Both the position numbers and the translations under genes were made by a program. From Pontiella desulfatans (lineage in GTDB: Bacteria > Verrucomicrobiota > Kiritimatiellia > Kiritimatiellales > Pontiellaceae): a stretch of DNA of 64,000 nucleotides. The notes under the pieces are model-generated. The model was given only the letters and a program-made list of their open reading frames with translations, ran no database searches and was not told the DNA's origin. Below, one piece after another: positions 1-64,000 of this stretch (positions are counted from its first letter, which is position 1; the number at the start of each line of letters is the position of its first letter). Where the stretch lies: NCBI RefSeq assembly GCF_900890425.1, contig NZ_CAAHFG010000003.1, forward strand, positions 682,001-746,000, in the 5' to 3' direction.

Positions 1-1746
1 CCGGGGCAGACCTGCCGGCTGATGATCAGTTTTGCCCGGGAGCGGGAACGCGCCATGACCCGCAACCGTGCGTTTATCGAAGAGGCCGATGAAAAGATCG
101 GGCAGCAGTATGAGCGATATCGGCAACTGGCGGATTCGGTTCCGCGGTTGCGCAGTCCGTACCAGGATCTGAACCGCTATTTTGAGTTGCTTCCGCACTA
201 CCATGAGTCCTTGAAAGTGACGGATATTCCCGGTGCGGTGCGGGCCAAAACCTGGCGCTACTGGGTCTGGGGCTGGGACGGGATGACCAATAACAGCGCC
301 ACGGCCTATTGGGGCGATACCCGGCACATCGGGGATATGCTCGACTTTTACCGTGAAACGGCCGATCCGGAGGGCGGGATTGTGCATTGGTATGAATATG
401 ACATGTCGATTAAAGAGGTATCGATGGTTCCCGCCCAGTGCATCTACCTGGTCCTGCTGCAACTGTATGCCGACCAGACCGCTGATTTGGAGCAGGTTCG
501 TAAAAACTATGATTTTGCAGTCAGGATCTACCGGATGGCCGCGGCAACCGAGGTCGGCGAAAGCGGAATGACCCAGGGACAGTCGCTCTTTCCGGACTAC
601 CGGGACCTCATCGGAGAGACCGGCGACGATATCAGTGCGCTGAACAATTCGATCTTTTATTGCGCGTCGCGATCCATGAACCGCCTGGCTGCGCTGATGG
701 GCGATGAGGCCGTCCGGCAGGAGTCCGCCCGTTTTGCTGAGCGGATGGAAGCCGGTTTTATGGACCGTTTCTTCGATACGGAAAAAGGATTTCCGGTCTC
801 GTCGCTGGAGGCCTCAACAGGGCGGCCGCGCGAGGTGTTCCAGATGTGTTCGTTGCGGTGGGAAAACGATTATTACTATGATCTTGTCCGCCCCGTCATG
901 GAGCGGTGCATGGACTTTGTTGAAACCCATCTGGTCTGCCGGTCCGGTATCCGTGAGGTTCCGCGTTGGTGCCCGGCCTATGGCGCGGATGCCAACCAGC
1001 TGCAGGCCTGGTGGCCCGTGGCCGATGAATCGTTTGTCCGCATGGCCAATGCGCTGGATCGCAAGGATCTGCTGGAGCGCTGGGTCGGTTGGCTGGAATA
1101 CTGGTACGGGCAGCTTTCCTGTCCCGAGGCGGTTTCGTGCCATATCGAAACCGACCGCCCCGAAACCGACCGTTGGAGCGCGTTGAAGGGGGCCTGGCAG
1201 GCGTTTGCCATGCGCACCTGGTATCAGGGTATCGTACATGGTGTCGTGGGCGTCGATGCCGATGCCGGGGGCATCACCTTCCATCCCTACAGCGGGGAGG
1301 AGATGGTGCTCGAAGGACTGCATTACCTGGGTAAAACCTTTGATTTCTCCATGCAGGGCAGCGGTCCGTTTATTGAAACGCTTGAGGTCGGCGGCCGGAC
1401 CGTCCGGGGTACGAACAAGCTTCCGCTGGAGTGCTATCAGGATAAGAACCATGTTGCGGTTACCGTCCGGCGCGTGGCGGAGCCGCCGTATCCGCTGATG
1501 ATTACACGCGGAAACGGTGCGGTCCTGAAGGACTACCAATCTTCCGGGAATCAGATCGAGACCCGTCTTCAGGGAGCTGGATTGGTCCGACTGGAACTGT
1601 GGGCGGAGTCGATGCCCGAGGTAAGACTCAACGGAAGTCCCGTTTCTGTTGAGTATGATGCTGACTCAAAAGGCGCGATCGTTGCGCTCGAGCTGGAGCC
1701 GGATGGGAACGAACAGCTGCACATTTCAATGAGTCAAGGAGTCTGA
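1..1746 (+). CDS. Six-hairpin-type glycoside hydrolase, 5'-truncated by window edge
   Basis: The frame is open from base 1 with no stop, so the gene starts outside the window; the first ATG inside is at 22. The roughly 580 visible residues look like the catalytic half of an (alpha/alpha)6-toroid glycosidase: aromatic-rich helices with WRYWVWGWDGMTNN near residue 85 and a GDDISALNNS stretch near residue 210, followed by a short beta-sandwich-like tail from about residue 430. A Trp-Asp pair early in the barrel is typical of GH63/GH78/debranching-like enzymes, but I cannot assign a CAZy family. It lies upstream of a GH78 gene in the same orientation, so a role in oligosaccharide trimming within a rhamnose-type polysaccharide locus is inferred. 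Any signal peptide would lie outside the window. Confidence 0.6.
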   Translation, partial: PGQTCRLMISFARERERAMTRNRAFIEEADEKIGQQYERYRQLADSVPRLRSPYQDLNRYFELLPHYHESLKVTDIPGAVRAKTWRYWVWGWDGMTNNSATAYWGDTRHIGDMLDFYRETADPEGGIVHWYEYDMSIKEVSMVPAQCIYLVLLQLYADQTADLEQVRKNYDFAVRIYRMAAATEVGESGMTQGQSLFPDYRDLIGETGDDISALNNSIFYCASRSMNRLAALMGDEAVRQESARFAERMEAGFMDRFFDTEKGFPVSSLEASTGRPREVFQMCSLRWENDYYYDLVRPVMERCMDFVETHLVCRSGIREVPRWCPAYGADANQLQAWWPVADESFVRMANALDRKDLLERWVGWLEYWYGQLSCPEAVSCHIETDRPETDRWSALKGAWQAFAMRTWYQGIVHGVVGVDADAGGITFHPYSGEEMVLEGLHYLGKTFDFSMQGSGPFIETLEVGGRTVRGTNKLPLECYQDKNHVAVTVRRVAEPPYPLMITRGNGAVLKDYQSSGNQIETRLQGAGLVRLELWAESMPEVRLNGSPVSVEYDADSKGAIVALELEPDGNEQLHISMSQGV

Positions 1747-1913
1747 ACATGAAGTCCATGCTGGTATCTGTTTTGGAGGGTGCGGAAAGGTGTCTGCGTC
1801 GGAATTGGTTGAAAACATGGGGTGAAATTGAAGTTTTCCGCGCGAGCACTACGGAGCGGGGTCAAGGAAGAGGTGCTGACAATTAAAATTCAGGAAGAAT
1901 AAAAAGGAAGATT

Positions 1914-4685
1914 ATGATATTGGGGATAACCGGAAATATGAGACCGCTCCACGACTGCTCGCGAAAAAGCAGCCGGACCGGAATCTTTACAGGCGTTGCT
2001 GTGGCGCTCACACTCTCACTTGTAATGACCGTCCCCGCGAGGGCGGTGGATTTCGCTGATTCGGGCGGATTTTCGGTCTCCGACCTGCGCTGCGAGGACC
2101 TCGTAGATCCGATTGGAATTGATATTCTCAAGCCGCGGCTCTCATGGCGGATGCAGTCCAGTGCAAACGGCGCAGCGCAGTCCGCGTACCAGGTGCTTGT
2201 TGCGACTTCCCCGGGACTGCTCAAACCAGGTTCAGCAGATCTCTGGGATTCGGGCATAGTCACCGCCAGCCGGAGCCAGCACATCTTGTATGCGGGCAAA
2301 AGCCTTTCACGCGGTATTCCGCATTACTGGATGGTGCGAATATGGAACGAAATGGGTGAGGCTTCTTCATGGAGCACTCCCGCCGTCTGGACCCTCTTCG
2401 ATATGCCATTCAATAAGGACTGGCAGGCGGAGTGGATTACAGAGGGGAGCAGTTCGCCCTGGTTGCGTCAGTCGCTGGAGTTAACGGGGCCTCCGGCGAG
2501 GGCGTATATCTATGTCAATGCCCTCGGATATTTCCAGCTCTTCATCAACGGCGAAAGAGTGGGGAACGATGAGTTTGCGCCGCATGTAGGGCAGTTCGAC
2601 AAGCGCACCTTCTGCATCACCTATGATGTGACGAAATATCTGAAGAAGGGAAAGAACGCCATTGGTTTCTGGCTGGGCAGCGGCTGGAGCCGCGGTGGTG
2701 CGGGGGTAAAGACAGCTCCTGCTGTACGGGCACAGCTTGAGATCGCGGATGCTCAAGGAGAAATGACCACACTCGTTACTGATGCGTCCTGGCGCGTAAA
2801 GGCCAGTTCCATGGCCTATCTGGGCGAATGGAAGTGGGGTAAGTACGGCGGGGAAGTGCATACTGGAAGCCAGGATCAACCCGACTGGGCGGATGCCGAT
2901 TTTGATGACAGTGAATGGGCCATGGCCAAACCAGACGAGCTTGTGGACACCATCGTTTCAGCGGAGATGCTTCAGCGCAGTCGGGTCATCGAGACGATCA
3001 CGCCTGTTAAGGTCACGAGCCTGAGCGGGGGTGCCTGGCTCGTTGATATGGGCAAAGCCATGACCGGGACCTTTGAGATCACCTTCCCGAAAGCCGAAAA
3101 GGGGCACAACGTATCGATGGTGTTTGGCGATTCATACACGCCTTCCGACAATGGAGGTACTCCCGAGCTGAACAGCTTCGGTCAGGCAAGCGAGTACATT
3201 TTCCGCGGCAGCGGCACAGAAACGTTCAAGAACCGTTTCAACTATGCCAGTTGCCGATACATCCTGATCACCAACGCGCCCGAGGGCGAGCTCACGCCCG
3301 GGGATATCAAGGGGTACTTTATCACGACGCAGCTTCCCAAGGCCAGCACCTTCAGCTGTTCCGACGAAACGCTGAACGAAATCTACAAAATGATGGAGCA
3401 CACGCTTCGCTGTCTTATGCTCGGTGGCTATCAGGTGGACTGCCACTCCCGGGAGCGGTACGGCTACGGCGGAGATGGTCACTCTTCGCTGGATACCACG
3501 CTCTGTTTTCTGGGCGCTGATGCCTTCTACCGTAAGTGGACCCGGGACTGGCTGGATGGCCAGAAAAGCGATGGCGGGTTCACCTATACCTCTCCTGCTT
3601 CAGGGCATGGCGGCGGTCCCTTCTGGTGCGGATTTATCACGGCGGCTACCCTGAAGCACTACCATCACTACGGTGACCTCAGTCTGGTAAAACGCAACTA
3701 CCCGGCCATCCGGAAATGGTTCGAGCTGGCCCAGAGCAAAACGGTCAATGATCTGCAGCAGAAGTTCACCGACCAACGTTGGTACCTCGGCGACTGGGCA
3801 TCGCCAAAGGGCGATGACCGGAGCGGCGAGAAGGATGCGGATGTTTTTATTCAGGCATACATGGGCTACGCGCTTGAGCAGGCGGCTGAACTTGCAGACG
3901 TACTGGGTAAGGCCGATGATGCAAAAACGTTCAGGGGTTGGGCCGAGGCCCGGCGCAAAGCGACGCACCGGAATCGCTTTGATAAGGAGAGTACAACATA
4001 CGGTACCGGCACCCAGATGACCTACATCCTGCCGCTCGCGGGGGGCGTCGTTCCCGAGGAACTGCGGGACGAGGTCTTCGCCGGGTTCGAGAAGACGCTC
4101 AAAGAGCAGGACAAGGGTCATCTGAGCACGGGCCTCTCTGGGACCTACATGATGGTTCAGTACCTGCAGCAGATCGGCCGCGACGACCTGATCTATCTCT
4201 TTGCCTCGAAAAAAACGTTTCCGTCATGGGGCCACATGATTGAACAGGGGGCCACCGCCACGTGGGAGCACTGGAATGGCAGGGCGTCCCGGATACACAA
4301 CTGCTATAACAGCATCGGCTCCTGGTTTATCCAGGGGCTCGCAGGCATTCGTCCGGATCCCGAAAAACCCGGCTTCAAACATGTCATTATCAAACCTGCT
4401 TTCATAAATGAACTCAGCTATGTGAATGGAAGTCACGATTCCGCCTACGGCACGATTCAGAGTGACTGGAAACGGGACGGCGATGTCATCCATATGACGC
4501 TGAAGATTCCGGCCAACTCCACCGCGACGGTCTATCTGCCTGCAAAGGCCGCCGCCGATGTCACTGTAAATGGATCGTCCATCCAGCAGGCCGAACAGGT
4601 GAACTTCCGGAGGGTCGAGAAAGATAGGACCGTCGTGGATCTTGGCGCGGGACAGTATAAGTTTGTGTGCGGACAACGCCGCTAA
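1914..4685 (+). CDS. Exported alpha-L-rhamnosidase, GH78 family
   Basis: Expected to remove terminal alpha-L-rhamnose from oligo- or polysaccharides outside the cytoplasm. The start at 1914 follows AAGGAAG at good spacing. A basic N-region and hydrophobic segment (about residues 24-44, ending PARA) form a signal peptide. The N-terminal beta-sandwich has the GH78 pattern (RCEDLVDPIGID, PRLSW, YQVLVA, DSG). The catalytic region has D509-C-H-S-R-E514-R-Y-G-Y-G-G-D521, equivalent to the family's DCP.RER.GW.GD acidic cluster but with Pro and Trp replaced. The general-base region is WEHWNG (E785). The C-terminal beta-sandwich ends with NSTATVYLPA, shared with the second GH78 gene at 14.3 kb. At 923 residues it is a normal family length. 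Specificity cannot be read from sequence. Confidence 0.9.
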   Translation: MILGITGNMRPLHDCSRKSSRTGIFTGVAVALTLSLVMTVPARAVDFADSGGFSVSDLRCEDLVDPIGIDILKPRLSWRMQSSANGAAQSAYQVLVATSPGLLKPGSADLWDSGIVTASRSQHILYAGKSLSRGIPHYWMVRIWNEMGEASSWSTPAVWTLFDMPFNKDWQAEWITEGSSSPWLRQSLELTGPPARAYIYVNALGYFQLFINGERVGNDEFAPHVGQFDKRTFCITYDVTKYLKKGKNAIGFWLGSGWSRGGAGVKTAPAVRAQLEIADAQGEMTTLVTDASWRVKASSMAYLGEWKWGKYGGEVHTGSQDQPDWADADFDDSEWAMAKPDELVDTIVSAEMLQRSRVIETITPVKVTSLSGGAWLVDMGKAMTGTFEITFPKAEKGHNVSMVFGDSYTPSDNGGTPELNSFGQASEYIFRGSGTETFKNRFNYASCRYILITNAPEGELTPGDIKGYFITTQLPKASTFSCSDETLNEIYKMMEHTLRCLMLGGYQVDCHSRERYGYGGDGHSSLDTTLCFLGADAFYRKWTRDWLDGQKSDGGFTYTSPASGHGGGPFWCGFITAATLKHYHHYGDLSLVKRNYPAIRKWFELAQSKTVNDLQQKFTDQRWYLGDWASPKGDDRSGEKDADVFIQAYMGYALEQAAELADVLGKADDAKTFRGWAEARRKATHRNRFDKESTTYGTGTQMTYILPLAGGVVPEELRDEVFAGFEKTLKEQDKGHLSTGLSGTYMMVQYLQQIGRDDLIYLFASKKTFPSWGHMIEQGATATWEHWNGRASRIHNCYNSIGSWFIQGLAGIRPDPEKPGFKHVIIKPAFINELSYVNGSHDSAYGTIQSDWKRDGDVIHMTLKIPANSTATVYLPAKAAADVTVNGSSIQQAEQVNFRRVEKDRTVVDLGAGQYKFVCGQRR

Positions 4686-4731
4686 AAGCAGAGCCGACAA
4701 CAGACCGATTAAATTCAAACCAGGAGACAGT

Positions 4732-5226
4732 ATGAGTGAAAAGCAGGAGCTGGCTCCCTCGGCATTCAATGAGCGCGAAACCATCGGATATTGCTGGGCT
4801 ATCCATTACAAGGGGCAGTTGGTTCACCGCGAGGACATCACCTTCCGGTTCCGGGGGCAAGGCGACGATATCCTGGTCGTGAAGGTTGATGGGGAATGCG
4901 TGTTGAACGCTTGTGGGCGTGGGACTGAAGGTTTCCTGCAACCCGGTCTTGGTGGCTGGTCGAGCTCATCCGCGGACAGTCGACGGTTTTATATGGGCAA
5001 CAGTACAGCCGTTGTTGGCGAATGGATTACGCTCAGGGCCGGAGAGCCGAAGAAAATGGAAGTGGTGATTGGCGAAGTGCCCGGGGGCACGTTCTGCTCC
5101 ATGCTTACCGTCGAGGTGGAGGATGTGGAGTATGGACGCAACAGGCAGAGTGGTCCTATTCTGCCAATGTTCAAAACGGAAGAACCCCGCACCCATCCAA
5201 CCCGCCCCAAATCCATGTATTATTAG
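4732..5226 (+). CDS. PA14-like module protein, probably a truncated fragment
   Basis: The 164-residue product starts at ATG 4732 behind CAGGAGA; the frame also extends upstream into the end of the GH78 gene, but that part lacks coding character. The pattern ITFRFRGQGDDILVVKVDG, then a yMGN..vVGEWITL segment, then IGEVPGGTF and LPMF resembles PA14-like ligand-binding beta-barrels that are common in Lentisphaerae and Kiritimatiellota membrane-anchored proteins. Those usually have an N-terminal membrane segment; none is present here, so this is either a cytoplasmic orphan domain or the 3' remnant of a longer gene. It is 46 nt behind GH78 and could be co-transcribed. Function unknown. Confidence 0.5.
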   Translation: MSEKQELAPSAFNERETIGYCWAIHYKGQLVHREDITFRFRGQGDDILVVKVDGECVLNACGRGTEGFLQPGLGGWSSSSADSRRFYMGNSTAVVGEWITLRAGEPKKMEVVIGEVPGGTFCSMLTVEVEDVEYGRNRQSGPILPMFKTEEPRTHPTRPKSMYY

Positions 5227-5343
5227 AGGTTTTCAAATGTCGATCTGCCTCAGCCTGTTCCCGTCGTCTTCATGGTAATGTGAGATAGTATGCCTGATTT
5301 TCGTAGTATTCACGAATCGATTTGCATTGTGTTCTGAATGTGG

Positions 5344-5357
5344 TGCAAAATATTGCA
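5344..5357. promoter_or_regulatory. Candidate LacI-family operator upstream of the regulator gene
   Basis: The sequence TGCAAAATATTGCA is a perfect 5-bp inverted repeat (TGCAA/TTGCA) around 4 bp. It lies 43 nt before the chosen ATG of the LacI-family regulator. A near-identical copy (13 of 14 bases) lies just after that gene at 6501-6514, before the lyase-like gene. Size and dyad symmetry fit LacI-family operators; autoregulation is inferred. Confidence 0.55.
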
Positions 5358-5400
5358 AAATAATATTTCCCATCTGCGTGATTATGGTATTTTGTTTTTC

Positions 5401-6447
5401 ATGCCAAGAAGAAGTTCATCAGATATGGGATTCGATGGGGTTAACCTCAGCGAAATAGCAGAGCGCCTGAATATTTCGATTTCGACGGTGTCGCGCGCGA
5501 TACGCAACCTCAAGGGGGTGCATCCGGCCACGCGGAACAAGGTGGTCGAGGTTGCGCGTGAGATGGGGTACGGAAAGACGCTGGAAGACGAGCACACGGG
5601 ACGGACGATTCTAGTGCTGGCCCAGACCAGCGGAGGGGGCGAGGTGCAGGACTACCTGTCCGGGATCAGCCGGGCGGCGGTGGGGGCGAATGTTTCGGTC
5701 TTGACGCATTGTTTGCCGTTGGAGCGGTGTGAAGAACTGCTTGATCCGAAAATGCAGCCGCCAGCGTTGCGATGCGGGCAGGTTGACGGCATTATTTTTC
5801 TGTTCAAATGGCCCGATTCGGTGGTCGCAAAGCTGGAGCAGAGTTTCCCTGTCGTTTCGATGGTTCATGAGTATAATGTCGGCCCTATGGACCGGGTAGG
5901 GATCGATCATCAGTATTGCATGAACATCTTGATTGATCATTTGGTTGAGCTGGGGCATCAGCGGATCGGGTTTTTCGGGCTTTGCCCGGAGGTCTCCTGG
6001 AGCTGTTCAAGATACAGTGCCTACATTGAGTCTCTGGTCCGCAGGAACTATGATGTCAATCTGAATTTCACGACCCGGCTGGGGTTTAGTGAGTTGATGT
6101 CGGTTTCCCTGGTTGATGTCGGCCATGTGGTCTCCGGTCTTAAAAAAAATATGGCTGAAGGAATGACGGCCGTGGTCTGTTCCGGCGACATGCCGGGGTA
6201 TTCGCTTATGGAGACCTTGCTGAGCGAGGGGATCCGGATTCCGCAGGATCTTTCCATTACCGGTTTTCATGCGGCTCCACCTCAAAACGGCCTGCCGGAA
6301 TTAACCACGGTTTCCATTTCATCGGAAGAAATGGGTGTGACCATTCTTCGTCGCATGGTCCGACGGCTCGAAAATCCTGTAGAGTCCCTGCGTACGATTC
6401 TGCATCCCTGCCGGTTGAGGATTGGGGCTACCACATCCGCACAGTAA
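5401..6447 (+). CDS. LacI-family transcriptional regulator
   Basis: DNA-binding sugar-responsive regulator. An N-terminal helix-turn-helix (about residues 14-35, NLSEIAERLNISISTVSRAI) is followed by the family hinge (VHPATRNKVVEVAREMGY) and a periplasmic-binding-protein-like effector domain with the typical HLVELGHQRIGFFG and PQDLSITGFH segments. The frame is open back to ATG 5338, but a palindromic operator candidate (5344-5357) lies inside that extension, so ATG 5401 is preferred. Between two GH78 genes and a candidate lyase, it probably controls uptake or degradation of a rhamnose-containing polysaccharide. The effector cannot be deduced. Confidence 0.9.
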   Translation: MPRRSSSDMGFDGVNLSEIAERLNISISTVSRAIRNLKGVHPATRNKVVEVAREMGYGKTLEDEHTGRTILVLAQTSGGGEVQDYLSGISRAAVGANVSVLTHCLPLERCEELLDPKMQPPALRCGQVDGIIFLFKWPDSVVAKLEQSFPVVSMVHEYNVGPMDRVGIDHQYCMNILIDHLVELGHQRIGFFGLCPEVSWSCSRYSAYIESLVRRNYDVNLNFTTRLGFSELMSVSLVDVGHVVSGLKKNMAEGMTAVVCSGDMPGYSLMETLLSEGIRIPQDLSITGFHAAPPQNGLPELTTVSISSEEMGVTILRRMVRRLENPVESLRTILHPCRLRIGATTSAQ

Positions 6448-6500
6448 GAAGTTCGCCAAATGATACAACCCTCGCGTTCATGAGGTTTTTTGTGCGCGAG

Positions 6501-6514
6501 TGCAAAGTATTGCA
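6501..6514. promoter_or_regulatory. Second candidate LacI-family operator before the lyase-like gene
   Basis: TGCAAAGTATTGCA has the same TGCAA-N4-TTGCA dyad as the site at 5344, differing at one spacer base; flanking similarity extends a few bases on each side (GTGCAAA.TATTGCAAA.TAA). It lies 148 nt before the start of the LamG/lyase gene. Paired sites flanking the regulator gene support local control by that regulator. Confidence 0.55.
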
Positions 6515-6661
6515 AATTAAATATAAAAAAATGAATTGAAATTGCCGAGCGTGTAGTTTATCAACGTAAAAGTAAAAAGGGGGTCTAAAGCTGGCACTGC
6601 AGCTGGATGTTAAGGCACGGAAGATGCCGGCCTCTATACAAAAATGATCATGGAGCGTTTG

Positions 6662-9600
6662 ATGAAACTATATTTTTTGCGCGTAACCTTCTTTTTGATA
6701 TGGATCCTGATTGCGGCGGATAGTTCGGCGCAGGGCGATCTGATTCTGAACTGGACATTCGATTCCGTTTACCCCAACGGCTATATTGAGCCGGATGCCT
6801 CCGGGAACTCGCACGATGGCCGGCTGGTCTGGTATCTGACACGGCGCGGCGGTGGCGGAGAGTACCGGCCCGGTGAAGGAATCATCGGCGGCGCGGCGGC
6901 GGTGGTCGACCGCGGCAGCATTTTTTCCGACGAACCCCTCACCCTGCCGTCGGAATGGAGCGTTTCCATCTGGCTGAAACCGAAGGATGCTGATGAGATT
7001 ATCCGCTCTGAAGACATGATCGCTTTCTGGACGGATGACGGTACGACAAAGGCCCTTACCGTGACTTTTACCCAGGGTAAATTCAAGATCGGTTCGGTGG
7101 TGAACGGATCGTCCAAGAGTGCTGAATTCTACCCCTCGGCCGCCTGGGCGGTCGATGAGTGGGTGCACTTGGTGGTTACCTTCGGAAACGATGCGATTAA
7201 CATGTATCTCAATGGAACGGCGCTGGTCCGCAGAAGCGGAATCGTGGCCAATCCGTGGGACCCGTCGATCGCCGTGACGCCTATGCTGACCGGTTCCCGG
7301 GGGCAGGCGCACCACCGCTTTGACGGGCCGATTGATGAGTTCCGCATCTATGGCGGTATCCTCAGTGTGGAGGAGGTGGCCGCACTGGCCGACCCCTCTT
7401 CCGATTTTTATGCCGATGAGGTGGTTCCGCCCGTGGCCGATCCCGGCATGGGGTACACCGTCTGGCTGGACGGGGCAACGGCCGAATTTGAGCTCGACGG
7501 CGACCTGCTGCTGCCCGGCACCAACGGCACCGCTGCGGTAAGCTATCTCTGGGAGGTGGCTGAAAAGCCTGCCGGGGCGGCATTGATGTTTGCGGATGCA
7601 ACCGATCCGAAGAGCGCCGCAACGGCCGATACGGCGGGGGATTATGTGCTGCGGCTGATCACCGGCAACGGAGCCGCCGTCGATACGGGGCTGGTCCATA
7701 CCGTGGTGTTTGACGCCGGTTCCTCCGGGGGGTCCTCCTTCTTTACGGCCGATCCGAATGTGCCGTTGCTGGTCAACAACTACGAGCCCGAGCGCGATGC
7801 CAGGAAGGCTTCCGGCGCGCTCCCCCTCGTGGCACACTATGCCTTTGATGAGGGAGGCGGTACCACCGCGACGGCCACGGGATCGGCCGGCGGCAGTTTT
7901 AATATCGGATCCAGCGCGTGGAGCTCCGACGGAATGTTCGGCGGTGCCCTGCATGTGGCACCGGGGGCGGTGACGCCTCAGCTGTTCGACCTCGGGACCT
8001 TCACAGAACTTACCGATGAGTTTTCACTTTCGTTCTGGATCCGGTCGGACCGCACGGACAAGCGGGGGGATCTGTTCCGGGCCAACGGCACGGGAACAAC
8101 CGATTACTGGAAGCTGGGTAACCAGCATAATAAGGGGGGGCTGCCGGACGGCTACGGTCAGCTGAACTGGAACAGCGTGAGCTGCCCCGTTAAGGCCGGT
8201 GAACAATGGAACCATATCGTCATCACCTACAGCGCATCCAGCGGGTTCAGGAAGCTGTACCTCAACGGCAATCTGGAGGGCAGTATGAAATTTGATCCGC
8301 TGGCTGCCGGCAGCGGAAGCCCGCGCCTGCTTTTCAGCACTACTTCGGGAAGCTATTGTTTCCGCGGACTGCTCGATGATGTGGCCGTATATGGAACGAC
8401 GCTCAATAACGAGGAGATCTCGTTGCTGTACAGCCAGTCCGCGGATACGGTCGTCAACCGCGCCGCTGAGGATCCCTATAAGACCGGGGCTTATTCTCCT
8501 TCATTTGTTCAGCAGTATTTTCCGGAACTGACGCCACAGTATGTCACCAACGGCTTTGCGGAAGCGCGTTTCGGCAGCGGCGCCGCGCCGGCTGCCTACG
8601 AGCATCCGCGCATTGTCTTTTCGCGCGACGATCTCGCCGCGGCCCGGGCGCAGTACCGCGGGCGCGACGGGCACCGCACCCTTGCGGAGCTTTTTCAGTA
8701 CACTGAAGTCGAGCGGCTGAGCAACATGGATACCAGCGGAAACTACCAGCCCGCCTTCAGCCTCGACGGCGGCAGCGATGAACGCGGCATTCCCAACTTC
8801 ACCTCCGACAACGGGGCCGCGGCCACGATCGTTGCCGAGGCCTACCTGGCTCTGCTGGAGGCCGACTCCGTGAAGGCCCGCAACGTCATTGACTGGCTGA
8901 TCGCCACCGCCGCGCTGCAGCGTCCGGTGATTGATGCCTCCCGCCTGGCCACCTCGCACTGGCGCCATGATTACCACGATATCCTGCAGCGGCGGGCCAC
9001 ACCGCTGATCTATGACTGGCTCTATGCCTGGATGACCCCCGCCGAGCGCGCAACGATCCGCGGTATCATTGCCGATGCCGCCGCCGGCCACTGGAGCATC
9101 GGCATGAACGGTCAGCCGGCGTCGGATGCGCACCGGTCCAATTGGCAGAACTGGATCACCGGTGAATACCTGCTGGCACTGAGCGCCATCTACGAGGAGG
9201 ACGGATTTGATCCGGAGGGCTATGCCACTGCCGCCCGGGCGGTGGAGCTTTCAGGCATCCTGTTCGGGGACAGCGAATCCGGCGCCTCCGCCGAGGGGAT
9301 GGGCAAGGCGAGCCTGGTGACCGGATCCATGGCCATGCTCAGCCGTACCCAGCAGACCGGGCGGAAACTGATCGGTTCGGCCATGCCCCTGAACCATGTG
9401 CGCAAATTCACCTTCCACCACCTGGCGCCCTGGGGCAGTGAGATTTTCAAGGATGCGGAAAACGGCGGGCTCTTCCCGCTGGGCGCCTCCGCGCCGATCC
9501 GGGTGCTGCACTACGCGTATCCGGACGATCCGATCCTGAACTACCTCAAGCATGCATCGTTCGGCGGGGTGGACAACTACGGCGATCTGCAGCTGACCAC

Positions 9601-11146
9601 CTTTTCGCAGGATTCCTACTTGATGTCGGCCATGTACAACCAGGACTGGAGCGGGCCGGCGGATCTCGGAGCACACCTCCAGGAAGCCGCGGCCGCCGCC
9701 GGAGAGCCGCTGGGCTGGTTCAGCAACTACCGCGGCCTCATGACCGGTCGCAGCGACTGGACCACCGATGCGCTGCAGCTGATCTACCAGCCCAAATGCC
9801 TGACGACGGGACACCTTTTGCCGTCGCGCGGCTACTTCGTGATCAATGCGCTGGGCCGCAACTGGGTGCCGTTCGACGGCCATAACGCGGAGGCTTCCAA
9901 ACTCCACTCTGTCGTGCGGGTGGACGATGTCGGACAGGATATTTCCGCGGCCCGGGTGCTCTTCTATGAGGGGGCCGCCGGCAGGGCCGGAGCGGGGGCC
10001 GACCTGATGGGCGGCGACCTGACCGCCGCCTACCGGCAGATCGGCGATGCCTGGGAAACCCTCAACGCCACGCGGCTCTTCCCGGATACGCAGCGGCCCT
10101 GGATGGATATGGACAAGCGGTATCTGGTCCATTGGGAATTAGCGGACCGCCCCGGAACCACGCTGGCGATTCCACTGGACGAATACGGTGCCGCCCAGAC
10201 CTTTGACTATGCCTACCGGACGGCCACGCTGGTGCGCGGCGACTATCCGTATGCATTGATCATCGATGACCTGAAGAAGGACGGCACCGTACGTGAATAC
10301 AACTGGAGCATGACCATGCCGAAGGATATCTATACCGCCGGCAGCTACACCATCAACGGGGATTCGGTGGTCTACACCGATCCGGATGATTCCACAAAGC
10401 ACCTGCTGATCAAGGTGATCGATTCCGCGGCGACGGTCACCTTTGATGTGAGTCATGAAACCTTCACCGCTGTGGATGGTCCTGCGGAAGCCTGGAAACT
10501 TAACGGCCGGGCTGATGCCGCCGAGGGGCGGTTCCGGGTCATGCTTTATCCCTACCGCGACGGCGACCCGCAACCGGTGGTGAGCGGCACGGGCAGCAAC
10601 TTTACGGTAACACTGGGCTCAACGGTCGATGCGTTCGAACTGACAACCACCGAGGGTAAGCCCAATGCCATAGAGATCAGCCGCAATGGCGATTTGCTGG
10701 CCTCGTCCGGCAGCGGAGCATCGTCCTACGTGGAATGGAGTTCACTCATCGACTGGGCAGGCGGCGGTTCCGGGGAACTTGATGATCCCGATGGCGACGG
10801 TATTTCCAATTTCATGGAATATGCCCTGGATGGTGATCCGCTGGTTTATGATCGCAGCATTCTGCCTGAGGGCCGGTTAATCGGGGACGGAACTGATCCG
10901 TGGTTTGCGATGGATTATCGGCAAAACAGCCGTGCAGACGATCTTGACTTTATGCCGATGGACAGCACCAACCTGCTGGCACCATGGTCCGGCGTGATTC
11001 CTGATGGCAACGATGCCGTGCTGGAAACGGTTGATCCTGATCCCGATGGAGATGCCAGCGCCAGATCCATGCGGGTGCGGGTCAAGGCGCTATCTGACAG
11101 CCTGTTCCTGCGGCTGGGCGTTAGCAGCGCGGACTCCGGAAAGTAA
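6662..11146 (+). CDS. Exported two-LamG protein with heparinase II/III-like lyase region
   Basis: A GGAG before ATG 6662 and a hydrophobic signal segment right after it support this start; in-frame ATGs at 6644 and 6650 are alternatives. Two concanavalin-like LamG domains lie at about residues 30-240 and 375-590 (each with SFWI/SIWL and DEFRIYG or DDVAVYG strands), with a short PKD-like stretch between. From about residue 650 a helical toroid follows (EHPRIVFSRDDLAAAR, IYDWLYAWMTPAERATIR, NWQNWITGEYLLALSAI), then a beta-rich part (VPFDGHNAEASKLH, YALIIDDLKKDG). This resembles heparinase II/III-type polysaccharide lyases. The end has a DPDGDGISNFMEYALDGDP module. The catalytic Tyr/His/Asn set cannot be assigned by eye. 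Acting on an acidic sulfated polysaccharide (for example ulvan-type) is inferred from neighbouring GH78 genes. Confidence 0.6.
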   Translation: MKLYFLRVTFFLIWILIAADSSAQGDLILNWTFDSVYPNGYIEPDASGNSHDGRLVWYLTRRGGGGEYRPGEGIIGGAAAVVDRGSIFSDEPLTLPSEWSVSIWLKPKDADEIIRSEDMIAFWTDDGTTKALTVTFTQGKFKIGSVVNGSSKSAEFYPSAAWAVDEWVHLVVTFGNDAINMYLNGTALVRRSGIVANPWDPSIAVTPMLTGSRGQAHHRFDGPIDEFRIYGGILSVEEVAALADPSSDFYADEVVPPVADPGMGYTVWLDGATAEFELDGDLLLPGTNGTAAVSYLWEVAEKPAGAALMFADATDPKSAATADTAGDYVLRLITGNGAAVDTGLVHTVVFDAGSSGGSSFFTADPNVPLLVNNYEPERDARKASGALPLVAHYAFDEGGGTTATATGSAGGSFNIGSSAWSSDGMFGGALHVAPGAVTPQLFDLGTFTELTDEFSLSFWIRSDRTDKRGDLFRANGTGTTDYWKLGNQHNKGGLPDGYGQLNWNSVSCPVKAGEQWNHIVITYSASSGFRKLYLNGNLEGSMKFDPLAAGSGSPRLLFSTTSGSYCFRGLLDDVAVYGTTLNNEEISLLYSQSADTVVNRAAEDPYKTGAYSPSFVQQYFPELTPQYVTNGFAEARFGSGAAPAAYEHPRIVFSRDDLAAARAQYRGRDGHRTLAELFQYTEVERLSNMDTSGNYQPAFSLDGGSDERGIPNFTSDNGAAATIVAEAYLALLEADSVKARNVIDWLIATAALQRPVIDASRLATSHWRHDYHDILQRRATPLIYDWLYAWMTPAERATIRGIIADAAAGHWSIGMNGQPASDAHRSNWQNWITGEYLLALSAIYEEDGFDPEGYATAARAVELSGILFGDSESGASAEGMGKASLVTGSMAMLSRTQQTGRKLIGSAMPLNHVRKFTFHHLAPWGSEIFKDAENGGLFPLGASAPIRVLHYAYPDDPILNYLKHASFGGVDNYGDLQLTTFSQDSYLMSAMYNQDWSGPADLGAHLQEAAAAAGEPLGWFSNYRGLMTGRSDWTTDALQLIYQPKCLTTGHLLPSRGYFVINALGRNWVPFDGHNAEASKLHSVVRVDDVGQDISAARVLFYEGAAGRAGAGADLMGGDLTAAYRQIGDAWETLNATRLFPDTQRPWMDMDKRYLVHWELADRPGTTLAIPLDEYGAAQTFDYAYRTATLVRGDYPYALIIDDLKKDGTVREYNWSMTMPKDIYTAGSYTINGDSVVYTDPDDSTKHLLIKVIDSAATVTFDVSHETFTAVDGPAEAWKLNGRADAAEGRFRVMLYPYRDGDPQPVVSGTGSNFTVTLGSTVDAFELTTTEGKPNAIEISRNGDLLASSGSGASSYVEWSSLIDWAGGGSGELDDPDGDGISNFMEYALDGDPLVYDRSILPEGRLIGDGTDPWFAMDYRQNSRADDLDFMPMDSTNLLAPWSGVIPDGNDAVLETVDPDPDGDASARSMRVRVKALSDSLFLRLGVSSADSGK

Positions 11147-11194
11147 TGTCCGGCAGCTTTTGATCGGCCTGGTCGGATATTAGTGGAGGAAAGT

Positions 11195-14100
11195 ATGTCG
11201 CTAACAAAGAGAGTGCAAATGAAGTCAGCAATCATCCTGTTCTTCATCATAACCATTGGAGCAGGATGGGCCTCCGCTTATGCACCTGTTATCAAACCGG
11301 GAGCCCTGCGTTGTGAATACCGGAAGGCCCCTTTAGGTATCGATACTCCGAAGCCCCGTTTCTCCTGGCAGCTCGATTCCGGCAAGCAGGGGACCCGTCA
11401 GAGCGCATATCAGATGGTGGTGGAAGGCGTCTGGGATAGCGGGAAGGTCGACTCTTCGTCAACGTCTCAAATCCGGTATAACGGAAAGCCTCTCGTCTCA
11501 TGTACGAGTTACCGGTGGAAAGTTCGTGTATGGGATCAGCATGGCAAGGTATCGCCATGGAGTGAAACCGCTTTATGGACGATGGGAATCATGTCGCCTG
11601 ATGAGTGGCGTGCAAAGTGGATCCGCAGTCCTGGAAATAAAGGCGGGAATAATGACGCCGACCTGAATGGTGCAAAATGGATCTGGACTGTAGCAGAGGG
11701 AGGAACTATTGAGGAACCTCCTGTTGGATCATGCCTGTTTTCGCGCCGCTTTCAGTTGGAGCGGTATGCCGATGTTCTGGAGGCTGAACTCAACGTGGCC
11801 GCAGATAGCCACGCTGTGGTTTATGTGAACGGGACGCAGGCTGTAAAAACAGCGCATTGGCAAACGGGGGAAACGGTTGCCGTTAAAGAGCTGCTGGTCG
11901 AGGGGGAAAATGAGCTGAAGATCTTCGCGTTCAATGAAGCGGATACAGAAAAGCCGGCCGGTGTTGTATGTTCGCTTAAAATCACCCGGTCAGATGGAAC
12001 TGAGCGGTCGATTATCAGCGATAAAGAATGGTCCGCAGTTATAAAAACGGTCAGGACGCATAAGAATCATCCTGAAAAGAAAATAGAGCGCACATCGATC
12101 GTAAGTGAGATTGCTCCGTTTGGACAGGGGCCCTGGAGCAGGCAGGTCTACTTTGGTGATACAGAAAATCCTCGCGGGCTTCCGGTGTTCAGAAAGCGAT
12201 TTGAGGTTAACGGAACGCCCCGGAAAGCATTCGTCAACGTATCGGGGCTGGGGCAGTACGAATTGTTTGTAAACGGAGAAAAGGTTGGGGATCATGTTCT
12301 CTCTCCACCATGGTCTGTGTATGAGAAGACCGTGTATTATAATATGTTCGATATCACCGGCCTTTTGAAGCGTGGTGAAAATGAATTTAAGATTATGCTG
12401 GGGAAGGGGTTTTACAACACGCTTGGAGACCGCATTGTCCACCACGTGAATACGTGGGGCGAGCTGATGACGATCCTCGAAGCCCATATTGAATACAGCG
12501 ATGGCAGCAAACAGACCGTTGTCACTGACCGTTCATGGGACGTCGCAAACGGTCCGGTTGTGCACGCTACAACGGTGGGCGGCAGTGATTACAATGCAGC
12601 ATTTGATCAGCCTTCGGAGTGGGGCCGCGCAGTTGAAACACAGGCCGCCGGCGTGTTGAGGGGCGTGGAGTCTCCCGCTATGAAGGCCTTTGAGCGGTTG
12701 GCCCCTGTCAAGGCGGTTGAGGAACCGGAGCCGGGTGTATTTGTCTATGACTTCGGACAGAACCTTTCAGCGGTGCCTTGTATTCAAATTCGCGGCCGGA
12801 AGGGGCAGACTGTCAGGGTTATTCCTGCCGAACAGCGCCATAGCCAGTCCGGCCGTTACAATAACGGTACGGGGCGCGTTAATCAGGCCGGTGTCGGCAG
12901 CCCGAACTATTATGAATATACCCTGAAGGGGGATGGGACGGAGCGTTGGAGCCCTCAGTTTACGTACGGAGGTTTCCAGTATCTGGAGGTGGTTGGTGCT
13001 GTTCCTGAGGGCCGATTAAATCCGGATGACCTTCCCGTGATCGAAGTGGTCGAGTCCGTTCATGTGCGTTCGTCGGCGAGGCGGGTCGGTGATTTTTCAT
13101 GCTCAAATCCTCTGTTTGTAAAGATTGATAAGGCCATTGACCGCGCGGTTCGGAGTAACCTGGCACACGTTTTGACCGATTGTCCGACAAGGGAAAAACT
13201 GGGGTGGCTTGAAGTGGCATACCTGATGGGGCCGTCCCTCTCACGCCGTTATGATCTTTCCCTTCTGTATGCCAAAGTGATGCGGGATATACGGGAGACC
13301 CAGGGGGAGAGCGGAGCAATCTATACGACCGCTCCAAGGTACATCAATCTCGATATAAACCATCGGATCGGGTATACGATAGAGTGGGGTGCAGCCGGTG
13401 TTGTTTTGCCGTGGCAGTTATATCGCTGGTATGGAGATAAACGGGTATTACGGGAAAATTTCCAGACCATGAAGGCCTTTGTAGATCATATCAAAACCTG
13501 CTGTAATGATCTGGTTCCGAAGCCCGGGCTGGGCGACTGGTTTGACTATGGGCATGGACAGTCACGGGGCGCATCAAAGTTTACCCCTGCAGATTTGACC
13601 GCAATGGCTACCTTTTACCGGTGTTCACTGATTATTGAGAAGAGTGCGGAAATATTGGGGGAGAGCGATGATGTTCAAAAATACAGAGCATTGGCCAAGG
13701 AGATCCGCAGTAAATTCAATCAGACGTTCTATACCGGGAACGGGGAATACCGAAATTACGGGAGCCCGCAGACTGCGAATGCCATTGCCCTGGTAACCGG
13801 TTTGTGTGAGCCGCAAAATGAGCGGGATGTTCTCCATGCGATTTTGGCGGATCTCGAGAAACGCAATTATCAGCAGACCGCCGGGGACGTTGGTTTTCAC
13901 TATCTCGTAGAGGCTCTTGGACGCTTCAATTGTCATAAGACGGTATGCACAATCCTTAACCGACGCGATCTTGGAAGCTATGGATTTATGATCGACCGGG
14001 GATGGTCGGCCTTGCCGGAATCATGGGATGCCGCCACCAATGAGTCTATGAATCACTGTATGCTCGGTCATATCCAGCAATGGTTTTACATGGATTTGAT

Positions 14101-14458
14101 TGGAATCAAGCAGGCTGAAGATTCCGTGGCATTCAAAAAAATCATTATAAAACCTCAAACGGAAACGGATCTAGAGTGGGCGGAAGGGTATTACGATTCG
14201 ATCAACGGCCGGATTGTCAGCAAATGGAAGAATGAGGCAGACAGGTTGACCATGGAGGTCACGATCCCGGCAAATTCCACCGCAACGGTCTATGTGCCGA
14301 CCCATGATGTTAAAGAGATCACCGTCAACGGTGCAGCTGTGGCTGATGCACCTTATGTACAAGTTGTTAAAATGGAAGATGGGCGGGTGCTGCTGAACGT
14401 TCAGTCCGGCCGTTATGAAATTGTCGCAACAAGGGCATCGTTCACTATGGTTAACTGA
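11195..14458 (+). CDS. Exported alpha-L-rhamnosidase, GH78 family, long form
   Basis: ATG 11195 follows GGAGGA at 11185-11190; a GTG at 11183 would place the ribosome site inside the gene and is rejected. A hydrophobic segment ending GWASA gives a signal peptide. The N-terminal fibronectin-like region (LRCEYRKAPLGIDTPKPRFSW) leads to a second beta-sandwich inserted at about residues 130-290, then the Bac_rhamnosid_N-type domain (FVNVSGLGQYELFVNGEKVGD). The catalytic motif is D662-C-P-T-R-E667-K-L-G-W, followed by Leu-Glu (E673) where many members have Gly-Asp. The general-base region is PESWDAATNESMNH (E942). The C-terminal sandwich carries NSTATVYVP as in the first GH78. At 1088 residues it is longer than usual because of the extra sandwich. 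It probably acts with the upstream lyase candidate. Confidence 0.92.
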   Translation: MSLTKRVQMKSAIILFFIITIGAGWASAYAPVIKPGALRCEYRKAPLGIDTPKPRFSWQLDSGKQGTRQSAYQMVVEGVWDSGKVDSSSTSQIRYNGKPLVSCTSYRWKVRVWDQHGKVSPWSETALWTMGIMSPDEWRAKWIRSPGNKGGNNDADLNGAKWIWTVAEGGTIEEPPVGSCLFSRRFQLERYADVLEAELNVAADSHAVVYVNGTQAVKTAHWQTGETVAVKELLVEGENELKIFAFNEADTEKPAGVVCSLKITRSDGTERSIISDKEWSAVIKTVRTHKNHPEKKIERTSIVSEIAPFGQGPWSRQVYFGDTENPRGLPVFRKRFEVNGTPRKAFVNVSGLGQYELFVNGEKVGDHVLSPPWSVYEKTVYYNMFDITGLLKRGENEFKIMLGKGFYNTLGDRIVHHVNTWGELMTILEAHIEYSDGSKQTVVTDRSWDVANGPVVHATTVGGSDYNAAFDQPSEWGRAVETQAAGVLRGVESPAMKAFERLAPVKAVEEPEPGVFVYDFGQNLSAVPCIQIRGRKGQTVRVIPAEQRHSQSGRYNNGTGRVNQAGVGSPNYYEYTLKGDGTERWSPQFTYGGFQYLEVVGAVPEGRLNPDDLPVIEVVESVHVRSSARRVGDFSCSNPLFVKIDKAIDRAVRSNLAHVLTDCPTREKLGWLEVAYLMGPSLSRRYDLSLLYAKVMRDIRETQGESGAIYTTAPRYINLDINHRIGYTIEWGAAGVVLPWQLYRWYGDKRVLRENFQTMKAFVDHIKTCCNDLVPKPGLGDWFDYGHGQSRGASKFTPADLTAMATFYRCSLIIEKSAEILGESDDVQKYRALAKEIRSKFNQTFYTGNGEYRNYGSPQTANAIALVTGLCEPQNERDVLHAILADLEKRNYQQTAGDVGFHYLVEALGRFNCHKTVCTILNRRDLGSYGFMIDRGWSALPESWDAATNESMNHCMLGHIQQWFYMDLIGIKQAEDSVAFKKIIIKPQTETDLEWAEGYYDSINGRIVSKWKNEADRLTMEVTIPANSTATVYVPTHDVKEITVNGAAVADAPYVQVVKMEDGRVLLNVQSGRYEIVATRASFTMVN

Positions 14459-14486
14459 CCGATAAAGGACCTCCCGGTCGGTTAAC
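14450..14486. other. Intercistronic hairpin overlapping the GH78 stop codon
   Basis: GTTAACTGACCG (14450-14461) pairs with CGGTCGGTTAAC (14475-14486), 12-bp arms with one mismatch and a 13-nt loop. No T-run follows, so it is not a typical intrinsic terminator. It could stabilise the upstream mRNA or attenuate expression of the next gene. Confidence 0.4.
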
Positions 14487-14505
14487 ACCATTATGGGGAA
14501 AACAA

Positions 14506-15624
14506 ATGGGCAGTTGTATGAAGAAGAGAGCTTCAATGACCTGTGCGCTGATCTGCGTTGCGGCTTTTAACAGTTCGGCGCTTGAATCCCGGGATCCGCG
14601 GGTACGTTCATTCGTGATGCCCACGCGCGTGGTCTGGACATCCGCGGAGAGCGATACCTCATCGGTGTCCGATGCGGATAGCCTGCTTTCCCCTAAATAC
14701 GGACAGGTGCCGGAGGGAGCCTTCAAGCAAGGCGGCGGATGCCGGATGGTGAACCGGGGCGAACCGGCATCGGTGCTGGTCGATTTTGGGCGGGAGCTGC
14801 ATGGCGGTGTTGCTCTGGCATCCGGTCCGATAAGTGAAAAAGGGATGAAAGTGCGAGTACGTTTCGGTGAGTCAGTTGCCGAAACCATGGCCGAGTTGGG
14901 GGAACGCGGGGCCTGTAACGACCATGCTATCCGCGACAGCGTAATTGAACTCCCCGCGCTTGGAACGCACGAGCTGGGAAACACCGGGTTCCGTTTTGCC
15001 CGGATCGATCTGGTGACCGAGGGCGTGTTGAGTCTGGATTCGATCCGGGCCGTGTCCCTGATGCGTGATATGCCGCGGTTGGGTTCGTTCAGGTGCAGTG
15101 ATCAGCGGTTGAACGAGGTCTGGGATACCGCGGCGCACACGCTGCACCTCTGCTGCCAGGAGTATATCTGGGACGGCATCAAGCGCGACCGTCTCGTCTG
15201 GATGGGGGATATGCACCCTGAGGTGATGGCGATGATGGCTGTTTTCGGCCCGCAGGAGATCGTGAACGCCTCGCTGGACTATATGCAGAAAACAACCCCC
15301 GCAGACCAGTGGATGAACGGTCTGCCATCCTATACCCTGTGGTGGCTGCGTTGTCAGCATGACTGGTATTATTATACCGGTGACCTTGAATACCTCAAAG
15401 GGCACCATGAATACATCGTGGATGTATTTGACCATCTCGATCGCTATATCGGTACGAACCATGCCTGTACCCTGCAGAAAGGTTTTCTGGATTGGCCGAC
15501 GCAGGCCAACCGTCCGGCAGTTGATGCCGGGATGCATGCGCTCATGCTGATGACCTATGAGAACGGGGTGGCGATGGCCGAGGCGCTGGGTGTGCACCCC
15601 CCGAAAACTAATCCGCAGCGATAG
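14506..15624 (+). pseudogene. Truncated GH78-like alpha-L-rhamnosidase
   Basis: A start at ATG 14506 (or 14518) gives a short signal peptide, then a beta-sandwich (SVLVDFGRELHGGV, GFRFARIDLV) and the first part of a GH78-like toroid. The acidic motif is WDGIKRDRLVWMGDMHPE, equivalent to DCP.RERLGW.GD. Similarity to the fold continues to about MAEALGV near 15593, then the frame runs into unrelated sequence and stops at 15624. The rest of the barrel, the general-base region and the C-terminal sandwich are missing and were not found beyond the adjacent transposase. At 372 residues it is about half of the expected length, so activity is unlikely. Loss probably accompanied arrival of the neighbouring mobile element. 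Confidence 0.75.
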
Positions 15625-15808
15625 TGCCTGAAAACATTGACCTAAATCGGAGGGTTGGGCCGAAAAGATATTCATTAGGTGGGGGTAAATAGGTAACAGC
15701 GGGTGGTTTTTCGGAGGAAAATGGCCCGATTTTCGCAGTCAGGGTATGACAAAATTCCCGCGAATAATGCGAGTAGGTTGTATGTAAATAAAGTCGGCTG
15801 GAGAAAAG

Positions 15809-16879
15809 CTAAGCAGCTTCTCGGTAGTAATAAGAGATTACTCCACCGAGGCGTTGTTCTCGCTTAATCACACCTTTGTCGGTCGGTTGGAAATCAGGAC
15901 GAAGAATCTTATTTTCGATATCTACTCCTTGATGAGGACGGTGGTTGTTATAGTAATTAAGCCACTCTTTGTTAATGTGATTTAGATGATCCAGACTGAA
16001 GCAGATGAAGTGGTTAAGGCATTGTTTCTTAACGATACCTATGCTGGCTTCCGCGTATCCGTTCGCTTGGGGTGTACGCGGCGGAGTCTTTACGATTTTT
16101 GTGCCAGCCGCTTTCCACAGATGATCGAAAGCATAAGAGAACTTTGTATCACGGTCGCGAATGAGATGGGTCGCTGTGATCCCGAGCTCATCCAGCCATA
16201 TCGAAGCGTTTCTCGCCTGCTGAAGTACCCATTGTTCATTGGGATGAAACGTAGCCGGGCTCATAAAGACCCGGCGACTGCCAACATGAATAAACATCAA
16301 TACGTAGGCGTTAACTTTTCCTTTGAAGGTGTAGATCGGTTTTGTGAAAAAGTCACATGCGACCAGTGTATCCATATGGGAGCTGATGAATTGATTCCAC
16401 GTGCTGGAAGGAACCGTTCTATCCTTGTCTGGAACAGGATGGTGCCCCTCCCTTTTCAGAATGTCGCTGATGGTCGTCAGCCCGATTCGTATCCCAAGCT
16501 TTTTCAGTTCACCATAGATCCGTTCGTATCCCCATGTAAGGTTTTCGGAAGCAAACTGCTTAACCAGATTTACGGTTGCGTACGGAGTTCTCGGGCGCCC
16601 CGGCCGTTTTGGGTTGGCACCCTTTGGCCTACGCCAGCGATGGTAAGTTTCCGGTTGGACGACCAGCATCACATCAGAGATGTCATGCTCAATCATCTCG
16701 CCAAGCCGGGTCAGCTCCGCGCGTTCTGCCGGCGTTGTATAAATTTTGGAATCATCAATCCGGTTGCGCAGCATTTTGACCTGATAGGCCAGCAACTGAA
16801 GCCGGGCATCGTATCGAGGGCGAAACTTCTCCTGAAGAAGCATCATGAAAACCTGAAAAATACTCAAATAACTGCTCAT
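15809..16879 (-). CDS. Integrase-core (rve, DDE) transposase
   Basis: This 356-residue protein carries a helical N-terminal region (HTH-like with PETYHRWRRPKG near residue 76), an IS3-like insert (ENLTWGYERIYGELKKLGI) and an rve catalytic core: D176 (VACDFF), D242 (IRDRDTKF) and E277 (NGYAEASIG), ending with LNYYNNHRPHQG. The order matches single-ORF IS3/IS481-like transposases seen in PVC bacteria. The exact IS family and ends are not clear: I found no convincing inverted terminal repeats or target duplication. It is transcribed toward the truncated GH78-like gene. The frame looks intact. Confidence 0.85.
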   Translation of the reverse strand: MSSYLSIFQVFMMLLQEKFRPRYDARLQLLAYQVKMLRNRIDDSKIYTTPAERAELTRLGEMIEHDISDVMLVVQPETYHRWRRPKGANPKRPGRPRTPYATVNLVKQFASENLTWGYERIYGELKKLGIRIGLTTISDILKREGHHPVPDKDRTVPSSTWNQFISSHMDTLVACDFFTKPIYTFKGKVNAYVLMFIHVGSRRVFMSPATFHPNEQWVLQQARNASIWLDELGITATHLIRDRDTKFSYAFDHLWKAAGTKIVKTPPRTPQANGYAEASIGIVKKQCLNHFICFSLDHLNHINKEWLNYYNNHRPHQGVDIENKILRPDFQPTDKGVIKREQRLGGVISYYYREAA

Positions 16880-17224
16880 CTACCCATGCACCCCGTAAAT
16901 CAAATCAACCTCACCGACAACATGTTAAGGCGTCGGATATGTTTCCGTACCCCTCGGAAACTCAAAGAATTCGTAAACGTATCGAAGTGGAGGATTCTGA
17001 ACCACTCCAAAGCCGGATTAGAAGACGAAAAAATCCAGCGAAAGATGTCTGGAATGCTATTCGAACAACTGGGGTTGAAAGCGGGCTCAAGTTCGCCTTT
17101 CCATCCAACCAGGAGTACCGGTCAAGACGATTGTTCAAAAAGCGAAACTCGCGTCATATTGACTCAGTTTCGCACTTTTCTATTGCAAGGCATTGTCGTG
17201 GAGTATCTTAACTTTTGTAAAATC

Positions 17225-17296
17225 AGGTTCGCATCGCTATCCTGATCGTACCGATCCGAATGGAGAGTCATTTTTAGAAGGTTCGCATCGCTATCC
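17225..17296 (+). repeat. Two direct copies of an 18-bp repeat, 54-bp period
   Basis: AGGTTCGCATCGCTATCC occurs exactly at 17225-17242 and 17279-17296. The sequence between copies is only loosely conserved. In one + frame both copies encode GSHRYP, so the pair may be a remnant of a repetitive coding segment or of an intergenic repeat. Confidence 0.6.
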
Positions 17297-17319
17297 AACC
17301 GGGCCGACCATAATTTCTT

Positions 17320-17352
17320 ACGGCGAACTCCTCCGGGAATCGCCGTTTTTTT
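17320..17352 (+). terminator. Strong intrinsic terminator
   Basis: ACGGCGA (17320-17326) pairs with TCGCCGT (17340-17346) around a 13-nt loop and runs straight into seven T residues. It points right (+ strand), although no clear + strand gene lies directly before it, suggesting a lost transcription unit. Confidence 0.7.
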
Positions 17353-17443
17353 ATAACATCAAAATTTTATTCATTATCTATCACACCATCAAGTGGTTGC
17401 GTGAATGGCTCTGAAAAGAATTCGTTCGAAATTCTATCTGAAG

Positions 17444-17896
17444 CTATTCTCTGCTCCCCTGTGTAGCGATTCTTAGGCTTAATTTCTCTCGAAATTCTCC
17501 GTTTGCTCTCCGTTCTCCGCTGAGTTGCACCCCTGTTTGTCTTGGGAGGATTCCAGCATCCGGCATGAACGTTAATTTACTATCAAGATAAGGACGCAGT
17601 GAGCCCTGCAGCGGTTGATATAGTTGATGGAAATTCTTGGGAGCAGATTTATATTCCAGATCCGGAAAGTGCCTTCTTAATTCTGTCTCTGCCAAGCTTG
17701 AACTTTCGTCCAAAGGTCGGCTTTCCGGTATCGCAATCAGATCTCGGACTCGATCTTCGACCTTATCCCATGATTGAACAGATCGTAGTTCGTGAAGGAT
17801 CTGGAGGCCGAGTTTATCCGGCGCAGAACCGGAACGGTTGTAGGCAAGTTTATCCTGTTCTCTGAATCTAAACCCGATCAATCCTTGATCGTTCAT
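17444..17896 (-). CDS. Small conserved hypothetical protein, duplicate copy with divergent C-terminus
   Basis: A 150-residue product whose first about 115 residues match its upstream neighbour (GLIGFR..E.DKL.YN.S.S.P..LGL..L.ELR; FPDLEY; PLQGSL.PYLD). The opening GLIGF plus YN.SDS.P pattern recalls a family of small phage or mobile-element proteins of unknown function. After MPDAG the sequence no longer matches its paralog, which continues for about 80 more residues; the tail looks like out-of-frame sequence, so this copy is probably truncated. Its ATG overlaps the stop of the upstream copy (ATGA), the usual arrangement in an operon. Function unknown. Confidence 0.55.
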   Translation of the reverse strand: MNDQGLIGFRFREQDKLAYNRSGSAPDKLGLQILHELRSVQSWDKVEDRVRDLIAIPESRPLDESSSLAETELRRHFPDLEYKSAPKNFHQLYQPLQGSLRPYLDSKLTFMPDAGILPRQTGVQLSGERRANGEFREKLSLRIATQGSRE

Positions 17897-18500
17897 GGTC
17901 TGTCCTCCGGTCGCGATGAAGTAAGATCCCTGAAGAAAAAGTAGTCCGACAGGTAGGTTCCTTGTTCGGGAAGATTTTCTAAATCGTAGGCTCTCAGCAT
18001 GGTGCAGGGATAATGTCCGGTGCGATCAGTTTCTTGAGGATAACGCTCATTGTCTAAGTCAGGTTCGCTCTGGAGCCCTTTCCATACCTCAAATTTGTTA
18101 TCATCCAGGTTAGCAATGTATGCCCACTCACAATGGAGGCTGTTGTTTATGAAATCCGATGCGTCCGGCATAAACATTAATCGCCCGTCCAGATAGGGTT
18201 TCAATGACCCCTGTAAAGGTTGGTGGAGATCATAGAAGGTCTTTGGATCGGATCTGTATTCTAGATCCGGGAAATACCTTCTGACTTCAGTCTGCGCCAT
18301 GCCGGACCTGTCATCAAGCTGTTGAGTTTCCGGAACTGTAATAATACTGCGTGCACGATCGCGCCGGCGTCCCAGTCATCCACTCCTCGTAATTCGCGAA
18401 GAACTTTTAACCCCAGCACATCTGGATGGGAGTCGGAATGGTTGTAGGTAAGTTTGTCTGTTTCGTTAGTTCTGAATCCAATTAATCCTCTAGTTGACAT
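17893..18500 (-). pseudogene. Small conserved hypothetical gene with one frameshift
   Basis: Two frames together encode a full-length homologue of the gene at 17444. Frame one, from ATG 18500, gives GLIGFRTNETDKLTYNHSDS and goes to about VDDWDAGA. At about 18358-18364 the match moves to the next frame, which continues DRARSIITVPETQQLDD and then YFPDLEY...PEDRP to the stop at 17893. The paralog reads VQSWDKVEDRVRDLIAIPES across the same position without interruption, so a single indel best explains it. The second part could still be made from ATG 18300. Tandem duplication followed by decay is inferred. Confidence 0.7.
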
Positions 18501-18516
18501 TTGTTATCACCACTAT

Positions 18517-18564
18517 AGAGGGAGGACTGGTTGTTTAAGTAGGTAACTCCCGATTAGTGGGGAG
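18517..18564. repeat. Duplicated intergenic segment, copy A
   Basis: This 48-bp stretch beginning AGAGGGAGGACTG matches 19763-19810 at 35 of 48 positions in the same orientation. It covers the 3' end of the small gene at 18535 and the space before the gene at 18500. Confidence 0.6.
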
Positions 18565-18753
18565 AGGTTCGGCCATAGTCAGGTTTATGTCTTCGACAAT
18601 ATTCAGAATGTGTTTCCCCAATTGTGGATCAACGCAGTTTCGAAGCATTTGTCTCTTGTTCGGTAGCCTGTATTCGGACAGGTCGTACCCGTATCTCCTC
18701 TGTAATTCTGTGATTGAGGCCCCAGAACTTTCAGCTTCCTCCAATGCCCGCAT
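18535..18753 (-). CDS. Small hypothetical protein, 72 residues
   Basis: A charged, helix-prone product (MRALEEAESSGASITELQRR...) with no recognised domain. A stop codon lies just upstream of ATG 18753, so this is the longest form; no clear ribosome site is visible. It sits 34 bp before the frameshifted duplicate gene on the same strand. Its C-terminal part (DPQLGKHILNIVED...PTNRE) resembles the degenerate reading frame at 19781-19922, so a second copy once existed. Function unknown. Confidence 0.4.
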   Translation of the reverse strand: MRALEEAESSGASITELQRRYGYDLSEYRLPNKRQMLRNCVDPQLGKHILNIVEDINLTMAEPLPTNRELPT

Positions 18754-19005
18754 ACAGGTTTAGAATTTTCACGTTACCACTCGTAAGGAGTGGCAATTTA
18801 TAAAGCTGGAGCCGATTTTATTGGGAGGTTGGCGGCAACATAAAAAATATTCAAAATGCAAAGGGTGCAATACTTAGTAATTGACTGGATTGTAACTCAT
18901 GACACTCTTATCTTGATAGAAGCAAGATAGTGCATTGTCGTGAGGGCGAAACTATTCATGTGCACTGAAAAAACGTATAGTGTTGGAAAAGATAGTTGAG
19001 GCTTT
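18754..19005. other. AT-rich intergenic stretch
   Basis: No gene seen. A 6-bp-arm hairpin CCACTC-GTAAG-GAGTGG lies at 18777-18793. Base composition is visibly more AT-rich than in the glycosidase loci, in keeping with a transferred segment. Confidence 0.4.
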
Positions 19006-19734
19006 ATGCGAAAAAATACGATGTTTAGTATGTGGTCACCGAGCTTGGAGAAAGATCTTTCCAAAATCCGCGAACTCCTGTTGCAGAATCGAGTCGATGA
19101 AGCTGCCGAGTTATATAATAAATCAGCACACATGACTCCTGATTTGATAGAACGCGAAATTAAGAGAGAGCGAGACTTCGTTCATGTTCTTTCAGAGTCA
19201 AAGCAGTTTGGAGATAAAGAATCTAAGTACGGAACGACACCTCGACAAGCCCTCATTTTGGCCGCACTGTCTGGGTGGAGTGGAGATGATCCCTGTTCAT
19301 GGATCTCCCCGGTAGCTCGTGAAGACTTAATTGCGTGGGGCGGGTCACACTATGGCGGCCCATCTGCTCATTTGGAGTGTGCGTTTTCAGCGCTGGAGCT
19401 TGAGGGTCTTTTCTATGAGGTTCATCCGGCAGTTTTCTCCTCGGCTGTTTATTACTGCTGCTTCGATCCGGACTTTCTGCAGGAGCTTCCTGGTTCTGAT
19501 CAGCACCAGGAGTTGTGGGAAGCGTTTGCCGATGAGTACGATGAAGAATACGGGGACACATGGCGCAGCACAGGGTTGTGCGCGGGGCAAGGCAGTCAGG
19601 GACCATCGGATGCACGTTGGGGACCTTGTCGAGGATCATCGTGTTGCTGGTTTAAGGATGGAGAAGAGTCATGCAATCATGAATTATCTTTCAGTCAGTC
19701 AGCCTGGCGAGCGAATAAAGATGCGCCAAAATGA
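19006..19734 (+). CDS. Hypothetical protein, C-terminus possibly frameshifted
   Basis: A 242-residue acidic protein from ATG 19006, with no signal peptide and no recognised domain. Residues 1-190 look like a real soluble protein (EKDLSKIRELLLQNRVDEAA; LAALSGWSGDDPCSW; an acidic EAFADEYDEEYGDTW near residue 185). Beyond that it turns Gly/Ser/Cys-rich, while the +1 frame carries an equally plausible continuation to 19744, so a frameshift near 19560 is possible. It is isolated in the accessory segment between duplicated sequences. Function unknown. Confidence 0.5.
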   Translation: MRKNTMFSMWSPSLEKDLSKIRELLLQNRVDEAAELYNKSAHMTPDLIEREIKRERDFVHVLSESKQFGDKESKYGTTPRQALILAALSGWSGDDPCSWISPVAREDLIAWGGSHYGGPSAHLECAFSALELEGLFYEVHPAVFSSAVYYCCFDPDFLQELPGSDQHQELWEAFADEYDEEYGDTWRSTGLCAGQGSQGPSDARWGPCRGSSCCWFKDGEESCNHELSFSQSAWRANKDAPK

Positions 19735-19762
19735 TTCATGGTGATCGCTGGTTTACCTCTGA

Positions 19763-19810
19763 AGAGGGAGGACTGCCGATTTAAATGGCTGGCTCCCTAT
19801 CGGTGGGGAT
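19763..19810. repeat. Duplicated intergenic segment, copy B
   Basis: Matches copy A at 18517-18564 in 35 of 48 positions. As in copy A, it overlaps the 3' end of a minus-strand small gene, here degenerate. The two copies bracket the hypothetical gene at 19006. Confidence 0.6.
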
Positions 19811-19922
19811 TCCGTGTTCAACGCCCGTTAGCGACCTCAAACCATAAGACTTAATTTCACGATTAACGCCAGTCAGCAGAGTTTCCTGTTGTTGGGGTTG
19901 TAAAAGTCGTAGTTCTACAAGA
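19781..19922 (-). pseudogene. Remnant of a second copy of the 72-residue small gene
   Basis: A minus-strand frame ending at 19781 encodes LQPQQQETLLTGVNREIK followed by PTDREPAI and a stop. It resembles the tail of the 18535 gene (VDPQLGKHILNIVED, PTNRELPT and stop), and the DNA around both stops is the duplicated segment. It has no good start and a stop shortly upstream. Confidence 0.35.
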
Positions 19923-19986
19923 AATCAGGTCGACCACATTCCAAGCGTCGGACTTGTGGTTTTTGTCATACTGTCCGGCCGACCAC

Positions 19987-21492
19987 TTAGTGGGCTGCCT
20001 TTTTTGATTTCGTGGGCGCCGCTTTTTTCCAGCTGGTGACCGGATCGTTGTAGTCGAGCGGGTCGTTCAGGTCGGTACTGAGGGCCAGAAGGTCGGAGCG
20101 GAGTTCTTTCATTTTGGCCGCGTATTCCGGATTGGCTGAAAGGTCGCTCTTTTCGAAGGGGTCGTTTTTCATGTTATAGAGGCGTTCACCTCCGCAGGTG
20201 GGATAGGTGATGTATTTCCAGTCGCCCTGCTGGATCATGCGCTGTTGGTTTTTATAGGCACCGTAAACGGAGTTGTAGTGCTGAGCTTGTTTATCTTTCA
20301 GCAGGGGGAGAAGGCTTTTGAACTCTACATATTCGGGTATAGGGGCATCGGCCAGTTGAAGGGCGGTCGGCATAATATCCTGCAGATAGATCGGCGCAGG
20401 GTTTTCAGCGCCGGGTTCAACATTGGGTCCAACGACCATGAAGGGTACGCGTACGCTGTGGTCATACATATTCTGTTTGCCGATGAGTCCGTGACGTCCA
20501 ACGGCAAGACCATGGTCGGCGGTGAAGACGATGTAGGTGTTGTCGGCTTTTCCTGATTCTTCCAATGCCTGGAGAATGCGTCCGATCTGGTCGTCCATAT
20601 GCGTGATCAGGGCAAAGTATTCCTGCCGGTGAACTTTTACGGCGAACTCGGTGCGCGGGAAGGGGGCCAGTGCGGCGTCGCGCAGGCTTTTTCCGCAGCC
20701 GATTTCATCCTGGTATTTATATTTTGAAACATAGTTATCAGGCAGCTTGATGCGATCAAGCGGATATCGGTCGATGTATTCTTTCGGGGCCTGACGGGGA
20801 TCGTGTGAGGCATTGAAGGCGATGTACATGAAAAAGGGATCTTTGTGTTCTTTTGCATCGGCTATGAAATCGAGCGCATCATCGGCGACCACTTCGCTCC
20901 AGTGTTTCCCGCCTTCCCAGAAACCGCCGTTCGAGGTGTCCCACGGTTTCCATCCGTTTTTATAATCTTCTTCATCGACCGGGCGGAAATAGCCGTAATG
21001 CTTCGGTTTGGTTCCGTCTGCTGAGCCCTTGCTCCAGAAGTCCTTCGGCATTCCGGGGCGGTCATTTTTGGCCACATCGAAAATGTCAGCAGGTTTGGCT
21101 TTTACATGCCATTTTCCGGTCATGTAGGTGCGGTAACCGGCTTTGCTCATCAGCTGTGACCACATGCGACCGCTTTTGACTTCTTCTTTCATTTTCGGGC
21201 CGGTGTCGTGCTGATAGGTCCCCCAGACAAAGCGCCCGGTGTTGAGCATGGCGCGACTGGCAACGCAGACGGCTCCGTTATAGGCGCCCATATTATAGGC
21301 GTGAGTGAAGGTTGTTCCCCCCTCAACCATGCTGTCCAGGTGGGGGGTGTCGATATCAAGAATGCCGAATGCCCCGATGGTTTCGTAGGAGAGATCATCG
21401 GCAAAGATAAACAGGATGTTCGGTTTTTCAGTTTCCGCTAGCGCCGTGATGCTTAAGCCGGCGAGTGCGCTGATGATGAAATGCTTAATCAT
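19987..21492 (-). CDS. Exported type I (FGly) sulfatase
   Basis: Hydrolyses sulfate esters, most likely on a sulfated glycan, in the periplasm or outside. A signal peptide covers residues 1-20. The alkaline-phosphatase-like core starts PNILFIFADDLSYE (metal-binding D32/D33), with the formylglycine motif C76-V-A-S-R80, GKWH near residue 147, and a C-terminal DHGLAVGRHG region. The SYETIGAFG pattern is that of S1 sulfatases common in planctomycete and Verrucomicrobia genomes. At 501 residues the length is normal. It lies downstream of a GH29 fucosidase on the same strand, separated by a hairpin terminator, which suggests action on sulfated fucan. Confidence 0.93.
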   Translation of the reverse strand: MIKHFIISALAGLSITALAETEKPNILFIFADDLSYETIGAFGILDIDTPHLDSMVEGGTTFTHAYNMGAYNGAVCVASRAMLNTGRFVWGTYQHDTGPKMKEEVKSGRMWSQLMSKAGYRTYMTGKWHVKAKPADIFDVAKNDRPGMPKDFWSKGSADGTKPKHYGYFRPVDEEDYKNGWKPWDTSNGGFWEGGKHWSEVVADDALDFIADAKEHKDPFFMYIAFNASHDPRQAPKEYIDRYPLDRIKLPDNYVSKYKYQDEIGCGKSLRDAALAPFPRTEFAVKVHRQEYFALITHMDDQIGRILQALEESGKADNTYIVFTADHGLAVGRHGLIGKQNMYDHSVRVPFMVVGPNVEPGAENPAPIYLQDIMPTALQLADAPIPEYVEFKSLLPLLKDKQAQHYNSVYGAYKNQQRMIQQGDWKYITYPTCGGERLYNMKNDPFEKSDLSANPEYAAKMKELRSDLLALSTDLNDPLDYNDPVTSWKKAAPTKSKKAAH

Positions 21493-21520
21493 GGGATTCT
21501 CCTTGTTGAAAAGTACAATT

Positions 21521-21548
21521 CCAACCTTTGGAAGATTCCAAAGGTTGG
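21521..21548 (-). terminator. Perfect 13-bp-arm hairpin after the GH29 gene
   Basis: CCAACCTTTGGAA, two-base loop, TTCCAAAGGTTGG. It lies between the stop of the minus-strand GH29 gene (21582) and the start of the sulfatase. The leftward side has only short T-runs, so termination may be partial and allow some read-through. Confidence 0.65.
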
Positions 21549-21581
21549 AGCCGTCGAGGGACGGACGGTGTGATGCTTAAC

Positions 21582-23069
21582 CTATTTTTTGAATTCGATT
21601 TTCAGTGCATAGGCATAATCGCACGGTTTCTTATTTGGAAACCAGACCTGCAGTCCATCGCCATGATTTTCCCATTTAAGTTCGCCTTCATGCCCGAGCA
21701 TTTCAACAGATACCACTTCCGTGATGCGTGTATTCATTGCTGTAAGATTCGGAAACACGACCGGTTTTTTCTTGGCGTTATGCCAATCGAGTACGAAGGC
21801 ATAGAGCGTATCGCCTTTGGTGGTGTAGCGAAAATCCTTTGCGGACATTGGTGATTCCAGATCTTTATGTCCGATTTCATTATGACCTTCTCCAAACATA
21901 TACCAGGGGCGGGTTCCGTAGATGGCTTCACCATTCACATCAAACCATTCGCCGACTTTGTTCAGCAGTTCGGTCGCTTCCGCATCGAGCGTACCGTCAG
22001 CTTTGATTGGAATATTCAGCAGCATGTTTCCGTTCTTGGAAACAATATCGATGAGCTTATCGACTACCAGGTCGGGGGTCATATAAGAGGAGCCGGCTTT
22101 ATAGCCCCAGGAACCGATGGAGTCATCCGTCTGCCACGGTTCGGTCAGGATGGAAGCGGCTTTACCACGTTCATAATCGAGAGTGGCAATGCCGTCGGCA
22201 TAGAGGCCCTGCCAGGGACGCTCTTTGATGCACATGACCCCTTCCGGGCGTTTGTTATAGAAATGGGCAATCACGTCCATACCGGTTGCTCCGGCATCTT
22301 CTCCACGGAACGGAACCGCGCAGTCGTAATAAAGGTGATCCGGTTCATAGTCATCGATCAACTGTTTGATGCGCTTGGCCCAGTTGTCGCGCCATTCCTT
22401 CGGGGCATCAAACGGTGCACGCGGGTGGGTGCTCTGTCCGTCATTGGCAGGGTAGAGCCCTTTGGCTTTGCCCTGAGCACCGTCATATGGCACACCCTTT
22501 TTTGGTCCTTCAGTGTCCGACTGGTTTGCAGTATTAAGCCAGCTGTAGGAGCGGGAGAGGTGGGTGGTTACTCCGAAACGGAGGCCGACTTTGTGCGTGG
22601 CATCTTTCCACATTTGAATCAGGTCTTTTTTCGGGCCTTTATTGACGGAATTCCATTTATGGTACTTTGAATCCCAGAGGTCAAAGTTGTCGTGGTGCAC
22701 GGCGCAAGGGGTAAAATATTTTGCGCCCGAACGTTTGAACAGAGCCAGCAAGGCATCGGGATCAAAATTTTCAGCTTTCCACATCGGAATGAAGTCAGCG
22801 TATCCAAATTCGGACGGGTGACCGTAGGTCTTCAAATGGTGCTCATATTCCGGGCGACCTTCAATGTAGAGGTTGCGGGCATACCATTCGCCCTGTTCGG
22901 CGACCGAGTAGGCGCCCCAGTGCAGGTAGATGCCGAACTTGGCATCGCGGAACCAGTCGGCACATTCATATTGCTGCAGCGATTCAACGGTATTTACAAA
23001 TTTCGGTTTATCTTCTGACCACACCGCAGTAGTGGTGGCAAGCGCCAGCATTGTCATTGTTAATTTCAT
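21582..23069 (-). CDS. Exported alpha-L-fucosidase, GH29
   Basis: Retaining exo-alpha-L-fucosidase. The signal peptide is at residues 1-18. The TIM-barrel core shows the GH29 marks: WFRDAKFGIYLHWGAYSV (residues 39-56), YFTPCAVHHDNFDLWDS (118-134), and the nucleophile in YEPDHLYYDC (D249), here with Tyr-Tyr-Asp-Cys where most have W.DG. A C-terminal beta-sandwich with the GNMLLNI.I..DG segment follows, typical of the family. At 495 residues the length is normal. It lies between two sulfatases on the same strand, so fucosylated, sulfated substrate is likely. Confidence 0.92.
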   Translation of the reverse strand: MKLTMTMLALATTTAVWSEDKPKFVNTVESLQQYECADWFRDAKFGIYLHWGAYSVAEQGEWYARNLYIEGRPEYEHHLKTYGHPSEFGYADFIPMWKAENFDPDALLALFKRSGAKYFTPCAVHHDNFDLWDSKYHKWNSVNKGPKKDLIQMWKDATHKVGLRFGVTTHLSRSYSWLNTANQSDTEGPKKGVPYDGAQGKAKGLYPANDGQSTHPRAPFDAPKEWRDNWAKRIKQLIDDYEPDHLYYDCAVPFRGEDAGATGMDVIAHFYNKRPEGVMCIKERPWQGLYADGIATLDYERGKAASILTEPWQTDDSIGSWGYKAGSSYMTPDLVVDKLIDIVSKNGNMLLNIPIKADGTLDAEATELLNKVGEWFDVNGEAIYGTRPWYMFGEGHNEIGHKDLESPMSAKDFRYTTKGDTLYAFVLDWHNAKKKPVVFPNLTAMNTRITEVVSVEMLGHEGELKWENHGDGLQVWFPNKKPCDYAYALKIEFKK

Positions 23070-23163
23070 TCATCCATCCCGGTTTAAGGTTCTGCTGTAA
23101 AAAATGGTTTAACTATAGAACTCCACCTAAGGGGCGATTTTATACAGAAATCAGAAAAAATAC

Positions 23164-23198
23164 AAAAAAGGACCGCTTCGTGAGGTGGCGGTCCTTTT
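23164..23198. terminator. Bidirectional intrinsic terminator
   Basis: An A-rich start, then GGACCGC, an 11-nt loop and GCGGTCC followed by TTTT. It can end leftward transcription of the sulfatase at 23219 (the A-run becomes a T-run on the minus strand) before the GH29 gene. Confidence 0.8.
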
Positions 23199-23218
23199 AA
23201 TGTTCCAATCTCTGGAAA

Positions 23219-24811
23219 CTATTTTCCTGAAAGTTTAGTTGTCGGCTTGAATTCAGCAAATGTCCCGGGCTGACCTTCCAGCTGTTCCATCAGGGTCCGT
23301 TTGAGCTGCTGCAACTTCTGTGCATACTCCGGGTGATTGGCCAGATTCTTCTGTTCCTTCGGATCTTTGGAAAGATCGTAGAGCTGATCGATATCCCAAT
23401 ACGCCGCATAGTTTTTCGGGATCTTCTTTTCCAGCCCGCGGCCGCCTCGTGTGGAGGCAATATGATAAAGCGGTTTGGGTTCGCCGTTTTTCGGGATATC
23501 AAACTTTTCTTCCCGATCCGGGTGTACACGCCAGGCGATGTATTTGAACCCATCTTTTAACACGGCACGCGATGAACCGATCTGCAGGTGTACATCTTTC
23601 CGCACCTCTTTGCTATCCCCCTGGAGAACACTGGTAAAACTGGTTCCGTCCATTGGAGGTTGTTTGGATTCCGGTATCCCGCAGAGTTCATAAATGGTCG
23701 GCGCAAAATCAATATTGGCCAGCAGCTGATCGGCGCGACGTTTCCCTTTCAGGTTTTTACCCCAGACAAAGGCCGGCACATGGGCGCCACCTTCGTAGAG
23801 TGCACCTTTGGCCCCCATGCCGTTATCCACAAAGAAAAAGATGATGGTGTTGTCGAGTTCACCCATTTCTTCAAGCTTCGTAATGATCGCGTTGATTCCG
23901 TCGTCGAGCCACAACGCATCGGCATGGTCACCTTTGGGCGGATATCCGGCGGCTTTGAGGCGTTTGGGAATGGTGTTTCGTGCGGGTTGGACCTGCAACG
24001 GTTCTCCAAGCACGCCTGCAGGAGTAAAGCGCGGATTTGCGGAGTATTTGTGCCCTGCGGGACCCGGACCATGGTTGAGGGTGGAACAGAAATGAAGATA
24101 AAACGGCTTGTCCTGTTTTTCAGCCTGTTCCAGAAAGTCGAGGCCGCCTTTGGTGATCCAGTCCTGATTATGGGCTTCCATCTTAATCGGCATATGGCCC
24201 GGAACGTTGCCGGCATAAATGCTGGCCGCATAGTCAAATCCGTTCTGCAGGACGCTGGCCACTTCAGCAGCCTGCTTGCTTTCGAGGAATTCCTGCGTTT
24301 TTGCATCAAAAGGATCTGCATCGCGCCAGGGCGAAATGCCCGGCACTTTGATGGTGTCGCTGTGGAGTACGTGGTTTTTTCCTGCAAAGCCGGTGAAATA
24401 GCCGTTTTCTTTGAGCACACTACCGATATTCGCCTTGCCCGGGGTGACATGAACATTGAAATGCGGGTTCGGCTGGTTTCCGAAGGCTTCCATATCCTGC
24501 AGGAATCCTTTGTCCTGGCTGCGGCTGGGATATTCTCCGGTCAACACACTAAACCGGCTCGGGGTACAGACGGTGGATGTTGCATACATCCGGTCCAGAA
24601 TAATGCCTTCGGAGGAGAGGCGATCAATGGTCGGGGTCAGGTTTTTCGGTTTGCCGTCTTCATCCCGGCCCTCAGGGAGAAAGTTGAACTCCGGACGCCA
24701 TTGGTCATCGGTCATGATAAAAAGGATATTCGGGCGCGTTTCTTTACTTAGCGCAGACGTCGCCGCTGCTGCCGCGAGAATCATGATCGTTAAAATTGCA
24801 TTCCGTTTCAT
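23219..24811 (-). CDS. Exported type I (FGly) sulfatase
   Basis: The signal peptide is in residues 1-22. The core opens RPNILFIMTDDQWRPEF (D35/D36 metal site) with the formylglycine motif C82-T-P-S-R86, then TGEYPSR, GKNHVLH, and a late FFVDNGMGAKG metal-site strand. Shared features with other members point to the S1 family; the sub-family is not assignable by eye. At 530 residues the length is normal. It is transcribed from a promoter-like motif at 24852-24879 that is back to back with that of the beta-helix gene at 24967. A sulfated glycan as substrate is inferred from the neighbouring GH29. Confidence 0.93.
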   Translation of the reverse strand: MKRNAILTIMILAAAAATSALSKETRPNILFIMTDDQWRPEFNFLPEGRDEDGKPKNLTPTIDRLSSEGIILDRMYATSTVCTPSRFSVLTGEYPSRSQDKGFLQDMEAFGNQPNPHFNVHVTPGKANIGSVLKENGYFTGFAGKNHVLHSDTIKVPGISPWRDADPFDAKTQEFLESKQAAEVASVLQNGFDYAASIYAGNVPGHMPIKMEAHNQDWITKGGLDFLEQAEKQDKPFYLHFCSTLNHGPGPAGHKYSANPRFTPAGVLGEPLQVQPARNTIPKRLKAAGYPPKGDHADALWLDDGINAIITKLEEMGELDNTIIFFFVDNGMGAKGALYEGGAHVPAFVWGKNLKGKRRADQLLANIDFAPTIYELCGIPESKQPPMDGTSFTSVLQGDSKEVRKDVHLQIGSSRAVLKDGFKYIAWRVHPDREEKFDIPKNGEPKPLYHIASTRGGRGLEKKIPKNYAAYWDIDQLYDLSKDPKEQKNLANHPEYAQKLQQLKRTLMEQLEGQPGTFAEFKPTTKLSGK

Positions 24812-24851
24812 TGTACATTCCTAAAGTGATGGTTGGGTGCTTCTAATCAAT

Positions 24852-24879
24852 AAATACCGCCTGTTTACGGGGTTTTGAT
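24852..24879 (-). promoter_or_regulatory. Regulon promoter motif for the sulfatase at 24811
   Basis: On the minus strand: ATCAAA, 14 nt, CGGTATTT, ending 40 nt before the sulfatase start. The hexamer and octamer match the motif found before ten other genes here. Its -35-like end is 18 bp from that of the divergent site at 24898. Confidence 0.65.
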
Positions 24880-24897
24880 TTTATTTTTGATGAATTT

Positions 24898-24925
24898 ATC
24901 AAAACGCCACTGTTGAATGGGATTA
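24898..24925 (+). promoter_or_regulatory. Regulon promoter motif for the beta-helix gene at 24967
   Basis: ATCAAA, 14 nt, TGGGATTA, ending 41 nt before the GTG start. The octamer differs from CGGCATTA at two positions. Back to back with the sulfatase site. Confidence 0.6.
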
Positions 24926-24966
24926 CCTCAACAACTGAATATACTTACGTAAATAAGAGGGAATAA

Positions 24967-27900
24967 GTGAATAGACGACTTAAATATGTACTGCATGTAT
25001 CCATGCTTTGTACTCTTTCGGCCTTTTCAACAGATTATTATGTTTCAACCAACGGGGTGGATGTTTGGCCCGGGGGTGATTTTTCGGCTCCGTTTGCGAG
25101 CATCCAATATGCCGCGGACCGCATGGTACCCGGGGATTCCTGCTACATCCGGACCGGGCGCTACCACGAGGAAATTACTGTTTCAAATACGGATCAATTA
25201 ACCTTTTCGGCCTACAGCAATGAAACCGTCGTGTTGGATGGCTCCATGGTTATTTCCAATGGTTGGACGCTGCATTCTGGAAATATCTACAAAACGACCC
25301 TGAACGAAGATGTGTGGCAGCTGTTTGCCGATGGTGAAATGCTGATTCCTGCCCGCTGGCCGAATGCGGACCCGAATATAGATCTGTGGGAGCAGTGGGA
25401 ATCGGATCATTGGGCGGAAGGACGATCAGAACGTAATTTCTCCCCGGATAATCCACCTTGGGATGTGAACGGAACGGTATATGATCATCCGCATAATGGA
25501 ATCGATCTAGCCGCATCGGGGCTGGATATCAGCAATGCCATTGCGGTGCTGAACCTGGGCAGTTTCAGAACCTGGACGCGTGTTGTGGATGCGCATGTCC
25601 CTGGTTCCAATATGTTCACCCATGCCCCGGTTTCTGCGTCGGGCTATAAAGACAAGGAGCACTATTATTTTGTCGAAGGCAAATTGGAACTGCTCGATGC
25701 GGAGAATGAGTGGTTCTATGATACGGTAACGTCAAATCTTTATGCTTGGGTTCCGGGGGGAGTAACCCCGGCGAGCTTGGAGATTAGGGGCAAACATACC
25801 ACGTATTGTTTCTCGGCAAGCAATTGTGATGACTTGATGCTTTCGGGCATCGATTTTTTTGCAGGGACTTTCCATTTGGATAACTGCCTGCGTGCCCGGG
25901 TCGAAAATTGTGAATTGCTTTATCCCAGCTGTACGAAACGCATGCTCCGTAATATTGGGGCTCCGGAAACCACGCATCTGGATGGGGATGACTCTATCGT
26001 ATTTAACTGTACCTTCGCTTACTCAGACGGCCATGGCATCTATGTGAACGGCGACGACAATACGGTAGAGAACTGCTACTTTCATCATATCGACTACAGT
26101 GTTTCCGAACTGCCGTCGGTTATGGCGGCACTTTATATGAACGGCAACCGGAATAGCTTTCGTAAAAATACGCTGCACAGTTTCGGGGCATCGGTCGGCT
26201 ATCTGCAGGATAAAGCCGCAACCACGGAATATAATAATTTCTATAACGGCGGCTACAAGCAACACGATGGTGCCATGGTTCAGGTGATGGTGGCGAATCA
26301 GTTGAATGCAAATATCGGCTGGAACTGGGTGCATGACTGGTCGCGCCTGGGTATCCGCTTCGATGGAGGAGGCGGTCAGGGCGGCCTGATTCACCACTCT
26401 GTGGGCTGGGGGCCGAACATGAATTCCACTGTCTATATCGGGAATCATGAAAACAACGAGGTTTACAATAACTCCGGCATATACAGTAAATCACGCAACG
26501 AGATTGTGGTAGAGCACGGCGGGGATCCATACAGCCACAATACAAACTCGATTACGCGCAACAATATTGCGCCGCGCATGGGCGGCAGCAACAGTGGGAT
26601 CAATGATGTACCGGGCACCTTTGACCATAACTGGAACAGTCAGGCGACCGGTGCAGATATTCGAACACAACTGCGGGATCCCGATAACCTCGACTTCCGT
26701 CCATTGCCCGGCGCGGATATTGTTGATGCCGGCACCAACGTTCCCGGTGTAACGGACGGTTATATGGGCAGTGCACCCGATATCGGTGCGTATGAATATG
26801 GGGATTCCAACTATTGGATTGCGGGTCATCAGGCCGAACAGGCTTCGATACCCATTCCGCCAAACGGGACGGCTGATGCCAAAGGTTCAGCCTCGCTGAT
26901 GTGGCATCCTGCACTGGGTACGCTTTCGAATCATGTTTATCTCGGAACTTCATCCAATGCCGTTCTCAATGCCACGCATGTGTCGCCCGAATACCGGGGA
27001 AACACGGTAAACAATATATATGATCCGCTGGGGCTTTATGCGCAGACCTACTATTGGCGCATCGATTGCGTTACGGTAACGGGTACCGTCAAGGGCGCAG
27101 TCTGGTCGTTTGCGGCATCGGACGTTTCCGCAACGCTTCCGGGGATTATAAATGCTCCGGCTGAAAATATTACGGAAGATTCCGCTGTAATTGGCGGACA
27201 GATCACGGATGGAGGAACGGCCTCACAGGTATGGGTTCATTGGTGGCCGGAAGCCGGGGCAACCAATACGGTCAATATGGGCGTTCAGGATTATGCTTTC
27301 GACCTTCCGCTTAACGGGTTGATCACGAATACGCAGTATTATTTCCAAGCTCAGGCATCGAACACGTATGGGACGAGCTGGGCGCCTACCATAGGCAGTT
27401 TTCTGACCGGCGGGGCAATGCCACCTTCTACTAAAATTGCCGTTGCACACCTGCCGGTGCTTGAGGATTCCTGGGTGCAGGAGGGCAATAATGAAGGGGT
27501 TAACCATGACGGCGAAACGATCCTTAAAGTGCGCGGAACAACCCGTTTCAGTTATTTGAAGTTTGATACCGGCAACCTGGATGGGGCTCAGTTTGATTCG
27601 GCCCGGATTTTTATCCGTGCCACACAGGATATTCCGGATACGTCAATGCACAGTGTTTCCAACAACAGCTGGACGGCGCCAACGCTCGTGGGCTCGAATG
27701 CCCCGGTGCGCGGTGCTGTTTTTGATTCCGTGACCGCTTCTGCCGGGGACTGGGTTGAATTTGATTCGTCGAGCTGGATTACGGGCAAGGGGGTCTGGTC
27801 GGTTGCCCTGTCAACATCTGCTTCGGGGGCGCTCAACTGGCATGCGGAAGAGTCGGGGAACGTGCCCTATCTAGCCGTGACCTATTTTTCGGATACCGCC

Positions 27901-28263
27901 GATCTGAATACCAATACTATTCCCGACTGGTGGGAAACGGATTATTTCGGGCACATCGTCGATAATACGGATGCCGATCTGGATGGCGTGGATAATTATG
28001 GCGAATATGTCGGCGATACGGATCCCACTGATTCCAATTCGGTTTTTTCCGTATCCGCGAGTGTGACCAACGGCGCAGATTTCAGACTGTCCTTTGGAAC
28101 ATCCACGAATCGAAACTATGCCGTTAAATCATCGACCAACCTGATTTCCAAGGTCTGGAACACGGAAACCAATTTGGTGCCCGGGCCGGGCGTTGAAGTG
28201 GAGGTTCCGCTGCCTGCCAAAAAACCAGAGGAGTTTTTCAGGGTTGAGGTGAGTGTTCCATAA
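24967..28263 (+). CDS. Exported right-handed beta-helix protein with DNRLRE module
   Basis: The GTG start at 24967 follows AGAGGG; a short signal peptide precedes DYYVSTNG. Residues about 20-600 form a parallel beta-helix: the entry DYYVSTNG..V.PGG..SAPFASIQ.A, GDSCYIRTGRYHEEI, VWQLFADGEMLIPARWPN, then short N-rich rungs. This architecture occurs in polysaccharide lyases and hydrolases such as PL6-type enzymes. After a GSAPDIGAYEYG linker come two fibronectin-like segments (about 620-815), a DNRLRE carbohydrate-binding-type module (about 820-970) and a C-terminal DLDGVDNYGEYVGDTDP module. It is a paralog of the gene at 28368. An enzymatic role on fucan is possible but unproven; no catalytic residues were assigned. 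Confidence 0.7.
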   Translation: MNRRLKYVLHVSMLCTLSAFSTDYYVSTNGVDVWPGGDFSAPFASIQYAADRMVPGDSCYIRTGRYHEEITVSNTDQLTFSAYSNETVVLDGSMVISNGWTLHSGNIYKTTLNEDVWQLFADGEMLIPARWPNADPNIDLWEQWESDHWAEGRSERNFSPDNPPWDVNGTVYDHPHNGIDLAASGLDISNAIAVLNLGSFRTWTRVVDAHVPGSNMFTHAPVSASGYKDKEHYYFVEGKLELLDAENEWFYDTVTSNLYAWVPGGVTPASLEIRGKHTTYCFSASNCDDLMLSGIDFFAGTFHLDNCLRARVENCELLYPSCTKRMLRNIGAPETTHLDGDDSIVFNCTFAYSDGHGIYVNGDDNTVENCYFHHIDYSVSELPSVMAALYMNGNRNSFRKNTLHSFGASVGYLQDKAATTEYNNFYNGGYKQHDGAMVQVMVANQLNANIGWNWVHDWSRLGIRFDGGGGQGGLIHHSVGWGPNMNSTVYIGNHENNEVYNNSGIYSKSRNEIVVEHGGDPYSHNTNSITRNNIAPRMGGSNSGINDVPGTFDHNWNSQATGADIRTQLRDPDNLDFRPLPGADIVDAGTNVPGVTDGYMGSAPDIGAYEYGDSNYWIAGHQAEQASIPIPPNGTADAKGSASLMWHPALGTLSNHVYLGTSSNAVLNATHVSPEYRGNTVNNIYDPLGLYAQTYYWRIDCVTVTGTVKGAVWSFAASDVSATLPGIINAPAENITEDSAVIGGQITDGGTASQVWVHWWPEAGATNTVNMGVQDYAFDLPLNGLITNTQYYFQAQASNTYGTSWAPTIGSFLTGGAMPPSTKIAVAHLPVLEDSWVQEGNNEGVNHDGETILKVRGTTRFSYLKFDTGNLDGAQFDSARIFIRATQDIPDTSMHSVSNNSWTAPTLVGSNAPVRGAVFDSVTASAGDWVEFDSSSWITGKGVWSVALSTSASGALNWHAEESGNVPYLAVTYFSDTADLNTNTIPDWWETDYFGHIVDNTDADLDGVDNYGEYVGDTDPTDSNSVFSVSASVTNGADFRLSFGTSTNRNYAVKSSTNLISKVWNTETNLVPGPGVEVEVPLPAKKPEEFFRVEVSVP

Positions 28264-28295
28264 GTGCTTACATTGAACGTTTCTTAGCTGTTTTC

Positions 28296-28323
28296 GTCAA
28301 ATTCTCCCGATTTTACGGCATTA
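28296..28323 (+). promoter_or_regulatory. Regulon promoter motif for the beta-helix gene at 28368
   Basis: GTCAAA, 14 nt, CGGCATTA, ending 44 nt before the start. The kinase gene follows only 9 nt after the target gene, so it would be in the same unit. Confidence 0.7.
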
Positions 28324-28367
28324 ACAAAATAGTGTCGCAAAGGTGCAATGAACAAAAGAGGATGCGG

Positions 28368-31300
28368 ATGATACCTGTGAATAAATCCCTTATATTATCG
28401 ATTTTTGCCTGTGCTATGGCTGCGCATGCAACAGACTACTATGTGGCCACAAACGGCAATGACACCGCGAACGGGAAATCCGTAGGGAACGCCTTCGCGA
28501 CGATTCAGAAAGGTATTGATGAAATGTCATCCGGGGATACGCTCTATATCCGCGGTGGGCGCTATCATGAAGAGGTGGGCATTACCAATCGCACCGGCCT
28601 GACGATTGAAGCCTATGCCGGTGAGCAGCCGGTCATCGATGGCACGATTCCAATGGTTGGAACCTGGACGGCAACGAATTTGAATGGGCATTCGGTCTGG
28701 GTGACTTCAGCGAGCGAAGATATCTGGCAGCTTTTTGTGGATGACCGCATGCAGGTGGTGGCGCGCTGGCCGAATGTGACGGTGGGGCATCCGTGCGATC
28801 CGATCCAGCTGAAGGCCAACGGCCATGATCCGGTGGAGAACAGCTGGTGGGATATTGGCACCTGGGGGCAGATGTATAATGTACATAATGATTCCGGGGT
28901 TCTGACCAATCATACCGCTTATCACGACCTGGCCGCTGAGGGGCTTAGTTTTTCGGGGGGCTCGATTATTCTGAATTTCCACTCCGAATCACAGTTTTCG
29001 CGCAACATCCTCACGCATACTGCCGGGAGCAATGCGCTGACCTATGAGCCGGTGGTTAACCCGCACGACAAAGGGGCGGGTCCCTTTCTGATTGAGCATT
29101 TGAACGCGTTGGATCTTCCCGGCGAGTGGTGGTATGACCAAACCTCAGGGCTGGTCTGGTTCTGGCCGGAAGGCGGGCAGGATCCCAACCAGCTCAACAT
29201 TCGTGGAAAATCGATTGATTATGGATTGTCGATTGGTGGATCCAGTTCGGATATCGAAGTGAAAAATATCGACTTCTTTGCCTGCACGGTGAATGCACCG
29301 AACCAGTCATATCTGACGTTTGACGACTGTCTTTTTGACTATCCCACCTGGTTTCCGAGGATGCTGGGGGAACATACCTACAACATGGTCAACGGCGAGG
29401 CCCGCATGCAGCCGCTGGGCGAGGGAACCACCCGCCTGACGGATGGATCGAACCACACCATCAAAAACTGCATTTTCCGATATTCGGATGCGCTGGTCGA
29501 TATGGATGACGGGTTTCAGAATGTGGTGGATAATAATCTGTTTCACCACTGGAGCTTTTCCGGTATGGCCTCCTTTGTGTTGAACATGAATTCGAATCAC
29601 GAAAGTGTGCAGCGCCGAAACACCTTCCATACCAATGGTTCAAAGGTGATGTCCAAGCATTCCAACTGTGATGTGGAGTGGTCGCGTGCGTATTGGTTCG
29701 GCTATTTCCAGAACGATGGAACCGCGTGGCAGTGCAAAGGGGGTAACGGGGCCGGGGGCGGATCAGATGGCGTACGACGACATCATATCTGGCACCATGA
29801 TGCCAAGAAGGTCGGCGGACGCTGGGATGGTAATGCCGGAATCAATGGCACCGACGATCACTTTGTTTCATGGAATGCCGTGGCATCGCTGCTGATCAAA
29901 GGGGACTACCATCGCGTTGTGAATAATACCGGACTCTTCTCTCATGACCCGACCGATAACATGCATAAGATCGACATGGGGTCGGATACGAATGATGTGA
30001 AGAATGGTCACACCATCACCTATAACAATCTTTCCGACAGTATTTCGGCCACACGCAGCGGCTATACGCCGTTGAACGGGAATGCCACCAACAACTGGAA
30101 CGGATATCATCATCCAGACCCGTCCGATACGGCAGACAAGCAACTGCGTGACCCGAAGAATCTCGATTTTCGCCCGCGGGCGGATTCGGATCTGATTGAC
30201 CAGGGTACGGTGGTTCCCGGTCTCAATGAGGATTATATGGGCAGTGCGCCGGATATCGGCGCCTATGAGCATAACTGCACAAACTATTGGATTCCCGGTT
30301 TCCAATCACTGGAAGCCAGTACGCCGGTTCCTCCCAATGGTTCCATAACCGTGAAATCCGATGCCGACCTGATGTGGCTGGCCGGCCGGGATTCGACCTC
30401 ACACAATATTTATTTCGGCACTATTTCGGGAGCTCTCACGTTCAGCACCAATCAGGTGAACAATATTTTTGAGCCGGGTGAACTGGTGGAGGGGCAGACC
30501 TATTTCTGGCGGATTGACGAAGTGACGCCGACGGGAACCGTGGTTGGCACCGAATGGAGTTTCACACCGGGAACCGAGCTGACGACCGTTTATCAAAGCT
30601 TTACTCCGATTGCCGATACGTATGCGCACTATGATGCCAGCAATGCAACCTATGCCACACAGAATTTCGGCACTGATACCTCGATCAAGTTTACCAGTTA
30701 TAATAATGGAGACGTTAGGAAACACGGTTACATGATGTTTGATGTCAATGTGACCGGCCAGGTGGTTTCGGCTACGTTGAACCTGCATAACCCCAATGGC
30801 GGAACGGTAGGGGGGCTGGGGGTTTATGCTATGACCAATGCCGCGTGGGGTGAGTCTACACTCACCTGGAATAACCGTCCGGAAATTGATGGGCCTATTC
30901 TGGACAGTAAGGATATTAAAACCGGGTGGAGCTCGTTTTTTGTCGGGGAAGGCGTATCCACCGGCCTGGTGTCATTTGGACTGATTAAGGAACTGGGTAA
31001 CGGAAACCGGGCCATTTCCAGTTCGGAAACCACCAACAGTCCGGTGCTGATCGTTGAATATGCCGCGGACCTTCCTGATCTTCCGGCGATGCCTCAGAAT
31101 TTAACCGCGCTCGGTGGTCCGGGGAATATTGCACTGAGTTGGGATGCGAGTCCGGAAACCTATGTGATGGGTTATGATGTTTACCGAACCGATTATATTG
31201 AAGATGACTTTGTTAAGATCAATGCGTCGCTGGTGACCTCCGCTGTTTATGTGGATACGGCCGTCATTCCGGGGCAGATTTATTACTATAAAGTCCGGGC

Positions 31301-33047
31301 AGTGGATCAGTATGGACGGCAGTCGTACGGTACGCCATGGGCGGATGCCGTGCCGCAGACACAGGGAGGAAATACACCGCCCATATTCACCTCCAACCCG
31401 GTTGTGAAATCCGTGGGCGGTCAGGATTCATCATACAGCGGTAACCTGGCGGACAATGCCGTGGATTTAGATGGTGATTCATTACTGTTCAGCAAGCTTT
31501 CCGGTCCATCGTGGTTGAACGTGGCGACCAACGGGGTGCTGTCAGGAATGCCGGGCAACGATGATGTGGGGCTGAATAGCTGGCAGGTTGAGGTAAGCGA
31601 TGGCGAGGATGCCAATACGGCCACACTTCGGATCACCGTAATCAATGTGAACGACGCTCCGGTGTTTAATGCTGATCCAATCATTGGAACTGACGGCATT
31701 GTTGGAGAGGACTATATGGATACCCTTGCAGATGATGCCGATGATATGGACGGGGATACGCTGACCTTCTCTAAACTGTCCGGGCCCTCCTGGTTGAGTG
31801 TGGCGGCCAATGGGGAACTTTCCGGAATGCCCGATGCTGCCGGCCTGAATATTTTCAATGTGCAGGTTTCTGATGGCAACGGTGGAAGTGATACGGCAAT
31901 ACTTCATATTGACGTGGCCGCCGAACCTCCAGCAGGCGAGCTGCTCGCCTATGAGGGGTTTGAATATGAGGCTGGCACGAAGATTCATGGCCTTAATGGA
32001 GGGTTAGGATTCAGCAATGTCTGGGTCAGCAGCCAGAATGGATTGTCGGATGATCACTTCACCATTGTGTCGGACGGTGACAGTTGGGGCGATCTGGCGG
32101 TTTCAAGTAACCGGCTTCAACGGGTTTCGCCCGGAGGAAAAGAATCGTTATCCCGCGTGCTGTCCGGCGATCTGGGAGCTACGAACCTTTGGTTCAGCGT
32201 GCTTTGGCGTCCGAATGAAAATGAAGGATTCGCCATTGGGTCAGGAGCCTTACAGGAAGATGGTAGCCCACCCGATAATATTAATGGTGATGTTGGTTTC
32301 GGTTTCACCAATGCCGATAATCTGAATGCATTAGCGTGTATCTGGGATGCATCCGGCCGCCACGAATCCAGCGGTTCTATTTCCATCAGCCAGAATACTC
32401 CGGTGCTCGTGGCGGGGTATATCGAGTTCAATGTCGGAACCTCGGGAGAGGACCGGTTGTCATTATATCCGGTTTCGACCAACCTTACATTGGGATCAGC
32501 AATTACCGTTGAGTTGGATGTCGATGAAAGCACATTGAATACACTCACCATTGAAACCCAGGCGGGGCCGGGTTATGACGAAATTCGAATCGGCCGAACG
32601 GTTGACGATGTGCTTCCGGACAGTTCAGAGCCTCCGGCGCCTGTACCGGCGTATGACACGTGGAGCGATGAATTTGGACTGGTGGGTGCGGAGACGAATT
32701 ATTTTGCCCAAACCGATACCGATGGCATGAATCAGTTGCTGGAATACGGTCTGGGCGGCAATCCGACCAATGACGATGCTGATGCCGTTATGCCGGCGTC
32801 TTCAATGATTGAGATTGGCGGAACAAACTGGATGGAATATGTCTATCGCCGGCGCACCGATGCCGACAGCCGCGGACTGGCCTATTGGCTGGAGCGGAGC
32901 ACAAATCTTGTTTCCAATATTTGGAACACCAATGGATATATGGAAGTCGGTACAGGAAGCCTCGAGCCGGGATTTGAATCCGTAACCAACCGGGTGCAGG
33001 CCGATGACGGTGAGCAGTATATTCGCCTGCGCATCTCTATTGAATAG
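28368..33047 (+). CDS. Giant exported beta-helix, DNRLRE, cadherin-like and LamG-like protein
   Basis: AGAGG at 28357-28361 supports ATG 28368 over the upstream GTG. After a signal peptide (ending MAAHA) comes a parallel beta-helix of about 600 residues much like that of the gene at 24967 (DYYVATNGNDT, GDTLYIRGGRYHEEV, WQLFVDDRMQVVARWPN). Next are a DNRLRE module (about 745-900), a fibronectin type III domain (about 910-1005), two cadherin/putative-Ig repeats (NTPPIFTSNPV, LSGMPGNDD; then DAPVFNADPI, LSGMPDAAG), and a LamG-like domain opening LLAYEGFEYEAG that recurs in three other proteins here. The end is a Verrucomicrobia-type EYGLGGNP module. A cell-surface or secreted glycan-binding or -cleaving role is inferred. 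The kinase gene starts 9 nt downstream. Confidence 0.7.
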   Translation: MIPVNKSLILSIFACAMAAHATDYYVATNGNDTANGKSVGNAFATIQKGIDEMSSGDTLYIRGGRYHEEVGITNRTGLTIEAYAGEQPVIDGTIPMVGTWTATNLNGHSVWVTSASEDIWQLFVDDRMQVVARWPNVTVGHPCDPIQLKANGHDPVENSWWDIGTWGQMYNVHNDSGVLTNHTAYHDLAAEGLSFSGGSIILNFHSESQFSRNILTHTAGSNALTYEPVVNPHDKGAGPFLIEHLNALDLPGEWWYDQTSGLVWFWPEGGQDPNQLNIRGKSIDYGLSIGGSSSDIEVKNIDFFACTVNAPNQSYLTFDDCLFDYPTWFPRMLGEHTYNMVNGEARMQPLGEGTTRLTDGSNHTIKNCIFRYSDALVDMDDGFQNVVDNNLFHHWSFSGMASFVLNMNSNHESVQRRNTFHTNGSKVMSKHSNCDVEWSRAYWFGYFQNDGTAWQCKGGNGAGGGSDGVRRHHIWHHDAKKVGGRWDGNAGINGTDDHFVSWNAVASLLIKGDYHRVVNNTGLFSHDPTDNMHKIDMGSDTNDVKNGHTITYNNLSDSISATRSGYTPLNGNATNNWNGYHHPDPSDTADKQLRDPKNLDFRPRADSDLIDQGTVVPGLNEDYMGSAPDIGAYEHNCTNYWIPGFQSLEASTPVPPNGSITVKSDADLMWLAGRDSTSHNIYFGTISGALTFSTNQVNNIFEPGELVEGQTYFWRIDEVTPTGTVVGTEWSFTPGTELTTVYQSFTPIADTYAHYDASNATYATQNFGTDTSIKFTSYNNGDVRKHGYMMFDVNVTGQVVSATLNLHNPNGGTVGGLGVYAMTNAAWGESTLTWNNRPEIDGPILDSKDIKTGWSSFFVGEGVSTGLVSFGLIKELGNGNRAISSSETTNSPVLIVEYAADLPDLPAMPQNLTALGGPGNIALSWDASPETYVMGYDVYRTDYIEDDFVKINASLVTSAVYVDTAVIPGQIYYYKVRAVDQYGRQSYGTPWADAVPQTQGGNTPPIFTSNPVVKSVGGQDSSYSGNLADNAVDLDGDSLLFSKLSGPSWLNVATNGVLSGMPGNDDVGLNSWQVEVSDGEDANTATLRITVINVNDAPVFNADPIIGTDGIVGEDYMDTLADDADDMDGDTLTFSKLSGPSWLSVAANGELSGMPDAAGLNIFNVQVSDGNGGSDTAILHIDVAAEPPAGELLAYEGFEYEAGTKIHGLNGGLGFSNVWVSSQNGLSDDHFTIVSDGDSWGDLAVSSNRLQRVSPGGKESLSRVLSGDLGATNLWFSVLWRPNENEGFAIGSGALQEDGSPPDNINGDVGFGFTNADNLNALACIWDASGRHESSGSISISQNTPVLVAGYIEFNVGTSGEDRLSLYPVSTNLTLGSAITVELDVDESTLNTLTIETQAGPGYDEIRIGRTVDDVLPDSSEPPAPVPAYDTWSDEFGLVGAETNYFAQTDTDGMNQLLEYGLGGNPTNDDADAVMPASSMIEIGGTNWMEYVYRRRTDADSRGLAYWLERSTNLVSNIWNTNGYMEVGTGSLEPGFESVTNRVQADDGEQYIRLRISIE

Positions 33048-33056
33048 CGGTGTGAA

Positions 33057-35141
33057 ATGCGCGAAACTCCCGAAATGAGCGATGACTATTCAGAGCTTGA
33101 ACAGGAATTAACGGATCGGCTGCCCGACCTGGAATCGCTGTATGAAGATTCCGGGGATATGGAGGGTGCAGAGCAGACGTATCTTCTTCCTATCCTGAAC
33201 TCGTTGCGCGAAGCCCACGGGCATTATACGGATGAAACCTTTGTCAGCGCGGGCGGAGAAAAGCGTATCTACAAAGTGCGTGATTTGCATACCGACCGTA
33301 TGGTGGCGCTGGCCAAACCGCTGGAGGATGCAACAGAAGAGCAGAAAGAGCAGTTTCTCCGTGAAGGCCGGTTGACGGCTTGCCTGCAGCATCCCAACAT
33401 TCTTTCCATTCACGATGAGGGGCTCGATGAAAACGGCGATCCGTTTTTCACCATGGAATATGTTCATGGCGATACGCTGAAGACCATTATCCGAAGGATT
33501 CAGCGGGGTGATGAGGATTATGTGAAGCGCTTTCCGCTGTCCCGTCTGCTGGAGCTTTTCGTTAAAATCTGTGATGGAATCGCCTATGCCCATTCCAGAG
33601 GGGTCCTTCATCTGGATATTAAGCCTGCAAATATTTTTGTCGGTCCTTACGGTGAGGCGTTGTTGTGTGATTGGGGGTTGGCCAAAATTATCCGGTCGGA
33701 TGATGGATTGGATACTGATGAATTGCCCGCTGAGGAATTGCCGAACGGAGATATACTCAATGATCTGACCCGGCATGGGGTAGTAAAGGGAACACCGGGG
33801 TTTATGGCTCCGGAGCAAGTGAAACCCGGTCAACAGATATCGGCACAGACCGATGTGTATTCGCTGGGAGCCCTTCTGTATTTTATTCTTATTTTTCGAC
33901 CGCCGGTCTCCGGCACGTCCATGACGGAGGTCGCTGAACGCACCCTTGCGGGGAATATTATTGCCCCATCCCGAGCCTTGAAGGGGCGTTCGATTGCCAG
34001 TGGGCTTGAGGCGGTTGTGATGAAAGCGTTATCGCTGAAGCCGGAAGATCGTTATGTCAGTGTGCAGGCCTTCCGTGATGAACTCGACCGCTACCTGATG
34101 GGGTTTGCCACCAAGGCCCAGGATGCGGGCTGGCTGATGCAGCTGTGGCTGTTGATCAAACGCCGGAAGTTTGCTTTTCGTGTCGCGGTAATATCTTCCA
34201 TTCTTCTGTTGCTGCTGGGGGTTGGTGCGTTCGTCCGGGTGGTGGGGGAAAAACGACAGGCCGAAGCGGCCCGGAGCGAAGCGGAGGAAAACCTCAGGTT
34301 GTATAAAGAGGAAACAGAAGTTTCGCGCACCCTTTCAGACAGTATCCGGGCGACTGCATTGGATTTTATAAATGATGAAGATTTCCTGAATGCACCGGGA
34401 AAGATTAAGTCCATTAACAGTCACCTTCTGCAGGAAACTGATCCTGAAAATCGGCAGGTCATGCTCGAATATTTGGCTATGCTGCATTTTGTGGTGCAGG
34501 ATTTTAGACAGGCCGCGGCATGTTTTGATCAGATCACCGTGAGCCAGCGGTATGAGGCTTGTCGGGATCTGGCGAAACAATATGGAGCAAATAAAACCGA
34601 CGAGGAATGGCTGAGTGCCACTGAAATGGTATCTTTGCTCAATGAACTTAAACGCCATATCCGGAACGTGGCCTACTATATGGCCTATTACTATTTCAGC
34701 GAACACCCGAGGATGCCGGCAGAGGAGTTGCTGCCGGTGGTTGAGGTCATGCTGGATACGCTCAATAATCTTTCCTATACTGAAAAATCCATGAACAGCC
34801 TGGAGCTGGTTTCCGGTGAGCAAGGATTGCATCTGTCTCTTGCGGGAAAACCCTATTCCGTCTTTATTATGCCTATTCCGGTAACGATTAGGCAGGCCAA
34901 CGTCTTGCGGCCTCTTAAATTGCATTCGCTGGATTTAAGCGATTCTGGACTGAACGATCTTGAACGGATCAGCGGCATGTTGGTCGACGAGCTGAATATT
35001 GCCGGTCTTAAAACCATTCCATCCTTTAAATTCTATGTCTTTGACCGGCTCAAGGTGAAAAAGGTTTTCCATACGTTGGATCACCCCGATAAATATCTCA
35101 GGAAACATGCGCCGGATGTGGAGTTTATCCGGGTGGATTAG
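33057..35141 (+). CDS. Membrane-anchored Hanks-type Ser/Thr protein kinase
   Basis: Cytoplasmic kinase domain at about residues 60-355: degenerate Gly loop (SAGGEKRIYKV), Lys87 (VALAKP), catalytic loop H185-L-D187-I-K-P-A-N (HLD instead of HRD), metal loop D205-W-G instead of DFG, and GTPGFMAPE. HLD and DWG variants are common in planctomycete and Verrucomicrobia kinases and compatible with activity. One membrane helix (about 372-397, rich in I/L/V) follows RRRK-type positive residues, then about 300 residues outside with a coiled-coil start (EAARSEAEENLRLYKEE) and helical, TPR-like sequence. It starts 9 nt after the beta-helix gene, so the two are probably co-transcribed, and it converges on a sigma-factor gene. 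Sensing of surface status and control of that sigma factor is a hypothesis. Confidence 0.88.
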   Translation: MRETPEMSDDYSELEQELTDRLPDLESLYEDSGDMEGAEQTYLLPILNSLREAHGHYTDETFVSAGGEKRIYKVRDLHTDRMVALAKPLEDATEEQKEQFLREGRLTACLQHPNILSIHDEGLDENGDPFFTMEYVHGDTLKTIIRRIQRGDEDYVKRFPLSRLLELFVKICDGIAYAHSRGVLHLDIKPANIFVGPYGEALLCDWGLAKIIRSDDGLDTDELPAEELPNGDILNDLTRHGVVKGTPGFMAPEQVKPGQQISAQTDVYSLGALLYFILIFRPPVSGTSMTEVAERTLAGNIIAPSRALKGRSIASGLEAVVMKALSLKPEDRYVSVQAFRDELDRYLMGFATKAQDAGWLMQLWLLIKRRKFAFRVAVISSILLLLLGVGAFVRVVGEKRQAEAARSEAEENLRLYKEETEVSRTLSDSIRATALDFINDEDFLNAPGKIKSINSHLLQETDPENRQVMLEYLAMLHFVVQDFRQAAACFDQITVSQRYEACRDLAKQYGANKTDEEWLSATEMVSLLNELKRHIRNVAYYMAYYYFSEHPRMPAEELLPVVEVMLDTLNNLSYTEKSMNSLELVSGEQGLHLSLAGKPYSVFIMPIPVTIRQANVLRPLKLHSLDLSDSGLNDLERISGMLVDELNIAGLKTIPSFKFYVFDRLKVKKVFHTLDHPDKYLRKHAPDVEFIRVD

Positions 35142-35233
35142 GTAGGGCTCGCTCTCCGAGCGCGCCTCTCGGTGGAACAGCTCTGCGCTTGTGCGGTGCG
35201 GCAGGGCGGACGGCTCGGAGAGCCATCCCTACC
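35141..35233. repeat. Palindromic extragenic repeat between convergent genes
   Basis: The arms 35141-35161 and 35213-35233 are inverted copies (18 of 21 matching). Each arm contains its own small hairpin around TCC, with different but self-complementary stems: CGCTC/GAGCG on the left, GGCTC/GAGCC on the right. It lies between the convergent kinase and sigma genes and may also end transcription from both sides. Related elements occur near 42.8, 48.0 and 52.0 kb. Confidence 0.7.
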
Positions 35234-35238
35234 TCTCT

Positions 35239-35889
35239 CTACTCCAAATCCTGTTTCAGAAACTCCAGTTCGGTATTAAAGCGGGTTTTGACGCGCGACT
35301 TGAGTGTGTTGACGGTGCTTTCCGAAAGTCCCGTGCGCGACATCACTTCTTCGGTGCTCCATCCCTGAATGCAGAGGCGGAAAACCTCGATGGCATTTTT
35401 TGAAAAGAGGGACTCTATGTTTTTCAAGGCCAGGTTGGTGAGATGGATACGCCATTCCTGATCGGCAATTTTATCGATCTCCGGCAGGCGGATATTGTCG
35501 AGGTAGCTCAGCGTGGAATCCGCTGCTGCTTTTTCCTCGCGGGCAACACGGCGCTGACTGGAACGGATAAACTGCAGCACTTCGTTTTTGGTGATGGTGC
35601 TGAGGTATCCCCGGAAACTGGTAATGCGTTCCAGTTCAATGTTTGGAAGTTTTTCCCAGAGTTTAATCATGATATTCTGGTGGATGTCCTGCGCATCAGC
35701 CTCTGATATATTCATATTCCGAATTACGGCATACACATACCGCCGGTAGATTTCGATGAATTCTTCCCAAGCCCGCTCATTCTGCTGGTTCTGTACCCGC
35801 GCGATGAGGGTTTTACGAGTGGCGTATTGGTCGTTCTGGCCGTTTTTCATGTCATCCATCATACCCATGAAACGCCGGAAAGCAGACAT
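35239..35889 (-). CDS. Sigma-70 family RNA polymerase sigma factor (ECF-like)
   Basis: A 216-residue protein with region 2 at about 35-110 (RAWEEFIEIYRRYVYAVIR, EADAQDIHQNIMIKLWEKL, FRGYLSTITKNEVLQFIR) and region 4 at about 150-210 (KNAIEVFRLCIQGWSTEEVM, then the helix-turn-helix GLSESTVNTLKSRVKTRF). There is no region 3, as in ECF factors, and no anti-sigma gene follows; instead a Ser/Thr kinase gene is convergent, as in ECF groups regulated by phosphorylation. Its start region faces the gene at 36021, which has a copy of the shared RTCAAA-N14-CGGCATTA motif. Directing that regulon is inferred. The start at ATG 35889 is the longest; in-frame Met codons follow. Confidence 0.88.
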   Translation of the reverse strand: MSAFRRFMGMMDDMKNGQNDQYATRKTLIARVQNQQNERAWEEFIEIYRRYVYAVIRNMNISEADAQDIHQNIMIKLWEKLPNIELERITSFRGYLSTITKNEVLQFIRSSQRRVAREEKAAADSTLSYLDNIRLPEIDKIADQEWRIHLTNLALKNIESLFSKNAIEVFRLCIQGWSTEEVMSRTGLSESTVNTLKSRVKTRFNTELEFLKQDLE

Positions 35890-35922
35890 TTTTTTATGAA
35901 ATGCATTTTTTTTGTAAAAAAC

Positions 35923-35950
35923 ATCAAAATCAGCATTTTGTACGGCATTA
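35923..35950 (+). promoter_or_regulatory. Regulon promoter motif for the exported protein at 36021
   Basis: ATCAAA, 14 nt, CGGCATTA, preceded by an A-tract (UP-element-like) and ending 70 nt before the start. It lies in the divergent space with the sigma-factor gene. Confidence 0.75.
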
Positions 35951-36020
35951 CCTGAGATGAAGGCGGTTCATACCGCATTCCCCATACAGCGTGTAATAAA
36001 GCATAAACAGGAGAGTAAGC

Positions 36021-39000
36021 ATGAAAGTCAAGCAGTGGATGGCAGTGGCGTCTGTTTTAGTTACGGCGGGTTCTGCGAATGCGGTGTTGTTAGCCTATGA
36101 AGGATTCGAATATCCGACCACAGCCGGGGGATTATGGTCAGGCACAGGAAGTACCGGATTAAACGGAGGGACTGGCTTTGCCGGCGAATGGTTTGTAACC
36201 GATACCAGCGGCGCCGCAAACTGGAACATCACCGCCGGAAGCCCTTCATGGGGATCGCTGAATGTGAGCAGTAATCAGCTGTTCCGCGAATTAACAGGCG
36301 GTACAGAGGAATTAAGCCGGCCGATTCATGCGACGAATGTAACTGCTTTTGTTGCTGCAGGTGAAATGTGGTTCAGTGTGCTTTGGAAAGGTGGTGATAA
36401 TGCGGCTTTTGCTATCGGAGGAGGCCCATTTGCCAACGACACCGCCCTGACTCTCTCTTCGGGACCTGGATTTGGTTTCCAGAACAGAAACCTTTCAGGA
36501 ACAGGACAGGGTATTGCTGCCGCAGTTTGGGACGACGGGGGCGTTGTAACCTTCAACGGAGCCGGTGACTTGGCTCTTTCGCGTGGAACCACAGCTTTTC
36601 TGGTCGGCCATGTTTCATTTAATACAGGCACTGGCGGCGCGGATGTTTATAAACTTTATTCCGTCGGCGTGGATCTGGTCTTGCCGGATACACCAATCGC
36701 CACACTTGAAGTCAATGCAACAGAGTCTTTATTGGATACGGTAGCCCAGAACACCAACCGCAACCCGGGAATGGATGAGCTGCGCATCGGAACTACCTAT
36801 GCCGACGTTATAGCCGCTTCTGTGGAGTTCATCTTTAACCTGATGCCGGAAGACCAGCAGATTGTCCGGGCCGATTATCCGGCAGTTTCAGCAACGAACA
36901 GTATTCAGGTGGAGTATGACAACCACGCAGCAGGCATCGAGATTTCGGCGTTGAACCTTTCCGATACCAATGCGTTCAGTGTTTTAACCGGGACGCCTTT
37001 CACCATGACCGATCCCATTCCTTCGAACACGGCATTGGAATTTATTTATGATGCCTCTGTGGTTTCCAATATTACCGGAGCGACGGCCGGATTCAGTACC
37101 ACCGGTTCGGTGGATATCGTTTGGACCAAGGTGGGAAGTGGAGTTTCCGAAACCAATACGGTTGAGTTGATCGGACAGTTCCGCAATTCCGCCGCTGATT
37201 TTAATTATGACAGCAGCCTCTCCCTGGGACTGCAATATCCCGCAACAGCGGTAACCAACGATATATCGGTCTCCTATGTGGCCGGTCGTCCGGGACACAC
37301 CAACGTGCAGATTACGGCGATTGATTTGGTGAATGCCTCCACCAATGGATTCAGCGTTCTGACAGCTCCGTTTACGATCCCGGATGCTGAGCCGTCCAAT
37401 TCGGTCATTCAGGTGGCATTCGACAACAGCGGTGGTCAGCTGCAGAATAAGGACAGCGCGACCGCTGATATTCTGATCACCTGGCAGGAAGCCGGAGGAA
37501 TCACCAATTATGTTGTGACCAACTCGGTGTCAGTTACTTATCTGAACCTGCCGCAGGGGGTCATTCAGCAGGTATTTTCCAATCCATCCAATATTGAAAC
37601 CTTTGGTGATGGTAAGCTGCAGTTGAACAACTTTGCATTGGCCACCAATAAATGGATCGGCGCAAATCTGGAGCAGAAGGTTGGTGACGGATATCTGTGG
37701 GTGAAGTCCGGCGGTAACAACCGCTCAACGGTGAATCTGATCGAAAGCGGCACGCGCGGCATGGATAACTTCGGCCCGCAGGATACGGTGGTTCTGAGCA
37801 ACGGCCTGTATCGCTATGACTTCGACTTTGAAATGACGCGAACACCTAATGCGGAAAATATGTGGGGCTTCGGGGCCTATGCCTTGATCGGCCAGGATAC
37901 CTACGATACCAACAGTATGGTCAACTATGTTGAGTTTGATCTGGGTACCGGTGACCCGGTCTATGTTGATCCGGTAGGGGTGGGCTCTGCCTATTACCGC
38001 GTTCACCCGAACGGCAAGCTGATCAGTTCAAATATCATTGCGCGCACGACCGGTTCCGTCTATCTGAACATTCAGGATGGAGAAGATGCCCTGTTCGTGA
38101 TTCAGTCGGGTGGAAATGCAGAGCCCTATATTTATGAGCTGACACTGACCCGTGTCGGGGACTTTGATCCAAACACCGATACACCGAATTCACCGAATGC
38201 GGTACTGGCGGCCGACTTCAATGATGCCAGTGCAACAAATGCAATTGTTGTATGGGATCAGACCGATACCAACGCAGGAACGGACAGCAACGGGGTTTCG
38301 ATTGCGAATACATTCCGCGGTACCAATGTGGATTGGGATAGTCAGAAGCTTTCCTCCATTGCAAATAATAATACCAGGAAGGCCACAGCGATTGTGTTAC
38401 GGCGGGGTGAGGCAGGCTATGATGACGTCGGTGTGCAGGATACGATTGCTCTGACATCCGGGGTATACAGCCTGACGCTTGATCTTGATATTGAGGGATC
38501 GTTCCCATCGAATTCTTCCTTGGTCAGCGTTGAGCTCTATGCGTTATCACAGGATCCGGCCGGTGATGTTAATCAGGTTCAGATCTTCCACGCACCCGGC
38601 GACTTTGCGACGCTGCGAACGGATGGAACCGCGGGCTTCAGTCTGTTGGGTAAGGTGGAGTATACCAATACACTGTCGACCACCGTATCGCTGACGGATA
38701 TGCAGGTACTTAATGATCAGGACGTTGCCCTCGTTTTTTATCACCGGGAAGGGCCTGATCTGCTCATCGACAACATCGAGCTGGTGCGCACCGGCGATGC
38801 AGTCCTGTCTGGCTATGAGGGATGGGCATCAGGCTTTGCCGGATTCTTCGATACGGCGCTTGAATCAGATCCTGATGGCGATGGCGTCAACAACCTCCTG
38901 GAATATGCCCTTAATGGTGACCCAACCGCAGGAGGCGACGATATCCTGCCGAAATCCACTATGGGTATGGATGGTGGAAGCAACTGGCTCTATTATGTTC

Positions 39001-39197
39001 ATACCGAACGTACGGATGACGGTACACTGACCTACACCGTTGAAGCCGGAAACAACCTGGTGTACACCAACTGGAGTGCGGCAGGTATCGACTATGTCGA
39101 TGAAACGGTTCCGGCTGGTAACTATAAGTCGGTAACCAACCGGACGGATGTGGATCTTTCCTCCGAGTTCATTCGTTTGCAGGTTGAAAAAGACTAA
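36021..39197 (+). CDS. Exported LamG-like multidomain surface protein
   Basis: ATG 36021 follows AGGAGAG; the signal peptide ends GSANA. Domains in order: a LamG-like domain (about 24-265, LLAYEGFEYPTTAGG to GMDELRIGTTYADV); two Ig-like repeats (about 270-510, each with ...NTVELIGQF or ..NSVSVTYLN ends and the AVTNDISVSYVAGRPGHTNV pattern); two lectin-like modules (about 515-720 and 725-925, each ending ..L.RTGD or TRVGD and containing DNFGPQDT or DVGVQDTI); and a C-terminal DPDGDGVNNLLEYALNGDP module. It is a paralog of the gene at 39548. No PEP-CTERM or LPXTG signal is seen, so how it is anchored is unclear. Surface adhesin or glycan-binding role inferred. Confidence 0.6.
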   Translation: MKVKQWMAVASVLVTAGSANAVLLAYEGFEYPTTAGGLWSGTGSTGLNGGTGFAGEWFVTDTSGAANWNITAGSPSWGSLNVSSNQLFRELTGGTEELSRPIHATNVTAFVAAGEMWFSVLWKGGDNAAFAIGGGPFANDTALTLSSGPGFGFQNRNLSGTGQGIAAAVWDDGGVVTFNGAGDLALSRGTTAFLVGHVSFNTGTGGADVYKLYSVGVDLVLPDTPIATLEVNATESLLDTVAQNTNRNPGMDELRIGTTYADVIAASVEFIFNLMPEDQQIVRADYPAVSATNSIQVEYDNHAAGIEISALNLSDTNAFSVLTGTPFTMTDPIPSNTALEFIYDASVVSNITGATAGFSTTGSVDIVWTKVGSGVSETNTVELIGQFRNSAADFNYDSSLSLGLQYPATAVTNDISVSYVAGRPGHTNVQITAIDLVNASTNGFSVLTAPFTIPDAEPSNSVIQVAFDNSGGQLQNKDSATADILITWQEAGGITNYVVTNSVSVTYLNLPQGVIQQVFSNPSNIETFGDGKLQLNNFALATNKWIGANLEQKVGDGYLWVKSGGNNRSTVNLIESGTRGMDNFGPQDTVVLSNGLYRYDFDFEMTRTPNAENMWGFGAYALIGQDTYDTNSMVNYVEFDLGTGDPVYVDPVGVGSAYYRVHPNGKLISSNIIARTTGSVYLNIQDGEDALFVIQSGGNAEPYIYELTLTRVGDFDPNTDTPNSPNAVLAADFNDASATNAIVVWDQTDTNAGTDSNGVSIANTFRGTNVDWDSQKLSSIANNNTRKATAIVLRRGEAGYDDVGVQDTIALTSGVYSLTLDLDIEGSFPSNSSLVSVELYALSQDPAGDVNQVQIFHAPGDFATLRTDGTAGFSLLGKVEYTNTLSTTVSLTDMQVLNDQDVALVFYHREGPDLLIDNIELVRTGDAVLSGYEGWASGFAGFFDTALESDPDGDGVNNLLEYALNGDPTAGGDDILPKSTMGMDGGSNWLYYVHTERTDDGTLTYTVEAGNNLVYTNWSAAGIDYVDETVPAGNYKSVTNRTDVDLSSEFIRLQVEKD

Positions 39198-39225
39198 TGC
39201 GGCTGCGCAGCAGAAATTATGAATT

Positions 39226-39308
39226 ATGAACTATGACAGATGAAATCAGAACTCAGGCGGCATTGGCCTTTTTATAGAATGCGTCGCAGACCCACTGTCA
39301 TAGTTCAT
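39226..39308. repeat. Inverted repeat with perfect 14-bp arms
   Basis: ATGAACTATGACAG (39226-39239) and CTGTCATAGTTCAT (39295-39308) flank 55 bp. The surrounding 350-bp intergenic stretch (39198-39547) holds this element, a terminator and a regulon promoter, and no gene. Confidence 0.6.
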
Positions 39309-39395
39309 CTTTCATCTCTCATCTTTAAGGAACGCAAAATGGTATGTAGTTAAAACGGAAGTAACTAACCTCTATTCAGAGATAAGTTTGTGCAG

Positions 39396-39426
39396 GTCCC
39401 ATCCGCTAACGCGGGTGGGACTTTTT
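39396..39426 (+). terminator. Intrinsic terminator after the 36021 gene
   Basis: GTCCCATCCGC, loop TAAC, GCGGGTGGGAC, then TTTTT; one T-G wobble. The same stem type (CCCATC.GC/GC.GGTGGG) follows the genes at 39548 and 44142. Confidence 0.85.
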
Positions 39427-39444
39427 ATTTTTATTTAAAAAAAT

Positions 39445-39472
39445 ATCAAACCACCTTCTTGAGTCGGCATTT
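39445..39472 (+). promoter_or_regulatory. Regulon promoter motif for the exported protein at 39548
   Basis: ATCAAA, 14 nt, CGGCATTT, with an A-tract just before it, ending 75 nt before the start. Confidence 0.75.
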
Positions 39473-39547
39473 ACACCATCTGTAGGAGGGGATGCATGGG
39501 AGCATTCCGAAGAATCAGATAAATCCAAGCGAAAGCAGGAGATGGAA

Positions 39548-42500
39548 ATGGATATAAAGAGATGGATAAGTTTAGTGGCTGTGATGGCCGTGGCTGGAAC
39601 GGTTCAGGCGGCAGACCCGCTTGTTTATGAGGGATTTGAGTATGATACGACGACTGGCGGTATCGAGAGTGCCAGCCTTGGCGGTGGGGTAGGATTATCC
39701 GGTGCCTGGGGTAGTTCAGATGCGGCAGGCTCATTTTTTAATGTTACGTCAGGTAGCTTTAGTCTGGGCTCGCTGACGGTTTCAAGTAATAAGCTGAAAC
39801 GTACAAATACGGGCGGAGTTGAAGCGATTGAGCGAACGATTTCCGCATCTTTACCATCAGAATTCTGGTTTAGCGTTTTACATGAAACCTCTGCCACCAC
39901 GCAGTTCGGCATCGGTGGCGGCGCTTTCGGGGATGGCAGCAGTGGTAATGGAAATATGGCCACGGGGCCAGGGTTTGGATTCACTCATAAAGGTGGTAAT
40001 CTGGGAGCGGCTGTCTGGCCGGCAGGAAGTGCGGTATCGGTATCAGTGGGTGGTACGGTAGCAAAATCTGATAATAATGTTCTGTTACTAGTGGGACACG
40101 TAAAGCGGAATGTAGGTGGCAATGATACGGTTGACTTGTATGAGGTCGATGCCACGCTCGTCCTTCCAGGGGCACCGCTCAGTACGGTTTCTCAGCCTAC
40201 GGCAGCCGGCTCTCTGAATACGCTGACCATCTCATCCAACCGCGGGCCGGGAATTGACGAAATTCGTGTTGGCGCCACATATAACGATGTCGTGCCGGCT
40301 TCGGCTGCTTTTACATTTAATTTGACGCCGGACGACACACAGGATCTCCTTGCGGATTATCCGGCCGTTGTTGTGTCCAACAGCATTCTGACGGAATATG
40401 CAAACAGCTCCTCCGGAGTTGAAATCACCGCGTTGAATGTAATGAGTGTTTCGAATGCTATCACGGCAATCACCGCGACACCCTTCACCCTGAGCACTCC
40501 GTCTCCAGCGATTACAGCATTGGATTTTGCGTTTGATGCTTCCGCAATAAAGGCAATTACCAGTGCAACGGAGGCGTTCACGACGACGGGTACTGTTGAT
40601 ATCGTTTATAAAAATCTGGATGACAATGTTCTCCAAACCAATACGGTTGCGCTGAAAGGTACGTTCAGCAATCCACCGTTCCAGTTCAGCAGCGACAGCA
40701 GTCTGGGATTGACCCTCGTTGCTCCGGCAACACTTGTTAGCAATGACATCGCTGTTTCATACGTTGAAGGGCGTCCGGGATATACCAATGTAGTCATTTC
40801 TGAAGTCAATATTCTCGACGAACAGCATCCGGGAGCGTTTTCAGCGAACAATCCGGGCGCTATTCAGACCACGGATGTCATTACAGTCACCTTTGACGAT
40901 TCATTCGTCGGTCTGGGCAATAAGCAAAGTTCAACGTGCACGGTTGAAGTGGTTTATGGTGAAGCTGGAAGCAGTATTGATTATACCAATACGGTTTCCG
41001 TTGCGGCGTTCAATTATGATTTGTCGACGGGTTCGGTCATCCAGCAGGTGTTTGGGAATGCGGTTAATCTGAACGGCCCCCTTGGAGGCGGCACGCTGCC
41101 GATGAATAATTTCGAAGCATTTACTAATAACTGGAACCATAACGGAAACTTTACTCAGGAGACCTCTGCGGGCAGTATCACGTTGAGCTCTTCCGGCAAC
41201 ACGCGTTCAGCCTATAACCTGGTTGAAGCGAATACTGCAGGATCTGATAATTTCGGAGCGCAGGATACGCATATTCTGACCAATGGGCTATACAGGTATG
41301 AGTTTGACTATGAAGTGCTGAATACCGATGGCGCCAATGTAATCTGGTCGTTTAATGCCTATGGATTGATTGATCAGCAGTTGTTTTCCACCAGCAGTAA
41401 TCCGGATAAGGTGGTGCTTGATATTGCTACAGGAGCCAGCGGCGGGGTGGATGTGGATATCCAGAATGACGGCAATGGCTACTATTCAGAGCATGGGGAT
41501 GGAATCCTGGCAGGAACAGGCGATGTTGCCCGCACAACGGGATACGTTTATCTGAATGTGAAAGACAACCAGGATGCGCTCTTCGTGATGCATCGTTCCG
41601 GAAAATGCGACGTGCGTTTATATGACCTCGTGCTGACCCGTGTTGGTGATTATGAACTGCCGGTCAACAGCACGAATGCGGTTCTTGCCGCACAGTTTGA
41701 GGATTCAGCGGTGACCAACTCGATTGTTGTTGTGGGTGCTACCGAAACCAATACGAACGGGGTGAACAATACCTGGCGCGGCACCGGGCTCAGTCACGTG
41801 GATCGTAAGTTAAAGTCAAATGCGGCCGATACGGCGGTTCGGGCCACAGGTACCATCATTCATCGCAATACGGCGGGTTATGATGATGTTGGCTTGCAGG
41901 ATACGATTGCATTGACTGAGGGTACGTATGAACTCTCATTGGATGTGCAGGTTGACGGTACATTTCCGTCCAACGATTCCATCGCCCGTGTTGAGTTTTG
42001 GGCACTCGATCAGGATACATCCGGAACCAATAATTATGTCAAGTGGGACCATGCTCCGGGAACCGGTGAGTATCTTAAAACGAATGGAAACGCTAAGGTC
42101 ACCCTGTTGGGATCGAAGACCTACACGAACACCGTGACTGAAACGCTCGTGCTCAGCGACCTGAACGTGCAGGCGGATCAGGATGTGGCGATCGTGTTCT
42201 ACCATCGCTACGGACCGGACTTCTTCATCGATAATGTCGAACTGCTGCGCACAGGAGACCTTCCGTTGGAAGGCTACAGTTTATGGGCTGAAGATAATGG
42301 GCTGACCGCCGGGGTGAATGACGGTCTTGAAGATGATGCCGAAAATGGTGGATTGGGCGATGGCCTCAATAACCTGATGGAATATGCGCTGGGTGGTGAC
42401 CCGCTGGTGGATGATGCCGCCACAGTTTCACCGCAGACCAGTGAGGCCGGTGGATTCTTCTACCACGTTTACAATGAACGTACGGATGATCCGTCACTGA

Positions 42501-42670
42501 CGTTCATCGTGGACCTCAACGGCAATCTGACTATCCCGGGTGGTTGGGGAAGCGCCGGTCTTGAAGCCGAAGAACGCGGCCTTGATGATGGCGAATTCCA
42601 GAGTGTGACCAATAGCACTGATATGTTGGAAGCCGCAGAATTCATCCGCCTCCAGGTTGAGAAGGACTAA
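39548..42670 (+). CDS. Exported LamG-like multidomain surface protein, paralog of 36021
   Basis: AGGAG at 39537-39541 best fits ATG 39548 (ATG 39542 is too close). The signal peptide ends TVQA. The domain order repeats that of the 36021 gene: LamG-like (LVYEGFEYDTTTGG to GIDEIRVGATYNDV), two Ig-like repeats (NTVALKGTF; VSNDIAVSYVEGRPGYTNV), two lectin-like modules (DNFGAQDT; GYDDVGLQDTI; FYHRYGPDFFIDNVEL) and a NNLMEYALGGDP C-terminal module ending FIRLQVEKD, the same last residues as the paralog. Gene duplication is evident and both copies have their own promoter motif and terminator. Role inferred as a surface or matrix protein; no enzymatic motif seen. Confidence 0.6.
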   Translation: MDIKRWISLVAVMAVAGTVQAADPLVYEGFEYDTTTGGIESASLGGGVGLSGAWGSSDAAGSFFNVTSGSFSLGSLTVSSNKLKRTNTGGVEAIERTISASLPSEFWFSVLHETSATTQFGIGGGAFGDGSSGNGNMATGPGFGFTHKGGNLGAAVWPAGSAVSVSVGGTVAKSDNNVLLLVGHVKRNVGGNDTVDLYEVDATLVLPGAPLSTVSQPTAAGSLNTLTISSNRGPGIDEIRVGATYNDVVPASAAFTFNLTPDDTQDLLADYPAVVVSNSILTEYANSSSGVEITALNVMSVSNAITAITATPFTLSTPSPAITALDFAFDASAIKAITSATEAFTTTGTVDIVYKNLDDNVLQTNTVALKGTFSNPPFQFSSDSSLGLTLVAPATLVSNDIAVSYVEGRPGYTNVVISEVNILDEQHPGAFSANNPGAIQTTDVITVTFDDSFVGLGNKQSSTCTVEVVYGEAGSSIDYTNTVSVAAFNYDLSTGSVIQQVFGNAVNLNGPLGGGTLPMNNFEAFTNNWNHNGNFTQETSAGSITLSSSGNTRSAYNLVEANTAGSDNFGAQDTHILTNGLYRYEFDYEVLNTDGANVIWSFNAYGLIDQQLFSTSSNPDKVVLDIATGASGGVDVDIQNDGNGYYSEHGDGILAGTGDVARTTGYVYLNVKDNQDALFVMHRSGKCDVRLYDLVLTRVGDYELPVNSTNAVLAAQFEDSAVTNSIVVVGATETNTNGVNNTWRGTGLSHVDRKLKSNAADTAVRATGTIIHRNTAGYDDVGLQDTIALTEGTYELSLDVQVDGTFPSNDSIARVEFWALDQDTSGTNNYVKWDHAPGTGEYLKTNGNAKVTLLGSKTYTNTVTETLVLSDLNVQADQDVAIVFYHRYGPDFFIDNVELLRTGDLPLEGYSLWAEDNGLTAGVNDGLEDDAENGGLGDGLNNLMEYALGGDPLVDDAATVSPQTSEAGGFFYHVYNERTDDPSLTFIVDLNGNLTIPGGWGSAGLEAEERGLDDGEFQSVTNSTDMLEAAEFIRLQVEKD

Positions 42671-42698
42671 CCGATAACTGAATCAAAAAATTCAGCAT

Positions 42699-42729
42699 GC
42701 CCCATCTGCTTTCAGGTGGGGCTTTTTTT
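42699..42729 (+). terminator. Intrinsic terminator after the 39548 gene
   Basis: GCCCCATCT, short loop, AGGTGGGGC, then seven T. Same stem type as at 39396 and 45043. Confidence 0.85.
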
Positions 42730-42771
42730 GTTCATGGCCCAACTGCAGGGAATAGATGTTTAGCGTTTGAA

Positions 42772-42866
42772 TGTAGACGCGACGCCCTCGTCGCGTTTCC
42801 GTCGAATGGCAGGCTCTGAGCGTGTAAAGCGACGAGGTGCGAGGCATGCTCGCGAAGGCTTCTACG
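42772..42866. repeat. Extragenic hairpin repeat
   Basis: The left unit (42772-42796) begins TGTAGACGCGACG and folds as ACGCGACG-CCCT-CGTCGCGT. The inverted right side ends TTCTACG at 42866. It resembles the GGAGGG-type repeats at 47965 and 51964 in layout: a short leader, then a self-complementary stem around a C/T loop. The 42671-43005 stretch holds this and the terminator only. Confidence 0.55.
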
Positions 42867-43013
42867 TTGCCGATTCCCTTGCTGTGACAGGGGTAAATAA
42901 ATGTTTCGCCGCTAAAGAAGTATAGTGTTTGTTTACCTGAAAACGGAAGGAGATGTTCTTTATTCAGATGGGACATAAACTGTTTTTCTGGGCCGAGGCA
43001 GGTTTTAAGATTT

Positions 43014-44027
43014 TAGGGGTATTCACTTCGATGGACTAGACCCACATGTTGTGGTACACACGTTTCATGGAAGCGTATCCAAAGGATCTGGAAGAATTGG
43101 AACTGAACTTTTCAAGTGAAGAAGCATGTCGCGACTATCTTGCATCATTGCGATGGCCGAACGGCTTCCTTTGCCCGGCCTGTGGCCATGGGGAGTCGTG
43201 GCGACTGTCAGACGGCCTTTTCAAGTGCAAGACGTGCAGTCGTTAAACATCTGTAACCTCGGGTACGATCTTTGAGGGCACCCGCAAACCGCTGGCGTCC
43301 TGGTTCAGGGCGATCTGGTGGGTGACAAGCCAGAAGAACGGAGCCAGCGCCTTGGGACTGATGCGCGTTCTCGGCCTCGGAAGCTACAAGACCGCATGGA
43401 CGTGGCTGCACAAGCTCCGCCGGGCGATGGTACGTCCGGGACGGGAAAGACTGGCCGGAACCGTGCAGGTGGATGAAACCTTCATAGGCGGCACAAGGCC
43501 CGGGAAACGGGGGCGCGGAGCCGAAGGCAAGACCCTTGTGCTGATCGTGGCGCAGGAGAATGGTAAGGCCGTCGGTCGCATTCGCCTTGTAAAAATACCC
43601 GATGCCTCATCCAAAAGCCTTGAAGGGGCCATCCGAGAAACGGTTGATCCGGGTACGCAGGTGAAGACGGACGGGTGGAAGGGGTACAATGGTTTGGGAG
43701 CTTTGGGCTACGACCATAAAGTCGTTCGGAAATCCGAGGATGTTGGCGCGAACCTGCTCCCCCTTTGCCATCGAGTCGCCAGTTTGCTTAAGCGGTGGCT
43801 TGGCGGAACACATCAGGGCGCAGTAAGTCACGAGCATTTGGCATACTATCTCGACGAATACACGTTCCGCTTCAACCGGCGCACTTCCCGCTCGCGGGGA
43901 ATGCTGCTTTACCGTCTGCTACAAAATGCAGTCGCTATGGAACCCGTTCGGTTCAAGGAAATATCCCTGTCGGTCAGGGGAAGAAACCACAAGATACAGA
44001 CTTAGTCCAGCGAAGTGAATACCCCTA
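43014..44027 (+). mobile_element. IS1595-type insertion sequence with perfect 8-bp target duplication
   Basis: The element is 1014 bp. The terminal inverted repeats are 43014-43038 (beginning TAGGGGTATTCACTTCG) and 44003-44027, with one mismatch in 25. The 8 bp TAAGATTT directly flank both ends (43006-43013 and 44028-44035), as expected for IS1595. It carries one transposase gene with an in-frame stop. It inserted 12 bp upstream of the regulon promoter motif of the PEP-CTERM gene. Confidence 0.92.
43046..44005 (+). pseudogene. IS1595-family transposase interrupted by one stop codon
   Basis: The reading frame is a single one broken only by TAA at 43244-43246. Before it are the zinc-binding FLCPACGHGESW...CKTC motif; after it, without a change of frame, TSGTIFEGTRKPL, the DDE domain (VQVDETFIGG, KTDGWKGYN) and the C-terminal HRVASLLKRWLGGTHQGAV and FRFNRRTSRSRG. 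Related transposases usually have Gln after the CSR, so a CAA-to-TAA change is the simplest explanation. The element would be immobile unless complemented or read through. Confidence 0.88.
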
Positions 44028-44046
44028 TAAGATTTTTATAAAAAAC

Positions 44047-44074
44047 ATCAAAACGATATCCCGCCGCGGCATTA
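44047..44074 (+). promoter_or_regulatory. Regulon promoter motif for the PEP-CTERM gene
   Basis: ATCAAA, 14 nt, CGGCATTA, ending 67 nt before the start. The preceding A-tract lies at the junction with the IS target duplication, so insertion left the core motif intact but replaced everything further upstream. Confidence 0.75.
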
Positions 44075-44141
44075 CCACTCTTGATAGCAACGAAGCGGTT
44101 GCTCTTCAGTGAATTCATGCAGTGAAAAAGGAGAAAAGAAA

Positions 44142-45008
44142 ATGGGAAAAATTAAATGCATAGCAGGGATAGTTTGTTTGCTCGCAGTTTCGGCGCAGTC
44201 TGCATTGCTAGTTCAGGAGTCGTTTAACTATGCTGTAACGTCAGGAGGTCTGACCAATGGAACTCAGAATGGGGGGACTGGATTTTCCGGGGCATGGCAG
44301 GGTGTTGATGCTCCAGCCTATGTTACAGATGATCCGAATTTTAACATCACGTCCAGCGCGTTTTCTTTCGGCTCGGGTTCTTACGGAAATAACCTGTCGA
44401 GAACTTCCGCGGGAGGAACCGAGAGCATAGGACGGGGGATCAGTGCTGATCTCGATGCTACAACTGAGCTTTGGTTCAGCGTGTTATATGACCAGTCCGC
44501 AAATGCGCAATTTGCAATCGGTGGAGCCAGCTTTTTGGCGGGCGGAAGCGGAACGCCGAAGTTTCCCACGGATACGGATACGAATACATCCGCTGGATTT
44601 GGTTTCCAGCATGATAGTGGTGGATTTGGTGCCGTCGTTTGGAAAGATCGTGGTGATCGTAGTGTCATAGGTTCAAAAGTTGCGCTTACTGATGACATCG
44701 TGCTGGTCGTTGGAAAAATCGAGTTCAGTGCCGCGGGAAATGACAAGTTATCGCTCTTTCTCGGGAATACAGACTGGGAGATTGATCCCAATGCAGCGAT
44801 TTCCACTGCTGAATTTGCGGTCGATGAAACAAACCTGGATACGCTGTCGCTCTCTACAAACAGCAAGCTAGGTTTTGATGAAATTATGATCGGAACCACT
44901 ATAGGTGATGTGGGCATAACGGTCATCCCGGAACCGGTCACACTCGGTATGGTTGCGGTTTTTGGTGGCGGTATCCTCTTTATCCGCCGTCGCTTTATGA
45001 TGGGCTAA
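44142..45008 (+). CDS. PEP-CTERM sorted LamG-like protein
   Basis: AAAAGGAG supports ATG 44142; an in-frame GTG at 44109 is rejected. The signal peptide ends SAQSA. The body is one LamG-like domain (LLVQESFNYAVTSGG to GFDEIMIGTTIGDV) of the type also found in the 28368, 36021 and 39548 genes. The C-terminus VIPEPVTLGMVAVFGGG, then ILFIRRRF is a classical PEP-CTERM signal (PEP box, hydrophobic helix, Arg cluster), meaning processing by an exosortase and delivery to the outer surface or matrix. It is the only clear PEP-CTERM signal in this window. Confidence 0.85.
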   Translation: MGKIKCIAGIVCLLAVSAQSALLVQESFNYAVTSGGLTNGTQNGGTGFSGAWQGVDAPAYVTDDPNFNITSSAFSFGSGSYGNNLSRTSAGGTESIGRGISADLDATTELWFSVLYDQSANAQFAIGGASFLAGGSGTPKFPTDTDTNTSAGFGFQHDSGGFGAVVWKDRGDRSVIGSKVALTDDIVLVVGKIEFSAAGNDKLSLFLGNTDWEIDPNAAISTAEFAVDETNLDTLSLSTNSKLGFDEIMIGTTIGDVGITVIPEPVTLGMVAVFGGGILFIRRRFMMG

Positions 45009-45042
45009 ATTTATATCGCTCAGTGTATATGGGACATTGCTC

Positions 45043-45072
45043 GCCCCATCCGCTCGCGGGTGGGGCTTTTTT
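45043..45072 (+). terminator. Intrinsic terminator after the PEP-CTERM gene
   Basis: GCCCCATCCGC, TC, GCGGGTGGGGC, then six T. Third member of the shared stem type. Confidence 0.88.
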
Positions 45073-45115
45073 ATTGAAGAAAGCGTCGTCCGTTTTTCGA
45101 CTCTTTTTTAAAAAT

Positions 45116-45143
45116 GTCAAAATCAGGGAGTACTGCGGTATTT
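45116..45143 (+). promoter_or_regulatory. Regulon promoter motif for the exported protein at 45214
   Basis: GTCAAA, 14 nt, CGGTATTT, preceded by an A-tract, ending 70 nt before the chosen start. Confidence 0.7.
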
Positions 45144-45213
45144 TTATTTCTGTAGAGAGTATGGGTTTTCTCCGGCTTTGGGGAATGTTGGCATTGGAAA
45201 AACCGAAGGGTAT

Positions 45214-46008
45214 ATGCAGATGAATAATCGATGGAGGCGGTTGAGATGCTTTAAGCAGGTTATAGGCATACTCTGTTTGCTGGCAGGTGCTGCCCAGGCC
45301 AGGGTGGTATCGTATGGCATATCGGTCAGGACGCAGACAGATGAGGCGGTAGCCAACGAAACGGTAAACCCCGGAAAGTTGAATCAGAATCTGGTGGGTG
45401 GCTTTGGTGCCGATATGGCTAAAAAGGCCAAAGACGGTAGAAGTTCAATTTCTCACGATTTCACCTTTCAGGATGAGGTGAATAACATAAACTGGGGATT
45501 TACGCTGAAGGTATCTTCCCTAAACGCGGAGAGTATCTGCGGAACCGGAAGCGGATTCGGTTTGGGAGATGCGCAGTTTGAGCCGGGAGAATCGGTCGTT
45601 TTCGAACTCCGTGAGTGGTTTGCTGTATCAGGAAATACCGGTGAGACTGCGAGCGTTGGTGGCATGCTGATTAACCGGGTCGATATGAACGGGTTTACAG
45701 CAGGGCAAAGTGCATGCGCTGTTATAGGCGGTAGTTTGACTGTCACCAATACCCGTTTCAGTTCAATAGATCTTGGGGAGTGTGCTGACGTATCCATTCT
45801 AGTGAAAGCGCTGGATCTCGGTGGATCGGATAATCAGTCCCGAATTTCCTGTATAGGTGTATTGGCGGACATCGTAATGGATGGAGTGCCAAACACGCCA
45901 TCGAAGCAGAATGTTAAACGAAGAAAGAAACCGGATACAGTTAAAGAGACGGTTTCAGAGCCAGAGCCGGAAACCCGGCTGGAATCGCTTGGTCTGATTA
46001 CAGGCTGA
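45214..46008 (+). CDS. Exported protein of unknown function
   Basis: ATG 45214 follows AAGGG; a TTG at 45178 is in frame but lacks support. The signal peptide ends GAAQA. The mature part of about 230 residues is beta-rich (SHDFTFQDEVNNINWGFTLK; ESVVFELREWFAVSG) with no domain I can name. The last 40 residues are a charged linker (KQNVKRRKKPDTVKE, then SEPEPE) and a short SLGLITG end. The EPEPE followed by a short hydrophobic stretch is reminiscent of a PEP-CTERM but there is no membrane helix or Arg cluster, so it may be truncated. It has the regulon promoter and a terminator, like its PEP-CTERM neighbour. Confidence 0.55.
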   Translation: MQMNNRWRRLRCFKQVIGILCLLAGAAQARVVSYGISVRTQTDEAVANETVNPGKLNQNLVGGFGADMAKKAKDGRSSISHDFTFQDEVNNINWGFTLKVSSLNAESICGTGSGFGLGDAQFEPGESVVFELREWFAVSGNTGETASVGGMLINRVDMNGFTAGQSACAVIGGSLTVTNTRFSSIDLGECADVSILVKALDLGGSDNQSRISCIGVLADIVMDGVPNTPSKQNVKRRKKPDTVKETVSEPEPETRLESLGLITG

Positions 46009-46087
46009 TTCCCGACGAATGGATGGCTGCATGATTGTGTAGGTTTTGTAAATAAATAGATTTTCATCATCACGTTCCTCAGTACGG

Positions 46088-46116
46088 GGTCTCGCCCGAA
46101 AAGGCGGGACCTTTTT
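46088..46116 (+). terminator. Intrinsic terminator after the 45214 gene
   Basis: GGTCTCGCC, CGAAAA loop, GGCGGGACC, then TTTTT; one wobble pair. Confidence 0.8.
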
Positions 46117-46138
46117 GTTGGGTTTGCATGAAGGAACC

Positions 46139-46166
46139 GTCAAGATCACTACCGGCAGCGGCATTT
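46139..46166 (+). promoter_or_regulatory. Regulon promoter motif for the GH29 gene at 46205
   Basis: GTCAAG, 14 nt, CGGCATTT, ending 38 nt before the start. One mismatch in the hexamer. Confidence 0.6.
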
Positions 46167-46204
46167 AGTCTGTGATGTGATTTGTATTTGAACTAAAGGA
46201 ATGT

Positions 46205-47944
46205 ATGAAAATAACTGCAACCGTATTTTTGTCTTTGGCCGCCGGTAGTGCATTTGCTGCCGCTCAATCCAACCAGCATATTTATCCAGATGAAAACCGT
46301 GCGCCGTTGGGGGCTGATGCCCAGGAGCGGGTGAAAGAAATGGAGGGCAATAAATATAATAAGCCCCATTTCCGGATTCCATCAGCTGAATACCGGCCGG
46401 GCTGGGAGCAGCTTAGGGGCGAAGCCGTTCCAAAATGGTTGGAAGACGGCAAGTTCGGCATTTATACCCATTGGGGGCTCTATTCCGTTCCGGGTAATAA
46501 AGACGTCAGCAATACCTATATCCGCTACATGTATAAAGATCGGGTGGATAAGAAAAAAGGTGCGACGACGGTCAGCGCCTGGCACACGGAAAAGTATGGA
46601 AAGCCCACCGAATTCGGGTATTCCGATTTTACGGAAAAGTTTTTGTGCGAAGGTTTCGATGGGCAGGAATATGTCGATGTCATGAAAGATGCCGGCGCAA
46701 AATTCGGTGGACTTTGCATTGTGCATCATGACGGCTTCCTACTGTGGGATTCCGATGTCGTGCCATGGAATGTCGGTAAGATGGGGCCGAAGCGCGATAT
46801 CTATGGCGAATTTGTGGATGCAGCCAAAGGTGCTGATTTTAAAACCATCGCCACCTTTCACCATGCCCGCAGTTTCGGCTATGCCACCAGTCAGCTCGAA
46901 GAGAGCGAGTTTTCGGAAGAGGAAAAAGCAAAGCTCGATCTTTTTAATCCTGAATTCGATACCTGGTTTTTTCCAAAGTGGGGAAAAGCGGATGCCAAAC
47001 TGTTTGATGAGCTATGGCTGAAAAAAGTGAAAGAAGTCGTGGATAAATATAATCCGGACTCCCTCTGGTTTGATGGGCTCAAGCCGGCCGACCATTGCAC
47101 CGAAGAAAGTCATCTGGAAATGATGAACTATTATTTCGGGAAGGCGGAAAAAGAAAACCGCGAGGTAGCCGTATTCAATAAACTTCCGGGCACTGGAGTC
47201 TTTAATTTTCCGCAGGGCGTCGGCATTAAATGCTACGAAGGAGGACGGGATCAGCCGCCATTTGCCACTGGGCCGTTCCTGGTGGACAAAGCCATCAGCT
47301 ATCCGTGGAGTTACGTCGAAGATAAACAATACAAATTCGGCCCCGATTATCATGTGGATGCCCTCATCGATATGGTGTCACGCGGCGGGTATTATTTTAT
47401 GTCCCTGACCCCGATGGGCGACGGCACCATTCCGCCGAAGGAAAAAGAGATCTGTGCGGAGATCGGAAAATGGCTGAAGGTAAACGGCGATGCTATCTAT
47501 GGAACGCGCATGTGGAAAATTGCCTCCGAAGGACCGCTCGGCACCTTTATGTATAAACCCGATAAAGGCGTGATCTATTGGGACTACCGCGAAGCGGATA
47601 AAAAGGGCCAGATCCGTTTTACGCAAAAAGGCGACTTTATGTATGCCATCTTCCTCGACTGGGAAGAGGATGAATTTGTCATCCGATCACTCGGTAAGGA
47701 CATGATTCCAAACGCAAAAATCGAAAGTATCGAACTGCTGGGCTATGATGGTGAGCTGAAGACGAAACAGACAGCGGATGCACTCGTTATCGAATCCTTG
47801 GAAAAGAAACCGCATAACTATGCGTATGCCTTTAAGATTAAGCTCTCCGGCGACGTTGGCGAAAAGATGGTGGCGGGGCAGCCGTTTATCATGGAAGAAG
47901 AATCCATGAGCTACGATGCGATCGATAAAAAGCATTTTCACTAG
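46205..47944 (+). CDS. Exported alpha-L-fucosidase, GH29
   Basis: Signal peptide at residues 1-20. A roughly 45-residue linker precedes the catalytic barrel: PKWLEDGKFGIYTHWGLYSV (76-95), FGGLCIVHHDGFLLWDS (167-183), ATFHHARSFGY (216-226) and the nucleophile in YNPDSLWFDG (D290). MVSRGGYYFMSLTPMGDGTI gives the usual end of the barrel, then a C-terminal beta-sandwich. At 579 residues it is longer than its three relatives in this window because of the N-terminal linker and a short tail. It starts a cluster of two GH29 genes, a reductase and an FG-GAP protein. Confidence 0.93.
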   Translation: MKITATVFLSLAAGSAFAAAQSNQHIYPDENRAPLGADAQERVKEMEGNKYNKPHFRIPSAEYRPGWEQLRGEAVPKWLEDGKFGIYTHWGLYSVPGNKDVSNTYIRYMYKDRVDKKKGATTVSAWHTEKYGKPTEFGYSDFTEKFLCEGFDGQEYVDVMKDAGAKFGGLCIVHHDGFLLWDSDVVPWNVGKMGPKRDIYGEFVDAAKGADFKTIATFHHARSFGYATSQLEESEFSEEEKAKLDLFNPEFDTWFFPKWGKADAKLFDELWLKKVKEVVDKYNPDSLWFDGLKPADHCTEESHLEMMNYYFGKAEKENREVAVFNKLPGTGVFNFPQGVGIKCYEGGRDQPPFATGPFLVDKAISYPWSYVEDKQYKFGPDYHVDALIDMVSRGGYYFMSLTPMGDGTIPPKEKEICAEIGKWLKVNGDAIYGTRMWKIASEGPLGTFMYKPDKGVIYWDYREADKKGQIRFTQKGDFMYAIFLDWEEDEFVIRSLGKDMIPNAKIESIELLGYDGELKTKQTADALVIESLEKKPHNYAYAFKIKLSGDVGEKMVAGQPFIMEEESMSYDAIDKKHFH

Positions 47945-47964
47945 ACCGTCATTCCGATTGGGCA

Positions 47965-48029
47965 GGCATCGAGGACGATGCCCCTCCACGGTGCGGCTCT
48001 TATCTGGAGGGACGCTGTCCTCAGCGTCC
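47965..48029. repeat. Inverted pair of GGAGGG-type hairpin repeats
   Basis: Two inverted units, 47965-47988 and 48005-48029. Read outward-in, both start TGGAGGG and fold around TCCT with different stems: GCATCG/CGATGC on the left and ACGCTG/CAGCGT on the right. Intergenic between two GH29 genes. Confidence 0.7.
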
Positions 48030-48133
48030 GTGGGATACGGAGAGATAATGTTCCTCCAGGTTACGGATGAAACCTCCCTGCAAATATCTGCGTGTTCCGC
48101 GTGATCTGCGGGCTCAGTTTATTTTTAGAAATT

Positions 48134-48161
48134 ATCAATTTCTACAGATTCTGCGGGGTTC
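48134..48161 (+). promoter_or_regulatory. Weak match to the regulon promoter motif
   Basis: ATCAAT, 14 nt, CGGGGTTC, ending 41 nt before the GH29 start at 48203. Spacing and CGG are kept but two of the last five octamer bases differ from the consensus. Confidence 0.35.
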
Positions 48162-48202
48162 TATTTGTAGAATCAGGATGAATTCAACGATTGGGGAATA
48201 CG

Positions 48203-49684
48203 ATGCGAAATATTATTTTCAGTTTGATTGCGGCTTTGTTGGTTGTTGGTGCCGTCGAGGCAAAAACCTACGAACCCAAATGGGAATCATTGGCCACTGC
48301 TCCGGTGCCGGAATGGTGGGACCAGGGTAAGCTGGGTATTTTTATTCATTGGGGGCCCTACAGTGTGGCCGGTTATAAAGATCGGCATCGCGGCTATGCC
48401 GAAGCCATCACGGCGGATATGTATAAAAAGCCCGAGCGCTATACCGAATTCATGACTGAAAAGTTCGGGGCGACCATGCCGGAGTTCGGCTACAAAGATA
48501 TGGTGCCACTGTTCAAGGCGGAAAACTGGGATCCGGCTGAATGGGCGAAGCTGTTTAAAGATGCGGGGGCTACCTATGTCCTGCCGACCGGGGAGCACCA
48601 CGATGGATATGTTTTATGGGATTCCGAGCTGACGCCCTGGACCGCTGCAAAAAAGGGCCCCATGCGCGACCTGATCGGGGACCTCGGAAAAGCCGTTCGC
48701 GCGGAGGGGATGAAGTATGGCATCACCTATCATCGCGAACGCCACCCGGATCGTTTTACCCGTGAGACGGGTCTGATTGATGAAGAGATCGAGCGTATGC
48801 CGGAGGCGGCGTCACTTTATGGTCCATTTGAATATGACGATGCTTTTATTGCCGACTATGTGGCCCGATGGAAAGAGGCGGAAACCAAATATCAGCCCGA
48901 TTTTATGTGGATTGATGATGTGCCTTTCCTGCGGGAAGAAGATCCCCAGGTGGCTAAGTTTGAAGCCGCATTCCGTAAAATGATGGCCGATTATCTCAAT
49001 GCCGCCGAAGGGTGGGGTAAGCAGGTGTGGTTCAATAACAAGGGCAAAACCATCAACTGGCCGGAAGGCGTCGGCTGCATCGAAGCCGATAACCTGAAGA
49101 TGGAAACGATCGGGCCGCGCTGGCAGAATCCGGCTACGCTCGGTACGTCATATGCCTATATGGAAAACGAGGAGATCAACGATCTCTATAAAACCCCGGC
49201 CGAACTGGTGCGTCTGCTCTGTGACGTGGTCAGTAAAAATGGCAACCTCTTGCTGAACATCGGTCCGCGGGCAGACGGAACCATTCCCGAAGGCATGAAA
49301 ATCCGCCTGCTGGCATTGGGTGATTGGCTGAAGATAAACGGCGAGGCTATCTACAGTTCCAACCCGTGGAAAACCTATGGCGAATATGCCGGTGAGCTGA
49401 TTGAAAATGAAGAGGGCGTGCACTACACCAGCCATAGTATGCACATTCACGAACAGGAATTCCGCTACACCTCAAAAGGCGGCGCCATCTACATCATCGC
49501 CTTCCAACCGCTGGAAAAATCAATCACGCTGAAATCCTTCAAGGGCTTTAATCAGAAGATTAAATCCATCTCACAACTGGGTTCAGATACCTCCATCGAT
49601 TGGACGATGACTGATGAAGGGTTGCAGCTCAGAGCAAAGAATGCGCCGTTCAATCTGGCCTCTGTTTATAAAGTGACCTACTAG
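48203..49684 (+). CDS. Exported alpha-L-fucosidase, GH29
   Basis: ATG 48203 follows TTGGGGA; a TTG at 48191 is in frame but would place the ribosome site inside. Signal peptide at residues 1-20. Barrel motifs: EWWDQGKLGIFIHWGPYSV (37-55), YVLPTGEHHDGYVLWDS (125-141), KYGITYHRER (171-180) and the nucleophile region YQPDFMWIDDV (D238, W.D followed by Asp rather than Gly). GNLLLNIGPRADGTIP and a C-terminal sandwich follow. At 493 residues the length is normal. The acid/base residue was not assigned. It lies between another GH29 gene and an aldo/keto reductase. Confidence 0.92.
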   Translation: MRNIIFSLIAALLVVGAVEAKTYEPKWESLATAPVPEWWDQGKLGIFIHWGPYSVAGYKDRHRGYAEAITADMYKKPERYTEFMTEKFGATMPEFGYKDMVPLFKAENWDPAEWAKLFKDAGATYVLPTGEHHDGYVLWDSELTPWTAAKKGPMRDLIGDLGKAVRAEGMKYGITYHRERHPDRFTRETGLIDEEIERMPEAASLYGPFEYDDAFIADYVARWKEAETKYQPDFMWIDDVPFLREEDPQVAKFEAAFRKMMADYLNAAEGWGKQVWFNNKGKTINWPEGVGCIEADNLKMETIGPRWQNPATLGTSYAYMENEEINDLYKTPAELVRLLCDVVSKNGNLLLNIGPRADGTIPEGMKIRLLALGDWLKINGEAIYSSNPWKTYGEYAGELIENEEGVHYTSHSMHIHEQEFRYTSKGGAIYIIAFQPLEKSITLKSFKGFNQKIKSISQLGSDTSIDWTMTDEGLQLRAKNAPFNLASVYKVTY

Positions 49685-49785
49685 ACAGCCCTCCATCTAT
49701 TGGATGGTATCGGGTTAAATATGGGTATAGGTTATCGGTCGTAAATCGGCTAGCATGGCGTTTCGAATAAACAGGAGCATGGATC

Positions 49786-50814
49786 ATGAGTACCTATTCA
49801 GCCAGCCGAAGAACATTCAATGCATCCGGTACACTGGCCGCAACGTTACTCGCCAATTCCGCGCGGGCCGGGAAAATCACAACGGGTAAATCGGACCGAT
49901 TGGGCAACCTATTGCCGACCCGGCCGCTGGCTGATACCGGCGAATCGCTCACGTTGCTGGGGGTAGGCGGGGCGCATATCGGCCGGATGGAAGACGCCGA
50001 TGCCCAGGCCTGTATTGAACGGGCACTGGAGGAAGGCGTGCGCTTCTTCGACAACGCGTACGGCTATTCCCGTGGAAATGCCGAAACCCTTTATGGAAAA
50101 TACCTCTGTCCAAAATATCGGGATGATACGTTCATCATGACCAAATCGACCGCCGGCACCGCTGCAACATTCATCGAACAATTTGAACTCTCGCTGAAAC
50201 GCCTGAATACCGATTACGTGGACCTGCTTTATCTGCATAGTTTCAAAACCCCGGAAGAGGTGGATGAGCGGGAAATGGACGGCGTGTTCGAGGCGATAAA
50301 GAAATTCCACGAGCAGGGGAAGGCGCGTTATCTGGGATGGTCCTGCCACACGCATCCCGATGCGGCATTACATTTTCTTGATAAAACCCAACAAGCTCCG
50401 TTCACGGTATGTGGCCAGTTTCCTGTAAACCCGGTCGATGCCGCAAATCCGGACAACAGCTTCACCCGCGACCTGCTTCCGGCAACCGTGAAGGCCGGTC
50501 AATCGGTGATTGCCATGAAAACGCTGGCCGGCGGCGGTTTGAATGGCCGTAAAATGAAAAATAAGGTCAAAGCTCCTGAACGGTTTCCGATTCCCCATGC
50601 CATCAGCTTCGAGGAAAATATGCAGTTTGTGCTGTCCCAGCCGATCACGTCATGGGTGAGCGGTATGGAATCCCTGGACCATATTCGCCAGAATACCGGG
50701 ATTGTCCGCTCATTTGCCCGGCTGGATGAAGCCGGAAAAAGAGCCCTGATTGAAAAAGTGGCCGGGTATGCCGAAATAGCGAACATTGAAGCGTACAAAG
50801 CGAAGAAGTCATGA
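49786..50814 (+). CDS. Tat-exported aldo/keto reductase
   Basis: Probably an NAD(P)-dependent oxidoreductase of the AKR fold. The N-terminus has SRRTF followed by a hydrophobic stretch and SARAG, a Tat signal, so it is folded with cofactor before export. The barrel shows the catalytic tetrad: D89 and Y94 (or Y92) in FFDNAYGYSRGNAE, K120 in FIMTKST and H151 in LLYLHSF. At 342 residues with the leader the length is normal. It overlaps the FG-GAP gene by 4 bp (ATGA), so both are translated from one mRNA. The clustered fucosidases suggest a sugar-derived substrate, but that is only context. Confidence 0.85.
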   Translation: MSTYSASRRTFNASGTLAATLLANSARAGKITTGKSDRLGNLLPTRPLADTGESLTLLGVGGAHIGRMEDADAQACIERALEEGVRFFDNAYGYSRGNAETLYGKYLCPKYRDDTFIMTKSTAGTAATFIEQFELSLKRLNTDYVDLLYLHSFKTPEEVDEREMDGVFEAIKKFHEQGKARYLGWSCHTHPDAALHFLDKTQQAPFTVCGQFPVNPVDAANPDNSFTRDLLPATVKAGQSVIAMKTLAGGGLNGRKMKNKVKAPERFPIPHAISFEENMQFVLSQPITSWVSGMESLDHIRQNTGIVRSFARLDEAGKRALIEKVAGYAEIANIEAYKAKKS

Positions 50815-51962
50815 AAACAGAATTAGTGGTTTTATCGGTCATGGTTGGAGCAGCAGTACAGGCTTCCAATGGTTGGAAAAAACAGGTGGTGGTGGACCAG
50901 GCGAAAAGTGCAATCAATTCCGCCGTGGCTGCTGATTTTGATAGGGATGGAAAAATGGATATCCTTGCATCCTATGACGGGCATGTTGTGGCACTGAAAG
51001 GGCCGGACTGGAAACCTTATGTGGTACATACCTTCAGTCCGGAGCATTCCCGCAATAAACCGCGACCGATGTGCATCCACAGCTGCCTGTTGGATGTGGA
51101 CGGTGACGGGGATGTGGATTTCTGCGGCTCCAACCTTACGCTGTTCTGGCTGGAGTGCCCGGATGACCCGTTTTCCGGCGAACCCTGGATCTATCGAACT
51201 ATCGACGATGAGCTGCTCGGGACGCACTGCCTGATTACGGGCGACGTGAATATCGATGGAAGGCCTGATCTGATCGCAAACTCCGGCCGGGCGACTAAAA
51301 CCGACTTTCCTAACTCCATTGCCTGGTTTGAAACGCCCACGAAAAAAGACGGCGCATGGAAACGTCGTATTTTTGCGGATCGCGATGCGCCAGGCGGCTC
51401 GCATTACATGGGGTTGGGTGATGTGAACAGGGATGGCCGGCCGGATATCGCCTGCGCCGCGAAAGGCGGTGAAAAACATCCTGGCGGGGAATGGTTTGCC
51501 TGGTGGGAACAACCTGCCGACCTTTCCAATCCCTGGAAAAAACATATGCTGGCCGACGAGGAAGTTGGTGCCACCAATATTCTTCCGATCGATCTCGATG
51601 GCGATGGCCATATGGATTATGTGGCAAGCCGCGGTCATGGAACCGGTGTGCTCTGGTTTAAAGGGCCGCAATTTGAATTGATCGAAAACGATCCAGACAT
51701 CGTCAACCCCCACTGCCTGATCGTCGATGATCTGGACGGGGATGGCGATCCCGATGTGGCGACTGTAGGCAGTCAGCCGGACGGTGAGGCTGTTTGGTAT
51801 GAAAACGACGGGAAGGCCGGGTTCACCCGCCACGACATCGGTGCGGATCAAGGATCCTATGACCTGCGCGCGGTGGACATGGATGGTAACGGCGACCTGG
51901 ATTTACTGGTCGCCGGCCATTTTAATAATAACGTCGTCTGGTTCGAAAATCCGTCGCCTTAG
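50811..51962 (+). CDS. Exported FG-GAP/VCBS-repeat beta-propeller protein
   Basis: The signal peptide ends AAVQA. Seven repeats each carry a calcium-binding loop of the D.D.DG type: DFDRDGKMDI, DVDGDGDVDF, DVNIDGRPDL, DVNRDGRPDI, DLDGDGHMDY, DLDGDGDPDV and DMDGNGDLDL, as in a seven-bladed propeller. At 383 residues the whole protein is the propeller. It overlaps the aldo/keto reductase by 4 bp. Such proteins bind ligands or partners; no enzyme activity can be claimed. Confidence 0.85.
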   Translation: MKTELVVLSVMVGAAVQASNGWKKQVVVDQAKSAINSAVAADFDRDGKMDILASYDGHVVALKGPDWKPYVVHTFSPEHSRNKPRPMCIHSCLLDVDGDGDVDFCGSNLTLFWLECPDDPFSGEPWIYRTIDDELLGTHCLITGDVNIDGRPDLIANSGRATKTDFPNSIAWFETPTKKDGAWKRRIFADRDAPGGSHYMGLGDVNRDGRPDIACAAKGGEKHPGGEWFAWWEQPADLSNPWKKHMLADEEVGATNILPIDLDGDGHMDYVASRGHGTGVLWFKGPQFELIENDPDIVNPHCLIVDDLDGDGDPDVATVGSQPDGEAVWYENDGKAGFTRHDIGADQGSYDLRAVDMDGNGDLDLLVAGHFNNNVVWFENPSP

Positions 51963-51963
51963 C

Positions 51964-52015
51964 TGGAGGGACGACGTCCTCGTCGTCAACGGACAGCGGG
52001 GACGCTGTCCCTCCA
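51964..52015. repeat. Inverted pair of GGAGGG-type hairpin repeats
   Basis: Units 51964-51987 and 51991-52015 are inverted. Both begin TGGAGGG and fold around TCCT or TCCC, with stems ACGACG/CGTCGT and ACAGCG/CGCTGT. It lies directly after the FG-GAP gene and before a convergent gene. Confidence 0.72.
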
Positions 52016-52094
52016 CAAACAGCAGAGCAGTTTGACAGGATGAATAGGATCTAGAACGTAATTTCTGACGATCCTGTTATCCGGTCTAAAAACA

Positions 52095-54407
52095 TCAGTA
52101 ATGCTTTCGGTGCGAGTCGGCACCTTTGACGGTGGGCTTGCCCCATTGCGTCAGGCGGTTGTCCTTTTCTAATAGATGGGCTGGGTAGTCCTTGGTGATG
52201 CCGAAGCTGTCGAGGTTTACATCGAACGGTTCGAAGCCGATCTTTATCAGAGCAGGTGAATCTGCGGGTAGTCGCAGATCCATCTTTTCGACGTTCGCGA
52301 AGTTCGGGTTCGCGACGATCGAGTTCGCTTCCACGCCTTTAGCCTGAAATTGAGTGAGGAATTCCTCGGCGCCGTCGAACCAGTAGAGGTTGTTGTTGAG
52401 GTGATATTCGTAGGGCAGGGGCTTCGTGCCGGCCTTTACAACCTTGAACTCGGGGGAGTTCCATAGGTCGCGTTCGCCATAGGGCGGTACCGGATTTTTT
52501 TTCGAGCTGTAGACCATGTTGCGCTGCATGATCGAGTCGGGCACGAACACCTGCCGCGGGAAGGCGCGCATACGGATCGCTTCGCCGTTCAGGTCGATGA
52601 AGATATTGTTGACGATGTGATTGTAGTCCTTGTGCACGACGCCCGTTCCGGCGCGGGCGATAATGTTCTGGGTAGTGGTCGTCCCGCGCTGCCAGTCGTC
52701 GGTGCGCACGGCAATATAGTCGACGTCGTAGACGTAGTTGTGACGAATAATGTTGCCTTCACCGGCGCCGGAAACGTTGAGCGAGGCGCCGTCGGAAAGC
52801 TGCAGCAGGGTTTTCGTAACCTTGTTGTGCTCGATGATATTATTCTTCGCGTGCAGGTAAGGCATGAAGTGTGTTTGAACATCGTCGGACCAGGTGGCGG
52901 TCTGTTCGATCTCGTTCCAACGGATGGTCTGGGCCGCCTCATCGAAATCCTCGTTGTATTTCATCAGGATCTGCACCCGCACGCCGCAGATGCCGACCGC
53001 CTTGCGCGGGACGTCGTGGATCCAGTTATGGGAAATGATGTTATCGCCGCTCTGCCAGACAAAGATGGCGTGTCCGTGCCAGATGATTTCGCCGACGTGG
53101 TGAATGATGTTGTTATGGATCGTATTGTGATGATTGACGTCTTTGGTGCCCGGGCCGTAGCCGGCCAGCAGGATGCCCATGTGTCCCACGTAATCGATTA
53201 GATTGTTTTCAATGGTATTGTTCTGTGCGTGCAGGTCGAGGCGGATGGCGGAGCCGCCGGAGTTGGTAAAGTGGTTGCCTTTAATGCGAATATTTTCCGC
53301 GCCGCGCAGGCGCAGCATGGCGTTGCCGTAATCAAAGGTATCCCAGTCGTGCTGGATGCCCCATCCCTTACGGTCCTTATACCAGTTAGACCGTTTGGCG
53401 TGGGTGAAGGTCAGTCCTTCGAAACTGATGTTTCTGACCGGTTGGTCGACTGGGCCGTCATAGTCGATCTCGCCCTCGATACGGACCAGTTCATGAAGCT
53501 GCGGAATCAGAATATTCGCAGGTTCTTTGCCATCAATTGGCCAGTAATACAACTTACCGGTCTGACTGTTGTGTGCCCACTCGCCGGGTTCATCGATAAA
53601 ATCGACGGCGTTCTCGATCCAGGCATAGGGGCCGTTCTGCGAGAAGGCCGGAGCGTTGGCTTCATATTTAAGGGTTAGCAGGCGCTGCTCCAGATTAATG
53701 CTTTCGAGGGGAATAAAGTTGAGCGCCCAGGGCACCGGGTTGAAGAAAACCTCGATATCATCGAGGTTCGACCACTGGCGGATCGGCGCACCATCGAGGT
53801 AGCGGATTTCGCGCAGCAGATGACGATCCTTCTTGTGCATAACGTTGCGGGAATCAGCGATTTCATAGCCGGTGGGTTTCTCGCCCTGGAAGCGGGCGCT
53901 CTTGGCGCGCGGCAGACGTTTATCGCCTGTAAAGAGAGTGGTGAAGCGGCCGTATTCTTCCTGACTGACATCGGCCACCCAGACGTGGCCTTCCGCCGTA
54001 TTGGGCAATCCTTCAACCGGAGCCTTTAGTTTTTTCCATTGAGTGACCGGCTTTCCGCTGGTCAGAACGGGAGTAGCACCGGGCAGCGCCCGGTAACGGA
54101 TCATGTGTTCTGCTTTACCTCCATCCTGACGATTGAGCACAAGCGTTTCCGTGAGGCGGTGATCTCCATCGGCGAGCCATACGTTGATTTCCTGATTCCG
54201 CGCTGCGTCATCCAGTTTCCGAATGGCATCCCGCGCCTGTTCCAAGGTTTGGAAAGGCGCTTGCTTCGTTCCGGTTCCGATCTGCTGTGATTGTGGGTCG
54301 ACATGGATATCCCTGTTGGGTGGGATGTCTGCGGACGGGTGCTCGCAGCCGGCGAGCAGTAGGCAGAAGGTCGGTATGGATAAGGTCGAAGGCATTGATT
54401 TGAACAT
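52095..54407 (-). CDS. Lipoprotein with right-handed beta-helix, GH141-like
   Basis: A lipobox LLLAGC at about residues 16-21 predicts lipid attachment. After GTGTKQAPFQTLEQARDAIR come NVWLADGDHRLTETLVL and YRALPGATPVLTSG, then N-rich helical rungs (NNTIENNLIDYVGHMGILLAG, HNTIHNNIIHHVGEI, HNWIHDVPRKAVGICG). This order is that of the beta-helix proteins that include GH141 (fucosidases and xylanases); assignment to GH141 is tentative since the catalytic Asp pair cannot be placed. At 770 residues the length fits. It is divergent from three sulfatase genes, with facing regulon promoter motifs. Acting on fucan is plausible from context. Confidence 0.65.
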   Translation of the reverse strand: MFKSMPSTLSIPTFCLLLAGCEHPSADIPPNRDIHVDPQSQQIGTGTKQAPFQTLEQARDAIRKLDDAARNQEINVWLADGDHRLTETLVLNRQDGGKAEHMIRYRALPGATPVLTSGKPVTQWKKLKAPVEGLPNTAEGHVWVADVSQEEYGRFTTLFTGDKRLPRAKSARFQGEKPTGYEIADSRNVMHKKDRHLLREIRYLDGAPIRQWSNLDDIEVFFNPVPWALNFIPLESINLEQRLLTLKYEANAPAFSQNGPYAWIENAVDFIDEPGEWAHNSQTGKLYYWPIDGKEPANILIPQLHELVRIEGEIDYDGPVDQPVRNISFEGLTFTHAKRSNWYKDRKGWGIQHDWDTFDYGNAMLRLRGAENIRIKGNHFTNSGGSAIRLDLHAQNNTIENNLIDYVGHMGILLAGYGPGTKDVNHHNTIHNNIIHHVGEIIWHGHAIFVWQSGDNIISHNWIHDVPRKAVGICGVRVQILMKYNEDFDEAAQTIRWNEIEQTATWSDDVQTHFMPYLHAKNNIIEHNKVTKTLLQLSDGASLNVSGAGEGNIIRHNYVYDVDYIAVRTDDWQRGTTTTQNIIARAGTGVVHKDYNHIVNNIFIDLNGEAIRMRAFPRQVFVPDSIMQRNMVYSSKKNPVPPYGERDLWNSPEFKVVKAGTKPLPYEYHLNNNLYWFDGAEEFLTQFQAKGVEANSIVANPNFANVEKMDLRLPADSPALIKIGFEPFDVNLDSFGITKDYPAHLLEKDNRLTQWGKPTVKGADSHRKHY

Positions 54408-54450
54408 GGGTTAAGCTCCATTTAGATGGTCACGGTTCATATGTATAAAT

Positions 54451-54478
54451 AAACACCGCTTTATTCGACGTTTTTGAT
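54451..54478 (-). promoter_or_regulatory. Regulon promoter motif for the beta-helix lipoprotein
   Basis: Minus strand: ATCAAA, 14 nt, CGGTGTTT, ending 43 nt before the start at 54407. Its hexamer is 21 bp from that of the divergent site at 54500. Confidence 0.65.
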
Positions 54479-54499
54479 TCATTATTCCTGATAATAATA

Positions 54500-54526
54500 A
54501 TCAAAGACCGACGCGGTGCGGCGTTA
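54500..54526 (+). promoter_or_regulatory. Regulon promoter motif variant for the sulfatase operon
   Basis: ATCAAA, 13 nt, CGGCGTTA, ending 29 nt before ATG 54556. Core elements are good but the spacer is one base shorter than in the other sites. Confidence 0.5.
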
Positions 54527-54555
54527 TATATAGGAGGTTTGTACGGAGAACGTTT

Positions 54556-55069
54556 ATGCAGGGATCTTTGAAGGGAATCGCATTTCTATTCGGCACATGG
54601 GCATTGCTCGCGGCGGGGACTGAAGCAAAGCGTCCAAACGTGATTGTGATCATGACGGATGACACCGGGAACAACATTGGCTATCAGGGTAATCCGCATG
54701 TCAAAACACCGCATATCGATAAGATGGCGTCGGAGGGGGTGAGCCTGAGCAATTTTCATCAGATGCCGATGTGTACGACATCGCGGGCGGGGCTGATGTC
54801 CGGTCAATATGCGGAACACACCGGCGCGTGGCGCACCAGCCTGGGCCGCACGATGATGCGCGGCGATGTCTACACGGTTGCCGAAGTTTTCCGGGATCAT
54901 GGCTATGCCACCGGGCACTATGGAAAATGGCCGGCCGCATATCGCGGAAATCATCGCCACCCATTGGGAGGGCGGTGAAGAAGAAGCCATTCAGATATCC
55001 AATCAGGTTGCGGTAAATTCGGTGAGCACCAAGAAAAAGGACGTCGAATCGGCGAAACGCGGAAAATAA
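54556..55069 (+). pseudogene. Sulfatase with internal deletion and frameshift
   Basis: The signal peptide and the first 125 residues are those of an S1 sulfatase: RPNVIVIMTDDTGNN (D35/D36), the formylglycine motif C73-T-T-S-R77 and GHYGKW. Directly after that the sequence jumps to what looks like the last about 50 residues of such a protein, but in a different frame: HIAEIIATHWEGG...AIQISNQVAVNSVSTKKK and a stop at 55069. The N-terminal frame stops at 54978. About two-thirds of the enzyme is missing, so it is inactive. It heads the sulfatase operon, and its intact leader and promoter probably still drive the two downstream genes. Confidence 0.8.
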
Positions 55070-55139
55070 TGACGAATGAAACGTGAGGCGTGAAAAAGAA
55101 AATCACGGCTCAATCGCCACGCATCACGAAGGTTAATTT

Positions 55140-56537
55140 ATGAAAAACACATTGATTGTTCTTAGTCTGTTAGGTTCGGCCTTGTTTGCGGACGCGGCGA
55201 AGCCCAACATCATTCTGATGATGGCCGATGATTTGGGCTACGGCGACACCGGCTTCAACGGCAACACGATCATCCAGACGCCGCATCTCGACCAGATGGC
55301 GAAGGATGGAATTAAACTCACTCATTTTTATGCCGGCAATTCGGTCTGTTCGCCGACCCGCGGCACCTTCCTGACGGGACGGCATCATCATCGCTATGGT
55401 ATTTGGACTGCGAACGTCGGACATCTTCCGAAACAGGAAATTACTTTAGCGAGCATGCTCAAGGAACAAGGTTACACCACGGGACATTTTGGCAAGTGGC
55501 ATTTGGGCACGCTCGATAAGGTCATTTCCTCTAAAGGGGCCAAGCGCAAGCCCGCGGAAAACTTCGCGCCGCCGTGGCAGCGCGACTACGACCGCTCATT
55601 CGTCACCGAATCCGCGGTGAACACCTGGAATCCAGGCGCTGGAAACCGAGCAAAAAACAATCCGTTTTACGAGAACGGGAAGGCACTGGATCCCGATGAT
55701 CCCACACTGGCTGGCGGCGCCGCCCGCGTGGTGGTGGATCGCGCGGTGCCCTTCATGGAGCAGGCCGTAAAGGACGGCAAGCCCTTCCTGTCCGTGGTCT
55801 GGTTCCACGCGCCGCACGAGGACATCGAGGCGGGGCCGGACTATTTGAAAATGTATGAGGAGCATGGAGAAGGCGCGCATTATTATGGATGCATCACCGA
55901 ACTCGATGAACAGGTCGGCCGTATCCGCGCGAAAGTTGAAGAACTGGGAATTTCGGACAACACCCTGATTTTTTTCTGTTCGGATAACGGCCCGGAGGGT
56001 AAGACGCCTGCAAAACGCCGGCAGGGGGTGACCAGCGGGTTGCGCGGTCGCAAACGCGATCTGTACGACGGCGGCGTGCGCGTTCCGGCGCTGGCCTGCT
56101 GGCCCGGAAAACTCGCGGCGGGAACCGAGTCTGATGTTCCGTTGTCCACGCTCGATTACTTTCCAACCCTTGGAAACCTTACTGGGTATGAGATGCCGGA
56201 TGCGCGGCCGATTGACGGGCAGAATATCTGGCCGATCCTTGCGGGCGAAATGGATCAACGTGAAAAAGCGATACCGTTCATTCGCGGCAACGAGGTTTCA
56301 TTGGTTGATGGAGAGTTCAAGCTTCTGCTGCCCAAGGGCGAGCTCTATGATCTTTCCAAGGATTGGAGCGAAGAAAACAATGTTGCGGCGGCGCACCCCG
56401 AACGTGTTGAACGCATGAGCCGCGAAATCGCCGAATTGCTCGAAAGCTTTAAAACCAGCCACGCCGGAGCGGATTACAACGATCCGGAATTCAAACCGGT
56501 TGGAAAATGGAAGAACGTAGGGAGTAAAAAGAAATGA
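55140..56537 (+). CDS. Exported type I sulfatase
   Basis: Signal peptide at residues 1-19. PNIILMMADDLGYGDTGFNG (D30/D31 metal site), the formylglycine motif C70-S-P-T-R74 then TGRHHHR, GKWHLGTLDK near residue 121, and a FFCSDNGPEG strand carrying the late metal ligands. CSPTR has Thr in place of the more common Ser; such variants occur in S1 sulfatases. At 465 residues the length is normal. It is 70 nt after the broken sulfatase and overlaps the next by 4 bp, so it belongs to the same operon. Confidence 0.93.
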   Translation: MKNTLIVLSLLGSALFADAAKPNIILMMADDLGYGDTGFNGNTIIQTPHLDQMAKDGIKLTHFYAGNSVCSPTRGTFLTGRHHHRYGIWTANVGHLPKQEITLASMLKEQGYTTGHFGKWHLGTLDKVISSKGAKRKPAENFAPPWQRDYDRSFVTESAVNTWNPGAGNRAKNNPFYENGKALDPDDPTLAGGAARVVVDRAVPFMEQAVKDGKPFLSVVWFHAPHEDIEAGPDYLKMYEEHGEGAHYYGCITELDEQVGRIRAKVEELGISDNTLIFFCSDNGPEGKTPAKRRQGVTSGLRGRKRDLYDGGVRVPALACWPGKLAAGTESDVPLSTLDYFPTLGNLTGYEMPDARPIDGQNIWPILAGEMDQREKAIPFIRGNEVSLVDGEFKLLLPKGELYDLSKDWSEENNVAAAHPERVERMSREIAELLESFKTSHAGADYNDPEFKPVGKWKNVGSKKK

Positions 56538-58081
56538 AAAAATCAGCTTTAATCGCCGCGATTGGCTTATCCGCCGCGATAACCGCTAGCGCCGCAAAAC
56601 CAAACATCATCTATATTCTGGCCGACGACATGGGGCCGGGCGATGTGATGGCCTATAACAAGGATTGTAAGTTCCCGACGCCGCATCTCGACCGTATGGC
56701 CGCCGAGGGCATGAAGTTCATGGACGCGCATTCGAATTCGAGCGTTTGCACCCCCACACGATACGGCATCCTGACGGGGCGCTACGCCTGGCGCACGTTT
56801 CTGAAAACCGGTGTGGAGCATGGGCATGACATGCACATGATCCATCCGGACCGCGAAACCGTCGCCTCATTTCTTAAGAAGCAGGGATATAATACGGCCT
56901 GCGTCGGCAAGTGGCATCTGGGGATGGACTGGACCAGCACCGATGGCAAGGAGATTGCTCAAACCATGCCGCGTAATGTGGATTTTTCTGCGCCCATGAA
57001 AAACTGCCCGCTGGATGTCGGGTTCGATTATTTTTTCGGGATTGCGGCGTCGCTCAATATGGACCCGCACGCCTATATCGATGGCAGGCTGGCTCAGGGT
57101 ACGCTGGAGTTTTTGGAGGATAAGGAAGCGGTCAAAGCGCGAGGTTTTATTGGTGCCAAGCCGGGCTGGGCCGCGAAGGAATTTGTTCAAAGCCAGGTGC
57201 TGCCCGACTTTACGCGTAAAACCTGCGATTGGATTCGTAAAAATGCCGATCAGCCGTTTTTTGTCTACATGCCGCTTAACTCGCCGCATTCGCCGATTGT
57301 TCCGAGTTCCGCATTTGAAGGAAAGAGCGGGATTACCCCGCATGGTGATTTCTGTATGGAAACCGACTGGGCGGTGGGCGAAGTGCTGAATACCCTCGAC
57401 GAGCTGGGCGTGGCGGATAATACGATCGTGATCTTTACAGCCGATAACGGGACGTCGCCTGGATCAAAATTCGAGCACGCGCAGGCAAAAGGCCATTACT
57501 CGAGCTGGATGTATCGCGGTCTTAAAGGGACGACCTGGGAGGGCGGGCACCGCGTTCCGTTCCTCGTCCGTTGGCCGGAGGGCGTGAAATCCGGAGCGGT
57601 TTCCGATCAACTGATTTGCACCACGGATCTGATAGCGACCGTTGCCGAGCTTGCGAGCGTGGAGCTTCCGGAAAACGTTGGCGAGGACAGCGTGAGTTTT
57701 CTGCCGGCGCTGAAAGGAAAGGCCATTCCAAACATTGGAAGTCGTGGTGTCGTGCACCATTCCGATTCGGGGCAGTTTTCCATCCGGCGCGGTAAGTGGA
57801 AACTTTTGTTCGATAATCACGGTGGTTCACGTCGAAAGAATCCGAAGGATAAACCCGTAATTAATTCCGCCGATCTTTTGCTGTTCGATATGCAAAACGA
57901 CGTGGAAGAAACCACGAATGTGGCCGCAGAGCATCCGGAAGTGGTCGATGGACTGAAACGGTTGCTGGCGGAATATGTTAACAACGGGCGCAGCACGCCC
58001 GGCGTGCCACAAACGAACGATCCCGTCCGCGGCAATAAAAAGTGGACACAGATCGAGGTGGTTAAGGAATATTTGAACTGA
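56534..58081 (+). CDS. Exported type I sulfatase
   Basis: Signal peptide at residues 1-20. PNIIYILADDMGPGD (D31/D32), the formylglycine motif C72-T-P-T-R76 followed by TGRYAWR, GKWHLGMDW near residue 116, and FTADNGTSPG late in the core. The GVEHGHDMHMIHPDRETV and NSPHSPIVPSS segments are typical of S1 sulfatases resembling arylsulfatase A. At 515 residues the length is normal. Its ATG overlaps the previous stop (ATGA), so translation is coupled. Last gene of the sulfatase operon. Confidence 0.93.
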   Translation: MKKSALIAAIGLSAAITASAAKPNIIYILADDMGPGDVMAYNKDCKFPTPHLDRMAAEGMKFMDAHSNSSVCTPTRYGILTGRYAWRTFLKTGVEHGHDMHMIHPDRETVASFLKKQGYNTACVGKWHLGMDWTSTDGKEIAQTMPRNVDFSAPMKNCPLDVGFDYFFGIAASLNMDPHAYIDGRLAQGTLEFLEDKEAVKARGFIGAKPGWAAKEFVQSQVLPDFTRKTCDWIRKNADQPFFVYMPLNSPHSPIVPSSAFEGKSGITPHGDFCMETDWAVGEVLNTLDELGVADNTIVIFTADNGTSPGSKFEHAQAKGHYSSWMYRGLKGTTWEGGHRVPFLVRWPEGVKSGAVSDQLICTTDLIATVAELASVELPENVGEDSVSFLPALKGKAIPNIGSRGVVHHSDSGQFSIRRGKWKLLFDNHGGSRRKNPKDKPVINSADLLLFDMQNDVEETTNVAAEHPEVVDGLKRLLAEYVNNGRSTPGVPQTNDPVRGNKKWTQIEVVKEYLN

Positions 58082-58111
58082 GGTGCGGGCAATGCTTCTT
58101 TGCCGGGTAAT

Positions 58112-58229
58112 CAACGTTTCCCTGCGCTCCGCTCCGGGTAAACGTTCTCTACACCGATCGGCATATGATCTAAGTTGGAGACTATATCGACCAGGTGTAG
58201 CGATCGCTTACCTGAAAGGAAGCGATGTC
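58112..58229. repeat. Left copy of the RAYT-associated palindromic repeat
   Basis: Contains nested hairpins: AACGTTT paired with AAACGTT, CTACACC paired with GGTGTAG, and ATCGCTT paired with AAGCGAT. It is a direct repeat of 58736-58852, nearly identical at both ends and variable in the middle. Its right end touches the stop codon of the RAYT gene. Confidence 0.85.
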
Positions 58230-58686
58230 AGAAGAAGAGAGGGGTTGCTTCTCCCTGATAGGGCCAGTCTTCAGGTTTTTCCACAAGTTTTGCCCGTGCA
58301 GGATTTTGAAGAACATAATTCCACTTTTCAGCATAACTTTCACTATGCCGAAGGACGTGGTCGAAAAATCCGGGCTGCCAATGGGGCTGAGGGTTTTCAA
58401 TAGCCGCAGATATAGATCGTTTCAGCAGTCTGACCGTTGTGCCGAGTTTGTTCTGTCGGCTGATCCGGATAAATACATGAATATGATCGGGCATGATGAC
58501 ATAGCGACCGAAAGCCGCACCGTGATCGCGCGCCTGTTCAGCGAAAGCCTGAAATTTTTGGTGCGCGGGTTCTGTCGCGAGGATCGGTTTCCGGTCGAAG
58601 GTTGAAAAGGTAATGAAGTAGATGGGCGAATCGTAGGAGTGAAACAGGTTTTCAAGTCTGCGCGGTTTTCGGGGTTGCGGTTTCAT
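58228..58686 (-). CDS. REP-associated tyrosine transposase (RAYT, Y1/IS200-like)
   Basis: A single-strand DNA transposase of the HUH type. The 152-residue sequence has the metal-binding motif VIMPDHIHVFI (H68, H70) and the catalytic Tyr in SESYAEKWNYVLQNP (Y118), then the typical PEDWPYQGEA end. It is intact. It is bracketed by two direct copies of a palindromic repeat, the layout seen when a RAYT maintains REP sequences. These enzymes are vertically kept and single-copy in many genomes, so this may be a domesticated repeat-maintenance gene. Confidence 0.92.
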   Translation of the reverse strand: MKPQPRKPRRLENLFHSYDSPIYFITFSTFDRKPILATEPAHQKFQAFAEQARDHGAAFGRYVIMPDHIHVFIRISRQNKLGTTVRLLKRSISAAIENPQPHWQPGFFDHVLRHSESYAEKWNYVLQNPARAKLVEKPEDWPYQGEATPLFF

Positions 58687-58735
58687 GGTTGGAAGACATT
58701 TAAAGTATACAGACTTGTAAAGTGTTAGGGCGAAG

Positions 58736-58852
58736 CAACGTTTCCCTACGCTGCGCTCCGGGTAAACGTTCTCTACACCATTGGGTATGTTCTCTAAGGG
58801 CTGTGTTTCTCTGGACGGTGTAGCGATCGCTTACCTGAAAGGAAGCGATGTC
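58736..58852. repeat. Right copy of the RAYT-associated palindromic repeat
   Basis: Direct repeat of 58112-58229. The ends match with few differences (for example CCCTGCGCT against CCCTACGCT), while the internal 45 or so bases between CTACACC and GGTGTAG differ. The stems are kept. Confidence 0.85.
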
Positions 58853-58886
58853 TCGCAGGAAAATAGGCATAAATGTAAATTTCAGC

Positions 58887-58914
58887 ATCAAAGTTATTGC
58901 CCCTTGAAGCGTTA
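58887..58914 (+). promoter_or_regulatory. Regulon promoter motif for the GH29 gene at 58962
   Basis: ATCAAA, 14 nt, AAGCGTTA, ending 47 nt before the start. The octamer deviates in its first two bases. Confidence 0.5.
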
Positions 58915-58961
58915 ATTATTCAGGAACTGTTTATTTTAGAGGGTACAACGAAGGAAAATTT

Positions 58962-60482
58962 ATGAAGTCAATCATCACAGGTTTACTGCTGGGAACAACC
59001 GTTTGTGTTGCGTCAGCCGCATTTGAAGGAAGCTGGGAGTCGCTGTCGCAGCAGGATATTCCGGAATGGATGCAGGATGCCAAGTTCGGCGTATATACGC
59101 ACTGGAGCGTCTTTTCGGTGCCGGCCATGGGCGGGCCGGATTATATTAAGAATCTCTACAGTGGCCCGGATAAGGATGTGAAGGGCATCTATTCCCACCA
59201 TGTTGAAAAATATGGCACGCTGGATCAATTCGGGTACAAGGATTTTGTGCCCATGTTCACGGCGGAAAAGTTCAATGCCGATGAGTGGGTGGGGCTGATG
59301 CACGAGGCCGGCGCAAGGTTCGGTGGCATTCTCTTGGTACACCATGACGGTTTCTGCCTGTGGGATTCGGAGTTCACGCAGTGGAATTCGATGGATAAAG
59401 GGCCTAAACGGGACATCTATGGCGAGATTGCTACCGCGGTCGGAAAATATGACGACATGAAGTTGCTGGCGACCTTCCATCACGAGCGCACCTTTGGCTA
59501 TTCCACCGGATTCTTGTCCAAATCCAAAACCCCGATGGAAGAGAAGAAAACGTGGGACGTCTACGATCCGGCCTATAACGATTTTTACTGGAATGAAGAA
59601 GTCGGCGCATCCGGTGAAAAATTTGCGGCGGATTGGGAAAATAAGATCAAGGAAGTGGTCGATAAGTATCAGCCGGACTGCATCTGGTTTGATGGCATCG
59701 ATACTAAGAAGGGCGTGCTCCCCGAACAGATGGTGCTCGATACCTTTGCCTACTACTACAACGAATCCATTAAGCGCGGCCAGGAACCGATTATCTGTAA
59801 CAAACATGCTGGCGACTTTAACTTTCCGGAGGAGTTTGGCATGCGCTGCTTTGAAAATGCGCGCGAAATGCCCTACGACGTCGGACCGTGGTTCCTCAGC
59901 GACCGCGCCATCGCGTATCCCTGGAGCTATGTTGAAAACAAAAAGTATAAAGATGGTCCAGACTACCACACCCGCAGCCTGATCGACCTCGTTTCCCGCG
60001 GCGGCGTTTTCCTGCTTTCGCTCACCCCGAAAGGCGATGGCTCCATCCCACCGGAAGAAGTGGCCATCATGAAAGGCATGGGCCGCTGGTTGAAAGTCAA
60101 TTCCGAGGCGATTCATGCCACCCGTCCATGGAAGGTATATGCCGAAGGTACAGCCGACATGAGCGACAGAAAGAAAAGTAAGTCCGGGAAGGATATGCCG
60201 GTGTGGAACTACCGTCTGCCCTGGACTGCGCAGGACATCCGTTTTACGCAGTCCAAGGATGGCAAGACGGTGTATGCTATTTCGCTCAACTGGCCGGAAG
60301 ACGGCAAGGTGGTGGTCAAAAACCTGAAAGCCGGTTCGGAGTACTATCCGGAGGAAATCAAATCCGTTTCCATGGTCGGTTCCGATGAAAAACTGAAGTG
60401 GACCCGCACGGAGGAAGGGTTGGAAGTGACCTTCCCGCAGGAGAAACCGTGCGAATGGGCTTTTGCTTTGAAGATTCAATAA
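58962..60482 (+). CDS. Exported alpha-L-fucosidase, GH29
   Basis: Signal peptide at residues 1-20. Motifs: EWMQDAKFGVYTHWSVFSV (35-53), FGGILLVHHDGFCLWDS (120-136), LLATFHHERTFGY (168-180), and the nucleophile in YQPDCIWFDG (D244). LVSRGGVFLLSLTPKGDGSI closes the barrel, followed by a C-terminal sandwich. Overall layout is closest to the gene at 46205. At 506 residues the length is normal. It is 10 nt before the DUF3472 gene, so the two form a pair. Confidence 0.93.
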   Translation: MKSIITGLLLGTTVCVASAAFEGSWESLSQQDIPEWMQDAKFGVYTHWSVFSVPAMGGPDYIKNLYSGPDKDVKGIYSHHVEKYGTLDQFGYKDFVPMFTAEKFNADEWVGLMHEAGARFGGILLVHHDGFCLWDSEFTQWNSMDKGPKRDIYGEIATAVGKYDDMKLLATFHHERTFGYSTGFLSKSKTPMEEKKTWDVYDPAYNDFYWNEEVGASGEKFAADWENKIKEVVDKYQPDCIWFDGIDTKKGVLPEQMVLDTFAYYYNESIKRGQEPIICNKHAGDFNFPEEFGMRCFENAREMPYDVGPWFLSDRAIAYPWSYVENKKYKDGPDYHTRSLIDLVSRGGVFLLSLTPKGDGSIPPEEVAIMKGMGRWLKVNSEAIHATRPWKVYAEGTADMSDRKKSKSGKDMPVWNYRLPWTAQDIRFTQSKDGKTVYAISLNWPEDGKVVVKNLKAGSEYYPEEIKSVSMVGSDEKLKWTRTEEGLEVTFPQEKPCEWAFALKIQ

Positions 60483-60492
60483 CGGACACCGA

Positions 60493-61293
60493 ATGCTTTG
60501 CCGTAGAAAAGCCCTTTTATACGCGGCAGGCCTGTCTACTGCCTCAAGGGTTATAGGCGGGGAAGACGTGCATCTGAAGGCTGTTTATGCATCGGCGGTT
60601 TCCCCGGTAAAGAAAATCATGGCATTATACCGTGAGATAGAAGCGGTAGAGGTTCCGCCGGGGACCTATTCCTCGATCAGCTTTAACGGGGGCTATGTCG
60701 GGCTGGCCTCGCCGGGACGACGTGCAAAGCATCTTAACTTTTCCATCTGGGATACCAAGGAAAAGGGCAGGGTGATCGGGGAAGCGGAGCTGGTCGAGGC
60801 CTCAACGCTCGGAAAGCCGCGGAACCACCGCTTTGGTCATGAAGGCTCCGGATTCCACTCTGAACTGGACTATGCATGGAAACCGGGTGTGCGCTATAAG
60901 GTATTTGTCGCGGTGGCTCATACCGGCGGTCAGACGATCTACACCGCCTGGTTTGGTATTGCCGGAACGAAGGAGTGGAAGCTGATTGCCCGGATCAAAC
61001 GTCCGGGCATTCACAGCCTTCAAAAGTCAGGCGGTTTTCTGGAGCATGTCGGGAAAAAGAATCCTGACTTGACGCGTTCAACCGCCTTTAACGGCGGGTG
61101 GGTGTCTGATGGGGCTGCATGGCATCGGATCCATAAAGTGCGTTTTACCTGCAAGGATCCAACTGCTGCTGATGCGGTTCTGCGAAACGATCAGGTCCTG
61201 ATCCGGATTGGACAGGGGCTCACATCAGCCGTCGGTTCTTCTCATGTATTTGATGTGACGCCCTGCCCTATGCCGGTCTTGCCGGAATTATAA
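60493..61293 (+). CDS. DUF3472-domain protein
   Basis: A 266-residue protein with the DUF3472 order: NGGYVGLASPGRRAKHLNFS, IWDTKEKGRV, FGHEGSGFHSELDYAWKPG, VRYKVFVAVAHTGGQ, TAWFGIAGTKEWKLIARIKR and ending with SGGFLEHVGKKN. Members are often found with glycoside hydrolases and DUF5077 modules, and are thought to act on or bind polysaccharides; activity is not established. The N-terminus RRKALLYAAGLSTAS looks like a weak export signal. It follows the GH29 gene by 10 nt and is probably co-transcribed. Confidence 0.7.
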   Translation: MLCRRKALLYAAGLSTASRVIGGEDVHLKAVYASAVSPVKKIMALYREIEAVEVPPGTYSSISFNGGYVGLASPGRRAKHLNFSIWDTKEKGRVIGEAELVEASTLGKPRNHRFGHEGSGFHSELDYAWKPGVRYKVFVAVAHTGGQTIYTAWFGIAGTKEWKLIARIKRPGIHSLQKSGGFLEHVGKKNPDLTRSTAFNGGWVSDGAAWHRIHKVRFTCKDPTAADAVLRNDQVLIRIGQGLTSAVGSSHVFDVTPCPMPVLPEL

Positions 61294-61460
61294 TTCGCGC
61301 CCACGAGAGGGTGTTACGCCGTGCAGGGCCGAAGCGGCCATGGAGGGCCCCTTTGTAATAACCGGCACTATGTTTCAGCACGGCAGGCTTGCAGAGCTGA
61401 TGGAGCAGATGCTGAGGCCCCATACTGGCGGCCGCAGCATTCGGCTGCTTATCCCATCGT

Positions 61461-64000
61461 TCACGGCGCTGCCGGATAGACGACCCGGTAGAAACGGTTT
61501 GAGTATAGGGCGGTATCACCTTCAAACGTAAAGCTGTTGGTTCCGGTATAGGATCCGGATAGGTTGGTTGCCACTTCCCACGCGTTGGTGAGGTGGTCCG
61601 TTGCTTCAACGCTGTAGGACGCCCCGGGAAGGGCGTTCCAGCGCAGGGTGAAATCGCTGCTTCCCGGACCCAGGTCAGATTCCGTATTCAATGGCGCTGC
61701 GCTTACGCTAAGCGCAATCGTACCTTCGCCCTCGGTTCGGATACCCACGCCATTGTTCATTCCGTCATTGGAAAGCTGAATACGGAGGCCGTAATTGGTC
61801 CAGGTTCCGTCCGTCCAGTTCCGCACCATATCGGTCAGGTCGAATGTATAATCCCGGACCAGGCTGACCAGTCCGGTGGTTACGCTGCCGCCGTTAACCG
61901 GCGAGCCAATAACAGGATGGGTATAGGTGGGCAGTGGAACTCCGTTCTCCGACCAATCCGATGCCAGCGCAATAACTTCGATATCCGTATCGTTATTGGA
62001 ACTGCTGTTCAGAGAAAAACCATTAAAACTCAGGGTGGCCCGCTCAACGGGCATTCCCGAAATGCTGGAGAGATCAAAGCGGGCAAAGGCCCGTACTTTT
62101 CGTTCGGAGTTACTGGCTCCGCGAACAAACAGGTTTGTAGCAGTGAATGGGGCCTCCGGTTCACTGAATTTATCCAGATTGTTTGATTGGTGTCCGGGTA
62201 CAAGCCCATCGCTGTCGACGGTCTGCCCGGCCGTTTGTGGAGGCAGAATATCAACCGTATGTCCTCCGGAACCGGATGGGATGAAGGAGGTGATGAGCGG
62301 GGCGGAGGCCGCATTGCCCAGAGCGTCATCGAGATCTGTTACAACGCCGGCCGGAAGCGAAACGGTAACATTACCTGGAACTGCAGGCGTAATGGTTGCC
62401 GAATAGCTGTCACCAGTGCCGGTCAGATTGGTGGCGGATCCGTTGAGTACATTCAGGTCGGCGGCATCCAACCCGGTTACATTTTCGCTGAATACAAGGC
62501 TGACGGCATATGCTCCGGATGCGGTGGAAGGGCCGGTCAGAACAACCGTGGGGGCGATGGGGGGATCATAGGTAATATTGAGCGGATTGGATGCATTGTT
62601 GCCGTTGGATTCACTGTCCTGCACCACGCCGGCCGGTAGGGAAACGGTAACAGTTCCCGGTGTGGCGGGCGTAATCAGCACCGTATAGTTGGTCGGTCCA
62701 CCCGAAAGGTTAGAGGCCGCGCCATTGCTGATGGTAAAGTCGGTGGCATCGAGCCCGGTTACGATTTCGGTGAAGAGGGCGGTGACGCTGAAGTTGGTGG
62801 TCACCACATTCGTTGGGGTCGAGAGAACCACATCGGGGGCCGAGGCATTGATGTAGGTCACATCCAGTGTTCCGGATGCGGCATTGATGTTTCCGTCGGT
62901 ATCAATGGCACTGCCTTCTGGCAGTGACACGTTTACGGTTCCCGGTGCGGATGGGGTAATCGTTACCGTCCAGTTAGTGCCCGAACCGGTCAGGTTTGAT
63001 GGAGTTCCATTGATCACCGCAAATTCACCGGCGTTCAGCTGGGTAACCTCTTTGCTGAAGGTTGCCGTCACGTTAAACGGAGCGGCAACAGAGCTTAACG
63101 GCGTGCTCAGGCTTACGGTCGGCTGGGAGGCGTGCACATACGGGGTGTCGGTGTTGACGGTGCTGATCCACGCATTGTATTCCGACAACATGGTGTTGTA
63201 GATATCCTGTATTTCCTGCGGCTGGGAAGCCACGTTGGTTTCCGTGGCGAGCGGGGTCTGTTCCGGTTCTTCGCCGGGCGCAATGTTTTCCATATCGAAC
63301 AGCAACCATCCGGTGTCCTGATCCACCAGCTTGTAGCGGTCATTCATCCAGGCCGTGTCATTGCCGAGCTTAAAGCCGATTGGTTTGGTCCGCTCCGTGG
63401 CGGTGCCGTTAATGATCGGACGGAGTGAAATGCCATCGAGCGGTTTCTGGTTCGGCACGCTGAGTTCCAGATAGTCAAGAATCGTCGGATAATAATCGCT
63501 GGTCACCACCGGGATATCAGTCGACATCGGCGAGGGAATTACGTCGGGCCATTCCAGGATGCCGGGCACAATGATCCCGCCGTCGAACAGTTTGCCTTTG
63601 CGGTCGCGGTAACGGCCGGAGCGGATCGAGCGGACGGTGTCGGTTTCATTGAACGAATTGACGCCGTTTTCGGGGCCGTTATCGCTGGTGACCCAGAACA
63701 TGGTATTGCTGCGAACTCCCAGTGTGGTCAGTTGATCGCGTAAGCGGCCCAATGCGGTATCGAGATCCTCAATGGAATCTTTGGCGGCATCGCTGGAGTT
63801 GACCCCGCTTACACCGTCGGGATCGATAATCGGCTTATGCGGCGTATGGAACCAGAGCACGAGAAAGAACGGTGTATTGTTGGAGACGGCGTCCTGCATG
63901 AAAGGGATGGCCTGATCAACCAGCAGTTTGGAGTCGTCGCCATCGCCGGCATCATTGACATCTGCCGGAAGAACCACATCACCTTCGCCGGAGGTCTCGT
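61461..64000 (-). CDS. Sulfatase with Ig-like and DNRLRE modules, partial
   Basis: The gene begins beyond base 64000 and the frame is open to the edge; the formylglycine motif is outside the window. The visible part starts in the second half of an S1 sulfatase (FFLVLWFHTPHKPI, FWVTSDNGPENGVN, ending near residue 270). Three bacterial Ig-like repeats follow (PTVSLSTPLSSVAAPFNV, PDVVLSTPTNVVTTNFSV, PTVVLTGPSTASGAYAVS), then a DNRLRE carbohydrate-binding-type module (VDILPPQTAGQ to FDLSSISGMPVERATLSF) and a final module with YSVEATDHLTNAWEVA, as at the end of other large proteins here. Such a fusion would tie sulfatase activity to a surface or polysaccharide. Confidence 0.85.
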   Translation of the reverse strand, partial: ETSGEGDVVLPADVNDAGDGDDSKLLVDQAIPFMQDAVSNNTPFFLVLWFHTPHKPIIDPDGVSGVNSSDAAKDSIEDLDTALGRLRDQLTTLGVRSNTMFWVTSDNGPENGVNSFNETDTVRSIRSGRYRDRKGKLFDGGIIVPGILEWPDVIPSPMSTDIPVVTSDYYPTILDYLELSVPNQKPLDGISLRPIINGTATERTKPIGFKLGNDTAWMNDRYKLVDQDTGWLLFDMENIAPGEEPEQTPLATETNVASQPQEIQDIYNTMLSEYNAWISTVNTDTPYVHASQPTVSLSTPLSSVAAPFNVTATFSKEVTQLNAGEFAVINGTPSNLTGSGTNWTVTITPSAPGTVNVSLPEGSAIDTDGNINAASGTLDVTYINASAPDVVLSTPTNVVTTNFSVTALFTEIVTGLDATDFTISNGAASNLSGGPTNYTVLITPATPGTVTVSLPAGVVQDSESNGNNASNPLNITYDPPIAPTVVLTGPSTASGAYAVSLVFSENVTGLDAADLNVLNGSATNLTGTGDSYSATITPAVPGNVTVSLPAGVVTDLDDALGNAASAPLITSFIPSGSGGHTVDILPPQTAGQTVDSDGLVPGHQSNNLDKFSEPEAPFTATNLFVRGASNSERKVRAFARFDLSSISGMPVERATLSFNGFSLNSSSNNDTDIEVIALASDWSENGVPLPTYTHPVIGSPVNGGSVTTGLVSLVRDYTFDLTDMVRNWTDGTWTNYGLRIQLSNDGMNNGVGIRTEGEGTIALSVSAAPLNTESDLGPGSSDFTLRWNALPGASYSVEATDHLTNAWEVATNLSGSYTGTNSFTFEGDTALYSNRFYRVVYPAAP

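Follow-up and report, generated by a model that had tools for sequence, protein, structure and literature searches.

Organization of the kinase-sigma locus

In the stretch of Pontiella desulfatans DNA analysed here, which covers 64,000 nucleotides (C3:682001-746000, hereafter the window), a gene encoding a membrane Ser/Thr kinase of the Hanks type (33057..35141, + strand) converges on a gene encoding an ECF-like sigma factor (35239..35889, - strand). The two ORFs are 97 bp apart without an intervening gene, and no anti-sigma-like product is found among the neighbours of the pair. On one side, the kinase ORF starts 9 nt after the gene of a beta-helix/CBM96 surface protein (28332..33047, +; PF24517 76 bits), whose likely start is near 28368; on the other side, the sigma gene is divergent from the gene of a large secreted surface protein (36021..39197, +). 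Both surface protein genes are preceded by the same promoter motif, at 28297..28322 (+) and 35924..35949 (+) respectively. The layout described in the first-pass annotation, namely a kinase gene directly after a motif-bearing beta-helix gene, convergent on an ECF-like sigma gene without anti-sigma partner which itself diverges from a second motif-bearing target, is thus borne out in each of its parts.

The kinase ORF matches the Pfam Pkinase model with 115.9 bits (cut-off 31.7) and displays intact catalytic motifs of a Hanks-type kinase, with VALAK at the VAIK-like lysine, HLDIKPAN for HxDxKxxN, DWGL for DxG, and APE. A single hydrophobic stretch of 19 residues, located near residue 380 and C-terminal to the kinase domain (mean hydropathy 2.46), is the predicted membrane anchor, and the remaining ~ 300 residues beyond it are predicted to lie outside the cytoplasm. 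The model of this C-terminal part (pLDDT 86.8) comprises a helical, TPR-like portion followed by a small beta-rich portion, and its comparison by fold with the PDB gave no confident match (best E 0.12). Given that the ortholog starts at MSDDYSELEQEL, the true start of the kinase would probably be 33075, with a gap of 27 nt to the beta-helix gene.

The sigma ORF scores above cut-off with both Sigma70_r2 (55.9 bits, cut-off 24) and TIGR02937 (68.7 bits, cut-off 42.9), while the region 4 model Sigma70_r4_2 gives 19.5 bits, under its cut-off of 25.7. The protein therefore has the composition of the ECF superfamily, with regions 2 and 4 only and a match to the superfamily model, region 4 being weak. 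With TIGR02989, the Rhodopirellula/Verrucomicrobium sigma family, it reaches 35.5 bits and falls far short of the cut-off of 124.55. Region 2.2 reads DAQDIHQN; the acidic D/ExxD/E is present, with no Thr at that site, and is kept in the sigma copies examined. An N-terminal TRx[TS]L[LI] was considered as a sign of kinase control and rejected, since it is a family mark also found in relatives that have no kinase nearby; in the predicted structure the N-terminus is of too low certainty to place T24 and T27.

A long inverted repeat (GGTAGGGCTCGCTCTCCGAGCG ... CTCGGAGAGCCATCCCTACC) at 35142-35235 fills the gap between the two genes. Its arm has a single other exact copy in the genome, at C1:1203045, and the structure may serve as a bidirectional terminator or be a mobile repeat.

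A bipartite promoter motif and its predicted targets

The genome searched comprises 8,658,305 bases. The 12-base seed TTNTACGGCATTA occurs in it exactly twice, at 28311 and 35938 of the window; about one copy is expected by chance and a reversed control pattern also has two matches. Hence, the significance comes from a fuller motif. Indeed, aligning both seeds extends them to TCAAA, 14 bases and CGGCATT, and the motif that had been claimed as common to the surface protein genes, which is real though it was under-described, resolves to an ECF-type promoter of the form TCAAA-N14-CGG[N][A/G]TT, represented in the window by nine intergenic sites and one conserved variant. An A-rich tract is often seen upstream of the first box.

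The spacing of the two boxes is sharply defined, as TCAA[AT]-N14-CGG[CTG][AG]TT has 8 matches in the window at spacer 14 and 0 to 2 with any of the other spacer lengths between 6 and 25. When one more letter is allowed in the first box, 10 sites are obtained, nine of which are intergenic, with the start codon of a gene in the same orientation 9-71 nt downstream; in a background control of 260 kb from two genomes, four matches were found and none of them is intergenic. Genome-wide, 10 of the 27 strict matches fall within 44 kb, a stretch that takes in part of the window and the kilobases immediately past it, a clustering figure which is post hoc in its choice of region and whose seeds were chosen from the same window. 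The controls for spacing, position and orientation are independent of that choice.

The sites and the genes behind them extend over both sides of the kinase-sigma pair. Upstream, a site at 24853..24878 (-) precedes a sulfatase gene (23219..24811, -; PF00884 137.3 bits) and the variant TCAAA-N14-TGGGATT at 24899..24924 (+) precedes the gene of a beta-helix/CBM96 protein (24967..28263, +; PF24517 61 bits). The site at 28297..28322, with the sequence TCAAA-N14-CGGCATT, would drive the beta-helix gene 28332 together with the kinase. Beyond the site of the divergent surface protein gene, further copies lie at 39446..39471 (+) before a second large secreted surface protein (39542..42670, +), at 44048..44073 (+) before a PEP-CTERM gene (44109..45008, +) and at 45117..45142 (+) before the gene of a secreted protein without Pfam match (45178..46008, +). 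The PEP-CTERM product ends in VIPEPVTLGMVAVFGGGILFIRRRF, with the C-terminal PEP, transmembrane stretch and basic end of this class, and scores 16.8 bits with TIGR02595 (cut-off 16). Two GH29 alpha-L-fucosidase genes follow, one at 46205..47944 (+; PF01120 246.4 bits) behind a site with one mismatch, TCAAG, at 46140..46165 (+), and one at 48191..49684 (+; PF01120 294.6 bits) behind the weaker TCAAT-N14-CGGGGTT at 48135..48160 (+); both of these sites are weak and could be chance matches. The last site, at 54452..54477 (-), precedes the gene of a GH141-like beta-helix protein (52095..54407, -; Beta_helix 62.2 bits, GH141_M 28.3 with a cut-off of 27). Just past the window, sites precede another GH29 gene and another sulfatase gene.

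The window as a whole is rich in sulfatases, GH29 fucosidases, rhamnosidases and beta-helix proteins and, judging from these enzyme families, the substrate of the target cluster would be a fucan/fucoidan-type polysaccharide. At the start of the window, a LacI-type regulator (5338-6447) lies between alpha-L-rhamnosidase genes, which suggests a separate rhamnose-type locus under other control.

Several other features were observed in the same region. A transposase-like ORF with VDETFIGG (43322-44005) is found within the predicted regulon, directly before the PEP-CTERM gene. A sulfatase remnant (54552-54950, +), with an intact N-terminus and an early stop, adjoins a TCAAA-N13-CGGCGTT at 54501. 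Finally, a C-terminal end of the type VTNR...FIRLQVE is common to many secreted proteins (36021-42670 and many loci) and may act as a further signal for sorting or anchoring, in addition to PEP-CTERM.

Autoregulation of the sigma gene through the TCAAA-N14-CGG motif was also considered and rejected, since there is no good copy upstream of the gene, just a weak match overlapping the start codon.

Conservation of the locus and of the motif

The nearest named relative used for comparison is Pontiella sulfatireligans F21. The gene order is kept in this species, with the beta-helix gene, a surface gene, the kinase, the convergent sigma gene and the divergent surface gene, and one extra gene before the kinase. 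In both species the kinase gene is inside a motif-driven operon, and the ortholog of the surface protein gene 36021 is likewise divergent from the ortholog sigma gene. Three promoters have orthologs in P. sulfatireligans, namely those of the sulfatase 23219-24811, of the beta-helix gene 24967 and of the surface protein gene 36021. Their boxes are identical at 36 of 36 positions and their spacers at 14 of 42; the box identity is partly circular, as the sites were found by their boxes, while the conservation of variant, strand and place is not, and the TGGGATT variant is found identical at the orthologous place.

In a sister clade of sigma factors (L100 and L105, support 100/100), a related motif with a shorter spacer, TCAAA-N13-CGGAGTT, is found in two genomes at the equivalent divergent place. 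The whole P. sulfatireligans genome has six matches of this N13 motif, and four of them are within 31 kb around the sigma gene of the L100/L105 clade. The split between N14 and N13 thus follows the sister sigma clades, so that motif and sigma factor change together. The sigma factors of the N13 clade (L100, L105) are without one residue of region 2 present in the N14 clade, near residue 90, just before FRN/FRG. Taken at the level of DNA and protein comparison, the case for the motif being the promoter belonging to the clade of the window sigma factor is strong.

A different regulator could nevertheless read the motif, either the sigma factor of a neighbouring pair (C3:760731-763444) or an unrelated transcription factor, in which case the window pair would control something else. 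Three further sites between both pairs (L152) fit such an arrangement, as does the position near some C1 sites of another P. sulfatireligans sigma gene, orthologous to L054 of this genome. However, two boxes with a fixed spacer close to a start codon are arranged as in an ECF promoter, the neighbouring pair has no site either at its divergent gene or farther on, and the L054 locus of this genome has no N14 site. Moreover, the split between N14 and N13 tracks the sister clades, and the members inspected have a site next to their sigma gene. We consider this explanation very improbable.

P. sulfatireligans also has another copy of the orthologous sigma gene, truncated and without its kinase, at C1 L099:9719-10243. 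The L099 block is duplicated, with the divergent promoter and the surface gene retained.

A family of kinase-sigma pairs

The search for the same kinase/sigma pairing in related genomes, which the first-pass annotation had proposed as a check, was run and the neighbourhood is conserved. The P. desulfatans genome itself contains 20 paralogous kinase-sigma pairs, some convergent and most co-directional with the sigma gene before the kinase gene, and a kinase lies within 3 kb of 71 of the 84 sigma copies examined, a figure in which some loci count twice through two retrieval routes. Among sigma relatives outside the family, a kinase is present in the stretch examined in some cases and missing in others. 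The catalytic motifs are intact in all 20 kinases of this genome. Across the 20 pairs, kinase distances and sigma distances are highly correlated (Mantel r = 0.917, reached in 0 of 10000 permutations), as would fit partners but also pairs that were each duplicated as a unit.

Kinase and sigma factor could accordingly be mere co-inherited neighbours rather than enzyme and substrate, the sigma factor being set by its own expression while the kinase has other target proteins, such as components of secretion or of the cell surface. Convergent genes are not co-transcribed, and some sigma relatives lack a kinase in the stretch examined, such as the truncated P. sulfatireligans copy. Against this, the association occurs 20 times within a single genome, in convergent as well as co-directional order, with strongly correlated divergence, and a chance neighbourhood would not survive such rearrangement. 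Co-inheritance without a functional link is consequently held to be quite unlikely.

PEP-CTERM genes accompany many of the pairs, as one is found within 10 kb of 14 of the 20 pairs compared to 4.6 expected under random placement. One pair (L052), together with its orthologs (L107-L111, L173-L184), is conserved across Pontiellaceae beside housekeeping genes with no adjoining PEP-CTERM genes, so the pair design is not for surface proteins only. The sigma gene of this type is preceded by a conserved CTTTGC ... TAGCTT, resembling an ordinary sigma-70 promoter.

Private promoters at the other pairs were looked for by an unbiased dyad search, which gave results at or below background; this is a crude test in which the dyad of the window is not outstanding either. 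A search for the TCAAA box at the other pair loci of this genome gave no clear repeat. We tentatively propose, giving it somewhat less than an even chance, that about 20 Ser/Thr kinase-ECF channels operate in parallel in Pontiellaceae and that most of them have a private promoter for their own nearby surface-protein and polysaccharide cluster. The phosphorylation mechanism in these channels would be unlike that of EcfP, because region 2.2 stays acidic.

Proposed mechanism

The reading that we favour, with fair though limited confidence, is that the kinase and the sigma factor of the window form a pathway-specific, kinase-linked ECF switch for the local fucan-type cluster, including the kinase operon. 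The membrane kinase would probably sense something outside the cytoplasm via its C-terminal part and probably phosphorylate, and thereby license, the convergently encoded sigma factor. The latter would direct RNA polymerase to the TCAAA-N14-CGG[N][A/G]TT promoters of sulfatase, GH29 fucosidase, beta-helix and PEP-CTERM genes. One of the driven operons ends in the kinase gene, which would close a positive loop through kinase supply. As far as gene order and motif conservation can tell, the predicted regulon and its feedback architecture are well supported; the phosphorylation of the sigma factor by the kinase, and the sign of its effect, are what we infer.

The feedback loop put forward in the first-pass annotation, in which the sigma factor drives its own activating kinase together with the surface protein, stands in one part. 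The kinase gene belongs to a motif-driven operon in both species, which makes a positive loop through the kinase the natural reading, but the sigma gene itself is without a good motif copy, and so the loop would run through the kinase and not through sigma autoregulation. Its direction depends on the kinase: an activating kinase would give positive feedback through kinase supply, an inhibiting one a homeostatic loop.

The second case corresponds to an alternative in which the kinase is a negative partner comparable to an anti-sigma factor and either tethers the sigma factor to the membrane through its cytoplasmic part or inactivates it by phosphorylation. In canonical ECF operons, the inhibitor gene is often expressed from the same promoter as the genes around it, the locus has no anti-sigma gene, and a sigma factor with an acidic region 2.2 may be active by default. 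Pure sequestration is opposed by the catalytic motifs, intact in all 20 kinases, and EcfP and EcfK, the kinase-linked ECF factors that have been studied, are activated by their kinases (PMC8999054, PMC13147305). A negative role appears unlikely to us, less so than the two alternatives weighed above.

The mechanistic core of the analogy with EcfP/PknT drawn in the first-pass annotation did not hold. In EcfP and most ECF43 members, the DAED patch of region 2.2 is lost and its charge is regained by Thr phosphorylation (PMC8999054, PMC13147305). Charge restoration of this type was rejected as stated for the window sigma factor, which retains the acidic region 2.2 (DAQDIHQN) and has no Thr there; the one well-studied reason for such a sigma factor to need its kinase is thus absent here. 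Linker phosphorylation has also been reported for EcfK (PMC13147305). In the licensing model that we favour, phosphorylation in the linker or at conserved N-terminal Thr residues would be possible, with T24, T27, T100 and T151 among the conserved positions of the protein.

Relation to known systems and significance

The closest characterised systems are the ECF43 pairs EcfP/PknT of Vibrio parahaemolyticus and EcfK/PknS of Xanthomonas citri where, as here, an ECF sigma gene adjoins the gene of a membrane Hanks-type kinase, with no anti-sigma factor and one output regulon. They differ in that the acidic patch is typically lost and replaced by a Thr, whereas it is kept here, in their gene order, which is convergent here and places the kinase last in a target operon, and in their outputs, with polymyxin resistance and type VI secretion there compared to the surface proteins and fucan-type enzymes predicted here. 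Other kinase-linked ECF groups are already known, several of them from planctomycetes (PMC8999054, PMC8103513). Among them, ECF59, ECF61, ECF62 and ECF217, mainly of Planctomycetes, share with the window pair the Ser/Thr kinase neighbourhood, PVC bacteria as hosts and, as the review describes it, an acidic or nearly acidic region 2.2 (PMC8999054). For these groups the accessible literature that was found gives no regulon or promoter, both of which are predicted for the pair described here.

PEP-CTERM genes in Proteobacteria are under sigma-54 control with PrsK/PrsR (PMC1569441). That system also combines a dedicated sigma-dependent promoter motif with a membrane kinase for PEP-CTERM surface proteins, but it relies on sigma-54, a histidine kinase and a response regulator instead of an ECF sigma factor and a Ser/Thr kinase. 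A literature search, mostly outside subscription journals, returned no paper joining polysaccharide utilization, ECF sigma factors and Ser/Thr kinases, and no such kinase-sigma regulator is named in the passages retrieved from two papers on Pontiella.

Kinase-linked ECF groups outside ECF43 are known mostly by neighbourhood, and for one such pair there is now a promoter, a list of predicted targets and a feedback layout that is conserved; its host is related to bacteria growing on sulfated algal sugars. The window sigma factor represents a candidate regulator for PEP-CTERM genes outside Proteobacteria, a point left open by the paper that discovered PEP-CTERM (PMC1569441). Furthermore, it offers a test case for the control by a kinase of a sigma factor that kept its polymerase-binding charge, and the N14 and N13 sister sigma clades amount to a natural experiment on how spacers are recognised and how parallel sigma factors are kept insulated from one another. 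In Bacteroidota, glycan loci are served by many paralogous ECF/anti-sigma modules, each for a nearby glycan-use locus and with positive feedback; these modules use an anti-sigma factor and a TonB-dependent transducer, where a Ser/Thr kinase is found here. If the proposal of about 20 parallel channels is true, Pontiellaceae would have an equivalent of these Bacteroidota modules that is built on kinases.
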